Shown here: in pieces, positions 1 through 64,000 of the stretch
How positions within the stretch are numbered: the stretch's first letter is position 1
Layout of the letters: each line of letters begins with the position of its first letter
Source: Skeletonema tropicum
Taxonomy: Eukaryota > Bacillariophyta > Thalassiosirophyceae > Thalassiosirales > Thalassiosiraceae
NCBI GenBank assembly: GCA_037178625.1
Contig: CM074142.1
Coordinates: forward strand, 1,612,001-1,676,000
Direction: 5' to 3'
DNA length: 64,000 nucleotides
The notes under the pieces: model-generated
What the model saw: the letters and a program-made list of their open reading frames with translations, nothing else
What the model was told of the DNA's origin: nothing
Databases searched by the model: none
Program-made: the position numbers and the translations under genes

Positions 1-207
1 AGCCTATCTAAAATCATATAACTGCAACTCTAAAATGACCTAGTATTCAAATTCAAGCGAAAGTCTCCCACTCCCATTCTCATCAACATAACCAATCACA
101 ACACGTGTACAAATCCTTTCGATCATTAAACAAACACAAGCCGCTCCAATCCGCTCACTGCGAAAAGAATTCTTGCATTGATGGATACCTTACTTCTCCG
201 TCTCTCT

Positions 208-2205
208 CTAGGCTTGGGCGAATGCAACAGCTTCGTCCAACTCTTCATCTTCATCGCGATCAAAGACCCCATAATCATACTCCTCTTCATCTCCATCAAA
301 GGGCAACTTATCGAAGGAGTCAACTTCCTCGTCGCCTCTTCTTTGGCAATTACCTGCAGCACATTGGCAGTTGCTTGTGCATCCAGACATATTGCAATCT
401 CCTGTGATGTGAAATTAGTAAGCACAAGGAGTTCCAAGTGATGTTAGAGGCTACACATTCCATACATAAGAAAGGCACACAACATCATTTTCTGTTTCTA
501 TATGGAGAGAGCAAATCTAATAGAAAGCCTTACCCGAGGAACATTGGCAGTTGCTACTGCATCCAGACATATTGCAACCTCCTGTTATGTGAAAATAGTC
601 CAATGAGGCAGAAGTTAGAAACTACACACTGCAGAAGACGGGCGCATAACATCATCTTTCATATAAAGGGAGTACAGCTTGTATAGAAAGCCTTACCTGT
701 AGGACATTGGCAATTGGATGTGCACTTAGGCATTTCGCAATGTCCTGTTAGTTATGCGAAAATGATAAGGATAAGGAGTCCCAAGGGAAGAGAAGGTTAG
801 AGTCTACGACATGAAATGTGGCACACGCACACAAAGCTTCAAAAGAAGAGCCTTACCTCCAGGACATTGGCAATTGGATGTGCACTTAGGCATTTCGCAA
901 TGTCCTGTTATGCGAACACAAGGACAAGGAGTTCAAAGAGAAGGATCATTAGAGAGGAGGAACGTAGGACATAGGAGTAAGAGGAACAGACACTAAAATG
1001 AAACTGAGTGCTATTCCAGTGAAATGCCTTACCTTGCGAACAATGACAGTTGGATGTGCAAGTGGACAAATCTCCCGAGCCGCTGTCCCCGCCCCAGGGC
1101 CAGCCTCCCGAGCCGCTGTTCCCGCCCCAGGGCCAGCCCTGGCCGCCCCACCCAGGATCTACCTCACCACCTCTCCTTTGGCAACCTTCTGTGATGTGAA
1201 ATTTGACAAGGGAAGGGAGTTTAAAGGTATGGTTAGAGTCACATACAATTAAGAGGGCATCCGAAGCTTCCGTGGAGAAACAGGTTTAGTAGAAAAGCCT
1301 TACCTGCAGCACATTGGCAGTTGCTTCTGCATCCAGACAAATTGCAACCTCCTGTGATGTAAATTAACAAGGAAAGGGAGTTTAAGTAAGTTAGAGTCAT
1401 ATGCTATTTAAGGGGGCATCCGAAGCTTCCGTGGAGAGAACAGATTCAGTAGAAAAGCCTTACCTCCAGAACATTGGCAGTTGCTTCTGCATTTAGGCAT
1501 ATTGCAACGTCCTGGTGAAGAAATCAGAATGGACAAGTGATTATTTGAAGAGAATATTAGATTAGAGATTACACACTACAATGGGCACAACAGAGTTAGG
1601 AATAATATGGAGAGAAGAGCTTAAATAGAAAATCCTCACCTCCAGAACATTGGCAATTGGATGTGCACTTAGGCATTTCGCAATGTCCTGTTATGCGAAA
1701 ATGATAAGGAGTCCCGAGGAAGGAGAAGGTTAGGTTAGAGTCTCACGACATAAAATGTGGCACACGCACACAAAGCTTCAAAAGAAGAGCCTTACCTCCA
1801 GGACATTGGCAATTGGATGTGCACTTAGGCATTTCGCATTTTTCTGTCATGCGAAACAAGCAAGGACAAGGAGTTCGAAGAGAGGGAGCATTATTTAGAG
1901 AGGAGGAACGTAGAAGTAAGAAAAACAGAAGAGTAAAATGAAACAGAGTGCATTTGTCAGTGAAATTCCTCACCTCCCCAAGGGCAGTTACAGGCGGATG
2001 TGCAAATGGACAAGTCACTCGAGCCGACGTGCCGGTTCCACCACCAACCCGAGTTCTCTCCTTCGTCTTCGTTCAGGAACGATCCGCGAAGAGTTTGGGG
2101 GGTGGTAGATGATGACTCATCGCCGTCGCTGCTACTGCTAGCGTAGACGCCCGACGCAGTTGCCAACATGGCAAAGGCAGTAAGTTTGAGGAAGATGCAC
2201 TTCAT
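208..2205 (-). CDS. Secreted Cys-rich microexon repeat protein, copy A
   Basis: Inferred ten-exon gene: 2205-1974, 1843-1796, 1687-1640, 1511-1464, 1351-1304, 1188-1033, 904-857, 744-697, 581-534 and 401-208. All introns are GT-AG (108-132 nt) and all are phase 1; the joined frame is open for 305 residues. Exon 1 starts at the first ATG and encodes a signal peptide (MKCIFLKLTAFAML..), an acidic/Ser linker and a first half-repeat (CTSACNCPWG). Seven exons are exactly 48 nt, each encoding a 16-residue repeat of pattern G-x-C-x-M-x-x-C-[TR]-S-N-C-Q-C with spacing C-x4-C-x3-C-x-C. The 156-nt exon carries two G-W-P-W-G-G units. The last exon adds a repeat plus a long Asp/Glu tail. Probably secreted and disulfide-rich, perhaps cell-wall associated; no family recognised. 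Its last exon and 3' flank differ from copies B and C, so it is probably the array edge. Confidence 0.72.
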
Positions 2206-3175
2206 GTTGATGGAGAAGGGAGGAGGTAATGGTAGTTGAAATGATTGCTGTTGCTGTTTATGAGATGTTTCTGGATTGGAGATCTTTGCGAGAGCAAGAT
2301 TTTGGTCACCGTGTGTGTTTTGCTAAAAGAGGACGCGTGTTCTTATGTGTCTTCTTGGGTGCTGTTATTTATGTTATTATCAATGATGACAACCACCGAT
2401 TTTTTGCCCCTGAAAAATGTGCTTGACGTTGTTTAGCCATTACTACACCAATACTACGTCGATCCTGCTGTTTCAAAGACCACTATTATTCCATTCAGTT
2501 AGTTTGGAGTGTATATGCAACTTGGCTTGATGAGATTCCATCCACACGCCGAGATGTTGGGGGTGTCAAATCAGATGCATCGGCGTCGTCGAGAGGCAAA
2601 TGAGGCGATTTTGATTCAAATATCATATCACACATCTCACAAAAAGCATCCACACCATGATGCATCACATGGCATTATCGACCATGACATAAAGAATAAC
2701 AACAACTTCAACACACTGCACACCCCAAAATTTTGTGATGAATCCATTTTGACCAATATGGACGCCCAAGCAGCAGGTGTAGTAAATGAAAGTCTTATAG
2801 AGGACTTTAACTTCAAGCCTGGACTCTGAGAGCAGGTGCAACAGTGGGAGTAATGGAGAAGATGGACGTGTAGACGTGACAGTTACACCATTCACCTTAT
2901 ACCTCAGAGAAATATGAAGTCGGATAGATTTAGTTGTTGTTGCAACAAATGTACTCCTATCTGACGCACAGCAGAAGTGTAGGGTGTGTGATTTCAGGCA
3001 TCAGTTCAGTAAGAGCATATCTAAAACTCAAATTAGCCTAAGATGCTACCACTACCAACTCTAACTCTAAATCTAAACCCCAAGAATCAAATTCAAGCGC
3101 AAGTCTACTCCCCATTCTCATCAATATACCAATTGCAACACCTGTGCTGCATCGACGGAAACCTTACTTCTCTCT

Positions 3176-5174
3176 CTAGGCTTGGGCGAATACAGCAGCT
3201 TCGTCCAACTCTTCATCTTCATCGCGATCAAAGTCCCCATAATCATACTCCTCTTCATCTCCATCAAAGGGCAACTGATCGAAGGAGTCACCTTCCTCGT
3301 CGCCTCTTCTTTGGCAATTACCTGCAGCACATTGGCAGTTGCTTGTGCATCCAGACATATTGCAATCTCCTGTGATGTGAAATTAGTAAGCACAAGGAGT
3401 TCCAAGTGATGTTAGAGGCTACACATTCCATACATAAGAAAGGCACACAACATCATTTTCTGTTTCTATATGGAGAGAGCAAATCTAATAGAAAGCCTTA
3501 CCCGAGGAACATTGGCAGTTGCTACTGCATCCAGACATATTGCAACCTCCTGTTATGTGAAAATAGTCCAATGAGGCAGAAGTTAGAAACTACACACTGC
3601 AGAAGACGGGCGCATAACATCATCTTTCATATAAAGGGAGTACAGCTTGTATAGAAAGCCTTACCTGTAGGACATTGGCAATTGGATGTGCACTTAGGCA
3701 TTTCGCAATGTCCTGTTAGTTATGCGAAAATGATAAGGATAAGGAGTCCCAAGGGAAGAGAAGGTTAGAGTCTCACGACATGAAATGTGGCACACGCACA
3801 CAAAGCTTCAAAAGAAGAGCCTTACCTCCAGGACATTGGCAATTGGATGTGCACTTAGGCATTTCGCAATGTCCTGTTATGCGAACACAAGGACAAGGAG
3901 TTCAAAGAGAAGGATCATTAGAGAGGAGGAACGTAGGACATAGGAGTAAGAGGAACAGACACTAAAATGAAACTGAGTGCTATTCCAGTGAAATGCCTTA
4001 CCTTGCGAACAATGACAGTTGGATGTGCAAGTGGACAAATCTCCCGAGCCGCTGTCCCCGCCCCAGGGCCAGCCTCCCGAGCCGCTGTTCCCGCCCCAGG
4101 GCCAGCCCTGGCCGCCCCACCCAGGATCTACCTCACCACCTCTCCTTTGGCAACCTCCTGTGATGTGAAATTTGACAAGGGAAGGGAGTTTAAAGGTATG
4201 GTTAGAGTCACATACAATTAAGAGGGCATCCGAAGCTTCCGTGGAGAAACAGGTTTAGTAGAAAAGCCTTACCTGCAGCACATTGGCAGTTGCTTCTGCA
4301 TCCAGACAAATTGCAACCTCCTGTGATGTAAATTAACAAGGAAAGGGAGTTTAAGTAAGTTAGAGTCATATGCTATTTAAGGGGGCATCCGAAGCTTCCG
4401 TGGAGAGAACAGATTCAGTAGAAAAGCCTTACCTCCAGAACATTGGCAGTTGCTTCTGCATTTAGGCATATTGCAACGTCCTGGTGAAGAAATCAGAATG
4501 GACAAGTGATTATTTGAAGAGAATATTAGATTAGAGATTACACACTACAATGGGCACAACAGAGTTAGGAATAATATGGAGAGAAGAGCTTAAATAGAAA
4601 ATCCTCACCTCCAGAACATTGGCAATTGGATGTGCACTTAGGCATTTCGCAATGTCCTGTTATGCGAAAATGATAAGGAGTCCCGAGGAAGGAGAAGGTT
4701 AGGTTAGAGTCTCACGACATAAAATGTGGCACACGCACACAAAGCTTCAAAAGAAGAGCCTTACCTCCAGGACATTGGCAATTGGATGTGCACTTAGGCA
4801 TTTCGCATTTTTCTGTCATGCGAAACAAGCAAGGACAAGGAGTTCGAAGAGAGGGAGCATTATTTAGAGAGGAGGAACGTAGAAGTAAGAAAAACAGAAG
4901 AGTAAAATGAAACAGAGTGCATTTGTCAGTGAAATTCCTCACCTCCCCAAGGGCAGTTACAGGCGGATGTGCAAATGGACAAGTCACTCGAGCCGACGTG
5001 CCGGTTCCACCACCAACCCGAGTTCTCTCCTTCGTCTTCGTTCAGGAACGATCCGCGAAGAGTTTGGGGGGTGGTAGATGATGACTCATCGCCGTCGCTG
5101 CTACTGCTAGCGTAGACGCCCGACGCAGTTGCCAACATGGCAAAGGCAGTAAGTTTGAGGAAGATGCACTTCAT
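3176..5174 (-). CDS. Secreted Cys-rich microexon repeat protein, copy B
   Basis: Same ten-exon layout as the neighbouring copy downstream: 5174-4943, 4812-4765, 4656-4609, 4480-4433, 4320-4273, 4157-4002, 3873-3826, 3712-3665, 3549-3502, 3369-3176; 305 residues. Upstream of the last exon it matches copy A almost base for base (one inserted C in an intron, and T to C at the acceptor-proximal base of the Gly/Trp exon, so that exon begins G-G-C rather than E-G-C). The acidic tail differs from copy A at several residues (for example GDSFDQL against VDSFDKL). The near identity of introns and exons alike points to very recent duplication or conversion. Confidence 0.72.
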
Positions 5175-6144
5175 GTTGATGGAGAAGGGAGGAGGTAATG
5201 GTAGTTGAAATGATTGCTGTTGCTGTTTATGAGATGTTTCTGGATTGGAGATCTTTGCGAGAGCAAGATTTTGGTCACCGTGTGTGTTTTGCTAAAAGAG
5301 GACGCGTGTTCTTATGTGTCTTCTTGGGTGCTGTTATTTATGTTATTATCAATGATGACAACCACCGATTTTTTGCCCCTGAAAAATGTGCTTGACGTTG
5401 TTTAGCCATTACTACACCAATACTACGTCGATCCTGCTGTTTCAAAGACCACTATTATTCCATTCAGTTAGTTTGGAGTGTATATGCAACTTGGCTTGAT
5501 GAGATTCCATCCACACGCCGAGATGTTGGGGGTGTCAAATCAGATGCATCGGCGTCGTCGAGAGGCAAATGAGGCGATTTTGATTCAAATATCATATCAC
5601 ACATCTCACAAAAAGCATCCACACCATGATGCATCACATGGCATTATCGACCATGACATAAAGAATAACAACAACTTCAACACACTGCACACCCCAAAAT
5701 TTTGTGATGAATCCATTTTGACCAATATGGACGCCCAAGCAGCAGGTGTAGTAAATGAAAGTCTTATAGAGGACTTTAACTTCAAGCCTGGACTCTGAGA
5801 GCAGGTGCAACAGTGGGAGTAATGGAGAAGATGGACGTGTAGACGTGACAGTTACACCATTCACCTTATACCTCAGAGAAATATGAAGTCGGATAGATTT
5901 AGTTGTTGTTGCAACAAATGTACTCCTATCTGACGCACAGCAGAAGTGTAGGGTGTGTGATTTCAGGCATCAGTTCAGTAAGAGCATATCTAAAACTCAA
6001 ATTAGCCTAAGATGCTACCACTACCAACTCTAACTCTAAATCTAAACCCCAAGAATCAAATTCAAGCGCAAGTCTACTCCCCATTCTCATCAATATACCA
6101 ATTGCAACACCTGTGCTGCATCGACGGAAACCTTACTTCTCTCT

Positions 6145-8110
6145 CTAGGCTTGGGCGAATACAGCAGCTTCGTCCAACTCTTCATCTTCATCGCGATCAA
6201 AGTCCCCATAATCATACTCCTCTTCATCTCCATCAAAGGGCAACTGATCGAAGGAGTCACCTTCCTCGTCGCCTCTTCTTTGGCAATTACCTGCAGCACA
6301 TTGGCAGTTGCTTGTGCATCCAGACATATTGCAATCTCCTGTGATGTGAAATTAGTAAGCACAAGGAGTTCCAAGTGATGTTAGAGGCTACACATTCCAT
6401 ACATAAGAAAGGCACACAACATCATTTTCTGTTTCTATATGGAGAGAGCAAATCTAATAGAAAGCCTTACCCGAGGAACATTGGCAGTTGCTACTGCATC
6501 CAGACATATTGCAACCTCCTGTTATGTGAAAATAGTCCAATGAGGCAGAAGTTAGAAACTACACACTGCAGAAGACGGGCGCATAACATCATCTTTCATA
6601 TAAAGGGAGTACAGCTTGTATAGAAAGCCTTACCTGTAGGACATTGGCAATTGGATGTGCACTTAGGCATTTCGCAATGTCCTGTTAGTTATGCGAAAAT
6701 GATAAGGATAAGGAGTCCCAAGGGAAGAGAAGGTTAGAGTCTCACGACATGAAATGTGGCACACGCACACAAAGCTTCAAAAGAAGAGCCTTACCTCCAG
6801 GACATTGGCAATTGGATGTGCACTTAGGCATTTCGCAATGTCCTGTTATGCGAACACAAGGACAAGGAGTTCAAAGAGAAGGATCATTAGAGAGGAGGAA
6901 CGTAGGACATAGGAGTAAGAGGAACAGACACTAAAATGAAACTGAGTGCTATTCCAGTGAAATGCCTTACCTTGCGAACAATGACAGTTGGATGTGCAAG
7001 TGGACAAATCTCCCGAGCCGCTGTCCCCGCCCCAGGGCCAGCCCTGGCCGCCCCACCCAGGATCTACCTCACCACCTCTCCTTTGGCAACCTCCTGTGAT
7101 GTGAAATTTGACAAGGGAAGGGAGTTTAAAGGTATGGTTAGAGTCACATACAATTAAGAGGGCATCCGAAGCTTCCGTGGAGAAACAGGTTTAGTAGAAA
7201 AGCCTTACCTGCAGCACATTGGCAGTTGCTTCTGCATCCAGACAAATTGCAACCTCCTGTGATGTAAATTAACAAGGAAAGGGAGTTTAAGTAAGTTAGA
7301 GTCATATGCTATTTAAGGGGGCATCCGAAGCTTCCGTGGAGAGAACAGATTCAGTAGAAAAGCCTTACCTCCAGAACATTGGCAGTTGCTTCTGCATTTA
7401 GGCATATTGCAACGTCCTGGTGAAGAAATCAGAATGGACAAGTGATTATTTGAAGAGAATATTAGATTAGAGATTACACACTACAATGGGCACAACAGAG
7501 TTAGGAATAATATGGAGAGAAGAGCTTAAATAGAAAATCCTCACCTCCAGAACATTGGCAATTGGATGTGCACTTAGGCATTTCGCAATGTCCTGTTATG
7601 CGAAAATGATAAGGAGTCCCGAGGAAGGAGAAGGTTAGGTTAGAGTCTCACGACATAAAATGTGGCACACGCACACAAAGCTTCAAAAGAAGAGCCTTAC
7701 CTCCAGGACATTGGCAATTGGATGTGCACTTAGGCATTTCGCATTTTTCTGTCATGCGAAACAAGCAAGGACAAGGAGTTCGAAGAGAGGGAGCATTATT
7801 TAGAGAGGAGGAACGTAGAAGTAAGAAAAACAGAAGAGTAAAATGAAACAGAGTGCATTTGTCAGTGAAATTCCTCACCTCCCCAAGGGCAGTTACAGGC
7901 GGATGTGCAAATGGACAAGTCACTCGAGCCGACGTGCCGGTTCCACCACCAACCCGAGTTCTCTCCTTCGTCTTCGTTCAGGAACGATCCGCGAAGAGTT
8001 TGGGGGGTGGTAGATGATGACTCATCGCCGTCGCTGCTACTGCTAGCGTAGACGCCCGACGCAGTTGCCAACATGGCAAAGGCAGTAAGTTTGAGGAAGA
8101 TGCACTTCAT
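6145..8110 (-). CDS. Secreted Cys-rich microexon repeat protein, copy C
   Basis: Exons inferred at 8110-7879, 7748-7701, 7592-7545, 7416-7369, 7256-7209, 7093-6971, 6842-6795, 6681-6634, 6518-6471 and 6338-6145; 294 residues. It is essentially identical to copy B except for an exact 33-bp loss in the Gly/Trp-rich exon (123 nt instead of 156), which removes one 11-residue G-W-P-W-G-G unit and leaves the frame intact. All other microexons are 48 nt and phase 1-1. The tail ends in the acidic D-E-D-E-E-L-D-E segment and AQA before the stop. Confidence 0.72.
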
Positions 8111-9080
8111 GTTGATGGAGAAGGGAGGAGGTAATGGTAGTTGAAATGATTGCTGTTGCTGTTTATGAGATGTTTCTGGATTGGAGATCTTTGCGAGAGC
8201 AAGATTTTGGTCACCGTGTGTGTTTTGCTAAAAGAGGACGCGTGTTCTTATGTGTCTTCTTGGGTGCTGTTATTTATGTTATTATCAATGATGACAACCA
8301 CCGATTTTTTGCCCCTGAAAAATGTGCTTGACGTTGTTTAGCCATTACTACACCAATACTACGTCGATCCTGCTGTTTCAAAGACCACTATTATTCCATT
8401 CAGTTAGTTTGGAGTGTATATGCAACTTGGCTTGATGAGATTCCATCCACACGCCGAGATGTTGGGGGTGTCAAATCAGATGCATCGGCGTCGTCGAGAG
8501 GCAAATGAGGCGATTTTGATTCAAATATCATATCACACATCTCACAAAAAGCATCCACACCATGATGCATCACATGGCATTATCGACCATGACATAAAGA
8601 ATAACAACAACTTCAACACACTGCACACCCCAAAATTTTGTGATGAATCCATTTTGACCAATATGGACGCCCAAGCAGCAGGTGTAGTAAATGAAAGTCT
8701 TATAGAGGACTTTAACTTCAAGCCTGGACTCTGAGAGCAGGTGCAACAGTGGGAGTAATGGAGAAGATGGACGTGTAGACGTGACAGTTACACCATTCAC
8801 CTTATACCTCAGAGAAATATGAAGTCGGATAGATTTAGTTGTTGTTGCAACAAATGTACTCCTATCTGACGCACAGCAGAAGTGTAGGGTGTGTGATTTC
8901 AGGCATCAGTTCAGTAAGAGCATATCTAAAACTCAAATTAGCCTAAGATGCTACCACTACCAACTCTAACTCTAAATCTAAACCCCAAGAATCAAATTCA
9001 AGCGCAAGTCTACTCCCCATTCTCATCAATATACCAATTGCAACACCTGTGCTGCATCGACGGAAACCTTACTTCTCTCT

Positions 9081-10316
9081 CTAGGCTTGGGCGAATACAG
9101 CAGCTTCGTCCAACTCTTCATCTTCATCGCGATCAAAGTCCCCATAATCATACTCCTCTTCATCTCCATCAAAGGGCAACTGATCGAAGGAGTCACCTTC
9201 CTCGTCGCCTCTTCTTTGGCAATTACCTGCAGCACATTGGCAGTTGCTTGTGCATCCAGACATATTGCAATCTCCTGCGATGTGAAATTAGCAAGCACAA
9301 GGAGTTCCAAGAGATGTTAGAGGCTACACATTCCATACATAAGAAAGACACTCAAAATCATTTTCTGTTTCTACGGAGAGAGCAAATCTAATAGAAAGCC
9401 TTACCCAAGAGACATTCGCAGTTGCTTGTGCAGCTAGGCATGTCGCAATCTCCTGTTATGCGAAAATGACAAGGATAAGGAGTTCCAAGGAAGGAGAAGG
9501 TTAGAGTCTCACGAAAAATGATGACAGGCAAACGCACACGAAGTATTATGTAGAGAAGAGCTTCAAAAGAAGAGCCTTACCCGAGAGACATTGGCAATCG
9601 GACTTGCACTTAAGCATGTCGCAATCTCCTGTTTTGCGAAAATGATGAGGATGAGGAGTTCCAGGAAAGAGAAGGTTAGAGTCTCACGACATAAATGTGG
9701 CACACGCACACAAAGCTTCAAAAGAAGAGCCTTACCCCAGGCACATTGGCAATTGGACGTGCACTTAGGCATGTCGCAATCTCCTGTTATGCGAACATGA
9801 CAAGAATAAGGAGTTCCAAGGAAGAAGAAAGTTTAAGAACATACTACTATTATCATGAGCAGTGAATGTGAAAGAAAAGTTTCATGAAACGAAGTCTTAC
9901 CTCCAGGACATTGGCAATCGGATGTGCACTCAGGCATGTCGTAATCTCCTGTGATGCGAAATAAGCAAGGACAAGGCGTTCGAAGAGAGGGAGCATTATT
10001 TAGAGAGGAGGAACGTAGGACATAGGAGTAAGAGGAACAGAAGACTAAAATGAAACTGAGTGCTATTCCAGTGAAATGCCTTACCTTGCGAACAATAACA
10101 GTTGGATGTGCAAGTGGACAAGTCACTCGAGCAGGCGTTCCAGTTCCAGGGCCACCAACCCGAGTCCTCTCCTTCGTCTTCGTTCAGGAACGATCCGCGA
10201 AGAGTTTGGGGGGTGGTAGATGATGACTCATCGCCGTCGCTGCTACTGCTAGCGTAGACGCCCGACGCAGTTGCCAACATGGCAAAGGCAGTAAGTTTGA
10301 GGAAGATGCACTTCAT
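9081..10316 (-). CDS. Secreted Cys-rich microexon repeat protein, diverged copy D
   Basis: Shorter, diverged paralogue with six inferred exons: 10316-10085, 9948-9901, 9784-9737, 9628-9581, 9452-9405 and 9274-9081; 205 residues. The four internal exons are again 48 nt, phase 1-1, but encode different repeats (for example GDYDMPECTSDCQCPG and GDCDMLKCKSDCQCLS; the first has lost one Cys to Tyr). Exon 1 has the same signal peptide as the array copies, but its 3' half (WWPWNWN..DLSTCTSNCYCSQ) and the following intron match the internal Gly/Trp exon and its intron in copies A-C, so the gene is a mosaic. The last exon is close to that of B and C, suggesting conversion at the 3' end. Confidence 0.7.
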
Positions 10317-10432
10317 GTTGATGGAGGAGGTAATGGTAATGGTAGTTGAAATGATTGCTGTTGCTGTTTATGAGATATGTGAGATATATTCTGGATTGGA
10401 GATCTTCGCAGAACACATAGGTAGATTTTGGT

Positions 10433-10500
10433 CACCTCTGTGTTTTAGAGTGAGGACTCACCTCTGTGTTTTAGAGTGAGGACTCACCTCTGTGTTTTAT
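10433..10500. repeat. 26-bp tandem repeat, 2.6 copies
   Basis: The unit CACCTCTGTGTTTTAGAGTG followed by AGGACT repeats exactly at 10433-10458 and 10459-10484, with a partial third copy to 10500. It lies about 120 bp upstream of the start codon of the diverged Cys-rich gene, so it may sit in its promoter. No protein is suggested. Confidence 0.9.
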
Positions 10501-12095
10501 TTAGACTAGCCGCTTCGCGTGCTAGCGCGTCCACCATCTACCGCCAAAATTAAAAAAATCAGAGCCAGCTCTGATTTGAAAATTTTGCTAGCTTTCTACG
10601 CACAAAACACAAAACTCGACTGCAATAGTCGCCTCTACGCCCTACTACGCCGCAACATCGACCCTCCACCTACCTGCACCGGCCATAAGTTGATAGTACA
10701 TGTTATTACCTTTCGATTAAACCGCTGGGAGTCATCATATACGCTATACTTGCTTTACAACGGCTGCATAGGTGCTCATATACGCATGCGTCATACATAA
10801 AATCACTAGAATTGCTAGCGAAAATAGGCACTTTTGGTACGTCTGTAACTCTTTACCGTGTCAATATAATTCGGTCGCCTAAATTGTATTTGCATTCGGA
10901 TACATCTCCTCAAGACATTCCGCGTATTTAGTTTGGGTTGAATACGTTGTTAGGTGCGCTCTATGAGGGTATGCTCACATGGTTGTTTTGTCTGTTTTGT
11001 TAGTGTTTTGCTAGTTGATGCGGGGCGCGCGCAAAAAAATTAAATCAGAGCCAGCTCTGATTTTTTTTCGGCAGTAGCCATCCTCCAAAATGTGGAAATT
11101 TGACAAGGTCCTTATATGGGGTACGTAGGAATTAAAAACATACTGAATTCCTACTTGACAATAAAACGCGGTCAGACAGGAAATGAGGAAAGATTTTTCC
11201 ACCTCCACCCAAAGCTAGTAGTTCACCACGATGATAGCCGTCACTTCGCCCTATCGAAATCATCGCCACTTCGACGACATCGCTTCTATACGTCGAGGAA
11301 TATCTCTTCTATTATGTCTTTGAAATATTAATTGACAGCATGGTTACATTGGAGTATGAGATAGGTGCATAATATACAGTCCCCGGCAGCGGCCTTTTTA
11401 TCGGCGTATCATCGTGTCGCCGGTCCCGATGATCGGGGATATATAGTGATGTAGTGAAGTCATTGGAACACCATTCATCGACGGCAACTTCATCCAAGAG
11501 TATAACGGAGTCGTCTTGGCTGATCTTCCGGGTCGACAACTCTGAATACACTCCACTGGGTTCGACATGCACCACCGACGGGTCATCGAATGTTGATAAC
11601 GTTTAATACGACGGTGTTACAATGCGATGACATGATCCAAATATCATTTATTTCATCCCCGTCGCTTCTATAATGTTAATATGTAGCTGATAGTGCAGAG
11701 GGTTGATCCATATCAGAGATATTGTTGGGTAGAGACCGGATCACGCAACAATACAAGTTTTAAGTGGAGCTAATACTTTGGGATGCTGATCGCTATGAAG
11801 TGGGGATACACTGACTTTTCGCCGATAAATGCGGGTGAACCGCGATAATAACTGGATGCAGGATGAGCTAGATCGAAGTTGACGGGGGTGGAATCTGGTG
11901 CAATGTCAGGAGACTCCTGTGTCATTGCGAACTGGCAATTTTATGTAACCTTTTGCCCCGCTTATACCCCCCTTTGGCATGAATACTAAGAACCACAGAC
12001 TTATTGGGTAGTCAAACGTTTTATAAAGTAAGATAGAAGCAGAATATGGGCTATTTGACATGTGTTCAATCACAACAGAACCTTATCCTTAATCT
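10501..12095. other. Non-coding stretch with two identical hairpins
   Basis: No convincing complete gene. A hairpin with arms AAATCAGAGC and GCTCTGATTT around a CA centre occurs twice in the same orientation, at 10556-10577 and 11042-11063; the second is followed by eight T residues. A compact CTAG-flanked inverted repeat lies at about 10506-10530, and a related CTAG/CGC-rich segment lies at about 13855-13890. These could be ends of a non-autonomous transposon, but no clear target duplication was found. Confidence 0.5.
11312..11575 (-). pseudogene. Coding-like fragment, unknown
   Basis: An open frame of about 87 residues with protein-like composition (DEVAVDEWCSNDFTTSLYIP and similar) but no ATG at its 5' end and an in-frame stop shortly upstream. 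No domain recognised. It may be an exon or the remains of a mobile-element protein. Confidence 0.25.
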
Positions 12096-12959
12096 CTAAA
12101 TCATCGGAATGATTTCATTCAACATGCTGTGCAATTCTGCCACACCATCTTTAAGTACAGAATACGTCGATGTACTATTGTCGGGGGAAACTGCGACACG
12201 CTGCTTCTTTGTTGGCGGTGGAGCATCAATGTGACTTCCGGACTGAAGCGTTGGCGTTGCTGGTGTTGCATGCGTTGAGGCTTCTACTGCTGTTTTAGAT
12301 GTCGTAGATTTCGTGGTTGCTGCTACTCCCGATGGCGATGGTGGATGCTGCGTCGATGATGTGCAATCCTCTGCTGCCGCTGGTTTTTTCTTCCCGAGCT
12401 CATCAAGTGCTTTCATTGCTTCTTCATACAAATCCTTTTCTCTTAGAATCGTTGCAATGATTCGGTCACATACGCCTCTGAGGAGATGTCGTTGAAGAGC
12501 ACGAGGCGGCCGAGGTGTAAGCATGTTGCCCTTCTTTTGTAGTTGTAGTTGATTAGGAAATGTATTCTGCTTCCCCCCAAAGTTAACTTGCCTTTTATCC
12601 CCGATGCGAATGACATAAAAGCGCCTCTTCTTCGGGCTGATTGCACGGATAGTGGTCGTATATGTTGTGTACTCCACAACACTCTTATCGAATTGTGATG
12701 CAAATGATTCCCACTGTTTGTCCTTCACTTCGAGCTCTTCGTCTTCATTCCTTTCGGTCAGACCTGCCGAGAGAAGGAATGCATCATATTCATTTTTCGT
12801 CATGCCAAGTAGTTGGGAAAGATCGTACTCATTAACAACCGATGAGTTATCATTGTTGATCAAATACCAATGCGATGGTGCCGAGTTAAGTTGTGAAAGA
12901 TAATTAGCCAACATGTCTCGGGCATCTTTTGACCCTTTCAACCTTGGTAGCGTTGGCAT
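12096..12959 (-). CDS. Hypothetical protein, 287 aa
   Basis: Uninterrupted frame starting at an ATG (MPTLPRLKGSKDARDMLANY). Three parts are visible: a 110-residue mixed N-terminal part, a basic central part (about 100-195) with PKKRRF and helical K/E-rich stretches, and a Thr/Ser/Pro/Ala-rich low-complexity segment (about 195-250) followed by PPPTKKQR, which resembles a nuclear-localisation signal, and a hydrophobic C-terminus. There is no signal peptide or membrane segment. I do not recognise the family. Composition suggests a nuclear or nucleic-acid-binding protein, possibly encoded by a transposon given the surroundings. Single exon as far as can be seen. Confidence 0.5.
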   Translation of the reverse strand: MPTLPRLKGSKDARDMLANYLSQLNSAPSHWYLINNDNSSVVNEYDLSQLLGMTKNEYDAFLLSAGLTERNEDEELEVKDKQWESFASQFDKSVVEYTTYTTTIRAISPKKRRFYVIRIGDKRQVNFGGKQNTFPNQLQLQKKGNMLTPRPPRALQRHLLRGVCDRIIATILREKDLYEEAMKALDELGKKKPAAAEDCTSSTQHPPSPSGVAATTKSTTSKTAVEASTHATPATPTLQSGSHIDAPPPTKKQRVAVSPDNSTSTYSVLKDGVAELHSMLNEIIPMI

Positions 12960-13133
12960 TATTTGTTATTTTATATGGCTTAGTACGTTCAAAGGGGTGT
13001 GCTCAAATAAATAATGAAGAAGTGGGAATGATAAGAGGCAGGTTAATTGCGGGGAGCGAGGGGGACGATGCGATGTTAGTATCCCAGATCTCCATGATGC
13101 AATACAGAGATCTAAATAATGAGAGGAGCTAAG

Positions 13134-13303
13134 TCGTTCGGTCGGTCGGTCGGTCGTTACGTCCGGGCCCTTTGGCGTGTCCTTTGGCCTTCACGGGCAT
13201 TTTCGATCGACTCTTTCTTTGATTGGCTTGATTTGACCCCTTGCCCCCCCCCCCGTTTTTAGAGTTTTCGATTGACTCTTTCTTTGATTGCCTTAGATTT
13301 GAT
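13134..13303. repeat. (TCGG)n run and duplicated 37-bp segment around poly-C
   Basis: A short (GTCG)n microsatellite at about 13135-13157 is followed by two near-identical segments (TTTTCGATYGACTCTTTCTT and continuing) at about 13200-13237 and 13266-13302, separated by a 12-C homopolymer. Confidence 0.75.
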
Positions 13304-13528
13304 GCAAAGACCACGATCGAACAGGTCAATTGCTCCTTGACTAACTGGAAAACAAAATTTGATATTGTGTGTAACTTAGCACAGAGTTCTGGGGTCGATC
13401 TTGAAACCCTCAACAATATCAGAAATGAACATGATACTCTTACATTGTACAACAAGGCTCTCACTTCTAACGTCAATTACATCACCACTTTCACCAACAT
13501 TAAGAAGGAATCCGAGAGTGGGTACTAA
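13266..13528 (+). pseudogene. Coding-like fragment, unknown
   Basis: An open frame of roughly 80 residues with ordinary protein composition (TTIEQVNCSLTNWKTKFDIV and continuing, ending IKKESESGY). Its 5' end merges with the duplicated poly-C region, so the true start is unclear. No family recognised; it may be an exon or a decayed mobile-element piece. Confidence 0.25.
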
Positions 13529-16423
13529 CTCTGCCAAATCATACTAACAGTCCTGTAGAATATTATTTCACCAAATGATTTACGTCTCGCTCTAATTTCT
13601 TCCTACCTGTCTTCAATCGTTTCCACACGTTCACATTAAACCTCTTCATAGATAATCCCTCTCACATAAATCAATATTCTCCCAACCGTTTCTCAGTAAT
13701 CACTACACAGCATTTGTAGAAGGCAATGTACAACCTTTATTACATAATTATTAAAGTGTTACATAACGTACTATTTGAATACTGCTATGTATATAAGTAG
13801 ACACAATCAATATCGTAGTAGATAGCCGGTGCCTCCTCTCTTATTTAGAAAACCCGCGCAGCGGCTAGACGAGCGTCAGCGAGGCTAGTGAAGGATGAAG
13901 GATAGGAAATAGAAATAGGAAATAGTTAACCTATTGGCCAGTTATCCTCCCGACCCCTGCAAAATATCCTCAAAAATATCCTCACTTTTCTAGTACTAGT
14001 TCCCACGTATACTTTCTACGGTTGACGTCACCACATTTCGGACACACATCGGACGAAGTATGCTGAAGAAGCTGAAATCGACATAAGGATGCACGCACAA
14101 CTACTTCACCACACACATACATAACACCATCCAATGCAATGTAAGATGTAAGATGAATATAAGATGGTGGGTGATACTATAGGTATTGAGGAATGGTTAC
14201 GCAAATGGACAAGAGGGAACTTTCAAGGAGGATATTTATGAGTATGGTGGAATGCACATCAGAAAGGTGTTGACGGGAGTGGACATCGAGAACTGTGAAT
14301 GGTGAAGGATTGCTTGTACTCCTAATGAATAGTAGGGATGATGCACGAGACTTATAACTCTTTCGGGCTTCTCGTGCTGCGGCAGTGCGTGTTTTCTTAC
14401 AGTCCGCATTCATTCATAGGGTAGTTGGCGAGACCCTCAGAGATAAGATATGTTGCAGCTTTGAGCATTATTTCGTTGCAATAATGGCCTGATGTGTCAA
14501 TGCAGGTCTAAAGGAGTGAGTAGATGCAATAATATGAGTAAACAATAGTGTTATTCACTTGGAAACACTCCAGCTATCAAGGTAGGCTTGTTCGAACAAG
14601 AGGATATGTTTTAGCGAATATTGGCGAAAAAATATCCTAGAGGCTACCCAAAAATGCCGAAATATCCTGAGGATTCCTGGCCATAACGCTAGAAATAGTG
14701 AGCTACTATGGAGTTATGGTGCACTACATACGCGTACTGGTATGGGTAACCTAACACCCCCCCACACTTGCAGAATCCGAAGGACGTTCTGGGAGTGAAA
14801 GAGACTAGGTAACCATACCAAGTCAAATGATGGAGTGTGAAAAAACTCAAAGTAGATCAGATTTGCTCCGTAAAAAAAAAAAAAGATCAACTGAAACGAA
14901 AGAGATTCGATGGTATTCCGAAGAATTATTTCAGATGATGTTCGCAGAGGTAGCTTGAGGTCTGTACCAGAAGGTAAAGTCACCAAAGTTACCTCCCCAC
15001 AATTGGACATTCCGTAATATCCCAAAACGAAGTAGATTATCATAATGATCTAATCAAAATAATATTCCACTATCCAAAATCAGATGAGGCACTGGATCAA
15101 AATCCCTGGCGGCTGCTGGTTGTTGGTATCTCCGTGCGGTGTCAATGCTTTGGAGAAGTGCTCGATGTCAAGTTAGCACCTGATTTAATAAATATTGATA
15201 GGGTGTGTTCTCAGTCAGTTAATTGAAGCAAGACGGAGGGTCTTGTAACTGTCGAACAGGATGATTGGGGATCAAAGTCAATACTTGTTGGCAGTGACTG
15301 ATCGGCGGTCTCATTCAAGATAGGAACTCTTTCCCGAATTTGTCACGGAATTCAGAAATTGGATGTGGTCCCCTATTCGATGAAATTAATGCGGTGGACG
15401 GTGGGTGACAATTCGTTGCACGAAGCTGCTTTCGAAATCTGGAGGAGGACGTTTCCGATGGCTGCGGCAGCATGGGTTCCCTGATGGATCCATATCGTTA
15501 CCTCGACACTGTCGATGCAGGAAGGTTTGAAATGTTGCAGCCCTCCTTGTGTTATCGATGGCAAGGACAACTTTGAAATCTCTCCCCCGGCTCTAAATTC
15601 AAGATATTAATGAAGAAGCGAAATTGGGTGGAGGGAGAGATTCGACGATTGTTGTAATTAATTGATAGATATAAATAGAAGATATCTTCGGTAATGAGCT
15701 GAGACCGAAGATCTTGGACTAGCAATCGTCGATTGGAGGTCAGTGTATTCGTAGACGACCTCCAATAATTCGTGATGAGGGTGGGAGGTGTGTAAAATTG
15801 TTAATAATACACACAGGCCGATGGATTGATTAATTGTTTGCTGGTGTTATTTTGGCGGATCCGATAAGGATAACGTGTCTCCACCGCTGCCACCGAAATG
15901 ATGATCGGCCCTCGGGGCCCCCGTTCATGGAGTGCAGAGCAGCGTAATAGGGGGCCGCAGGTGCCCTTCTATTACAGGTGGGAAAATTCATATTTTTCAC
16001 CCCCATTATTCTACAGAGTTATAGGTAGGAATCAGTACATGTGTTTTTTAGTGAGAAGGTTTACTTTAGGGACACGTAGAGTCCTCGGTAGAGACTACCG
16101 GCGTAGGATCTGTATGTGTTCCTATGTAGAAAGCAAGAAGTACCTGTTGAAAGCGAGAAATTTACTGTACTAAAGCCGCTTTTTGAGCATCTAAATCGGT
16201 CTGTACGAGAAAGAAATACAGGTTTTACACGGGCGTTAGTCGATTTAGTTTTTGTCTTTCTTCGTCGCGAGAAAATGTCTTTTTGTAAAACTGTGCTTGA
16301 TATATCGAATCGTGCGCTTGCAGATGTTTTACTGATCACCAGATGCAGACGCTTAATTGAGTTGTTGCATTCTTTGTGGTGAGAAAGTGTCTGTTTTGTA
16401 AAACTGTGCAGTGATCAATTTTA
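13529..16423. other. No recognisable gene
   Basis: No frame with convincing coding character on either strand. It contains an A12 homopolymer near 14873-14884, a C7 run near 14755, and a tandem imperfect duplication at about 16267-16350 and 16379-16440 (shared core TTTTGTAAAACTGTGC followed by ACTRATCACCAGATG). A CTAG/GCG-rich inverted segment sits at about 13855-13890. Confidence 0.5.
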
Positions 16424-16813
16424 CTAATCACCAGATGAAGATCCTGCGAAGTAATCACTTGGGATTTCATGATCCTTCTTCGCTTCTTTCCACTTCTTGT
16501 TCGGGTTGGTTATGATGTTGGTAATCCTGGTTGTCAGGTCTGTCCTGTCTTTGATGAAATTGCCCTTGATTGCTGCTGCGTACGATGTTTCTGTGATTTC
16601 TTCCAACTTTCTCTTGCTATTGCTATACCTCGTCTTCGACTCTTCTGCCTTCCCCTCCAAGTATTTCACCCAATTTGCTCGCTTCTTGTACGATTCGCAG
16701 AACTGGCCATTTTGCTTTCTCTTGCAATTTTTTAATCGGTTCGTTGAAATGTTGCTTCCGGTCCAGTATATGGCACTGTCCGACGGGTATGTCTTATAAT
16801 CTGCTACGGACAA
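16424..16813 (-). pseudogene. Truncated coding fragment next to copia 3' LTR
   Basis: An open frame of about 129 residues without an ATG, Lys/Glu-rich and probably helical (KYLEGKAEESKTRYSNSKRK). It begins directly beside the inferred 3' LTR of the copia element, consistent with a host or element gene cut by that insertion. The upstream part is not in the window. Function unknown. Confidence 0.35.
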
Positions 16814-16997
16814 CGCCTCCTAGCGAACACACGTTCATGGAGATTCACGTAAACAAACTATATATTTAATCGTTAGCTAGTAATAAAGGGCGAGCTAGTT
16901 CCGTCGTACACAGGTCTACACAGGTCTGGTGCCTGGAAGTAAAGAGGTAAGGACCCTCTTGGTTCCAGTCACTGATTGAGTCCCGTGTATTCCAACA
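16805..16997 (-). repeat. Putative copia 3' LTR
   Basis: Just past the RNase H stop codon the minus strand reads a purine-rich tract (GAGGGAG) followed by TGTTGGAATACAC, a typical copia LTR start. The outer boundary near 16805 is a guess; no matching 5' LTR was found to the right. Confidence 0.45.
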
Positions 16998-17015
16998 CTC
17001 CCTCGTAGCGAGGCA

Positions 17016-19373
17016 TTACCATCCAATTAGCATCTTGCGTAAACGAATAAATGTTTCAGGATCAAGAGGTTTTGTCAATGCATCTGCAAGTTGATCTTGC
17101 GTGTTGACATACTTAATCAGAATTTTGTTCGCGTTCACAAAAGAGCGAAAATGATGATACTTCAGCGCAATGTGTTTTGTCCTCGGAGAGAATTTCTGCT
17201 TCGTCGCCATACTGATGCATGATTGATTATCTTCGTGCACGGTGCAGTTGAAATTTGGAATTGTAATCTCCATCGGGAATGCAGTTTTCAATTCTTTCAT
17301 CATCTCCATCATTGGAATTACTTCTCGCAGTGCTTGCGATAGCGCGATGTATTCCGCTTCCGCAGTACTCAAAGCAATTTCCGTTTGCAACTTACTTACC
17401 CAGTGAATTGGGCAGTTTGCATACATGAGGATGTATCCAGTTCTTGACATCACGCTCTCTGCTGATTCAGCATCTGCATGTTGCCAACCACCAGCGAAAT
17501 CAGCGTCAACATAGCATTCTAAGCCCAACTTCTTGTCTGGTTTGTAGATAATTCCCTTGTCCATTGACGTACGTAGATATTTTCCAATCTTCATTACTGC
17601 TACCTCGTGACTCCGCTTCGGATCCATCGAAAATCTTGCGCATTGGTGTGTAGCAACTGAAATGTCTGGTCTAGTATTGCCTTGCAGGTAAGTCAACATC
17701 CCGATAGCTGTACGATATTTCCACGTATACTTGCGTTTTATGCCATTGCTGTCTTTCGATAGAATAGCTTTATCCGCAGGTGTAGAACGAGACTTTGCTG
17801 CTTGGCCCCACTTACTGTCATCACCGAGTCCTATCTCACTAACAATTCGTTGGATAAGATGAGGTTGTGAAAGCTCGAATGAACCATCATCGTAATGCTG
17901 TATCTCTATCCCAAGAAACTTATCAATATCCCCTTCATCAGTGAGAATAAATTTCTCTTCGCCTTCAACCAAAGACTTGACAAAGTTGTCGAGAGTGTCT
18001 TGGCTTGTACTGACTAAGATGCAGTCATCCACATACGTCAATACCGCCAAACCTTTCTTGAGATAAAGACAGCTATCAATGGCACTCGGAGTTAAACCTC
18101 GCTTCATTAGACCTTCTTTCAAATGTTGATACCAATTGTGACTGGCTTGCTTGAGCCCGTACAGATTCTTCTTCAACTTCAGCAGATATCTAGACTTGTT
18201 TGGATCTACTCTCCCCCTCCCGGTATTATCTTCATCGTCTGAATCGTCGTATTCAAATCCGATGGGGAGTTCCATCCAAATGTCTTCCTCCAAGTCCGCC
18301 TGCGGAAACGCTATGACGAAATCAATAGATTTGGAGTGTAACCGGTGGATCTTGCAGATAAGGAGTAAAAGTCGAACAGTCAACATATTTACCACCGGAG
18401 AATAGGTCTCCCAGTAGTTCTCCCCCCATTGCTGCATACCACCATGCGCACAAAGTCGTGCTTTATGCTTGAGTAATAGTCCTGCTGGACTCCTCTTGCG
18501 CTTAAATGACCAGATTGATTTAATTGCTTTCATGCCGTCAGGCATATCTGATCTCGGTACTAATTCCCAATGACCCCGCTGTTCATGATCTCTGACTTCT
18601 TTTATCATCGCCTCGCGAAAATCGTCTTTGTCGGCCTGTTGCATCGCTTGACCATAGTGAAAAGTCTCATTTGATGATATATCTTGAGTGACTAGAGAAA
18701 AGAAATGTGTAGCGTTGAAAGTCCCATCGTAGAGTTCATTCGCCTCGTGATACTTCTGCATCATACGATGAGTCAAGGTGGGTGATTTACCGTTGGATGT
18801 AACATCATGATGAAAGATGTTGTGATTTGGCATAGATATTTCAGAAATGGTGCTTACTGTTGAAAGAGCAGTGTACAGACATCTGCCAGCACGAGTACGT
18901 GACAAGGTTTCTGTAGCAGTTCCAATAGTAGATAGGGCGGTAGCACATTTCTCTGCCTGAGCTCTAATGCGTTCAGATCGCCGTAGCCCTGCTTCCGCAA
19001 GATTGATAACTGTTGGCATCTCCAATTCATTGGAGACCTGAGCTGTTGGAGCTGGAGCGGTTGATTTCTCTGTCGCTGTCATGGCATTATTGTTTTGTGT
19101 ACTTCGTTGTGGTGTAGAAAGACTTGCTGCAGCGTCTTCTTCCTTCGCCGAAGGTAAACTGCCTGACTCGCCGCCTCCCTCGGCAACTGGCACAACTGGC
19201 ATTGTGTCGATAGGAGCGGATGATGCCGGTGTATTTGGATTCTTGCTGTTGTTTCGATCGTTTATTATTGCAAAGGGATCAGTAATAGCCGTCGCTTTTC
19301 GTTTCCTAGTCCCATCCATCGGCAGGGGTTCGATATTCCCCTCGTTCATATTCTTCAACCAAGTATCTGTCAA
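17016..19373 (-). CDS. Ty1/copia polyprotein, RT and RNase H part
   Basis: 785 residues, open throughout. After a Ser/Thr-rich connector, the copia reverse transcriptase begins near residue 290 (KSIWSFKRKR..KARLCAHGG), with DFVIAFPQADLEEDIW, NLYGLKQASHNWYQ and the catalytic TYVDD at about 445. RNase H follows (YVDADFAGGW, STAEAEYIAL, HEDNQSCISM, TKHIALKYHHFR, DQLADALTKPL). It copies element RNA to cDNA in virus-like particles. The first in-frame codon is not ATG because this is the downstream half of a polyprotein interrupted by a nested insertion at about 19.4-21.66 kb; the first ATG is at 19349. RT and RNase H look intact. Similar elements are common in diatoms. Confidence 0.9.
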   Translation of the reverse strand: MTDTWLKNMNEGNIEPLPMDGTRKRKATAITDPFAIINDRNNSKNPNTPASSAPIDTMPVVPVAEGGGESGSLPSAKEEDAAASLSTPQRSTQNNNAMTATEKSTAPAPTAQVSNELEMPTVINLAEAGLRRSERIRAQAEKCATALSTIGTATETLSRTRAGRCLYTALSTVSTISEISMPNHNIFHHDVTSNGKSPTLTHRMMQKYHEANELYDGTFNATHFFSLVTQDISSNETFHYGQAMQQADKDDFREAMIKEVRDHEQRGHWELVPRSDMPDGMKAIKSIWSFKRKRSPAGLLLKHKARLCAHGGMQQWGENYWETYSPVVNMLTVRLLLLICKIHRLHSKSIDFVIAFPQADLEEDIWMELPIGFEYDDSDDEDNTGRGRVDPNKSRYLLKLKKNLYGLKQASHNWYQHLKEGLMKRGLTPSAIDSCLYLKKGLAVLTYVDDCILVSTSQDTLDNFVKSLVEGEEKFILTDEGDIDKFLGIEIQHYDDGSFELSQPHLIQRIVSEIGLGDDSKWGQAAKSRSTPADKAILSKDSNGIKRKYTWKYRTAIGMLTYLQGNTRPDISVATHQCARFSMDPKRSHEVAVMKIGKYLRTSMDKGIIYKPDKKLGLECYVDADFAGGWQHADAESAESVMSRTGYILMYANCPIHWVSKLQTEIALSTAEAEYIALSQALREVIPMMEMMKELKTAFPMEITIPNFNCTVHEDNQSCISMATKQKFSPRTKHIALKYHHFRSFVNANKILIKYVNTQDQLADALTKPLDPETFIRLRKMLIGW

Positions 19374-19581
19374 ACGAAAATCCTCTGAAGTACAGCTGTT
19401 AGCAAATCTTGGCGGATAATCGCAGAATTTTTATTCCTACGTACAAACGTACTGAAAGCCCCTTAACTGGGGAGCTACTCTACCTCCGTCTTTCTCAATT
19501 GCGAACAACAACCGGACCATGGTAAATAATGCCTCGTATGCCATATTCCACCAAGAGACATAAATGAACATTGTCCTATGT

Positions 19582-20595
19582 TTATTTCTTCTTTGCCGTC
19601 GCTTCTACCTTCGTATTCTCTCGTTTTACTCTGAGACTAAAGTTGAGCTTCTCTTCCTTCTTGAGCAAATCATTCTTGAAATCAAAGTCTTTTGCGTAGA
19701 CAGTTTTCATAATGAAAGATTTGTCAAAGTCAATAGCAGCACGATGACATTTCAAAACCTTCTTCAGCGTTTCAATTCTCTTGTGCGGAATGGGTGCATC
19801 CTCACTTGAATTACCTTCTGTCTCCTTGGTATTCTTTGCCTCAATCTCCAACATCTTATATGTCTCCATGTAACCTCTTGCCCTGGCACTGAACTTACGA
19901 ATGAGATCCACAGTGAGAACCTCTCTTGAAATACACTTGTCGACCAATGCAAGGAAATCAGCAGTCGTTTTCTTTTGAGCTAATGGATGTCTTCGGTAGA
20001 GAGCTTTGGAGAACCCCCAAGAGTATTCGACACCCTCACCAGCGTATTCAGCATGATACTTTGTTGTAATCAAGGCTCTTACTCCCAAAGATTCACAAAC
20101 ATATTCGAGTTGGCTTTGTTCAGACAAAAAATCTGTGCAGTTTGCAAGCAAATGCCGGAGGGAAAGCTCAGGAACCAAGTTACCCTCATCATCATACTTC
20201 ATCACTTGGTAGCTGCCCTTTCTGAAGGTTGCTATATCGATCCAGCCACGTTCATACGCAATCTGCAGAAGTCCCTTACCCTTGCCCTCCCATCCATATA
20301 TCATTTTGGTGGTAGGTGTTATTTTGATATCAATACTAGACGCTTGCGCCATTTTTGCTAGCTCAGCATGTGTCATCTTCCATAACCTTATTTCTCCTTC
20401 CTTTTTCCCCCACTCGGTGTCCATCAGCTCCGATATCAGCTCTTTCTTCACCTTATGTCGCTCTTTCCTCTTGTCTTCTGGTATTTCAACCTCTCGGTCG
20501 TGCCGTTGTCTTTCACGTTCCTCTGCTGTCAGCCAAAATGGGCCGACATCTTCACTGGTGAAGTTCATCGTTTGTTCTTGACCGATAGTCACCAT
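19582..20595 (-). CDS. Transposase-like protein, C-terminal type domain
   Basis: 337 residues from an ATG. The order GWEGKGKGLLQIAYERGWID, LRHLLANCTDF, QLEYVCESLGV, then KYHAEYAGEGVEYSWGFSKA and an R-K-F/Y-M-E-T-Y segment resembles the C-terminal third of eukaryotic Tc1/mariner-like DDE transposases, where the last block normally reads close to KFHCELNPIEYFWG. The catalytic N-terminal D and D motifs were not found in this ORF or the one upstream. The N-terminus is rich in charged helices (EERERQRHDREVEIPEDKRK). It overlaps the upstream ORF by 44 nt in a different frame. It may be truncated, joined by frameshift or splicing, or repurposed. Similarity judged by eye only. Confidence 0.5.
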   Translation of the reverse strand: MVTIGQEQTMNFTSEDVGPFWLTAEERERQRHDREVEIPEDKRKERHKVKKELISELMDTEWGKKEGEIRLWKMTHAELAKMAQASSIDIKITPTTKMIYGWEGKGKGLLQIAYERGWIDIATFRKGSYQVMKYDDEGNLVPELSLRHLLANCTDFLSEQSQLEYVCESLGVRALITTKYHAEYAGEGVEYSWGFSKALYRRHPLAQKKTTADFLALVDKCISREVLTVDLIRKFSARARGYMETYKMLEIEAKNTKETEGNSSEDAPIPHKRIETLKKVLKCHRAAIDFDKSFIMKTVYAKDFDFKNDLLKKEEKLNFSLRVKRENTKVEATAKKK

Positions 20596-21397
20596 TGCTG
20601 GGCACTAGTCCGTTGTACACATCGGCACCTTCTTCAAATCCGAAGAGAGCTGCTGCTTCAGGTGACTGCCATATAATATTCGGAGTCTGGTTGTTGCTGC
20701 TGTTATCGCCGTCTATATCGCCACTGCTGTTGTTATTGTCGTCGTCTTCGTCTTCATCTTCGTCGTCAACTTGATTATTCTCATCCTCTAATCTACCCAC
20801 GTTGGTGACGAATGGCACGAGAGGGCTCTGCTGCTGCTCAACTAGTCGTTGCGAGCGCCTTGTTCTTTTTTGTGGAGTAGGAGTAATTGGTGCAGCCGCT
20901 GATGATTTTGTTGCTTCTTTACGTTTGTTCTCATTATTTTTGTTCTTCTTCTTACCAGCGCATCCATCGTCGGGAAATGATACTTGCTCCGGCTTGTTGC
21001 AAGATCGCTGCCGATTATTAGTTGCACTGTAACTCTGTATATGTTCTATTTCTGTGCACAATAACTCTGCTGCGCGTATTGGTTCGTTGGGCACTTTCTC
21101 TCCCTCTCCAAAGTAGTAATAGTGCACCATCCGGCGTAATGACGAATTGAATGGACATGATGTTGTGAAATTTTTGTGGTATATCTTGTGTACATTGCTG
21201 CTGTTGAAAGGTCCGGCTGCCTTGTTCAGACGCTGCACGAGTTTGTTCCGTAAGGTATTGTCTTTATCTACATTCGTATAGTGTCTGTGCAATATCTCTA
21301 CCAACGACTGGTCGCAAATCCACCTGCCGCGATAAGTGTCACTTTTACTGATGAGCCGTGTGAAAAGGTATTCAAAAAGTGTATTACCATCGTTCAT
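20552..21397 (-). CDS. Hypothetical ORF upstream of transposase-like gene
   Basis: 281 residues from an ATG. The first 130 residues are a mixed helical domain with many aromatics (LFEYLFTRLI, RWICDQSLVEILHRHY, MVHYYYFGEGEKVPNEPIRA), followed by Lys-rich (KKKNKNNENKRK) and Arg-rich segments and a long Asp/Glu/Asn stretch (DDEDEDEDDDNNNSSGDIDG). No DDE triad is evident. It lies wholly inside the nested TIR element and overlaps the next ORF, so it is probably part of the same mobile-element gene. Function unknown. Confidence 0.45.
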   Translation of the reverse strand: MNDGNTLFEYLFTRLISKSDTYRGRWICDQSLVEILHRHYTNVDKDNTLRNKLVQRLNKAAGPFNSSNVHKIYHKNFTTSCPFNSSLRRMVHYYYFGEGEKVPNEPIRAAELLCTEIEHIQSYSATNNRQRSCNKPEQVSFPDDGCAGKKKNKNNENKRKEATKSSAAAPITPTPQKRTRRSQRLVEQQQSPLVPFVTNVGRLEDENNQVDDEDEDEDDDNNNSSGDIDGDNSSNNQTPNIIWQSPEAAALFGFEEGADVYNGLVPSNGDYRSRTNDELHQ

Positions 21398-21619
21398 GAT
21401 TACAATCTTTAGTCAACCTAATTGGCTATTTTGGATCTAGACATGCAAGAGAGGTTAATTTATCCTTTTGGTTGAGTAAATATTCAACTTGTTGTGCGTA
21501 GTACGCTCCGGCATTTGGCCATGGTTGGCATCTTTTTGCGCGGAGTGGCTCTTGTTGAGGGGTGAGTTGGGAGAAATCGGCCCAATGGGTTTTTATAAGA
21601 CTCACTACGTCATTTGTAC

Positions 21620-23503
21620 CTAACATACGTAGGAATTCGAAACTTGAACGGCTATCCGAAAATCCGTGAAAACAGCTGTAGCTAGTTCGGATGAAGTCTG
21701 AACAAGCTGTTCCCACATTGGTGGCACCGATGCGTTCTGCATATAGGGTACGGTACTAAAATTGTCATCGAAAACCACATGATATGCTGGTGATACTAGA
21801 CCTGTAACCGGATTGAATACCAATGCAACTGAACCCGCATGAATCGGTGAATGCCCAAGATACACGCCGCATCTTGATCGTGGCTCCCACTTTGGAACTT
21901 TACCTCCAGCTGAATGCGCCCTCGAGTCTAAAACAAATACCGGACAGAATAAAGTGTGAAAGGTCTTCACTGGAACGTTTTCCATCGATACTCCGTGAAG
22001 CTTAGCTTCTGGAGTGAGTCCATCCTCGTCAAGATGGAGCACATTGTGACGATCAGCTGCTGCTTTCATTGCAAATGGCCAAAGATAAGTAGAGATCATT
22101 TCAGGCCACATCCGCATTCCATGCAGCAATAGCGTTCGAGCAGTCAAAGTCAAATATTTGTTCTTTGCTTCAATCTTTCCATTTTGTGAATGATGGCCGA
22201 CACCACAAAATGTAATCGCTTGCTGGTGCAAATTGCAATCGTCTAACCAAGCCTTATCGGCAAATCTTCCATTATCACAGCGGTATGACTTAACTTTCCT
22301 ACCCGCAATAGTGAAGATCTTTTCAAATGCTTTCTTCGCTGTAAGCGTATCCTCCGTGGTGAAAGACTTCATGATATGCACATAGACGTAATCTGATACA
22401 TGATCCACGAAAGTTGTCGCACCCCAAATACGCTCACTCGTAAGCTTCCCACTCATTTGTGGAACCAGTCCAGGTTGTGCACTCACAATCTGATCTGCAG
22501 ACACGCCATCTCCTGGTAGTACCTCAGTTTTCTTCTTGATGCTCCCACCTCCACCTTTGTGTCGCCACGGGCGGCGTCTAGCGTTGCCAAACAAGCATTC
22601 TAGGCACTTCGGCGGAGCTTTCTCACATTGTAGTAGAGACTTCGGAAGAACTCCAATCTTAGCAAGACGAAAAAGATGCTTGAAATCCAAGTGATATAGG
22701 CGATGATGCCATCCTAACAGCTCCTGTTGAATCGGAGTAAGTTGCTGTGGACGGGCTAAGGCTTGCGCCTCTTTCTGCGAAACACCTACTCCAACTTCAT
22801 TCCTGTAGTCAAGAGGGGAGCCAGGTATGTTCTCAAACGAAGGCTGGAGTTGTGAAACAAGAGTCGAGTCATGGACGGCAATCCGAGTTCCATCCTTGCG
22901 ACGAATAAGATGATTCTTGCCCGATGCATCTTCTCCCTCGTAAACCACGCTATCCGTTTTCAAAGTATCACCCTCCATACGTTTGTAAAGTAGGTTTTCT
23001 CCAAGTTTAAAAGGATATTTCGATTGTTCTTCCGGTGACTTGTTGGAGGAACAAGGTAGACAATAATCTGAAGAATACGGCGGCTTGTACCAAGACTCAC
23101 GCTGATCTGGAATCTGGTCCACCACTCCAACTTCTCCCTCGTCGTCCTCAACGAAATTAGTCGGTTGTACAGTATACGCAGTTGTAAAAGCGTGACGAAC
23201 AGTACTATCGTAAAAACGTGACACCCGCGTACAAAATGCCTCGAAATAAGAATTGCCCTGATAGAGAATCAACTCTGGGAGTTGTGACTCCGACTTGTGC
23301 AGAAAGTTCAACCTGTGCTTCTGATTATCCCAAACTAACTCTGTGCGAGCACCACTAGTCCGAGACCAAGTGCCATCGATTGCAAGAGGATTGTTAGTAG
23401 GATCCGTATCATTGAAGAAATTTGACAGCGCTACAACTCCAAGAATGTTGTAGGGTGTATGCGGATCATAGAATGCACACATCACTTGAGTGACTTGCCC
23501 CAC
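21620..23503 (-). CDS. Ty1/copia polyprotein, integrase part (5'-truncated)
   Basis: About 627 residues, starting inside the protease region (YDPHTPYNILGVVALSNFFN) with no ATG; gag and the protease active site are missing. The GAG-pre-integrase zinc motif is present (WHHRLYHLDF..CLECLFG). Integrase core: DGVSADQIVSAQPG, FVDHVSDYVYVH, YRCDNGRF and the Glu of NGKIEAKNK, giving a D-D-E set. The frame ends shortly after ..WEQLVQTSSELAT where the nested element interrupts the polyprotein. No 5' LTR was recognised beyond 23503, so the copia element is incomplete at its 5' end. Confidence 0.85.
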   Translation of the reverse strand: MGQVTQVMCAFYDPHTPYNILGVVALSNFFNDTDPTNNPLAIDGTWSRTSGARTELVWDNQKHRLNFLHKSESQLPELILYQGNSYFEAFCTRVSRFYDSTVRHAFTTAYTVQPTNFVEDDEGEVGVVDQIPDQRESWYKPPYSSDYCLPCSSNKSPEEQSKYPFKLGENLLYKRMEGDTLKTDSVVYEGEDASGKNHLIRRKDGTRIAVHDSTLVSQLQPSFENIPGSPLDYRNEVGVGVSQKEAQALARPQQLTPIQQELLGWHHRLYHLDFKHLFRLAKIGVLPKSLLQCEKAPPKCLECLFGNARRRPWRHKGGGGSIKKKTEVLPGDGVSADQIVSAQPGLVPQMSGKLTSERIWGATTFVDHVSDYVYVHIMKSFTTEDTLTAKKAFEKIFTIAGRKVKSYRCDNGRFADKAWLDDCNLHQQAITFCGVGHHSQNGKIEAKNKYLTLTARTLLLHGMRMWPEMISTYLWPFAMKAAADRHNVLHLDEDGLTPEAKLHGVSMENVPVKTFHTLFCPVFVLDSRAHSAGGKVPKWEPRSRCGVYLGHSPIHAGSVALVFNPVTGLVSPAYHVVFDDNFSTVPYMQNASVPPMWEQLVQTSSELATAVFTDFRIAVQVSNSYVC

Positions 23504-23906
23504 GGCTGACCTCGTGTCAAGCTTCGTCTTGAGCTTGAGTTAAAGAAGTAGAGTTTCGTCGAGCAAAGCAGAGATTGCCCATTTGGTTTGATATCTTCAA
23601 AGGAATAAGAAGAAGACAACGGAGAAGAATCCAAACGTGATGTTGTTATTGAGAGATGTCCTCATATCTTTCCAAGCACTGCGGCCAGCGGCCAGTTGTG
23701 TGGTGAATTCCTTCGTTCATTACCAAAAGAGAGATCAACGTGAGTGTCTATTCTTGTGCTTTCACACAAGAGCGGCGTGGAGCTTGGAAGACAAAAAATT
23801 GAGATGATACTGAAGAACAGCAGTATTGCTCGACAAGGAAAAGATGCCATCCACTTCCATAACACTAAACGAATCATGTAAATTTCGTAATCTCACTAAT
23901 ATACAG
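23504..23906. other. Copia 5' flank, no gene seen
   Basis: Stop codons appear directly upstream of the integrase frame, and no LTR, primer-binding site or gag was recognised. Only short frames without domain character. Confidence 0.5.
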
Positions 23907-24026
23907 GTGACAATCTTCATATTCGAATCTATCGACTTCTTCTCATCATTGCTGCTGTATCACCTCCATCGGAAGAGGGGTTGTTCGGAGTACTTCTACT
24001 TATATAATAGCGAGGATCAGATCGAT

Positions 24027-24095
24027 AAATAAATACAAAATTAATCAGATTAGATATCTACACGAGTATAATCTGGACCTGCTTAGGTACAATGT
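24027..24095 (-). mobile_element. Solo 3' tail of the LINE-like family
   Basis: Read on the minus strand, this about 69-bp piece (TTGTACCTAAGCAGGTCC.. through TAGATATCTAATCTGATTAA to TATTTATTTAT) matches the 3' end of the LINE-like element at 51622-51690. It replaces part of the first array unit and looks like a severely 5'-truncated insertion. Confidence 0.7.
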
Positions 24096-24364
24096 TGATT
24101 GTTATTCATCAGATGTTGTTGTTGTTGTTGTTGCTGCTGCTGTTGACTCGTTTGATAATTATAATTATTTGGTTTCACATCAACGCTGTGTAGTTGTGGA
24201 GAGGAGCGCGAGACATTATTTGGAGAACTGCCGGCCATATCCATATCACTTTTATCATTTCGCTGCGGGTGCGGGCTTTTGGTTGTTGCAGTTGTCGCAA
24301 CCGTGTGATCGAGAAGAGCCTGAGCCTGAGATGAGTAGGACGAACATGTTGTCGGCGGATGCAT
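24083..24364 (-). pseudogene. Array ORF, unit 1 (truncated by LINE tail)
   Basis: Same beginning as the 142-residue array ORF (MHPPTTCSSYSS..) through the glutamine run, but the C-terminal part is replaced because a short LINE-like 3' tail occupies 24027-24095. The frame ends after 93 residues. Confidence 0.4.
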
Positions 24365-24530
24365 TGCAATAATTTGTGCGTGTTGACAAGAAGGGTTTAT
24401 CTAGAGATCAGCGCAGTGAATGAACAATGCACAATGCAATGCTAAAATGGCGAACTCGATGGGCCTGCGTGTAGGTATATGAGTAGGTCGATTGCCAGGG
24501 AATGGAGGGTGACAATCTTCATATTCGAAT

Positions 24531-24959
24531 CTATCGACTTCTTCTCATCATTGCTGCTGTATCACCTCCATCGGAAGAGGAGTTGTTCGAAGTACTTCTA
24601 CTTATATAATAGCGAGGATCAGATTGCATGGTGAGACAAACGTTATGAATTTCACCCTTGATGATTTTTGTAGCATTGCGTGATATATAATGATGATTGT
24701 TATTCGTCAGATGTTGTTGTTGTTGTTGCTGCTGCTGTTGACTCGTTTGATAATTATAATTATTTGGTTTCACATCAACGCTGTGTAGTTGTGGAGAGGA
24801 GCGCGAGACATTATTTGGAGAACTGCCGGCCATATCCATATCACTTTTATCATTTCGCTGCGGGTGCGGGCTTTTGGTTGTTGCAGTTGTCGCAACCGTG
24901 TGATCGAGAAGAGCCGGAGCCTGAGATGAGTAGGACGAACATGTTGTCGGCGGATGCAT
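24531..24959 (-). CDS. Polyglutamine array ORF, unit 2
   Basis: 142 residues from an ATG: Ser/Thr-rich N-terminus (MHPPTTCSSYSSQAPALLDH), a central SDMDMAGSSPNNVSRSSPQL segment, a run of nine to ten glutamines, Asn/His-rich sequence (LTNNNHHYISRNATK), then a Ser/Asn/Asp-rich end ..SSSDGGDTAAMMRRSR. Low-complexity Q/N/S-rich composition is typical of transcription-factor or RNA-binding protein linkers, but no DNA-binding domain is present. The frame does not run through to the next unit (595 is not a multiple of 3). It may be one exon of an amplified gene or a non-coding repeat that happens to be open. Confidence 0.4.
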   Translation of the reverse strand: MHPPTTCSSYSSQAPALLDHTVATTATTKSPHPQRNDKSDMDMAGSSPNNVSRSSPQLHSVDVKPNNYNYQTSQQQQQQQQQHLTNNNHHYISRNATKIIKGEIHNVCLTMQSDPRYYISRSTSNNSSSDGGDTAAMMRRSR

Positions 24960-25125
24960 TGCAATAATTTGTGCGTGTTGACAAGAAGGGTTTATCTAGA
25001 GATCAGCGCAGTGAATGAACAATGCACAATGCAATGCTAAAATGGCGAACTCGATGGGCCTGCGTGTAGGTATATGAGTAGGTCGATTGCCAGGGAATGG
25101 AGGGTGACAATCTTCATATTCGAAT

Positions 25126-25554
25126 CTATCGACTTCTTCTCATCATTGCTGCTGTATCACCTCCATCGGAAGAGGAGTTGTTCGAAGTACTTCTACTTAT
25201 ATAATAGCGAGGATCAGATTGCATGGTGAGACAAACGTTATGAATTTCACCCTTGATGATTTTTGTAGCATTGCGTGATATATAATGATGATTGTTATTC
25301 GTCAGATGTTGTTGTTGTTGTTGCTGCTGCTGTTGACTCGTTTGATAATTATAATTATTTGGTTTCACATCAACGCTGTGTAGTTGTGGAGAGGAGCGCG
25401 AGACATTATTTGGAGAACTGCCGGCCATATCCATATCACTTTTATCATTTCGCTGCGGGTGCGGGCTTTTGGTTGTTGCAGTTGTCGCAACCGTGTGATC
25501 GAGAAGAGCCTGAGCCTGAGATGAGTAGGACGAACATGTTGTCGGCGGATGCAT
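25126..25554 (-). CDS. Polyglutamine array ORF, unit 3
   Basis: Identical frame and length (142 residues) to the unit 2 ORF except for single substitutions such as QAQALL for QAPALL near the N-terminus. Confidence 0.4.
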   Translation of the reverse strand: MHPPTTCSSYSSQAQALLDHTVATTATTKSPHPQRNDKSDMDMAGSSPNNVSRSSPQLHSVDVKPNNYNYQTSQQQQQQQQQHLTNNNHHYISRNATKIIKGEIHNVCLTMQSDPRYYISRSTSNNSSSDGGDTAAMMRRSR

Positions 25555-25720
25555 TGCAATAATTTGTGCGTGTTGACAAGAAGGGTTTATCTAGAGATCA
25601 GCGCAGTGAATGAACAATGCACAATGCAATGCTAAAATGGCGAACTCGATGGGCCTGCGTGTAGGTATATGAGTAGGTCGATTGCCAGGGAATGGAGGGT
25701 GACAATCTTCATATTCGAAT

Positions 25721-26146
25721 CTATCGACTTCTTCTCATCATTGCTGCTGTATCACCTCCATCGGAAGAGGAGTTGTTCGAAGTACTTCTACTTATATAAT
25801 AGCGAGGATCAGATTGCATGGTGAGACAAACGTTATGAATTTCACCCTTGATGATTTTTGTAGCATTGCGTGATATATAATGATGATTGTTATTCGTCAG
25901 ATGTTGTTGTTGTTGTTGCTGCTGTTGACTCGTTTGATAATTATAATTATTTGGTTTCACATCAACGCTGTGTAGTTGTGGAGAGGAGCGCGAGACATCA
26001 TTTGGAGAACTGCCGGCCATATCCATATCACTTTTATCATTTCGCTGCGGGTGCGGGCTTTTGGTTGTTGCAGTTGTCGCAACCGTGTGATCGAGAAGAG
26101 CCTGAGCCTGAGATGAGTAGGACGAACATGTTGTCGGCGGATGCAT
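25721..26146 (-). CDS. Polyglutamine array ORF, unit 4
   Basis: 141 residues; one glutamine codon fewer than its neighbours and Asp in place of Asn in the SSPNDVSRSS segment. The in-frame length change is what replication slippage in a CAG/CAA run would give. Confidence 0.4.
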   Translation of the reverse strand: MHPPTTCSSYSSQAQALLDHTVATTATTKSPHPQRNDKSDMDMAGSSPNDVSRSSPQLHSVDVKPNNYNYQTSQQQQQQQQHLTNNNHHYISRNATKIIKGEIHNVCLTMQSDPRYYISRSTSNNSSSDGGDTAAMMRRSR

Positions 26147-26312
26147 TGCAATAATTTGTGCGTGTTGACAAGAAGGGTTTATCTAGAGATCAGCGCAGTG
26201 AATGAACAATGCACAATGCAATGCTAAAATGGCGAACTCGATGGGCCTGCGTGTAGGTATATGAGTAGGTCGATTGCCAGGGAATGGAGGGTGACAATCT
26301 TCATATTCGAAT

Positions 26313-26741
26313 CTATCGACTTCTTCTCATCATTGCTGCTGTATCACCTCCATCGGAAGAGGAGTTGTTCGAAGTACTTCTACTTATATAATAGCGAGGA
26401 TCAGATTGCATGGTGAGACAAACGTTATGAATTTCACCCTTGATGATTTTTGTAGCATTGCGTGATATATAATGATGATTGTTATTCGTCAGATGTTGTT
26501 GTTGTTGTTGCTGCTGCTGTTGACTCGTTTGATAATTATAATTATTTGGTTTCACATCAACGCTGTGTAGTTGTGGAGAGGAGCGCGAGACATCATTTGG
26601 AGAACTGCCGGCCATATCCATATCACTTTTATCATTTCGCTGCGGGTGCGGGCTTTTGGTTGTTGCAGTTGTCGCAACCGTGTGATCGAGAAGAGCCTGA
26701 GCCTGAGATGAGTAGGACGAACATGTTGTCGGCGGATGCAT
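26313..26741 (-). CDS. Polyglutamine array ORF, unit 5
   Basis: 142 residues. It shares the SSPNDVSRSS variant with unit 4, so these two units form a subgroup within the array. Confidence 0.4.
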   Translation of the reverse strand: MHPPTTCSSYSSQAQALLDHTVATTATTKSPHPQRNDKSDMDMAGSSPNDVSRSSPQLHSVDVKPNNYNYQTSQQQQQQQQQHLTNNNHHYISRNATKIIKGEIHNVCLTMQSDPRYYISRSTSNNSSSDGGDTAAMMRRSR

Positions 26742-26907
26742 TGCAATAATTTGTGCGTGTTGACAAGAAGGGTTTATCTAGAGATCAGCGCAGTGAATGA
26801 ACAATGCACAATGCAATGCTAAAATGGCGAACTCGATGGGCCTGCGTGTAGGTATATGAGTAGGTCGATTGCCAGGGAATGGAGGGTGACAATCTTCATA
26901 TTCGAAT

Positions 26908-27336
26908 CTATCGACTTCTTCTCATCATTGCTGCTGTATCACCTCCATCGGAAGAGGAGTTGTTCGAAGTACTTCTACTTATATAATAGCGAGGATCAGA
27001 TTGCATGGTGAGACAAACGTTATGAATTTCACCCTTGATGATTTTTGTAGCATTGCGTGATATATAATGATGATTGTTATTCGTCAGATGTTGTTGTTGT
27101 TGTTGCTGCTGCTGTTGACTCGTTTGATAATTATAATTATTTGGTTTCACATCAACGCTGTGTAGTTGTGGAGAGGAGCGCGAGACATTATTTGGAGAAC
27201 TGCCGGCCATATCCATATCACTTTTATCATTTCGCTGCGGGTGCGGGCTTTTGGTTGTTGCAGTTGTCGCAACCGTGTGATCGAGAAGAGCCGGAGCCTG
27301 AGATGAGTAGGACGAACATGTTGTCGGCGGATGCAT
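26908..27336 (-). CDS. Polyglutamine array ORF, unit 6
   Basis: 142 residues. It carries the QAPALL and SSPNNVSRSS variants also found in unit 2, suggesting higher-order duplication or conversion between non-adjacent units. Confidence 0.4.
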   Translation of the reverse strand: MHPPTTCSSYSSQAPALLDHTVATTATTKSPHPQRNDKSDMDMAGSSPNNVSRSSPQLHSVDVKPNNYNYQTSQQQQQQQQQHLTNNNHHYISRNATKIIKGEIHNVCLTMQSDPRYYISRSTSNNSSSDGGDTAAMMRRSR

Positions 27337-27573
27337 TGCAATAATTTGTGCGTGTTGACAAGAAGGGTTTATCTAGAGATCAGCGCAGTGAATGAACAAT
27401 GCACAATGCAATGCTAAAATGGCGAACTCGATGGGCCTGCGTGTAGGTATATAAGTAGGTCGATTGCCAGGGAATGGAGGGTGACAATCTTCATATTCGA
27501 ATCTATCGACTTCTTCTCATCATTGCTGCTGTATCACCTCCATCGGAAGAGGAGTTGTTCGAAGTACTTCTAC

Positions 27574-27924
27574 TTATATATAATAGCGAGGATCAGATCG
27601 CATGGTGAGACAAACGTTATGAATTTCACCCTTGATGATTTTTGTAGCATTGCGTGATATATAATGATGATTGTTATTCGTCAGATGTTGTTGTTGTTGT
27701 TGCTGCTGCTGTTGACTCGTTTGATAATTATTTGGTTTCACATCAACGCTGTGTAGTTGTGGAGAGGAGCGCGAGACATTATTTGGAGAACTGCCGGCCA
27801 TATCCATATCACTTTTATCATTTCGCTGCGGTGTGCGGGCTTTTGGTTGTTGCAGTTGTCGCAACCGTGTGATCGAGAAGAGCCTGAGATGAGTAGGACG
27901 AACATGTGTTGTCGGCGGATGCAT
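27574..27924 (-). pseudogene. Polyglutamine array ORF, unit 7 (indels)
   Basis: 116 residues, with N-terminal and C-terminal frame changes relative to the intact units because of several single-base insertions and deletions and a 6-bp loss at YNYQ (now NYQ). The clustering of indels next to the assembly gap may reflect low-quality consensus rather than real decay. Confidence 0.4.
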
Positions 27925-28299
27925 TGCAATAATTTGTGCGTACTGTTGACAAGAGGGTTTATTCTAGAGATCAGCGCAGTGAATGACAATGCACATGCAC
28001 TATGCTAAATGGCGAACTCGATGGTCCTGCGTTGTATGGGTATTATGAGTAGGTCGATTGCCAGGGAATGGAGGGTGACAATCTTCATATTCGAATCTAT
28101 CGACTTCTTCTCAGCATCCCATTGCTGCTGTATCACCTCCATCGGAGAGGAGTTGTTCGAAAGAAGTACTTCTACTTATATAATAGCGAGGATCAGATCG
28201 CATGGTGAGGGACAACGTTATGAATTTCACCCTTGATGATTTTTGTAGCATTGCGTGACTTATATAATGATGATTGTTATTCGTCAGATGTTGTTGTTG

Positions 28300-28799
28300 N
28301 NNNNNNNNNNNNNNNNNNNNNNNNNNNNNNNNNNNNNNNNNNNNNNNNNNNNNNNNNNNNNNNNNNNNNNNNNNNNNNNNNNNNNNNNNNNNNNNNNNNN
28401 NNNNNNNNNNNNNNNNNNNNNNNNNNNNNNNNNNNNNNNNNNNNNNNNNNNNNNNNNNNNNNNNNNNNNNNNNNNNNNNNNNNNNNNNNNNNNNNNNNNN
28501 NNNNNNNNNNNNNNNNNNNNNNNNNNNNNNNNNNNNNNNNNNNNNNNNNNNNNNNNNNNNNNNNNNNNNNNNNNNNNNNNNNNNNNNNNNNNNNNNNNNN
28601 NNNNNNNNNNNNNNNNNNNNNNNNNNNNNNNNNNNNNNNNNNNNNNNNNNNNNNNNNNNNNNNNNNNNNNNNNNNNNNNNNNNNNNNNNNNNNNNNNNNN
28701 NNNNNNNNNNNNNNNNNNNNNNNNNNNNNNNNNNNNNNNNNNNNNNNNNNNNNNNNNNNNNNNNNNNNNNNNNNNNNNNNNNNNNNNNNNNNNNNNNNN
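28300..28799. other. Assembly gap (500 N)
   Basis: A run of exactly 500 N between the 595-bp array and the P/T-rich repeat gene; the length is probably a placeholder. Both flanks are tandem repeats, which explains the break. Confidence 0.95.
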
Positions 28800-29581
28800 A
28801 TACTGTTGGTGCTGAAGTTGGCTCGCTTGTTGTGGGAGCTGAAGATGGAGATACAGATGGTGCTGAAGTTGGCTCGCTTGTTGTGGGAGCTGAAGATGGA
28901 GATACAGTTGGTGCTGAAGTTGGCTCTTTCGTAGGTGCTGCAGTTGAAGGTGCTGAAGTTGGCTCGCTTGTTGTGGGAGCTGAAGATGGAGATACTGCAG
29001 TTGAAGGTGCTGAAGTTGGCTCGCTTGTTGTGGGAGCTGAAGATGGAGATACTGTTGGTGCTGAAGTTGGCTCTTTCGTAGGTGCTGCAGTTGAAGGTGC
29101 TGAAGTTGGCTCGCTTGTTGTGGGAGCTGAAGATGGAGATACAGTTGGTTCTGAAGTTGGCTCTTTCGTAGGTGCTGAAGTTGGCTCGCTTGTTGTGGGA
29201 GCTGAAGATGGAGATACAGTTGGTGCTGAAGTTGGCTCTTTCGTAGGTGCCGCAGTTGAAGGTGCTAAAGTTGGCTCGCTTGTTGTGGGAGCTGGAGATA
29301 CAGTGGTTGAATTTGAGGATGAGTTTGTCGTCGGAGCTGGAGGTATGGTCGGAGCTGGGGCGAGAGTTGTTGTTATTGTTGGGTTTGAGGTTGAGTTTGT
29401 CGTCGGGGCTGGAGATACAGTCGGAGCCGGAGCGGGAGATACTGTAGAGTTTGCAGTGTTTAGTTGTGTTTGTGAGAGTCATTTGACGGACACGTAGGTA
29501 CTGATTCGATGCCACAGCCACGGAGGCGGAGGCGCTCAAGTTGAGCACAAGGAGGAGCGTGGGCGTAGTGGCAAGCTTCAT
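28800..29581 (-). CDS. Secreted Pro/Thr/Ser-rich stalk protein, partial
   Basis: Exon 1 (29581-29494) encodes a signal peptide (MKLATTPTLLLVLNLSASAS..) from an ATG. A 52-nt GT-AG intron (29493-29442) restores the frame of a long repeat read as SPAPAPTVSP, then TSEPTSAP, TKEPTSAPT and VSPSSAPT units that continue into the assembly gap. Without the intron the frame changes to a Cys/Asn-rich nonsense frame. P-T-S-A-P-T stalks link extracellular domains to the surface in many diatom proteins; the domain carried by this one lies in the gap. Probably secreted or wall-bound and O-glycosylated. The 3' end and domain are unknown. Confidence 0.6.
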
Positions 29582-29758
29582 AGCATACTTAGTGTTGGTT
29601 AGCTTGGGAAAAATTATGAGAAGTCAGTAGTGATTCTCAAACGTTAAACCAGCTACTTCCGTGATCCGATTTGTGGTCCGTCGGAGCATTGATCCGGCGT
29701 TGAGTGTTTTCATGTGAAATCGCGGAAATCGCCGAAATTCCCCTGAAAACCCCCACCT

Positions 29759-30576
29759 TTATCCCTTCCCGCCAACTCTACCTACACACTTATCTTTACC
29801 ACTATCTACTTCTTCTTCCTCCCCAAGCACAACCCTCTTACTCTTCCGCACAACGGGAGCGGCGGCACATTTGCCTGTAGTCCTCGCACTCTTCTTAACA
29901 GGAGAGTGGCCAGTAGACTCTGGTCTCACTCTTTCCGTTCGCAATAGCAGCCACCACAACAAGAGCAGCTGCCTTCTTGCCCGTGAGGCTGAAGGACTCA
30001 GAGAGAAGGCATCACAAATTCAGCATACTGCTCATCTGGAACCACGGGAAAGGAATGTCATCGTATGCAGGTTTTTGGCCCTTCCAGAAGAAGCAAAATC
30101 ATGAAGCATGGATACCCTTCTATCAGTGGACTGTTGAGGGTCTCCGAAAACACACACCAAGATCAAGATTTGGATTTTCTAGTGGGATAGTCCTTGTTGA
30201 TGTTGCCATTGTAGCTTTCCAATGCGCAGTTGGTACGGCTAATGTTTCGGAAGACGCCGGTAGACTTGGAATTCAGTTCAGAGAGATTCCAGAGCGACGA
30301 TGTCATCTCTTTTTACCAAACCACTGGTGCCCACTGGTGCTGCATGTACTGCCAAAAGAGGATCATCTTGTTGTAACCTTCATCGCTGTTGAACCATTGA
30401 CGAAGAGGAATCTTGCTTTTCATCTTGCAACTTGATGGTCTTATCACCCGCAGTAGTCTCAATGAGCATTGCCACAACACCGGTCCCTTCGACTCAACAC
30501 TTTTCACATCTTCGATGGGCAAGACAGTCAGTAGGTCAAGCATGCCCGGCTTTATCAAATGAGAGACGACCTCCAA
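29759..30576 (-). pseudogene. Degenerate coding region, possible transposase relic
   Basis: Minus-strand fragments with protein-like composition occur in different frames: one of 87 residues at 30576-30313, then a short segment containing ISRTNCALESYN, then a Lys/Arg-rich end with GEEEEVDSGKDK stopping at 29759. The TNxALExYN pattern is reminiscent of MULE-type transposases. Frame changes and stops indicate decay. Identification is tentative. Confidence 0.25.
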
Positions 30577-30946
30577 CTGTCAACACTTCTGAGCCTGCTA
30601 GCTCGCTTTAATGATATGTAGTGAAGCCAGCATTGAGATGAAGCGGACATGGATAGGGTCGGTCAATGGTGATCAAGATCCAAGAAGAGTGAGAGAGGAG
30701 GTGTGACGCGCCAAATACCACATTACATCATCTTGTGTGCACATGCGTCTGCAATGCTTCTTTCAATTAAATTGTATAAAAAAGACGTACAGACGTTTCG
30801 TCGTGACGATGACTCACACTTCGTACAATACTCAAAAACCGAAGCCACCTCGTTGGAAATGGCGTGTTCTTTGCTGGCCGTAGTTAGTTGGTAATTCACA
30901 ATCTTGCTGGTAGCTTGATCTCAATTGCTACGATACGCCCGCCATC

Positions 30947-32401
30947 ATGAAGCTCGCCTGCGCCTTCCTCTCCCTGACTGGAGCACTACTTGCTGCGTCT
31001 CCAGCAACAGCATTTGCACCACCAAGCGTCACTTCATCAACTACACGACTTTCATCATCCAAATCTTCACTACACATGTCCACCACCGAAGCAACAACAG
31101 CAGCGCCCAACATGCCAAGCCACTCACCCGCCACCTCCCTCCCCAATCAAATCTACAAATGGAGAGGATACGATATTCGCTACCAAGTGACCGGACCGCC
31201 CAATGCCGATCACACCTTGCTACTCGTTCATGGACTGTTTGTCAACTCGGATCATTGGAGGAAGACGCTGACGGGACTGCAGGCTCTTAGTGATGATTTG
31301 CACGGTGAAAGTGATGAAAAGAAGAAGAAGAAGAGTATTCGAATTTATGCGATTGACCTACTCGGGAGTGGATGGTCTTCCAAACCATCCACAATGGATC
31401 CAATGGCACAAGCGGTAAGTGGAGAGAATGGACGGTTTACCAATTGTGATTCTACTTGCTACCGTGAGGCAAACCCTACGTCCACCACCAACAAACAACA
31501 ACAACAACGACCAACCAAAGTACGTTCCGCAGCAACACTCCAAAATACACCATTGGGGACAGCCTCGGGTGGGAATCGATTGGCCACATCATTGGAATTA
31601 CGTCATCCATTGAGAAGTCCGTATAATTTTTATACGTGGGCGGAACAGATTGCAGATTTTACTCATGATGTGATACATTCCAATCATTGGAATGATGCTG
31701 CTGACAATAACAATGATAGTACGGATGACGAAAGTGTAGCAGCAGCAGCAGCATCTTCAGCAGCAGCAACACCAAAAGTGACACTAGTTGCCAACTCCAT
31801 TGGGACAATGTCCTCCCTCCAATCCATCCTAGACGAACCAAACTTATTCAACGGCTGTCTAGTCATCAATCCCAACTTTCGCGAATTACACATGGCCGAA
31901 GTACCCTTCTCCACCCTTACCATGCCACTAGTCCGTCAAATCCAATCGTTATTACGTAACAATGGACATGGACTGTTCGCAAGTCTTGCCAAGCCCAATA
32001 CAGTCAAGGAGATATTAAAAGAGCCATATGCTGTTGTTGATGCGGTTGATGATGAATTGGTATCGGTGTTATTGGATCCATTATTGACTGCGGGTGCAGA
32101 TGATGTAGTATTTGACACCTTGAGTTATTCCGCTGGACCATTGCCCGAACAACAATTATCCTCGAAACACTACCCCAAGGAAACATGTCCCACATGGGTG
32201 ATATATGGAGAGGCTGATCCATGGACACCCAAGAAACGTGTGGAAAATCTCAAGAATGTGGGACGTGTGGGGGATGAGTATGGGGAGAGTACGGTAGAGA
32301 GGATTGTGGGGTTGGAGGGTGTGGGGCATTGTCCTCATGATGAGAGTCCGGAGGTTGTGAATGGGTTGATTTTGGAGTTTTTGGATCGATTGAGTTGTTA
32401 A
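30947..32401 (+). CDS. Plastid-targeted alpha/beta hydrolase
   Basis: 484 residues from an ATG. The N-terminus is a signal peptide (MKLACAFLSLTGALLAASPA) followed by TAFAPP, the ASAFAP-type motif of diatom plastid import, and a Ser/Thr-rich transit region. The hydrolase core starts near residue 70 (YDIRYQVTGP): LLVHGLFVNSDHW (oxyanion region), IDLLGSGWSSKP, nucleophile elbow VANSIGTMSS with Ser at about 284, acid in YGEADPWTP at about 422 and His in EGVGHCPHDES at about 460. The layout fits chloroplast alpha/beta hydrolases related to pheophytinase and esterases; the substrate is unknown. Two inserts are low-complexity: about residues 155-205 (starting at a GTAAGT-like site at 31415, possibly a retained intron) and an Ala/Asp-rich stretch at about 250-275. 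Confidence 0.8.
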   Translation: MKLACAFLSLTGALLAASPATAFAPPSVTSSTTRLSSSKSSLHMSTTEATTAAPNMPSHSPATSLPNQIYKWRGYDIRYQVTGPPNADHTLLLVHGLFVNSDHWRKTLTGLQALSDDLHGESDEKKKKKSIRIYAIDLLGSGWSSKPSTMDPMAQAVSGENGRFTNCDSTCYREANPTSTTNKQQQQRPTKVRSAATLQNTPLGTASGGNRLATSLELRHPLRSPYNFYTWAEQIADFTHDVIHSNHWNDAADNNNDSTDDESVAAAAASSAAATPKVTLVANSIGTMSSLQSILDEPNLFNGCLVINPNFRELHMAEVPFSTLTMPLVRQIQSLLRNNGHGLFASLAKPNTVKEILKEPYAVVDAVDDELVSVLLDPLLTAGADDVVFDTLSYSAGPLPEQQLSSKHYPKETCPTWVIYGEADPWTPKKRVENLKNVGRVGDEYGESTVERIVGLEGVGHCPHDESPEVVNGLILEFLDRLSC

Positions 32402-33076
32402 TGAGAGAGAGAATGGGTCGGATTGGATTGGAAGTGTAATAATAGTAGACGAATGATGGTTATGGTATTGCATATTCATTTCCTTCTCTCGCCATAAGCA
32501 CGAAGAAGCAACGCCCCGACACTAGACACTATTGCCGAGGATTATGGTAGATACCTCATCATTGTATAACAACTTCGCTTTTGCAGCTGCTAACGCAATT
32601 TCGAATACCTTGTTTGCGACGACAATGTATTGTAGACTCATAAAAATGTCATTGATATGATCAGGATGAAATAATTTGATCGCCGAACAATGAAGTTATC
32701 ATCTGCCGCTTGGAAGGCTCGACGCTCGCAATTTTAATAATACATTGCCGATGTCATCGATGCACAAGAACAAGAATAACAAATAATCAGTCTTCGGCTC
32801 TACGTGATCCAAACAATTATCAAGTTATTGATGTGTAAGACTGTGGAGATGGGTTCATCCTGGCCACAGCAAACACAGAGCTCGCAATAGAGATACAGAA
32901 CTGACAGGTTGCTGGTTGGTAATGAATACATCAAGTTTAGCGAGCTGTTTCTATTTTGTCTGCATCTCTTTTCAACCAAGTATTGCTGAGTACATTGATA
33001 CTACGTTTGGTGTTTGTTCCCTACTTTGTTTTCTTGTTAATTCCACCACACAAGTCAACGTTTTAGCTTATTCTCT
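32402..33076. other. Intergenic, no gene seen
   Basis: Lies between the convergent ends of the hydrolase gene and the interrupted Cys-rich gene. No domain-bearing frame and no repeat of note. Confidence 0.5.
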
Positions 33077-33127
33077 TCATTTTCTCTCTGGTGCAGTGCA
33101 AGCGGCGGCACAGGTGGAATCACAGTT

Positions 33128-33385
33128 TGATGGAGACAGCACAAAAAAGGCAGTGAACTAACAGGTGAGCTACGATTTAATGGCTACATTACTAGGGTGG
33201 CGAACCGTAGCAGGAACTTGCCAGGTGGTGGTGAAAGATCTCCAAGATCTCCACTTCAACCACCACCTCGATCTCGGTGCTGTCAAGGGCTGGTGCGACT
33301 GTCGTTGCGACAGCCAGCGCGCTTTCTCCTAGGAATCCTCGGAAGAGGAGCGTGTCGGAGATAGCCATCTTCCAGGGTTCCAACA
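33128..33385 (-). repeat. 3' LTR
   Basis: 258 bp, matching the 5' LTR. The element ORF runs about 100 bp into it and stops at 33283, so the last 30 or so residues of the polyprotein are LTR-encoded. Confidence 0.9.
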
Positions 33386-36300
33386 CACCCTCTAAGCGTG
33401 CTGGGCTTCTGTGCTCGTGGCAGCGTTATTGGTGAGATAGATTCTATGTGGAGCATCCACGGTCTGACTTCTCTGTGGTGGGATGCATCGTGGTTCTTGG
33501 ATGGATAGTCGGCGAGGTTCTCCTTGCCAGGTTGCCATCGAACATCAAATTGTTTTCGCGTGACTTGATCTGTGACCCAGAAGTAGTTCTTTTCCATGGA
33601 GCGGGAGCGGTGCTTTTTGACTGTGTCATTCGCGATGCCCGTTGCTGTGGCATTGTCGCAATGGACCGGGGTTGGCGGTTGGGGATGCCCCAATTCTTCT
33701 AGGGTGAGACGTAGGACCTTGGCTTCTTTGCAATTGTGGAAGAGTCCCCCAAGTTCAGCTTCTGCCGCTGAGGCTACGACATACTTCAGAATGTTACTTA
33801 CGACATGGATGAAACCATTGATGATGATAGGTTTGTGATCCTCCGGGATGGATCCTAGGAAATGGACGCCTGCAATGCGGCTGCGTGCCCTTGGTTCGGA
33901 GAGGTAGGATGCGTCACTGTGGATGTTAAGAATCATGTTATCGTCTCCCTGCGCTAATCCTCCAAACTCTTTTCCAAAGGCTGTTTCCCACGTTTCACGG
34001 AGTTCTTCACATTTGATGACTTCTGCATACTTCCTCATTGCCTTTCCAGTGATGGGGTGAGTGACTGGGGCGCAATAGTACGTAATATCTTCGGTTGGAG
34101 CGTGTTCTAACTGGGTTGGTCGCCACAGGTTCTTCGTATGGGTGTCCATCATGGTGGCGCCAAAATATGCCAAGAAGGCATCTTGGGAGATGATGCGATG
34201 TTGCTGGACCCTCGTGTTAGGAGGGTTGGATGAAATGGGTTGGATTTCTTCAAATGCTATTCGAGTGGGTTGTCGATTACGTTTTGAACGCCGGGGTTGT
34301 TGTTTTGGTAGTTGTGTTATAGGCTTTGGAAGGGTGCCCGGGGTGTTATTGCGGGTGTGGCGTTGGTGGGTGCGTTGCTTGGTGCGGTGTACTCGTGGTG
34401 CTGTAGGATTGGTTGACGTTGTTATGGCTGGATTGTTGGGGCGGATGACTTTATTGCCACCCTCTGTTTCGGCGAACTCTGGCGTGGCTGGGCCACCCTC
34501 TGAAATGGACTTCACACCCTCTGTGGTTGGCTGGCGGATGCTGATGATCTTTTGCAAGGCTCTGGCTATTGTGGAAAGGATGGCAAAACGTTGACGTTTC
34601 GGTAAGGCTTCGGTGGTGGTAACTAACTCATCTGCGACTGCTGTGGCATGCTCGATGGGTGTGGGTGTGTAATACTGGCAATGTTGCGGGAAGAACTTGC
34701 AGGAGGCTGAAGTGCGGTATGCATTCGTATCAACAATGAAGAAACGGTAGTTGCGGTAGTGGTCCTTCGCAGGGCCCACGTACCATGCATCGGATCCTCT
34801 TGGGGCCCATGATGCTCTTGATGTTGGATGATCGTACACGACAGCTCTCGTGCCTGGTGGGGCAAGGGGGGTGCGGTTGAAATCGAAGGGCTCACCATGA
34901 AGATCTTCATATGCTGACTTGGATGGGTCTCGGCGCGACGTTCGGAGGAGATTGAGGGTGATTTCAGCTTGCTCAGTGAGTTGATCCCACAGTTGGAGGG
35001 GGAATTCACTGTCGGTACAACACAAACCACTGATGAAGTGATTCTTAAAGGTTTGGATGGCTCTTTCAGCTGCATTGACACGATGGTTGTGAGGCTCGAC
35101 GAACTGCCACTGGCAGTCATTTGTTGACAGGAATTGTTTGATTTGGGATGCTGCTTGGTTGTCGGTAACATTGAGTTTTGGTGAATATCCTCGATCTTTC
35201 AAGTATTGGAAAATTTCCTCAAATGCGCCTACTATATCCTCACTCTTGGTACTCTTGATCGGCCGGGCTAAAATGGCATTCATGTCATGGATGTAAGCGA
35301 TAAGGTAGTATAAGTTGCCTTCTAAAGACCGGTGTGGAAGGGCTCCTGTTACATCGGTGTACATAGTTCCCTCAATTTTATCCGCTAAAGCTGCATAGCA
35401 AAATACATTCAGGCTCTTCTCATCTTGGTCGCTCTGCTCCGTCTCCTCTTGTTCTTGCTGCTCCGTTGTCTCTTGATCACTCTGCTCCGTTTCCTCTTCG
35501 TCAGGTGGGATGATGGTAGGGGATGTAGTTGGTTGTTGCGGTTCATGTTGGTTGTTATTGTGGTCCTGTTCTAACTGGTGTGCGACGAGGCCTTGTAGGC
35601 GACGACGGGACATGCCCGTTGTAGTATACCTCCGCGGAGCTTTGCCTATCCCTATTGAAGGCGAGGAGAGGTTGTACTTGCTTGGTTGGGGTGGCTTTTT
35701 ACGGGTGCTGCGGAGGCCTGCGCGTGGCTTCTTCATATGGCCCTTTGCTGTTGCTGGGGAGGAGGCTAGATGTCGACGCACGTCTTTGGTACGTTGAATA
35801 TGTGGGAAGCTTTTTAGTTGATTGTTTTCAATTGCACGGAGAAGGGTGGGGATTGGTGGGCTAAATAGGCACTGATGGATGTATTTCAGGGCTTGCTGTT
35901 TCGTTGGCATGGTGTATGCATTATGTGCGGCTGCAGTTGCAGTAATTGGCTGGGTGGTAGGTGTTATGATATCAAATGCTGGTTGCATTGGCTTCTTTGA
36001 CAGGGGAAGAAGCCATAGCCCCGTTGCTGGGTGTCGCTTTCCAGTCAAAACACACCGTCCGTGGTGCAAGACACGGACTTCGTGCATGGTGAATAAGACT
36101 TGGCACCCTGCATCAACTAGTCGCCTGATGGAGATGAGCGATGCATTCGAGAATTCTGGAACGATGTGCCCGTTCTTGCAGGCTGCTGGTGGAAGGGAGG
36201 GCAAGTCAATGTCACACATGTGCGTTGATTTGCTGACTGTACCATCGGGTTGGGTAATTGCAATGGGGCTGGTTGTAGGCCGAATATTGTTGACCTCGGC

Positions 36301-36999
36301 CTCGACGATGAAGAAATGGTCCGAAGCACCTGAGTCTGCAACTGCATGGTCGGGTGGGACAAGTTTTTCTTTGCCTTGGAGACTGTTCGCTTGATGGATG
36401 GTCGATTGTCTTGATGCGGTGCGGTTGTCAGTTACGACGGTAATGTCATCGTCGTCTTCTGGTGGGGGCTGCACTGTAGCATGGAGACATTGCTGGATAT
36501 TGGAGAAAGGTTGGACTATTTTTTGGGTGGCGTACAATGAGAGAGGCTTGATGGCAAGTTTAGTTTTAACCAAGTTACATCTATTCACTGCGCTCATCCA
36601 TGTACTGGGAGCTGGAGGGGGGGCATACCGTTGTTGCCCTTGAGCCACTTGCGCACTTAGCATGGCTAGTTGCTGGGTGATTTGCTGGATGCTGTTGGCA
36701 TGCGACTGAGTGACATCGGAGATGGTGGACAGATTATTGTTGAGACCACTGATGGTGGAGTTGCAGGTTTGACCAAATGAATGGAAGGCAGTTCCCAACT
36801 CTTCTACTGTATCTACGAGGCTAACATCGTCCTCGGCCTCCGATCCTCTTCCTAATCCTACCGCTGCAGGGCCATAGTTACCTGATGTCAAAGAGGCATT
36901 GGCATTCTCCAAAAATTGTTCGTATTCAATTGTGTCGGTGATCTGGATGTCACTAAAATGACTTGTGGCCTCCTCGAGGCTGAGTTTTCTTTCGGTCAT
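33283..36999 (-). CDS. Copia-like gag-protease-integrase-RNase H ORF lacking RT
   Basis: About 1238 residues from the first ATG (MTERKLSLEE; the open frame extends to a GTG at 37023). A short gag-like region is followed by the aspartic protease motif VADSGASDHF (about 225), a basic/Gln-Glu-rich linker, and an integrase core with D in MYTDVTG, D in LNVTDNQA and E in VNAAERAIQT. The sequence then passes from GKEFGGLAQGDDN straight to MILNIHSDASYLSEP, the start of RNase H (AEAELGGLFHN, HCDNATATGIAN, ENLADYPSK). The whole reverse transcriptase that normally sits between these two points is absent, yet the frame is open. No gag zinc knuckle was seen. It is therefore probably non-autonomous and mobilised in trans by a complete relative. 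Confidence 0.85.
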   Translation of the reverse strand: MTERKLSLEEATSHFSDIQITDTIEYEQFLENANASLTSGNYGPAAVGLGRGSEAEDDVSLVDTVEELGTAFHSFGQTCNSTISGLNNNLSTISDVTQSHANSIQQITQQLAMLSAQVAQGQQRYAPPPAPSTWMSAVNRCNLVKTKLAIKPLSLYATQKIVQPFSNIQQCLHATVQPPPEDDDDITVVTDNRTASRQSTIHQANSLQGKEKLVPPDHAVADSGASDHFFIVEAEVNNIRPTTSPIAITQPDGTVSKSTHMCDIDLPSLPPAACKNGHIVPEFSNASLISIRRLVDAGCQVLFTMHEVRVLHHGRCVLTGKRHPATGLWLLPLSKKPMQPAFDIITPTTQPITATAAAHNAYTMPTKQQALKYIHQCLFSPPIPTLLRAIENNQLKSFPHIQRTKDVRRHLASSPATAKGHMKKPRAGLRSTRKKPPQPSKYNLSSPSIGIGKAPRRYTTTGMSRRRLQGLVAHQLEQDHNNNQHEPQQPTTSPTIIPPDEEETEQSDQETTEQQEQEETEQSDQDEKSLNVFCYAALADKIEGTMYTDVTGALPHRSLEGNLYYLIAYIHDMNAILARPIKSTKSEDIVGAFEEIFQYLKDRGYSPKLNVTDNQAASQIKQFLSTNDCQWQFVEPHNHRVNAAERAIQTFKNHFISGLCCTDSEFPLQLWDQLTEQAEITLNLLRTSRRDPSKSAYEDLHGEPFDFNRTPLAPPGTRAVVYDHPTSRASWAPRGSDAWYVGPAKDHYRNYRFFIVDTNAYRTSASCKFFPQHCQYYTPTPIEHATAVADELVTTTEALPKRQRFAILSTIARALQKIISIRQPTTEGVKSISEGGPATPEFAETEGGNKVIRPNNPAITTSTNPTAPRVHRTKQRTHQRHTRNNTPGTLPKPITQLPKQQPRRSKRNRQPTRIAFEEIQPISSNPPNTRVQQHRIISQDAFLAYFGATMMDTHTKNLWRPTQLEHAPTEDITYYCAPVTHPITGKAMRKYAEVIKCEELRETWETAFGKEFGGLAQGDDNMILNIHSDASYLSEPRARSRIAGVHFLGSIPEDHKPIIINGFIHVVSNILKYVVASAAEAELGGLFHNCKEAKVLRLTLEELGHPQPPTPVHCDNATATGIANDTVKKHRSRSMEKNYFWVTDQVTRKQFDVRWQPGKENLADYPSKNHDASHHREVRPWMLHIESISPITLPRAQKPSTLRGCVGTLEDGYLRHAPLPRIPRRKRAGCRNDSRTSP

Positions 37000-37445
37000 T
37001 TTGCCGGTGGGGGAGCAGCTCACGTGGGTGCTAGTCGCTGCGTGTTGCTGCGAGTGTGGGGTCCGTCTGTTAGAATAAATTAGGGGGGAGCAAGCCCTGT
37101 GTTTTTTGGGGAGTCACGAGTGGTGCGCGCCAAGAATTTTCTCAAAATTTTTTGACCATGGCCAAAATTGGCCATCGCCTGATCGGAGTAAGAAATAGGA
37201 CCCTTTGGCAGCTTATTCTCTGTTATTATTTGTTTTCATACTTTGAAACTGTTGGGGCGCATAGACGGGGGTATGGTCTATGCGCCCCAAGAGTTTGGTG
37301 GGCTCAAGTGCTCACCCTGTGGAGCTTTTGTTGCCAAACCAGCCAATAGTTTTCTTTCGGTCATTTTGCCGGTGGGGGAGCAGCTCACGTGGGTGCTAGT
37401 CGCTGCGTGTTGCTGCGAGTGTGGGGTCCGTCTGTTAGAATAAAT
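36989..37445. repeat. About 95-bp duplication in the element leader
   Basis: The segment from TTTTCTTTCGGTCATTTTGC to GTCCGTCTGTTAGAATAAAT occurs at about 36989-37080 and again at about 37351-37444. The inner copy covers the start of the ORF (MTERK), so the outer copy carries a second, out-of-context copy of the ORF start. Confidence 0.85.
37252..37290. promoter_or_regulatory. 15-bp perfect hairpin in element leader
   Basis: Arms TTGGGGCGCATAGAC (37252-37266) and its exact complement (37276-37290) around a 9-nt loop, between the 5' LTR and the ORF. It could be a dimerisation, packaging or translation-control structure of the retroelement RNA. Confidence 0.6.
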
Positions 37446-37460
37446 ATAAATGCGTAGCTC

Positions 37461-37718
37461 TGATGGAGACAGCACAAAAAAGGCAGTGAACTAACAGGTG
37501 AGCTACGATTTAATGGCTACATTACTAGGGTGGCGAACCGTAGCAGGAACTTGCCAGGTGGTGGTGAAAGATCTCCAAGATCTCCACTTCAACCACCACC
37601 TCGATCTCGGTGCTGTCAAGGGCTGGTGCGACTGTCGTTGCGACAGCCAGCGCGCTTTCTCCTAGGAATCCTCGGAAGAGGAGCGTGTCGGAGATAGCCA
37701 TCTTCCAGGGTTCCAACA
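37461..37718 (-). repeat. 5' LTR
   Basis: 258 bp, TG..CA ends, matching the 3' LTR. It is followed on the minus strand by GAGCTACGC; read with the LTR end this gives ATCAGAGC, which resembles an initiator-tRNA-Met primer site overlapping the LTR boundary. Confidence 0.9.
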
Positions 37719-38371
37719 CAGTTGCCACTTTCATCTCCAATGTAATCAAACATATCGTAGGTAGCACAAGTGTTCAAATCCTCCTCGACAGTGTCCTCTT
37801 CACCTTCAAATTCACACTTGGCCTTGGCTTCGACCGCTCCGGTCTCATCATCACATTCGCATTCACAGCAGGCAATGCAAGTGTCCGTACTAAATGCTCC
37901 ACCGTTGGGACACTCAGTCCCAGTAGCTGGGAATGTTTGTTTTGGGCAACCATTGTTTGGTGTGTGGCCATCCTTGGTTGGATGACCGTCTGGAGGTCCT
38001 GGTTGGTCTGGCTTGGCGAGGTGGCGGAGTGCTCCGTGCTCAGTAGCGGTAGCGGCATCTCCTCCAATGCTGAAGGTGAAGAAGTTGTCGAGGTGGGATC
38101 AGATATCAGAATTATTTCGGAACACAGCAACAGCAGCATCTATGTGATTGAAAAGTACACAGAAATGCATCAACGTCAACTTCATGCTTGAGTCGAGTTC
38201 GAGTTGGTCATACCACGTCGCACATGAAATGACTTAGTGGAGATTCCTTTAGGCTCACCTGAGGAGGAAGATCAAGGATGAGATAGATAGCTTCATAGTG
38301 TAAGTGCAAGTGATATCGGCTGGTGTTGAGATGATAATGCAGATGCTGTGTGACAGGATGAGTGTGTAGTT

Positions 38372-38452
38372 GTTGAGCAAAGAATTATGTTCTTCACTGT
38401 TGAGCAAAGAATTATGTTCTTCACTGTTGAGCAAAGAATTATGTTCTTCACT
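38372..38452. repeat. 27-bp tandem repeat, three exact copies
   Basis: The unit begins GTTGAGCAAAGAATTATGTT and ends CTTCACT. Because 27 is a multiple of three, any frame through it stays open; small minus-strand frames such as 38506-38255 show a nine-residue repeat (SEEHNSLLN), but nothing else supports a protein. Confidence 0.9.
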
Positions 38453-39922
38453 GCTTCTTTTTGTTCCGCTGCGACAGACAAGCTGCCTGCTGCCTGACAC
38501 CTTCACTCACGCGACACGATTGATGACGAAGACCCGGACGAAGACCCTTACAATTTGCAGTAATTTGCAAAAGCTCTGGGGCCATAAGTACTCCTAGATG
38601 ATAATGTCGCCTCTTGAGGGCCAGCTAGAGGGCAGACATACTTTAAAATAAAGTCACGAGACTCGCCGGCCACAAACATCCATGGCGGAGACGTCGAGCT
38701 CCGGAGATGAGAGGGTACTCATCATAGAAGTCATTACAGGGCACTGCAAGCTACAAGGTGCTGCGAGCAGAGGGCTAATTAAGTACCTACTTGTATCTGC
38801 TGAATATAAATGTGCGTGAATCACGAGCTAGCACGGCAATGGCTACACTGTTGTTGTATGTGGATCTTTTGCTGATGGTTAACCACAGTCTTTTAGTGCT
38901 GCCTTGAGCTCGCTCGGGCCTCTCTTCTTAGGAAGCTCGGGCTATTGGTGGGGTGCGTGAATGTTGTGCTGAATGGGTCGTACTTAGTAGGAGTAATTCT
39001 TTTTTACTGCTTCTTCTTCTTATGACCCTGTCATCTCCGTCTGCAGAGCAGTTGCCTGACACCTTCACTCACGCGACACGATTGATGATGAAGACCCGGA
39101 GAAGACCCGTGTATGCATGTAATTTGCATAAGCTCTCGGTCGGGGTCAACACTTACTGATAGTCTTCTATTTGGGGCCGATGTGACTAGAAATTGGGATT
39201 TGATCCGAATGTTATTATATTATTATGCATTCAATCCGAACAAGCGCATCTACAGATACATTCCCTCCTCTATCTTGCACGCTCGTCTTCTGCTCTTTCA
39301 TTCACGATAGCTGTCACTGTCAACTACGAAACAAAGCGGAAGAGAGGGAGAAGCAGGAAAGGTGTTTGTGTAGGGTTACTATTCCATATCGACCACTTAT
39401 GAGTGAGAAAGAGAGAAAGAAGAAAAATGGATTTCACATTTGAGGTGTAAGTAGTAGTAGGCTAGTGATGGCTATGGTATTTTGGTTGTTGTTTGTGTGA
39501 CTTGTATTGCCTGTTTCATTGAAAGTGGAGCATCCCGAAGACAGTCCCTAATCTTTGAAGTAAATATCTCTGGTCTTCGTTCCTTGGTGGCTTGGCTATC
39601 TTCGTTCATAATAATATAACAGAAATTTTAAAGTACGTCTGGACGAGGCTTGGAGGATCATACACCTCCTCTTGCTACAAGAATTGAAGCAGATCATGCT
39701 TTGTCTTGTTGGAGAACAGTCTTTGATGGGATGCAGTTGTACTCAATGCCAGACTATGTCATTGTACGCACCGAAAGAAGTCCGAATGACAAGGAATGTC
39801 ATTGATAAATTAGAGCATGCTGTCGTCGTAGATCCCAGACTTTTCCTCTTTGGCTCTAATTTGGCTCCCATGATTGTTGATTGCATACTAAGATTGAAGC
39901 ATTTTCAAACCAACCTCAACTC
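38453..39922. other. Intergenic with dispersed repeats
   Basis: No gene seen. A segment of about 95 bp (GCCTGACACCTTCACTCACG and continuing) occurs at about 38495-38590 and, diverged, at about 39050-39145. The stretch at about 38785-38900 resembles the tandem repeat at 62649-62824 (CTTGTATCTG..GTTGTTGTATGTGG). Confidence 0.55.
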
Positions 39923-42322
39923 CTACACAGGTGCATTCAAGTTCTCTAGCTCCGACAGTATTTGGGAGTAATAAGAATGTGCGATGTCATTAACAATCGT
40001 TCCGTCTTTGTTCGTTACCGTATTGGCAGATAACTCTAAGCACTTGAGACCCTCCTTGATGAGTTCAGATTCAGATGCTTCTTGTGCATTGCAACCAGTG
40101 ATCTTGGCCAAGCAGAGACAAGCTTCTGCGCAAATAGTGGACCAAGTAGCATCAAAAAATGACAGAGATGTTGCCTCAAAATGCTCTGGGTCCTTTCTTT
40201 TCAACATGTATGTGACATCTGCCTTCAAATCAGCATATGCCTCACCTCCCGAGCTACGGCACTTGAGGATGATCATTATTGCCACGCGCATGACTAAACA
40301 AGGATGCGCCTTACTCCCGGCTAATGCGGCTGGATCAGAAACATGGCTTTTGAACAGCTCAAGGGCCTTCTTAGCAGTGCTTGTTTCTCCCTGGTTCGCC
40401 ATTGTGCGGCAGACGGGAGTCAAGAAGGCAAGTTTAGTGACAACCTTTGTTGCTTCAATCTCTGGCAACATTGTGTCGATAACTTCATCGCACACTTGGA
40501 GTGCCTCGTCACTACGGCCATAGTGATGCAGCCAGAAAGTGCTCGAGGCAATTATATCAATGCAGTTATCTGTCACGTATTCTTTCATGAGTACCTTCGA
40601 GTGAAGCTGAGGATCATAGATAGATTTCATTGCATCGATGACCGATAGAGCATCTTCAAATTTACCTTGTCGTCTCATGACATCAGCCTGGAAGGCAAGG
40701 GCGCGGCATTGGTGATATTGCTGATAATTCGTCTCCTTCAAGAAGTTCTTTGCCAAAGCAGTTTCAAAGTCTTCTCGTGACATATTGTTGGGAGGGGTAT
40801 ATATCATCGATTTGGAAATAACATTCATTGAGCTATAACACGGAAAGATAATGCGCCTATCACTCAATTGAGTTTTTGCTGGAGCTTTGTCGAAGATGTC
40901 CAATGCGTCCATACAGCTCTTTACGAACCTCCTTTCTGCATCTTTATCATCATTATTAGAAAGAAAGATTCTGTGCCAAAGCTTCGAGCTCTTGATAAGT
41001 GTTTTGATGACAATCTCAAGAGACTTTGGACCGAACGAATACACCTCAGACAGAGTAAATCCTTCTTCCCAAGAGAACTTATCATCCCCCACTTTGAATA
41101 AGGTAAGAATATCTCGGTTCATATCCACTGCTTTTGATGTAGATCCCATTGTGTCAAACATCTCGCTCATTATAGCTTTGTCGTCAGCGGCGTTCAGTAT
41201 CAGTGGATCATCCTCTACTTTTCCATCATGAGACAATGTTGAGAGACTTGATGATGTCATTTTTTGTTTAGGAAGCGATGTTCCTTCTTTACTATTTGCA
41301 TTTTCCTTTCCTGTGCTCATGGTTACATTCTGTAACTTAGTCTGAGCAATATTATAGGAAAGAGGAAGCACAAAGCTCATCACCGATGCAGCCAACAAAT
41401 AAGCACGAGCATTTGGCTGCGCCTGCCCGATCATTCCTGCAGCTGGCAACGTCCCAAGAAGCACCCAAAATGAAGATGTCATAGATGCTGCAATCTCATT
41501 CAACTCCAGAAACTTATCTGGTATACCTTTGCTTTGGATATTGATCAGCAATGAGATGGCAAAAGGCATCAACGCTAGTACTATACCCACAATGAGAACA
41601 TACGGACCGGCTCTAGATTCGCAAGTGAAGTGCTCTTCTTCCTCGATCATTTGGACGCTGCCCATTCTAACACTAGGCACTGACAAATTGATGATTTGTA
41701 AGACAAGTTGAGGGACGAGTAATACCATAGCAACAAATATTGAGTCGGCAAACGTTATGGCCCGTCGAATGCCGCTGTTGCTCCCCATCTTCTCCCTTCC
41801 TCTGCTGCCGACATATCTTCCCAGCTGCGACAATGTGCTTAGGACATTCATGACTTTCAATCTAGCCGCTCCCACTGCATCAATTTCACCACCTGATGCC
41901 GCAAATGTAGCTGTAGAGCTAATGATGCTGCCTATCCTCCATGCCCTACCTACCAACAAGTTTCCCATGAATGTGATGGACGAAAGGATGATTGGTTGAC
42001 GAAGTGCGCATGTCGCATCATACTCTGGAAATGCAAACAGAAATGATGCAATTGTTGCAATAGCAGCAGCTGTCGCAAAGAGCGATAGGCTTCGAAGTTG
42101 GAAGAGCTGTAGCTGCAGATTGTTTTGATGTTTGTATAGATCCACTGCTAATTTGAGCTGAGCTAAACCCAGAGTCAAAAGAAGCAATCCGAAGCATACT
42201 CGGAAAGATGTGGTGCTATCGACACTCCCGATGACAGTGGCTAGGACAACAAGTAGTGCGAGTCCCCCTGCAGCAATATAATGTTGTAGATGCAGATTAC
42301 GATAGTGCATCGTTGATTTCAT
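39923..42322 (-). CDS. Class C-like seven-helix receptor protein with helical C-terminal domain
   Basis: 799 residues from an ATG, single exon. About seven hydrophobic segments lie between residues 15 and 330. The third block (DATCALRQPIILSSITFMGN..LVGRAWRIG) and the later PDKFLELNEIAASM match the pattern of the class C GPCR (GABA-B/metabotropic glutamate type) membrane domain, in which a Cys-x-x-R and K/R-x-W-R-I motif and P-x-x-F-x-E are conserved. There is no extracellular Venus-flytrap domain. After a Ser/Lys linker, the remaining 430 residues are helical with TPR-like pairs (FEDALSVIDAMKSIYDP, SDEALQVCDEVIDTMLP, TAKKALELFKSHV). Presumably at the plasma membrane; ligand unknown. It is divergently arranged with the methyltransferase-like gene. 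Confidence 0.65.
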   Translation of the reverse strand: MKSTMHYRNLHLQHYIAAGGLALLVVLATVIGSVDSTTSFRVCFGLLLLTLGLAQLKLAVDLYKHQNNLQLQLFQLRSLSLFATAAAIATIASFLFAFPEYDATCALRQPIILSSITFMGNLLVGRAWRIGSIISSTATFAASGGEIDAVGAARLKVMNVLSTLSQLGRYVGSRGREKMGSNSGIRRAITFADSIFVAMVLLVPQLVLQIINLSVPSVRMGSVQMIEEEEHFTCESRAGPYVLIVGIVLALMPFAISLLINIQSKGIPDKFLELNEIAASMTSSFWVLLGTLPAAGMIGQAQPNARAYLLAASVMSFVLPLSYNIAQTKLQNVTMSTGKENANSKEGTSLPKQKMTSSSLSTLSHDGKVEDDPLILNAADDKAIMSEMFDTMGSTSKAVDMNRDILTLFKVGDDKFSWEEGFTLSEVYSFGPKSLEIVIKTLIKSSKLWHRIFLSNNDDKDAERRFVKSCMDALDIFDKAPAKTQLSDRRIIFPCYSSMNVISKSMIYTPPNNMSREDFETALAKNFLKETNYQQYHQCRALAFQADVMRRQGKFEDALSVIDAMKSIYDPQLHSKVLMKEYVTDNCIDIIASSTFWLHHYGRSDEALQVCDEVIDTMLPEIEATKVVTKLAFLTPVCRTMANQGETSTAKKALELFKSHVSDPAALAGSKAHPCLVMRVAIMIILKCRSSGGEAYADLKADVTYMLKRKDPEHFEATSLSFFDATWSTICAEACLCLAKITGCNAQEASESELIKEGLKCLELSANTVTNKDGTIVNDIAHSYYSQILSELENLNAPV

Positions 42323-42943
42323 TGTTTGTTTGTCAGCTTTCGCTTAATCCACGTCTTTGGTTTAACTTGTTTTGATTTGAGAATAAAGCAACAAGAGCAA
42401 GGGGTGTGTGGAATTGATCCTTTCACCCTTGCTACTTGACTTATCTTACTCCTATGATAATCCCTGATAGCCCCTTCGCTATTTATTGCTGTGAAGGAAT
42501 GAGCACATCGTGCTGCTTAGCGCTTTTACGTGTAAGTAGTGTACGCAGGGCCGATAGTTCTGTCTTTGGCATCATCCGCGATTCAAATTTTTTCTTCACA
42601 ACATTCATTTTCGCGTCAACGAGACGCCACCTGTCACGATCTCGACCTTCTCTCCGGAATAGAAGTCCGTGGAGCTGAAGAGTTTCTCAATTCGATTCGT
42701 ATTTACCGGAAGCTTCAAGTGCAAGATTCGAGATGAGTGAAATCTTCCTTCCTCCGCCTCGCGCGCGCTTGTAGCTTGTATGTAAGTAGCTTGGCTTGGC
42801 CAGAATGAAAGGGAAAGGGAATAAAGATTGACACCTGCAGCTGGATAGAGCAGACAGTTGTCAGTTGTTCTCCATTCCATAGACAATAGGGCAGGCTAAT
42901 ACAACAAGCTGCCGACAATCATTTTGACGGGGTACATGAAGAA
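42323..42943. promoter_or_regulatory. Divergent intergenic region
   Basis: 621 bp between two divergently transcribed genes, presumably holding both promoters. No canonical TATA box placement or binding-site cluster was recognised and no convincing ORF is present. Confidence 0.4.
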
Positions 42944-43960
42944 ATGCATGCAATGAAACAGCACAAAAACATTACAGCGGTGTTCTTCTTCACGTTGATC
43001 CATGGATCAGTGTTTTCTTTCACTCACACAGTTACAAATAATAATCATCATCATGATCGATCACCCAGCTGTCGCAGCATCAAAGGAACCACCACATCAT
43101 TATATTACGCGGATGATAACAACACAAGCGGTAGCGGTCGCCTCTCCAAAAAAGCCTATAACGACGATGCATTATACAATTTTCACATGCTGACACAAAA
43201 GCAAAAGATACGAGATTATTCGGCCATGGACACGTATGTCAACACTGAATCACTCTGGAATCTAGCATGGCATGATAGCTTTGTTCGAAATGGTTTGATG
43301 GATTTTGTGCCACCATTGACGGATAACTTGAGTGTCTTGGTGGTTGGGAATCGATTTGAGGGCCCAACTGCGGTGGGCGAGATTGAGGATGCAAAAGAGA
43401 ATCAATCTTCAACAACATCAGCTGAAATCAATGAAGAGGATTTAGATGCGGAATCGACTGTTGTGAAAGTAGATGCAACCATTGATGATGCCTCCACTCA
43501 AACTGGACAGTTGCAATCACAAGATAGCTCCTGTTCTTTTTTAGCAGCCGTTTTCAATGATGATACATTTGACGAAGATGAAAGCAGCAGCAGCAGCAGT
43601 ACCGAGTTGGAGTTCACTTCCTATGATTGCATCATGGACAAGGGAGTAATGGCAGACTTGTGCGCCTCCGCTGACAACGATAGCAGTGACAACAACTACA
43701 AAAACAAAAAAGATATGGCAAGATTGCTCTACGAAGCTACCAAACGTATCCGCGAGAGCGGGATATATGTAGCGAATACCCAGCCTATGTCTGTCGAAAC
43801 GAAGGAGTATTTGACTAAGCTGGGAGAATATTTGGGATTGCAGTGGGAGTTTGATTTAGATGGGATTAGTGATGATTGTTTGTCGGTGAGTGTGGCAAGG
43901 AAGTTTGGTAGTTGTCCTACCATTGGTTGGCAGTCGATGGCCAAAATGATTGAGGATTGA
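42944..43960 (+). CDS. Plastid-targeted methyltransferase-like protein
   Basis: 338 residues from an ATG. The hydrophobic N-terminus ITAVFFFTLIHGSVFSFTHT ends in a VFSF motif that can act as a diatom signal/transit junction. Then come NTESLWNLAWHDSFVRNGLM, LSVLVVGNRFEGP where methyltransferases of the METTL13/efm4 type have the SAM-binding motif I, a long acidic Ser-rich insert (about 145-215), and YDCIMDKGVMADL at about 225, which resembles the conserved YDxIxDKGTLDAL of those enzymes. Motif I lacks the usual G-x-G-x-G, so activity is uncertain. The C-terminus (YLGLQWEFDLDGISDD..SVSVARKFG) is consistent with the last strands of the fold. Confidence 0.5.
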   Translation: MHAMKQHKNITAVFFFTLIHGSVFSFTHTVTNNNHHHDRSPSCRSIKGTTTSLYYADDNNTSGSGRLSKKAYNDDALYNFHMLTQKQKIRDYSAMDTYVNTESLWNLAWHDSFVRNGLMDFVPPLTDNLSVLVVGNRFEGPTAVGEIEDAKENQSSTTSAEINEEDLDAESTVVKVDATIDDASTQTGQLQSQDSSCSFLAAVFNDDTFDEDESSSSSSTELEFTSYDCIMDKGVMADLCASADNDSSDNNYKNKKDMARLLYEATKRIRESGIYVANTQPMSVETKEYLTKLGEYLGLQWEFDLDGISDDCLSVSVARKFGSCPTIGWQSMAKMIED

Positions 43961-44227
43961 TCAGTGACCGGAATTCATTTGGTTGAGATGCTTATTAGAT
44001 AGAGGTTAGATGAGAGGATATAAGTTGAAATGAGAAGTAGTAATTACTGCTATTACCAAGGGTAAAGCTATTACTGTACTTATCCTCAAGATCTTTTATT
44101 TCATTTCGTACATACATACATACATACAGATAAGTGTTTACTTCCTCCCTTCATTCAACATTTTCATTTGAGTTCATCCGTGAAGGGTTGCCTTGCAGTC
44201 TTTGTGACGATACTTAGAGATACATTG
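43961..44227. other. Intergenic with (CATA)n microsatellite
   Basis: Downstream region of the methyltransferase-like gene. It contains (CATA)5 at about 44109-44129 and no gene. Confidence 0.7.
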
Positions 44228-44676
44228 TACGCAGCAGCTCAAGCTTCGTGAATGACTTTCTTTCTTCTTCTCGGCATCTCATCAGACTAATAGCCTCTCT
44301 AATCTCTCTGTCTCTGTTCCACTTGTATATACTGCACGTACATTGTTTCTCCTCAACTGTGACCCATCGAATGCGAACGCATACACGCTTGATCCTATGC
44401 GTCGCTCTTTCTCTTTCTGTGCATCACTACTCTATTCTTCTCTTCTTTATCTACGAATATGCTTGTAATTTGTAACAGCCCTTTCGGTGCTGTTCTTCAT
44501 CTTCAGCCTGTTCCAACTACCGACTACTGACTACTGACTCTTTCTACAGTGTGGCTACAGATTTGCTTCCTCTTGCTTTTTCACCAGTATTGCACATCGC
44601 TGCGCTGTGAAGCCTTCCAGTCCGGGCACCCATTGCTTTGTTGGTTCACGGAACCGTTCCTCTCGGAGCATTGGTA
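44228..44676 (+). repeat. Dispersed repeat copy 1, left part
   Basis: Starts TGTACGCAGCAGCTCAAGCTTC and is homologous, with many small differences, to 46937-47143 plus 51691-51990. It is interrupted at 44675 by a TIR element and resumes at 46714. Function unknown; it may be the end of an LTR or other element. Confidence 0.7.
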
Positions 44677-46713
44677 CCAGTTTAAAACTAGTCTGTCCCT
44701 TAAGATACGAGTCTGTACCTTAAGATGTGCTGAATTTTCTATCTGTCCGTTTCGGACGCCTTCTTGTCCGATTTGAGTGAAACCAAGCCAGGGGGAGTCA
44801 GCGAGGACATTGTAGAGGAGGTTGCTATGCTTGGTGTCGGCCGCCGCGGCGGTATAAAGGCAGATCGAACGCCGCATTGTCGACAATGTTGAATTGCTGT
44901 GTTTTGAGGTGCGATTTCAGTTTCAGCAAATCTTTTTGCTCGTACATACGTCGAGATACGCCAGTCGTACCAAGTATCGCTGCATTGCATTGATGATGAT
45001 ATCAATGCTAATCGCATCCATGAATGACAGCATGAAAATAATCAGTGTTAGCATCTAGACAACTCAGAGGCTCTTCCTTTGCAGCGAATTTTGTGAGGAT
45101 GCCGACGGAAGTTCCACGCCATCGCGTCTCTCTCCCGCACGCTGAGGGGGAACGGCCGATAGGTGCTGTGAATGCAAGTGTCGACATGAAGATGATAGTG
45201 ACAGTACATAATGACAGTCGGCGGCCAATCTAGGCGGCCAAAGAAGAATCAATGCATCCCTGCACCTATTGCCGCCGGATCTGAAAGAACGGGAAAAACA
45301 ATCATCGAACGTTTGCCCAGAAAGTGGAATGCATCCGAAGGACAAGGTCCTGCCTTGCTCGTGCCGATGTTCATGGGGAGAGGAAGGAATTATACGACGA
45401 GCCAGACGTGTAGAATTCGTGACGCAAAATCATGAGGACTTGAAAGCTGAAGCAGAAGAGAATGAGTCCAGTGATCAATTTGAGATTGTAGGAGTTTGAA
45501 TTGTATTATTGGCCAGTGCTCAGGCACATTACTAATTGTATAGACGCTGCCTACTGCCTACCGCAATCTGTTTTCTTCACCTCTTGATCAGCCACTTAAC
45601 TCCCTCCTCCCTCCTCATTGTCGACTCCACCTCCATCCCTTCTTTCTCCCCCTCCTCGTATGCTCGTGTAATCTGAACTATAGTTGATATACACCAGCCT
45701 AATGAAAAAACTAGCATGACATCGTCGTTGTTGGTTCGTCTCAAAACAGTAGTCATCATCCACGATGGATCTTTCACTAATGAGATTCAATAGAGTCTTA
45801 GACTGCAGACACAAGGAAGATTTCTCCAATCCGATGACTCTCCCCCCCCAAGAAATCTCCAAATAATTTGACTCACTAGAGAGTTATCACACTGTGGATG
45901 AAACTCTCGATGATGTTGACGAATCTTTTAATGATTGATGCAGTGGCGTTACCTGATTCTTCAATGATGACAGCTGCTGCTGCAATATTAGTTTTGATCC
46001 GCCCCTCCCGGGAAAAGTCATTATTTCCGTCACATCAAATTATCTTCCAAATTACGGTTGACGAATCATCCCAACCACACCCATTCTTCACTATGACCAT
46101 AATAACGCTTTCTAAGACAAGGGAAACCTTGGACAAGCACCAGTGCCCCATATGCACTATATTGTCATGAAGACGAAGTATCTATTTTTGTCACACGGTC
46201 ATTTCAGAGTGTACTGAGAGTCATTGGCGACTCTTCCAGGCCCAAAATTCAACTCAGAGCATGGCAAGAGAGTGGAGAGGACGGGGCGCAGTGATTTATT
46301 GGTGCGGACCCCTGCGTATTACTGTTGGGAGGACAAAGAGGCGACGAATGAACACGTTGCGGCTTTGAAATGGAAATGAGAAGATGTGCTGACTTTTTGG
46401 ATTGAGTTAGATCTCAATTATCGCCAACTAATGGCTTTATTACGTTTTTTTATGCGACAAAGATGACTATTAGCGATAAAGGAACAGACTGATTCGGGGT
46501 CTAAAAGCGTCCAAATCAATCAATATAACATTCTTTGAGTGCTTCGATCTCAGTCAATAACCAACCGATCATAGTTAGAATTGGACGTGCATGAATGAGC
46601 ATTATCTCAGCTGCAGCCAGCTTCAATGGTCGGCTTAATCGGCTGGAAATTGACCGAGATCGAAGAGTGCGAAGATGTGCTGAAACTTAAGGTACAGACT
46701 AGTTTTAGACTGG
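44677..46713. mobile_element. 2.04-kb TIR element at a TA target
   Basis: Ends are inverted (CCAGTTTAAAACTAGTCTGT on the left; the complement with one mismatch on the right), with TA on both sides (44675-44676 and 46714-46715). The paralogous empty site at about 51984-51996 reads CATTGGTAAGTTTG, confirming the insertion point. The TIR and TA duplication fit the Tc1/mariner group. No transposase was found inside, so it is non-autonomous. Confidence 0.7.
45269..45499 (+). pseudogene. Coding-like fragment inside TIR element
   Basis: About 70 residues with Cys-rich then acidic composition (LPCSCRCSWGEEGIIRRARR, then KAEAEENESSDQFEIVGV). It may be a captured exon or chance; no domain recognised. 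Confidence 0.25.
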
Positions 46714-46795
46714 TAGGTTTGCGGGTTCGCGCCTTCTTGGTTGCACTTCGCGCCAAATTTCCAGGGTTTGATTTATGTCCACGACGCACGACGCA

Positions 46796-46911
46796 CCCTA
46801 CATAGGATCTTCTGTCACACGTGGGAGTCCTCTCCAGAGGGACTCTGCACGTGTGCAGAGAGCTGAGTCCTTCAAGTGACTCAGACAGGTGTCTGAAGAT
46901 CCTATGTAGGG
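46796..46911. repeat. 116-bp multi-hairpin inverted-repeat unit
   Basis: A perfect 17-bp terminal inverted repeat (CCCTACATAGGATCTTC, 46796-46812, with complement 46895-46911) encloses further inverted repeats: GAGTCC/GGACTC at 46825-46845, CTCTGCAC/GTGCAGAG at 46843-46860, CTGAGTC/GACTCAG at 46863-46884 and AGACA/TGTCT at 46883-46894. It could be a foldback/MITE-type element or a structured RNA. Confidence 0.75.
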
Positions 46912-46936
46912 TTCCACGACGGACACACGGACAGGA

Positions 46937-47143
46937 ATTGTACGCAGCAGCTCAAGCTTCGTGAATGACTTTCTTTTTCTTTCTGCTTCTCGGCATCTCA
47001 GTCTCATCAGACTCTTTGACTCTCCGATCTCTCTGTTCCACTTGTACTGCACCTCTATACCACATTGTTTCTCCTTCACTGTGACCCATCGATCCAACTC
47101 CAACACGCTTGATCCCATGCTCTTTCTTTTCTGATCACTTACT
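46937..47143 (+). repeat. Dispersed repeat copy 2, left part
   Basis: Same family as 44228-44676. It is cut by the LINE-like insertion; its last 79 bp (47065-47143) reappear on the far side at 51691-51769. Confidence 0.75.
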
Positions 47144-47197
47144 GAAACGGGTGGCGCTTTGAAACCAGACAAATGTGGAGTTACAATACACGATCAA

Positions 47198-47223
47198 TAA
47201 ATAAATAAATACAAAATTAATCA
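47198..47223 (-). mobile_element. 26-bp LINE 3' tail with 20-bp target duplication
   Basis: Inverted copy of the LINE-like 3' terminus (minus strand TGATTAATTTTGTATTTATT..), flanked by an exact 20-bp direct repeat (GAGTTACAATACACGATCAA) at 47178-47197 and 47224-47243. Confidence 0.75.
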
Positions 47224-47288
47224 GAGTTACAATACACGATCAAACACCCGATGGAAAGGGCGGCTGGTGTTACACGGATCAAAAAGCG

Positions 47289-50200
47289 ATGCCCTCAGAC
47301 GGCGAAGAGGTTGACATGAGTGAACTGGATGACTTGATTTTCCACGTCCCCACTACTGACGGGGGCTCTGCGCAAATAGATAGGTTGCCATCGAATAAAG
47401 CTGACAACAACTTAGGTCTCTACGCTAGACCGGATGGGAAACCAGACCAACACTTCGAGCAGATGAGAGAAAAAATGACAACGTGGACGGCTCAGATTAA
47501 GAGCGGGCAAATACCAACTCGTTCGGTGTGGATGAGCTACACCAATCAGCTATGGTCTGGACTCAGGTACGGTCTGGGGGCCTGTTCGGCGTCAATCCCT
47601 GAGCTCAAAAAAGGATTGATGTCAGCAGATTTCTATATGTTAAGCAACCTAGGTGTCAACCGATCAATTACCAAGGAATGGAGATACCTGCCGGCCACGT
47701 TTGGTGGAATCGGTCTCTACGACTTGACGGTGGAAACTGCGGCTGCTACTTTATCTTCATTCTTGCAACACTATGGAACAACTTCAGCCCTAGGGATCAC
47801 TTTAAGAGCAGTTATGGAACACCTTCAAGTGGAAATAGGGGTACCGGACTGTCCCTTCAACTATGACTTTGAAGTTTGGGGTCATTTATCAACCAACGCA
47901 TGGGCGAAATCCCTATGGGAGAAGATAGACGAACTGGGAATCGTGCTGGATCTGCAATATGATGACATCCCCATCCCGAGGAGCAAGGATAGGGCTATTA
48001 TGGACTGCATGGTTGAACTGGGTCTACGAGGGACGGAGCTACAGCGAGTCAATAGAGTGAGGAAAGCTCAGGAGGCAATGTTCCTCTCTGACGTGACTAC
48101 GCCAAATGGACGATATCTAGAGCAATATCTGCTTGACGGGCATTGGAAGGACTCACCTGAAGGGCGCCTTGGTAAACAGCGGTCAACACTGGAATTTGGC
48201 ACGGAATATCCGACGGAAGCAGATTGGAAATTGTGGAAGAGATCCCTGCAACGTTTGACTGATAGCAAATCGTTGTTTCTTAAGGAGCCACTTGGAGATT
48301 GGATCAACCCATCTAAACGGATCTGGCGTCACTTCCTCAACACGGACACACGGACAGTGGAGATACATTCGGAGGATACGATTTATGAATACGCTCACGA
48401 CGTGGAATCGAATGACAGAGTGTCGATCATGCAGCCAGTCCGAGTGCTGGATGAGCCCGCTTCTTCAGTGGTACCAACGACGATTCTGGAATACGAAGAT
48501 GGGTCCATCAAACTGCTAGCACAAGGACCGCCACTGGCCAGTCAGCCAGAAGTCGTCGCCCCTACTACATTTCTTGAGCGTCTCCGCAGTAAAGGGGGGG
48601 AATGGATGTGGGATAGTATCAGCTTCTCATCGGATCCCTCGTGGATTGTGGAAGCTATTCAACGAGGTTCATTGTTCTGTTGTACAGACGGGTCATACAT
48701 GAAAAAGCTGGCGCCAGAGATCTGCGGTGCGGCTTGGGTTTTTTACTGCGCAGAGTCTCAACAGTGGCTTAAAGGAGAATTCACGGAGCACTCTAAATGG
48801 GCAAATAGCTATCGAGGAGAACAGCTAGGGATGTTGGCTATCCACCTTATCCTACTGACAATAGAGGAACACTATGGAGTGCCATTGTCCAATGCAAACA
48901 TCTTTTGTGACAACAAAGGAACTATTCTCACGTTTTCCAGAAAATACGATCGTGTCCCAGGATCGGCGAAGAACAACGACATTCTCCGGGTCCTGCGGAA
49001 AATCCAAAGTGTCTCGGCTCTTGCGCACAAGCTGTCTCATGTGAAAGCACACCAGGACGACAGCTTGGGCTATGCTTGCCTGGCTCTGGAAGCTAGACTG
49101 AACGTAGACTGCGATTTCAGGGCAAAAGCAGCCATAAAGAGAGCAATTGAAAATTTCTCCTCTCTCCCGGTCACTCTGAGCTTACCGCTAGAAGCAGCGG
49201 TTGTTATCATCGATGGAATCAAACAGACTGCAGACTTAGCAAAGGACCTACGGTATCACGTAGGGAAGGTGAAAGCACGACAGTTCTATGCCGATGAACA
49301 ACTCCTACACCCTGATATATTCGACTCTGTTGCTTGGGAACCATTGCGCCTGCTTCTCGACCGCAGGTCTAAGACTAAGATGTTCAATCTGTGGTATGCG
49401 AAACAATGCTCCGGGTATTGTGGAACTGGTCAAATGATAACTAGATATGACAAAAATGCCTCCGATAAATGTCCGAACTGCGGTTGCTTTGAAACAGCGG
49501 ATCACCTGAACCGATGTAAGAGTAGAATTAGGAGGGGGCTATTGCTTGACAGTATAAACGATCTACAAGAGTGGATGGAGGGACATTGCACGCATACGTG
49601 CATACAGAAGTGGCTACCCCTTTTTATCTCTCTTCAGGGCAGCACTCTATTCGTGGACATGGTGCATAGTCAGGGATGGAGGATGTCTCAACAGATGCGT
49701 AGAGTGGGTAATAGCTTAGATAGAATTGGATGGAGAAACGTGATGGAGGGGAAAGTATCCAAGGAGTTTCTCCAGATGCAGAAGGAGCATCTCCTAAAGA
49801 ACCATTCGTTTCTGACCATCGACAGTTGGACAAGCGGCTTCCTGGACAAGCTACTCTCGCTCACGCATACACAGTGGATCTGTAGGAATCTCACGAAACA
49901 TCATCGAACGCAAGGAACCAAAGCACTTGCATCAAGAGAAGAGATTTTGAAAGAGATCGAACATCAGCTTAATCTTGGATCCGATGGGCTCTCAGCTGAA
50001 GCACGATGTCTCCTTGAAATTCCGACGGACGAGCTCTATGGGAAACCGACCTCTGAACTACAATACTGGTTGAACGCAGCGGTAGCAAGCAGGCAAGCTG
50101 CGGGGGATGAATCAGGCGGGCTTTTAGAGCCTCCTTCTGGGCAAGTCACGACTGGTGCCAAGCAACGAGAAGATCGCAAATCAAAGCCACAGGGTACTTC

Positions 50201-51479
50201 AAAGACTGCCGCACCTGCGCGCAAACCAAAAGCACTCGCTCCCATTTTTCTCCCGAAAAAAGCAAGGCGTCCAGCCCAGCCGAGCGCCCTACCTACCCAG
50301 CCTCCTACAACTCTACCACCGGCTGTGAGTCCGCAACAACAGGACCGCATTGGGCTTCTGCAAAGAAACTCGGATGAAGACTTACACCGCTGTCAAGTTG
50401 GAGCCCTTTTGCGGGACGTGCCAGCTAATTTTCAGTTATGCCTCCAAGGAGGGGACAAGGTTCGGCGTGATGCAATGCGGTCTTTGCGACCCCCTCAGTG
50501 GCTCAATGATGAAGTTATCAATGGCTATCTCCTAAGAGTCCTCCTCCCAAAGGTGAATCGGCAACATGTCTACATCTTCAACTCATTCTTCATGTCAACC
50601 CTCCTACGTACGGGGGCTGACGGCAGGTCTGCTCCGTCCTACAACTTTGACGGCGTTAAACGCTGGGGAAATCGTTTAAGGAGGAAGAATAAGATTTTGG
50701 GAGTGAAAGAGATCTTCGTGCCGATCAACCACTCTAGAACTCACTGGCTATTACTCAGGGCGAATACAGAAACAAAGGTTATTACCCTGTGGGATTCCCA
50801 AGGTAGGAAGCCGGGCAATCAATTGTATCTGACTACAATGTTAAGGTATTTGGGGGACAAATACAGTGAACTTCACGGGGTACCGAGTGACGATTGGAAA
50901 GCAGAGTGGTCACTAGTAGATGCCTCCAACAATTCTCCGAAACAAACCAATGGACACGACTGTGGATTGTTTGTCCTCGCTAATGCGACTATGCTGGCTC
51001 AGCAGATCCCTCTGTCCCCTTCCTCGTACAATGAGGGAGATTTCCAGCTGTTAGACACCCGAAGTAGGGTGGCGATGCTGTTGTGGCTAGCGAGTACCAA
51101 CAGGCCTGTACCACCTGCAGTACGGGCAGTCCAATCGAGGCGGCGTCAACGCCCAACACAGAGCAATGAGAGGAGCCGAAATGGCCAATCTAAGATCAAA
51201 CCTCTTCCAGTAAAGAAAGCTTCTGCCGCAATCAAGCACTCAAAAGGCAAGGAGCGCGCAAAGCGACGTCGCAACAACAAGCGAATTATCCCGGGAGGTC
51301 CCAAAACTCGGGGGAAAATCTTGGTCACAGACCCCACGCCATTGCAACAGACACATTCACTATTGAACAAGAAACGCAAAGCAGAGTCCGTAGTTTTTGG
51401 GGAGGCCACATTGTTAGCTACCACTCAACGCCATGCTCCGCCGAAGAGGAAGAAACGGAAACAGCACCACCCTGACTGA
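47289..51479 (+). CDS. Retroelement ORF: RT thumb, RNase H, zinc knuckle, Ulp1 protease
   Basis: 1396 residues from an ATG. Residues about 40-370 correspond to the region after the RT catalytic core in diatom and fungal non-LTR elements (LGLYARPDGKPDQ, LRYGLGACSASIPELKKG, LPATFGGIGLYDLTVE). RNase H follows: TDGSY (about 466), SYRGEQLGML, FCDNKGTI (about 540), HVKAHQDD and LNVDCDFRAK. A zinc knuckle CPNCGCFETADHLNRC is at about 727. After a Pro/Lys linker comes a C48 (Ulp1/SENP) peptidase: WLNDEVINGYLL (about 1071), catalytic His in HWLLL (about 1151), Asp in WDSQG (about 1168), Gln and Cys in KQTNGHDCGLF (about 1225). All triad residues are present. The C-terminus is basic. The RT YxDD core and endonuclease are absent upstream. 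The SUMO-protease fusion suggests interference with host SUMO-based silencing, but that is inference. Confidence 0.85.
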   Translation: MPSDGEEVDMSELDDLIFHVPTTDGGSAQIDRLPSNKADNNLGLYARPDGKPDQHFEQMREKMTTWTAQIKSGQIPTRSVWMSYTNQLWSGLRYGLGACSASIPELKKGLMSADFYMLSNLGVNRSITKEWRYLPATFGGIGLYDLTVETAAATLSSFLQHYGTTSALGITLRAVMEHLQVEIGVPDCPFNYDFEVWGHLSTNAWAKSLWEKIDELGIVLDLQYDDIPIPRSKDRAIMDCMVELGLRGTELQRVNRVRKAQEAMFLSDVTTPNGRYLEQYLLDGHWKDSPEGRLGKQRSTLEFGTEYPTEADWKLWKRSLQRLTDSKSLFLKEPLGDWINPSKRIWRHFLNTDTRTVEIHSEDTIYEYAHDVESNDRVSIMQPVRVLDEPASSVVPTTILEYEDGSIKLLAQGPPLASQPEVVAPTTFLERLRSKGGEWMWDSISFSSDPSWIVEAIQRGSLFCCTDGSYMKKLAPEICGAAWVFYCAESQQWLKGEFTEHSKWANSYRGEQLGMLAIHLILLTIEEHYGVPLSNANIFCDNKGTILTFSRKYDRVPGSAKNNDILRVLRKIQSVSALAHKLSHVKAHQDDSLGYACLALEARLNVDCDFRAKAAIKRAIENFSSLPVTLSLPLEAAVVIIDGIKQTADLAKDLRYHVGKVKARQFYADEQLLHPDIFDSVAWEPLRLLLDRRSKTKMFNLWYAKQCSGYCGTGQMITRYDKNASDKCPNCGCFETADHLNRCKSRIRRGLLLDSINDLQEWMEGHCTHTCIQKWLPLFISLQGSTLFVDMVHSQGWRMSQQMRRVGNSLDRIGWRNVMEGKVSKEFLQMQKEHLLKNHSFLTIDSWTSGFLDKLLSLTHTQWICRNLTKHHRTQGTKALASREEILKEIEHQLNLGSDGLSAEARCLLEIPTDELYGKPTSELQYWLNAAVASRQAAGDESGGLLEPPSGQVTTGAKQREDRKSKPQGTSKTAAPARKPKALAPIFLPKKARRPAQPSALPTQPPTTLPPAVSPQQQDRIGLLQRNSDEDLHRCQVGALLRDVPANFQLCLQGGDKVRRDAMRSLRPPQWLNDEVINGYLLRVLLPKVNRQHVYIFNSFFMSTLLRTGADGRSAPSYNFDGVKRWGNRLRRKNKILGVKEIFVPINHSRTHWLLLRANTETKVITLWDSQGRKPGNQLYLTTMLRYLGDKYSELHGVPSDDWKAEWSLVDASNNSPKQTNGHDCGLFVLANATMLAQQIPLSPSSYNEGDFQLLDTRSRVAMLLWLASTNRPVPPAVRAVQSRRRQRPTQSNERSRNGQSKIKPLPVKKASAAIKHSKGKERAKRRRNNKRIIPGGPKTRGKILVTDPTPLQQTHSLLNKKRKAESVVFGEATLLATTQRHAPPKRKKRKQHHPD

Positions 51480-51690
51480 AAGAATTGAGTCCCAACTATG
51501 TGTCGCAGGAGCACTCTCACCTGGTTACAGACGCTTCGGCGTTTAAGAGGAGTCCTTGACTCCTACGGGAAGTTTCCCGTCTTGCTGTCTGGAAAGCCAT
51601 TCGGCAATAGAAAAGACCGTACAGTTGTACCGAAGCAGGTCCCTTTTAGTATCATAGATATCTAATCTGATTAACTTTGTATTTATTTAT

Positions 51691-52035
51691 TTGTTTCTCC
51701 TTCACTGTGACCCATCGATCCAACTCCAACACGCTTGATCCCATGCTCTTTCTTTTCTGATCACTTACTCTGTTCTTCTCCTCTTTATATACTTTTACGA
51801 GTGCTTGTAATTTGTAACAGCTCTTTCCAGTGCTGTTCATCAGTCTGTTCCGACTTCCGACTCTTTCTACAGATTTGCTTCCTCTTGCTTTTTCACCAGT
51901 ATTGTTGCACATAGGTGCTGCTGTAAATCCTTCCATCCCGGTCCGTGCATACATAAGTTGCCAAAAATCACTCCTCTCTTGGCATTGGTAAGTTTGCCGA
52001 TTCGCGCCTTCTTTGGTGGCTCTTGGCAAATTGTT
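51691..52035 (+). repeat. Dispersed repeat copy 2, right part
   Basis: Begins with the 79-bp duplicate of 47065-47143 and continues in homology with copy 1 (CTTGTAATTTGTAACAGC.., GATTTGCTTCCTCTTGCTTT) through the intact site CATTGGTAAGTTTGC at about 51984-51998. Confidence 0.75.
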
Positions 52036-52063
52036 GGCAGATGGTAAATAGCGGTGGCGCAAA

Positions 52064-52197
52064 AATTCGATGGCGACAGCATTTTCACCCGCCTTCTTCT
52101 AGCTTACTCCCTACTAAACTTTTTCACACCAAAGCGGGTGTCGCCATCGAATTCGATGGCGACACTAACTTTGTCTCACACAAATTCGATGGCGACA
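52064..52197. repeat. 28-bp perfect palindrome with flanking half-sites
   Basis: A perfect palindrome at 52138-52165 has half-arm GTGTCGCCATCGAA. Additional direct copies of the half-site AATTCGATGGCGACA lie at 52064-52078 and 52183-52197. The two outer sites and the palindrome create nested inverted repeats of about 90 bp and 45 bp. Confidence 0.9.
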
Positions 52198-53882
52198 ACG
52201 GGCAAGTAGACTTTACTCGTAAAAATACCGGCCCGACCACAATAAAATGGATCTTTTCGAGGCGCGCCAAATTTTAGACTGGATCTTTTGCAAAGGACCA
52301 TGCTAATGTCGACCTCGCATAACAACTCCAGCGGAAGCAATATCGACCCCAGAACTTATTTATGCAGCTGCCGACAATCCATTTAATCATAATCACTCTC
52401 GATATCATCTTTGGAGAAGCGTAGCTAATCAAAAGTGCGAGGAAATTGCTCTGAAAGTTCATGTTCATGCTCATTTTTTGTTTTCCTCAGCTCGCGCTCC
52501 GATGCCGACACACAAAGCAGCGCATCAGTCAGTGGATAGAAATGAACGCAAATCAATGAAATGCAACTCGCATTGGGTCATCATCACAGGCTACCTAAGA
52601 TTCTGCTCGATTGGGTGAATTTAATCATTGGCTATTCGACAACACTTCACGGAATGCAAAAATAGACAAAATGCAAATAGTTTGCGGTTCACGTAGATGC
52701 AGCATTACAGAGAGAGAACCCGTACTAGCAGCCACCGAAACCTCCTGCAGCGATGCATTTAATTATCACCAGCCGTGACGCCGAAGACGGCAGTGAATGA
52801 TAATAACAACAATAATGACAACACCAGTAGCACAGTGACGCTGTCGTCGTAAATAAATACAAACAGTGTCAGACCAAAGAGTAGACACGTACAAATCACC
52901 AGAGAGTAGAAAAATACAAATCAAGTAACAGCCAAGTGGTAATAGATAGAAGGTTAAGATGGAAAGCAACTCTAATGTCGGATGCCGGACGCAATCAAAA
53001 TCACTTAGCGTATGAAGAAGAGAGGGAGAGATGACTACAATAGATACGGATCAGAAAACGATTTGAAAACGACAAGGAGTCACTTTTCCACATAGATCGA
53101 CTGGCATGACGATCGATCATAACCTCGAGGAGGTTTAGAAGAAGACATCTGACACAATGATCACATCCCGTGCATTCCCAGCGAGGACGGATCAGAAGGC
53201 TCATTGAAGCAATGCTTTGACAGCATTCTCCCAAAAAGTCCAGCATCAGCCGAGAGAAACGACGAAGCACCACAACTTAATTGATATCAAGAACACAAAC
53301 GAGCAATACTGGTAGGTATACAGTGTCTTTGGGGTATTTGCTTGGGTGCACAGTGTGGGTCATAGCGTCACGTGCAACGTATGGTACAGATGGATCTGAT
53401 GGTGTGGTAGTATACCCTCTAATGAGCATGTGGCAATAATGTAAAGCATCACAAGGCACAGAACGGGGCCCAACAAAGAATGACAGCAATTATAATCAAG
53501 CAAAAGCAGGTATATCTAGCTTTAAAGCTAGTGAAATCGAAACAGAGCATACATCAACATCCTCCTACCCTTTCTCCTCCTCTTTCCCCCTCCTTTCTTT
53601 CCTCTCTTCGTGCAGCATTTCACGGATCAAAAATTCACCCAGCCACAGATAGATATCTATTGATCTGCCAAATTGTTTGATTTTTGTCCACGACGGACGG
53701 ACACACGGACACGGACACGGACAGGAATTTTGAACGAAATGCGAGAAGACGCACGGGTACGATAAGCTCTGCTTCGCTCGACTAACCAACTTAAAAAAGC
53801 TCAAGCTTGAACGAAGCTTGGATGCTTCCATCTCTTTCTCCTCTGATTAGTTTATTTCCTTAATGGATAGTATTGCAAACTA
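52198..53882. other. No gene seen; shared (GGACAC)n-type motif
   Basis: No domain-bearing frame. At about 53680-53735 a segment TTTGTCCACGACGGACGGAC..GACAGGAATT repeats sequence found around 46775-46937, beside the multi-hairpin unit, marking another member of the same dispersed repeat family. Confidence 0.5.
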
Positions 53883-54174
53883 GTCGGACCCCGACCCGCT
53901 CTCTCAAAAGACAGAGCTCCCCCTGCTGCCGCAAGGCAACCGCTGCCGCTGCCGAATCATCGGTTTTCCTCCTGAGGCTCCGGATCTTTCTGTAGCTATG
54001 AGGAACTCCAGTGCTGTCTCTCCCATGAATCAGTTAACAAACGTCTCTAATAAGAGCAGCACTGGAACTGCCCCCGTCAGCCTAAATTCCACAAGTCGAT
54101 CATTAGGATCTCCTACTGGTATTGCCCGGCTTGTTGTTCCTCTTGGTGTAATCTCACCGCCGGTCCTGAATTGA
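53883..54174 (+). pseudogene. Open coding-like fragment, unknown
   Basis: A stop-free frame of about 97 residues without an early ATG (DPLSQKTELPLLPQGNRCRC.., then SSAVSPMNQLTNVSNKSSTG, ending VVPLGVISPPVLN). Composition is protein-like and low-complexity. It may be an exon or a decayed element. Confidence 0.25.
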
Positions 54175-57100
54175 ATCTAAGCAAAGGATCCATTCCTGCT
54201 GAATTTGCCTGACCTCCCATTACAGTGTTTTGTCTACTCGCCAGCCTCCAATTTCAGCAGATGATCCATTCCTGCTGAAATTGTCCGGCTTTTCATGGCG
54301 TTGCCTTACGCTCCTCACCTCCAGCACTTCATCTGTTTGATGTTCTGCTCGAATTCATCCCCAGTCGGCATCTTGCCAAACCAATCCCTGTCTAGTAGGC
54401 GATGTTCATACCTTGCCGAACACACAACAATCAGTCAATCCTTTATTGAAGAAGCAAACATTACATAATGTGATCGCTTTATCTTGTGCCAACCCTATCT
54501 GGTTTGTGAGTGAAAGAGGAGCATCCTAGCAGTACTTTATGTATCTGCCCAATGTACTGCAGCTTTCAATAGCACGAGTCTTGACCGCCGAAGGAGACGA
54601 CGACGATGCATACTGGTTTCTCAAGATACCTACCGAACATGTCATCTCTAGAGAGTGGTTCTCTTCAGGTTTATTTGCTTCGATTCGGATGAGGTAGATA
54701 GATGCGACTACGAGGGAGAGTGGAAGAGCTTTACCCTTTTTCTTCCTACGATATAGTCATCATCTATCCGCATCATTGAAGCTCTCTCATCGTTCCCACA
54801 AGATTTGAGATTCAGATACAATCTATTGTCTCTCTAGACGCTTCTATCTCTCATATCTATCTATAGTCAAAGCCTTATCCCTTCCACATGCATGATTTAA
54901 GTCACCAACAATGTGCCTCGCATATAGGAATGGATCAGGAATTCATTTGGCCAAAAGCCTCCTCACATCGGCACACAAAACATAGCTCGTTTTACATTAC
55001 GAGGGAGACAAGTGTCGACGACAAAGGAGAGTAGAAGAGCTGCATTGTAGTCTCTACTCTCTTGACGACCACAATAATCGACACCAATCTCATAGGAGAA
55101 CGCATTACCTAACCGCTCTCAAAGGTACCATGTCTTCGTAACCTCTTCTGCATGCTCTGTACTGCCACACAAAACGCGTCTTGCTTAGGAATAGATCGAA
55201 AATCTGGCCAATTGCCGCCTCACGCCGGCACTGGTGAAACTCCACCATCCCAATGTCAACAAAGCCACAGCATCAGATGAATTCGGTCCAGCTTGGAGTG
55301 CATCTGGTTGCAAAGCTGACTTGGATCTATGTATCTCTCACGTAAACTCCGCGCAGCAGATTTGGGGTCTCCTGCGGTCACAGTAATGTTATGCCCAACA
55401 CTTGGTATTCATCCACGCACAGGACTAGTCTCTCTGTCAGTTCCATCGTGTATTAGAAGATGACTGCATAATTTGTGACGATACACGGTAATATCGTATG
55501 GAGAAAGGCGAGTGTCTCTGCCTCAAACATGGGAGGACTTCAGCCGACATTGTTTGTAGAAAATTAATCGATGGTAATACCTCAACCAACTCCTACTCAA
55601 ACAGATGCTGAACAGGCTCAGACGAATGAACACGCTTTCGCTTGGCGATTGGTTCAATGTGGCAATCCGCACTGTTGCCGAGAATCCTTTTGCCTGACCC
55701 TTTTGTATCGAGCTTTGATCACCAGCACCTCTGCAATTTAACCACAGCAGCAGCAGCAGCATCAACCTTCATATCGCTCAGCTTCCGAGGGAGATGATCT
55801 TATCCCTGCATTCTTGAGCAGCAGGATGCGCGTCAATGAATCTGCTGCCAAAAGGCAACGCAAGCAACAAGAAGATAGTCCTGGCTGACATATCACTCGT
55901 ATGACTGATTTCGAAGCCCTAGCGATGCAGACTAGGAGCAGCAAATCAGTTGTTCATGCCAAATAGTGTGAATCTTCCGCTCCGCTCCAAACGCATTCAT
56001 TCGGGAACGCTAAACAAGCAAAGTGAATATCACTTTTGATAATCCCACGTCAATGGATCCGAAATCATCGACGATTGCACAAGTGGGAGCTTGTCCAGCG
56101 TTTGTCTATCAAGTCAGGTACAACGAAGATTTATGTCATCAGTACTTCAAGCGTAAATGTCATCCAGACAAGAACGAACAAACACTGAAGCACAACTATG
56201 TTGTCAAGACACGACAAGAGCGTGGTATGACTATAGGTGCAACTATAGTCCCACCGCAAATGCTCTCCGTAGCGGCCAAACTTCATGGCCTCGACATCAA
56301 GTCCATCAATTTCGCCTGACTTAAATGGAAGCTATTGTAGTGTGGATCTACACATCGATCTTTCCACTTAGCCGGAATCCGGACAAACCAATAATGAATA
56401 TCCTAATCGGTGCCTGAGTTCGAAGTAAAGTTGATCTCAAGGGACTCTACTCGACACAGATCGAACAACGCTTTTACCTTCGCATCGGCACGAATAAAGA
56501 TGGCTGCATCATTGATGGCAGCTGCAACTCGACAAAGATCGACGAATCATCAACTACGGCAAAGAGAAAAGGAATTATCTTAACGGATAAAATGAAACGC
56601 ATACAAATTATCAGGAGTTGACATCGTCGACCGAGGGAGATATGAGCTCGAAACGAAGCAGCCTCACCCAATCGATCGAATCATCCGAAGTCCTAAGTCT
56701 TGGACTTGGACTAAAGCTGAAGGAAAACAGTTTCGATTGTCGTGTCAACGGGAAGAAAACTCAAGCCAACACCTCACTGCTCCATTGTGCTCAGTAAAGG
56801 TCTAGATGACAACCTCGCAAATTGGAACAAAACAGCTCTCGTTAGCTAGGTTACTTTCAAGTGAACACAAACACAAAGCCAGACATTTCGATGCCGGCTA
56901 GTCAATGTGCACATTTTTTTGTCTCTACCTAAATAGTCCCATGAGCAAGCCATCAAATGGATCAGATAGGAGATATCTTAGTCTTAGAGGTACCAGCGAA
57001 AAGGCATAATCTACAAGGACAAGCCGGACAAGTCGGAAGGACTTGAAGTCTTAGAGTGGAAGCTGATATGCTGGAGGTGGAGCAGGCAGTAATGCAAATG

Positions 57101-59351
57101 CTCTGAACAACGCAGGTGTCCTACTTGTTGTTGTTGCAAAGTCTATAGCAAGTTCGATAGCACTCCGAGAAGGAATCCCTCTGTGACGCAAATGGAAGTG
57201 ATGAAGGAGGTCTTCCCTCTCAACATCGATCTAACCTCCACTGCATGCTCCGGCTAACTCAGACAAAATCGATCATGCATCACTATGACTTGTTACCACC
57301 ACCACTTCACACCAAGGAAAAGCCAATACCCTAACAGTACAGTACTATCATTCCACGTCTTAAATGGGAACTCGCGCCAGGACGAACTAGATTCACACTG
57401 AGTCCCAGAAGTAGACATCTACCAAGCCGCGAAGAATAATAATAATCTATTCTGGCTGGTGAATCCAATTGTACCTCCTCCCATAACGGTAGGTCATTTA
57501 TATGCGGTTTACAAGGTCCCCCGCAACTGCGACTGCAGTCAAATGCTTTTTATTTTTCTTCATAGCAATCTTCAGAAGCAATCGAATTGGACATCGATTT
57601 CCGAGGGAGTGTGAGATTAAATGGGACTCAGATGGACACACCCAGTACCGCACAATCTCAGTTCATTCAACAAAGAAATCTCTTTCCAATTATTTGAAGA
57701 TCGGCTCGTCATCATAGAACTTCGATCAATCTGCCGAGGCAGATGGCTCCAATGGTTCAGCTTTGCCGACACGATTGTAGGCTTTCTAATCAAAATAATC
57801 ACTTCTTTCTTCATCAATTCTTGATTGATTGCTTACAAGGTTAAGACTTAAGCGTTATATCGTAGTTGCATGACAGGACCAGGACATTGAGGGAGGAGAG
57901 ATTTGGATTTGGATTTGGCGGCCGTTGATGGTATAACGATAGGTATAAGTGAAGCGTATTTGACGAGTGTAATTCAGCGAGAGCCATAGCAAGGATGTGT
58001 AGGAGTGGATACTATCGTGCCCAACATCGCCGTAGTGTTGTCAAGGGATGACATATTGGTGGTTGGTGGATTGACAAATTAGGGAAGAAAGATTTGAACG
58101 CAACCGAAATCGTACCAGTATGTCATCAATGGTACACTACTTATGGATATTGAATATACTCATATCCCGATTAATGGGAATCGTCCCATTTATCCACCGC
58201 GCGTTGAACGTCGAATCTTCCGTGATCGTCGGTTCAGCAGAACTTATTTTCCGGCCATATCTTTACACAAGATACTAAAGCCAACTTGCTTTTGGCCATG
58301 GCGCTCACAGTTAGTTGAAGAAGAATAGAAATAAACAATAAACACCGTGTAGTTAGACGACGCCGACATGGCGGAACCTTCTCTCAGTAATACTTCCGAT
58401 TAGGAATAGATTAGCCTCAGTGCTCCAGTTTCCAGCTAATTTGGTATTAGGAATCTTATCCCCAGCATCTTTACCAGTCCTACTTCCGACGCTTCATCGG
58501 GTCATCCTCTCGCTTCGGCCACGTTGGCTTCTATTTATTTTGTCCGATATCAAGGTACTCGCATTTTTTGACAGATCAATATTCATTTTAGAGATGGATC
58601 TATAGTTGTGGAAATTCGAAAGCACTTAGTGGCGGAATTCCGACGATAATGACGATTTTGATGGGGTCGACAGTATTTGTGATGGAAAAACTGTTGGTTA
58701 TTTGCTTAATTACACTCGAAGGGTAGTAACTTGTGACATTGCTCTAGATAATTGTAGATAATTTCGCCCCTGGAGGGCCAACCATGACGTACTTTAAGAT
58801 TTCCGTTAATTTTTTTGATAATGAAATACTGTCGTATTTCCTCTGCCGGCCTCAGTAGGTTTGGCGTAGTTGACATGTGCCATAGGGATTCGTGCTAACT
58901 TTGTGCCATGGTTTGATGTTTGATGGTGGATGAGGTGAATGATACCTACCTACTTTCCACTGGTATTCATGAACGTGTGACCTTAACCCTTTGCCCTGAG
59001 AAAGGACACCCGAACCCATACCGGGGTCGGATAATGATCAGACACATCGATATTATTGAATGCCATCATGTTGGAATACAGTCAAACACTTCATGAAGTT
59101 GTTCCCATAGTTTGATTAGCTTATATTCTACTTTTCTTCGTATCTTCATAATATTATATCTTTCATCTTCTTCATGTGATGTGTATCATCATCATTTTGA
59201 TACATATGTGCAGCCTCGCCTCCACATGATGAGACATGAAATCTTTCACAATAATCCATGCCCATGCATTGTGTATCAATGTCATGGAACTCGTGGCAGA
59301 TTGAATGAGTCCCCCGCCATCTTAAATCTTAAACTCCTAAAAATGCATTCC
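54175..59351. other. Long stretch without convincing genes
   Basis: Frames are short and interrupted on both strands. Coding-like scraps include 56023-56319 plus (98 residues, MNITFDNPTSMDPKSSTIAQ..) and about 56424-56620 plus (KVDLKGLYSTQIEQRFYLRI..), and a short plus frame at 58143-58328. Their alternation of open and closed frames suggests an old decayed element or gene. The part from about 58.6 to 59.3 kb is AT-rich with nothing recognised. Confidence 0.4.
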
Positions 59352-61430
59352 CTACCACAACATCATGATAGCAGTAGCAGTAACAACTGCAGCTGTTGCG
59401 CCAATGAACCCAGTCATGACTGCATAGATAGCACCATTAGAATCAGCATCAACTCCCAACTCATTCTTCTCAAGCTGAACTTCCATAGCAAATGCAGATT
59501 CCTGGGTACCAGCATCACTTTGCAACACACGAGCACCAGTAGCAGATGAAGTAGAATCATCAATCTCAACAGCTAGGCGACGACGACTTTCAGCAAGCTT
59601 GAGGAACACAACACCAGACACTTGAGCAATGGAAGAGGACTCGTAGCTGAAGAAGCTAGCAGGAATGACAGAAGCAACATGAACACCATTCTTGAGTGCA
59701 ACCTTGGACTTGGAGGAGATGGAACTGTCAACAAGAGTCTTGTCCCACACAATATCAAATGTCTTGTCTTCTTGAACCATCTTGAGGCTGTTGAGGGAAT
59801 CAATCTCCACTTCTTCATCAAGTGAACGAATGCACACATTCAAATAGTCATCAACACCAAGAGTGTTCGTGTTGCAGATGAATTCCTCCTTGTTGTTGCA
59901 AGTACAAGCCTCAATGTACTTGTCCACAGCTGCGCTCGTCTCATTGGAACCAAGGGAAATCTGGGCGAGTTTGGCATCAACCTGAGTTTGAAAGTTGTTC
60001 TCAAAGTTGAGGTCAACTTCAATGTCACGCTCAAGTTTCTTGATCACTTCACCACTGGAGCTAGAAGGCAACCAAAGACTCAAACAAAACACAACAGAGT
60101 TAGTATCAGAATACCAGATGTTACTGCCCACAATTGTACCTTTCTCCACATCCAAAAAGACACTGAGGTTTTCAAGGGAAGGATCATCCTCATTGGGAGA
60201 AGTAGAGTTGGTAGGGATGATGATGGCACTATCAATTGGTTCCATGCATCCTTTCTTGAGTACAGTGAATTCGAAATTGCGGCCTGCCCCAATCTTGTAG
60301 GTTAGGGTGATTTCACTTCCACTACCTTTGTCAAAGTTGCTGTCGACTGAAGTAAGCTCAAGGTCCCAGCTCTCAATTGCAGGTGTTGGAGAATTTGATG
60401 GAGAATTTGTTGGAGACTTTGTAGGAGGATGTGTGTAGGCTTCGCACTCAGCAGCAGAACCAGCACAAAATGCATCCTGAGCAGAAGTTGGAGTTGCTTC
60501 GTAGGTGCAACCTGAGTTTGCAAAGATATCAGCTGCATATGGATAAGGGAAGTTGTCCTTCCATCCACAAAGGTTTTGATTGAACTTAGTTGCTCCATAG
60601 AATGTGTATTGCATGTAACTAACAGAGGATGTATCCCAGCCTCCAATGTCTTGGTTGAACTCAGTTGATCCTTGGAACATGCGTGCCATGTTAGTAACAG
60701 AGGATGTATCCCAGCCTCCAATGTCTTGGTTGAATGCAGATGCAGAACGGAACAAATTACTCATGCTAATAACAGAAGATGTATCCCAGCCTCCAATGTC
60801 TTGGTTGAATGCAGAAAAATAGAACATGTATGTCATGTCAGTAACAGATGATATATCCCAGCCTCCAATGTTTTGGTTGAATGCAGATGCTTCGTACAAC
60901 ATGGATCTCATGTCAGTAACAGAGGATGTATCCCAGCCTCCAATGTCTTGGTTGAAGGCAGATGCTCTGTGGAACATGGCAAAAGTGCTAGTAACAGAGG
61001 ATGTATCCCAGCCTCCAATGGTGTGGTTGAATGCAGATGCAGAATTGAACATGTGCTCCATGTCATTAACAGAGGATGTATCCCAGCCTCCAATGTCTTG
61101 GTTGAAGGTTGATGCCTCTCGGAACATCTGACCCATGTTAGTAACTGAGGATGTATCCCATTGTGAAATATCTGCATTGAAGGTACTTTTGCCATGGAAC
61201 AATTGGTACATGGTGGTGACTTTGTTGGTGCACCAGTTCTCAACTGATCCATATTCAGCAATGTCAGTATCAGTCCAAGTGCCTCCAACAAACTTATTGA
61301 CTGCTTCCCGTAGATAAATGCCATCAGCAGCAAAGCATGTTTGAGTTTGAGCAGCATGAGCTTGAGTGGGCATGCCAAGGCCAAGGAGGAGAACCAGCAA
61401 GCGAGCTGGTGCTGGTGTGAAAAAGTGCAT
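59352..61430 (-). CDS. BspA-like (DUF285) repeat surface protein
   Basis: 692 residues from an ATG, single exon. Signal peptide ([24 protein letters not shown]), then about nine repeats of the form [20 protein letters not shown] (residues about 50-290), the DUF285/BspA type leucine-rich-like repeat common in bacterial and protist surface proteins. One repeat is shortened by three residues (MFYFSAFNQ). A Cys pair closes the repeat domain ([16 protein letters not shown]). A short [16 protein letters not shown] stalk follows, then a 300-residue beta-rich domain with a [14 protein letters not shown] cluster, and a C-terminal hydrophobic segment ([20 protein letters not shown]) that could be a membrane anchor or GPI signal. 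Probably displayed at the cell surface for adhesion or recognition; the partner is unknown. Confidence 0.82.
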
Positions 61431-62648
61431 TGTGATTGTGATTACCTAGTACTTGGCTGTTAATATTTCTGAAAATGTAGATGTAGAAAAATATTAATGT
61501 TGAGAATGATTGAAATAATGATAGAAAGAAGCTTTACACCACTTTAATACCAATACAAAGGGGGGCTGTAATAGTCAAGTAGCATACTACCTTTAGGTAC
61601 GTATGTATCTGTGACCATACGGATACGTGCTCGCTAAGCTATCGCTTATCGGGATCTCCATGCCTGACGCATGCCGCTCTGGATTCTGACTACGTTGAAG
61701 CAGTCAGCTTGGTGAAATCTTACTAACAGCCTACGTCTTGGAATTAGTACGATTTCTGTCCAATAGCATTCCGAGTCACTCGGCTTACACGAGCAACTCT
61801 ACCGCTAGCAGCAGCTCTCTCCTTCGAAGAGCTCACAACTACTCCAAATACGTAAATTAATACTGTATTCATCGTCGTTGTCATTACACATCTATTAGCC
61901 TGTGTCAGGGGCGGAGTTTTTGGTTTTTGGGGGGCAGGAGTTTTGGGGGGGGATGAATTTTCGTCCAGACGGGAGGTTTTGGGATTTGGTCGCTGCGCGC
62001 TTTACCTGTTTCCACTGTGACTTTCCGCGTTCCACGTTCCACTCATCCTGCTACTTAGAGAGAGCTGCCTGCCTTTTGCCGTTGCGATGATAATATGATG
62101 CCTGTGGCTGTGATGGACCGCCTGTTATGTTTGCGTAGGCGTAGTTGCTGCTGCTATTGCTATTGTTCTTCTTGCTGATGATGATGTTGATGCTCGATGC
62201 TCTGAAGACGAAGCGGCTGTCCAAGACCGACGACTGACGACCGACTTCGACCCGACAGCCGACACAGCCGACACCCAACGGCCCTTCCGAACACGCACGA
62301 GCAGCTAGAGCAGCTAGCAGCAGCTTTTCGTCCATCATTTGCCGCCATTTGCAAAATAATCCAACATCCCAGAGCGTCCATGAAATGTAGATGTAGATGT
62401 AAATGAAGCACTTACCACCATTTGTATTAGTTAACCAGAGTTTTACGATATTAGCATTAATCAGGACCGGCTTAGGCTTAGGTTCAACGTACGGTATTTT
62501 GGATTGCCGACAGGATTGCCAGACAGCAAGCACTAACAGCCACCTTGAATGAAAGAGAAATGAGTTGTAGATAGAAGTGTCATGTCAGGTCGATGGTGTG
62601 CGTGCTGCAAGGTCGAGGTCGAGCGAGCCAGAGTGAAGTAGAGGGCTA
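61431..62648. other. Intergenic, no gene seen
   Basis: Upstream of the BspA-like gene; presumably includes its promoter. The 160-residue minus-strand frame at 62051-62533 is Ser/Asn-rich with a run of Tyr-Ile codons from a repeat and does not look like a gene. No tRNA or snRNA was recognised. Confidence 0.45.
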
Positions 62649-62824
62649 CTTGTATCTGCGGAATGTGAGTGTGCGTAAATCACGAGCACGGCAAGGCTAC
62701 ACTGTTGTTGTATGTGGGTCTTTAGCTTGTATCTGCGGAATGTGAGTGTGCGTAAATCACGAGCACGGCAAGGCTACACTGTTGTTGTATGTGGGTCTTT
62801 AGGTTGTTGTATGTGGGTCTTTAG
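62649..62824. repeat. 77-bp tandem repeat, 2.3 copies
   Basis: Exact 77-bp units at 62649-62725 and 62726-62802 (CTTGTATCTGCGGAATGTGA.. to GTGGGTCTTTAG), followed by a further 22-bp copy of the end. A diverged single copy is present near 38785-38880, each time next to mobile DNA. Confidence 0.9.
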
Positions 62825-62887
62825 GTTGTTGCATGGTTGACCACAATCTTTTTGTGCTGCCGTGCCGTTGATTTGAGCTCGGGACTT

Positions 62888-64000
62888 TTATGCAGGCTCC
62901 TCATCTACCTCTGTCATTTTCATCGGATAACACTCTAGCGGTATAGCGTTGACGTCACATTCATATTTGTAGAACCCACTTTGCACTGGTTGTTCTGTTA
63001 GCTTCTGAATAAAGCTTTCACCAGTGGCTGTCTCTCCTCGTTTGTAGATCACCCCCTTACCTCGGTAGCAGTCATACCATGTGTTCCGTTTCACCGGAAA
63101 CCACTTTCCAAGTGGTATGTCAAGTTCCATTGAATTGGTGTGGTGGTGGCGACTATCCAATCTATTGCAGAATGTTTCTCGTATACACCTACGAAACAAG
63201 GAGAACCACTTCTTCGGAGGGCATGGAATTTGCGGCCATCTCCAATCAGATCCCGCTACAAAATTGCCCCCCAGCGTTGTATTTCCGATATATTCTCCAT
63301 TCTCAACCACTAGGTCTGCTAATGTGATCACTCGCATATAGATACGGACTGCATTGAGCTTTCTCAATATCGATGGCTTTATTTTCCGTCGAATAAATGC
63401 TTCCATAATTGATTGATCGCCTTCCCTCTGCAGTGCTGGGATTGTGGCATCTTCCATCCATATCGTAGCATCTATCTCAGCTAATCGATTTTTCAAGCTC
63501 ACTAGTAGTCCATTGTCCATATATGTCAGCCTTTCTTTGTACTCAAACAATGGTGTTATCAGGCCTGACTGCAGTTGCAATTCATCCAATGTGAAGAGAA
63601 AATCCTCCGCCAATGTCTTCCCATTTCGGAGCTGCTTGACAACATACTCTGACTGCAATTCAGTTTGCCTCGAATACATGTCTGGGATTTCCATCCCTCC
63701 TTGCTCCATAGGACCTCGGAGCACTGCGTCTGGTGAGTTCCTATTAAAGTGCATATATGGGAGGAAGTTATTCCGTACGATTGTATCCATCTTTTTGCAT
63801 TGTTTCTTACTGAATGACGTCAAGTGGAGGACGTAATCCAATGTTGGCATCAATCGTTGGTAGAGTAGTTGCTTCGTCTCACTTGCTGTCAAGAATCCCA
63901 AAGACGTAGACTTGGAAATTCTCCTCAATTTCTCCATGATGACCTCGTACTCTTGCTTCTGGTTCCCATCGGGGCACAAGTGGTATCCCAACCCTTTATT
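62888..64000 (-). CDS. LINE-like ORF, region after RT core, runs off window
   Basis: About 370 residues, open to the right edge with no ATG at its 5' end, so it is incomplete. It matches the same region as the N-terminal part of the 47-kb ORF: LGYHLCPDGNQKQEYEVIME, LLYQRLMPTLDYVLHLTSFS, then NNFLPYMHFNRNSPDAVLRGP and GGMEIPDMYSRQTELQ, the thumb/connection segment after the reverse transcriptase in diatom non-LTR elements. The C-terminal part includes PLGKWFPVKRNTWYDCYRGK. Unlike the other copy it stops before any RNase H or Ulp1 domain (VDEEPA, then stop). The catalytic RT should lie just beyond 64000. Confidence 0.65.
   Translation of the reverse strand, partial: NKGLGYHLCPDGNQKQEYEVIMEKLRRISKSTSLGFLTASETKQLLYQRLMPTLDYVLHLTSFSKKQCKKMDTIVRNNFLPYMHFNRNSPDAVLRGPMEQGGMEIPDMYSRQTELQSEYVVKQLRNGKTLAEDFLFTLDELQLQSGLITPLFEYKERLTYMDNGLLVSLKNRLAEIDATIWMEDATIPALQREGDQSIMEAFIRRKIKPSILRKLNAVRIYMRVITLADLVVENGEYIGNTTLGGNFVAGSDWRWPQIPCPPKKWFSLFRRCIRETFCNRLDSRHHHTNSMELDIPLGKWFPVKRNTWYDCYRGKGVIYKRGETATGESFIQKLTEQPVQSGFYKYECDVNAIPLECYPMKMTEVDEEPA

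Follow-up and report, generated by a model that had tools for sequence, protein, structure and literature searches.

Predicted cysteine-rich repeat proteins of the diatom Skeletonema tropicum, encoded by 48-nt exons of a chromosome 16 gene family

Four predicted genes (A-D) on the minus strand of chromosome 16 of the marine diatom Skeletonema tropicum, at positions 208-10316 of the window (the whole analysed stretch of 64,000 nucleotides), code for cysteine-rich proteins in which one 48-nt exon corresponds, with few exceptions, to one module of 16 residues. The family is spread over this one chromosome, the introns between its repeat exons are homologous, its cysteines are conserved and the transcript of a relative is joined as predicted. 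It is probable, at roughly 0.6, that these are secreted, disulphide-stapled surface proteins, possibly solenoids, whose length evolves through gain and loss of whole exons and which form a fast-evolving Skeletonema family.

Results

Genes A (2205-208), B (5174-3176) and C (8110-6145) each have ten exons, of 232 nt, four times 48 nt, a linker (156 nt in A and B, 123 nt in C), three times 48 nt and 194 nt, while gene D (10316-9081) has six, of 232 nt, four times 48 nt and 194 nt:

10085-10316, minus: D exon 1, 232 nt; start resembling a signal peptide; pro-region acidic/W-rich, containing LRGSF; part of a repeat
9901-9948, minus: D exon 2, 48 nt, phase 1-1; Tyr in place of first Cys
9736-9783, minus: D exon 3, 48 nt
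9581-9628, minus: D exon 4, 48 nt
9405-9452, minus: D exon 5, 48 nt
9081-9274, minus: D exon 6, 194 nt; a repeat continuing into CQRRG and acidic tail, no intron between
7879-8110, minus: C exon 1, 232 nt
7701-7748, minus: C exon 2, 48 nt
7545-7592, minus: C exon 3, 48 nt
7369-7416, minus: C exon 4, 48 nt
7209-7256, minus: C exon 5, 48 nt
6971-7093, minus: C exon 6, 123-nt linker, phase 1-1
6795-6842, minus: C exon 7, 48 nt
6634-6681, minus: C exon 8, 48 nt
6471-6518, minus: C exon 9, 48 nt
6145-6338, minus: C exon 10, 194 nt; repeat and acidic tail
4943-5174, minus: B exon 1, 232 nt
4765-4812, minus: B exon 2, 48 nt
4609-4656, minus: B exon 3, 48 nt
4433-4480, minus: B exon 4, 48 nt
4273-4320, minus: B exon 5, 48 nt
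4002-4157, minus: B exon 6, 156-nt linker; contains 33-nt tandem repeat, 2 copies
3826-3873, minus: B exon 7, 48 nt
3665-3712, minus: B exon 8, 48 nt
3502-3549, minus: B exon 9, 48 nt
3176-3369, minus: B exon 10, 194 nt; repeat and acidic tail
1974-2205, minus: A exon 1, 232 nt
1796-1843, minus: A exon 2, 48 nt
1640-1687, minus: A exon 3, 48 nt
1464-1511, minus: A exon 4, 48 nt
1304-1351, minus: A exon 5, 48 nt
1033-1188, minus: A exon 6, 156-nt linker; H-like head, rest L009-like (putative fusion joint)
857-904, minus: A exon 7, 48 nt
697-744, minus: A exon 8, 48 nt
534-581, minus: A exon 9, 48 nt
208-401, minus: A exon 10, 194 nt; repeat and acidic tail

The preliminary description held that all internal repeat exons are exactly 48 nt long, which is true for 25 of the 28 internal exons, the other three being the linkers (exon 6 of A, B and C). 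Its statement on phase 1-1 and GT-AG borders applies throughout (28/28 internal exons and 32/32 introns, the latter 107-136 nt long), the codon split at the phase-1 introns being that of a boundary glycine. One C-x4-C-x3-C-x-C module per 48-nt exon was found in 24 of 25 cases; in D exon 2 the first Cys is replaced by Tyr. A signal-peptide-like start and an acidic tail, judged by eye, are present as described, and all 28 internal exons are, as was proposed, exchangeable without breaking the frame. The four paralogous genes of the description are indeed four gene models, but of two types only, since A, B and C are near-identical tandem copies (99-100% identity, unit 2.95 kb). The same repeat boundary carries an intron in some paralogues and none in others within this locus.

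Units of the form AG-48 nt-GT with at least three of the four Cys in place and no stop were counted in the window. The 29 units on the minus strand comprise all 25 internal exons of 48 nt plus the beginning of each of the four last exons; none was found on the plus strand and none outside 1-10400 on either strand, and 200 first-order Markov resamples of the 10.4-kb locus contained a mean of 0.005 and a maximum of one. An unspliced tandem repeat with introns retained was considered and rejected, as 62 of the 64 introns of nine modelled genes would introduce an in-frame stop. The genes have many exons for this genome, in line with the remark that diatom genes are usually intron-poor: the published means for this genome are 1.74 exons per gene and 750.84 bp per exon (PMC11032307), and in a second annotation, where table rows were read without column heads, the median is 2 and the largest number 14 exons per gene.

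Eleven copies and one fragment (2084k) were found in the genome, all on chromosome 16; the count was taken over 78.39 Mb in 125 contigs of a published assembly of 78.78 Mb, so small unplaced contigs may be absent from it. Internal 48-nt exons number three in H, four in D, G and I, and four plus three in A-C, E and F. Of the earlier proposal that length changes at this locus, the part that stands is seen between paralogues, as differences in repeat number and as tandem gene duplication. Eight copies have complete open gene models, while copy I is damaged in its last acceptor (AA), L009 ends after its repeats and L013 is without the signal-peptide part. It could be argued that assembling a heterozygous diploid from long reads produced a false number of near-identical 2.95-kb units, given the identity of A, B and C and the use of PacBio CLR reads at 0.73% heterozygosity (PMC11032307). 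However, E and F lie about 150 kb from A-C and have differences of their own, D, G, H and I are clearly different copies, and the exon layout is independent of copy number, so that such an artefact is hardly probable at all.

Introns inside one gene align to each other at about 75-78%, and as the introns of many units are homologous, the arrays presumably grew by copying of exon plus intron units; duplication and loss of such units would make arrays longer or shorter. In gene A, introns 3-5 pair with H introns 2-4 (0.95, 0.85 and 0.82) and introns 6, 7 and 9 with introns 1, 3 and 5 of D, G and I (0.88-0.95), and in exon 6 of A the head agrees with the last exon of H (33/36) and the remainder with exon 1 of L009 (95/100). 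Two family members seem to have fused in frame to give genes A-C: an H-like gene would have joined another member within exons of equal phase. The signal is mixed, with introns 1-2 of A being D-like and intron 8 having no clear partner.

In 24 distinct units 94 of 96 Cys codons are kept (diversity at codon positions 1-2 of 0.019 versus 0.316 for the remaining codons; p = 2e-5 by column permutation), and non-Cys sites vary freely. Pairs among D, G and I differ by 0-1 nonsynonymous changes in the signal stretch versus 10-21 in the repeats, with dN/dS of 0.46-0.73. Exons are no better conserved than introns (D-G 0.933 vs 0.952; A-B 0.9935 vs 1.000, that is 99.35% against 100% over 1080 aligned intron bases), and selection on sites other than Cys is weak. 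These values, together with the four damaged copies, would be in accordance with a relaxed, decaying family of little function, whose orderly exons would merely result from tandem duplication, as no units other than phase-symmetric ones come through copying in frame. Such decay is very unlikely in view of the almost invariant Cys codons, the eight complete open models and the occurrence in other Skeletonema of a transcript and of annotated relatives. Between A and B there are six nonsynonymous changes, five of them in the tail, no synonymous ones and none in the introns. Positive selection in these young copies was rejected, as six to zero falls short of significance when about 80% of sites are nonsynonymous; the tail cluster could be explained by gene conversion, with another copy as the donor.

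P0001, a transcript assembled from a relative (MMETSP), has exact 16-residue units from residue 73 with the predicted junctions, one Cys missing in two of its five units and, over the shared parts, an identity of 99-100% with two proteins of S. marinoi. Eight ORFs on other public contigs (P0002, P0003, P0005, P0009, P0015, P0016, P0019 and P0020) read through the exon-1 donor as G-K-A, G-K-I or G-E-S, which is expected from a G/GTAAG or G/GTGAG donor. Judged by eye, the tails of P0007, P0012, P0014, P0018 and P0021 are hydrophobic and GPI-like, and the end of P0006 resembles a membrane span; P0007, P0012 and P0014 are probably intronless, being complete ORFs on contigs of 1.0-2.0 kb. The large protein searches for relatives were word-limited (only 7994 candidates scored in one), hence the family may be wider than the relatives found. 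No homologue was detected in the viral contigs searched or, with P0012 as the only query, in prokaryote species genomes, and a search of mostly open-access literature found no paper on this four-Cys, 16-residue family.

The Skeletonema records P0001, P0010 and P0011 have common ends and differ by exact whole units, with four, one and zero internal units, respectively. Such a series would suit a generator of splicing diversity, in which the living cell leaves out or retains individual phase 1-1 exons and each gene yields a ladder of protein lengths; the in-frame exchangeability of all internal exons and the exon skipping reported in the diatom Phaeodactylum (PMC5859163) also favor it. On the other hand, P0010 and P0011 bear genome scaffold or annotation names and as gene models may lack 48-nt exons, only P0001 being transcript-named, so the differences may be isoforms or annotation gaps. 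Among the records found no two isoforms come from one gene in one strain, and the short introns (107-142 nt) point to intron-defined splicing. Under intron-defined splicing skipping is usually rarer. Alternative splicing of the 48-nt exons, the other half of the earlier proposal, is possible, while its use as a diversity generator is unlikely. Quite unlikely is a further reading of the exons as a ruler, in which whole-exon skipping makes a ladder of secreted, disulphide-stapled rods while unequal exchange and gene fusion rapidly reshuffle the modules within the family; if true, the diatom would have a variable surface repertoire like the one suggested for the LRR-ROCO receptors of brown algae.

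The family was not recognised in the preliminary description, and our searches of Pfam (up to E 10), NCBIfam and PDB sequences likewise gave no match to a known domain. A Spore_YpjB match of P0006 was dismissed, as at E 0.035 it misses the cut-off, and it is confined to the membrane-like part. AlphaFold2 predicted P0001 with block mean pLDDT of 87-93 at residues 61-150, with strands recurring every 16 residues, and P0012 more weakly (71-81); confident but false beta-solenoids are known from AlphaFold2 on repeat proteins (PMC11795689). Foldseek against PDB gave nothing significant (the best of 17 matches with E <= 10 had E 1.2). Ice binding was rejected, for it has only a fold resemblance in these non-significant matches and is unlikely in a warm-water species.

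Discussion

The preferred reading is that the product enters the secretory pathway, where the Cys would form disulphides stapling each module, which in the predicted model is possibly one beta-solenoid turn. The protein would then serve as a rod or as a binding surface, located either on the cell surface or in the extracellular matrix, and the number of exons would determine how long it is. Alternatively, a secreted metallothionein-like protein could bind metal by its C-x-C and C-x3-C pairs, with repeat number as capacity; 17-41 Cys per predicted protein, C-x-C in each module and the acidic tail fit this. Nevertheless, the signal-peptide-like start and the anchor-like relatives suggest an oxidising compartment with paired Cys, and no metallothionein family was matched in Pfam or NCBIfam, so we give metal binding very little probability.

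The layout had been likened to that of animal extracellular proteins, which is too narrow, as there is a stramenopile precedent: in brown-algal LRR-ROCO genes, as described in PMC11378527, each repeat has its own exon, of fixed length (72 bp) and fixed phase, with exon shuffling, diversifying selection and documented alternative splicing. Genes A-D share the single length and phase (25/28 at 48 nt, 28/28 phase 1-1). They differ in that LRR-ROCO genes have phase 2 exons for LRR repeats in GTPase proteins, whereas here a 48-nt phase 1-1 exon codes for a four-Cys module of small, putatively secreted proteins; no LRR motif or ROC-COR domain was matched for the family in Pfam up to E 10. Schistosome micro-exon genes (MEGs) are described (PMC4350168, PMC5825161) as coding, mostly in short symmetric exons, for secreted or membrane-anchored products whose mature part evolves faster than the signal peptide, and splicing-based protein diversity has been proposed for them. 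The pairs among D, G and I show the same contrast between signal stretch and repeats. However, MEG exons are of 6-36 bp, not one per structural repeat, and reportedly restricted to platyhelminths (PMC4350168, PMC5825161), while the repeat exons here, though symmetric as well, are 48 nt long, copies of one another, and make up 336 of the 918 coding nt of gene A. Both systems resemble A-D in layout, not in protein. Bacterial ice-nucleation proteins are described with the 16-residue repeat length and the beta-solenoid predicted for the Skeletonema modules. To our knowledge they have neither the four-Cys module nor introns. Diatom cingulins and other secreted wall proteins contain Trp/Gly-rich and acidic stretches, in which they would resemble the family. 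The layout resembles that of known exon-shuffled genes in brown algae and flukes, but the four-Cys protein family is not yet named.

If the preferred reading is right, secreted proteins evolve exon by module in a single-celled diatom that averages fewer than two exons per gene. Young tandem copies, the putative fusion gene and broken copies stand together, so that gain, fusion and loss of repeat exons would be readable directly. The four-Cys, 16-residue modules would represent a so far unlabelled family in marine algae, and genome annotations may miss such microexons.

Gene models and repeat exons

From gene models predicted and rebuilt from the DNA sequence, genes A, B and C each consist of 10 exons (232 nt, four of 48 nt, a linker, three of 48 nt and 194 nt) and gene D of 6 (232 nt, four of 48 nt and 194 nt). 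The preliminary description, in which every internal repeat exon is 48 nt long, phase 1-1, bordered by GT-AG and codes for one C-x4-C-x3-C-x-C module, holds for the borders and phases: 32/32 introns, 107-136 nt long, are GT-AG and 28/28 internal exons are phase 1-1. The 25 repeat exons are all 48 nt long, the other three internal exons being linkers of 156, 156 and 123 nt which differ by one 33-nt unit, and the module is intact in all repeat exons but one, exon 2 of gene D, where Tyr replaces the first Cys. The minus strand of the locus contains 29 Cys units of 48 nt between AG and GT and the rest of the window none; Markov resamples of the locus gave at most one each. For the S. tropicum CNS00166 genome, published means are 1.74 exons per gene, 750.84 bp per exon and 254.47 bp per intron (PMC11032307). 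A donor-like GGTAATTG is situated in frame at base 48 of the last exon of D (9081-9274) and of A-C; gene H has a real intron there.

A search of the genome (78.39 Mb, 125 contigs) with exon 1, in which all 18 first-look candidates were scored, found eleven copies and one fragment, exclusively on chromosome 16 (C16), of which the window covers 1612001-1676000. All 31 matches of a DNA search with a single repeat exon were likewise on C16. The nine modelled genes contain 50 exons of 48 nt, 22 of them distinct.

Family copies on C16
Genes A-D: window 208-10316, minus strand, complete models
Genes E and F: 1.77 Mb, complete models
Gene G: 1.4746 Mb, complete model
Gene H: 1.4824 Mb, complete model
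Gene I: 2.0859 Mb, AA at the last acceptor
L009: 1.4547 Mb, an exon holding two repeats, then foreign sequence
L013: 2.0795 Mb, without the signal-peptide part, likewise with a two-repeat exon (90 nt by our reading)
Fragment: 2.0840 Mb

Evidence of splicing and coding

The protein P0001, taken from an MMETSP transcript assembly, begins and ends like the window proteins and carries five 16-residue units in a row, which start precisely at the expected end of exon 1; the parts that it shares with two Skeletonema marinoi proteins match them exactly or almost exactly. In eight ORFs from other public contigs that read through exon 1, GKA, GKI or GES follows, as expected from a conserved donor. Retention would introduce a stop for 62 of the 64 introns of the nine modelled genes. 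Cys codons are kept at 94/96 positions in 24 distinct units (permutation p = 2e-5, with columns and not lineages taken as exchangeable, the units being related by descent), but one Cys is missing in two of the five P0001 units, which counts against strict conservation. P0001 and two Skeletonema records, P0010 and P0011, have their ends in common and contain four, one and no internal units, respectively. They may be splice isoforms; it is at least as likely that P0010 and P0011 are annotations that missed microexons, because the former has a scaffold name and the latter an annotation tag.

Origin of the arrays

Within a gene, introns between repeats show 75-78% alignment identity with 14-21% gaps and repeat exons are 74-80% similar; since introns are about as similar as exons, exon and intron appear to have been duplicated jointly. 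Only symmetric units keep the frame, which accounts for the phase symmetry of the repeat exons. Paralogues differ by whole units, with three internal 48-nt exons in H, four in D, G and I, and four plus three in A-C, E and F. Judged by sequence, A-type genes look like a fusion of two members: introns 3-5 of gene A match introns 2-4 of H, its introns 6, 7 and 9 match introns 1, 3 and 5 of D, G and I, and the head of its exon 6 corresponds to that of an H-type last exon (33/36), the remainder to the end of an L009-type exon 1 (95/100). The fusion is not clean, however, as introns 1-2 are D-like and intron 8 is without a close partner.

At one and the same repeat boundary an intron can be present or absent: the last exon of D continues through the position of a 108-nt intron in H, with 67/80 nt identical across the joint. 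In the distant relatives P0007, P0012 and P0014 the repeats appear uninterrupted, going by complete ORFs on short contigs, and introns may have been either gained in Skeletonema or lost elsewhere.

Other features of the window
10432-10499: short tandem array upstream of gene D, period 26, 2.6 copies
About 10553-10578 and 11041-11068: two copies of palindrome-like AAATCAGAGCCAGCTCTGATTT, separated by ~490 bases, possibly marking the termini of a small mobile element
17016-23503, minus strand: LTR-element-like stretch; separate ORFs with Ty1/copia-type reverse transcriptase (RVT_2) and, below cut-off, a weak match to gag_pre-integrs
39923-42322: 799-aa ORF, match to a class C seven-helix receptor that falls just short of the cut-off
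47289-51479: 1396-aa ORF, Ulp1 protease (Peptidase_C48) domain
59352-61430: 692-aa ORF, strong DUF285 match in three stretches

Protein architecture and relatives

The proteins consist of a signal-peptide-like start, an LRGSF pro-region, a Trp/Gly-rich stretch, four-Cys modules and an acidic tail (19-21 acidic among the last 43 residues), and the intron-split codon is that of the boundary Gly. At least 24 relatives bear the module, including transcripts and two annotated S. potamos proteins, some with tails that by eye are GPI-like or membrane-like. The family had not been recognised initially, and profile and sequence searches of Pfam, NCBIfam and PDB agree with this, giving no match to the repeat proteins; nor did the literature searched yield a paper on this Cys-rich repeat family. 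Exon 1 of A-D and the relatives P0013, P0018 and P0022 carry an LRG motif (SLRGSF, SSLRGAF, NALRGLS, SALRGSW) behind the signal-peptide-like start; common to otherwise different members, it is perhaps a processing or sorting site. The first ~25 residues of P0013, from S. potamos, have ten matches at 77-88% identity elsewhere in S. tropicum, all on other chromosomes (L034-L043); a start was found by pattern in 4/10, where the frame soon enters unrelated sequence that is perhaps intronic. Different secreted proteins may have a leader exon in common. P0008 (S. marinoi QTG54_006203) starts like the family and contains one repeat, followed by a different, basic C-terminal part; either the gene is a chimera or its model was joined wrongly.

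The AlphaFold2 model of P0001 residues 61-150 has block means of pLDDT 87-93 and strands every 16 residues; that of P0012 is weaker. Foldseek against PDB gave 17 matches at E <= 10, none significant (best 1.2), several of which are beta-helix proteins. Because a bias of AlphaFold2 toward false solenoids in repeat proteins has been published (PMC11795689), a solenoid fold with a 16-residue period is proposed only as a hypothesis.

Parallels and rate of change

Brown-algal LRR-ROCO genes are described as having one 72-bp phase-2 exon per LRR; they undergo exon shuffling and alternative splicing and are under diversifying selection (PMC11378527, which cites Zambounis 2012). Schistosome micro-exon genes (PMC4350168, PMC5825161) are described as having symmetric exons of 6-36 bp and secreted products in which the signal peptide evolves more slowly than the mature part. 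The Skeletonema layout works like both, but its genes belong to neither.

For pairs of D, G and I (I included despite its AA acceptor) dN/dS is 0.73, 0.70 and 0.46, and exon/intron identities of 0.933/0.952, 0.961/0.961 and 0.953/0.965 show that exons are not more conserved. The signal stretch of these pairs has 0-1 changes versus 10-21 nonsynonymous changes in the repeats. A and B differ by six nonsynonymous, no synonymous and no intron changes, for which selection and conversion are equally good explanations. Overall, the Cys frame stays constant and the surfaces are free to change. The product is best read as a secreted protein of the surface or matrix, stapled by disulphides and with a length that would be set by the number of exons.
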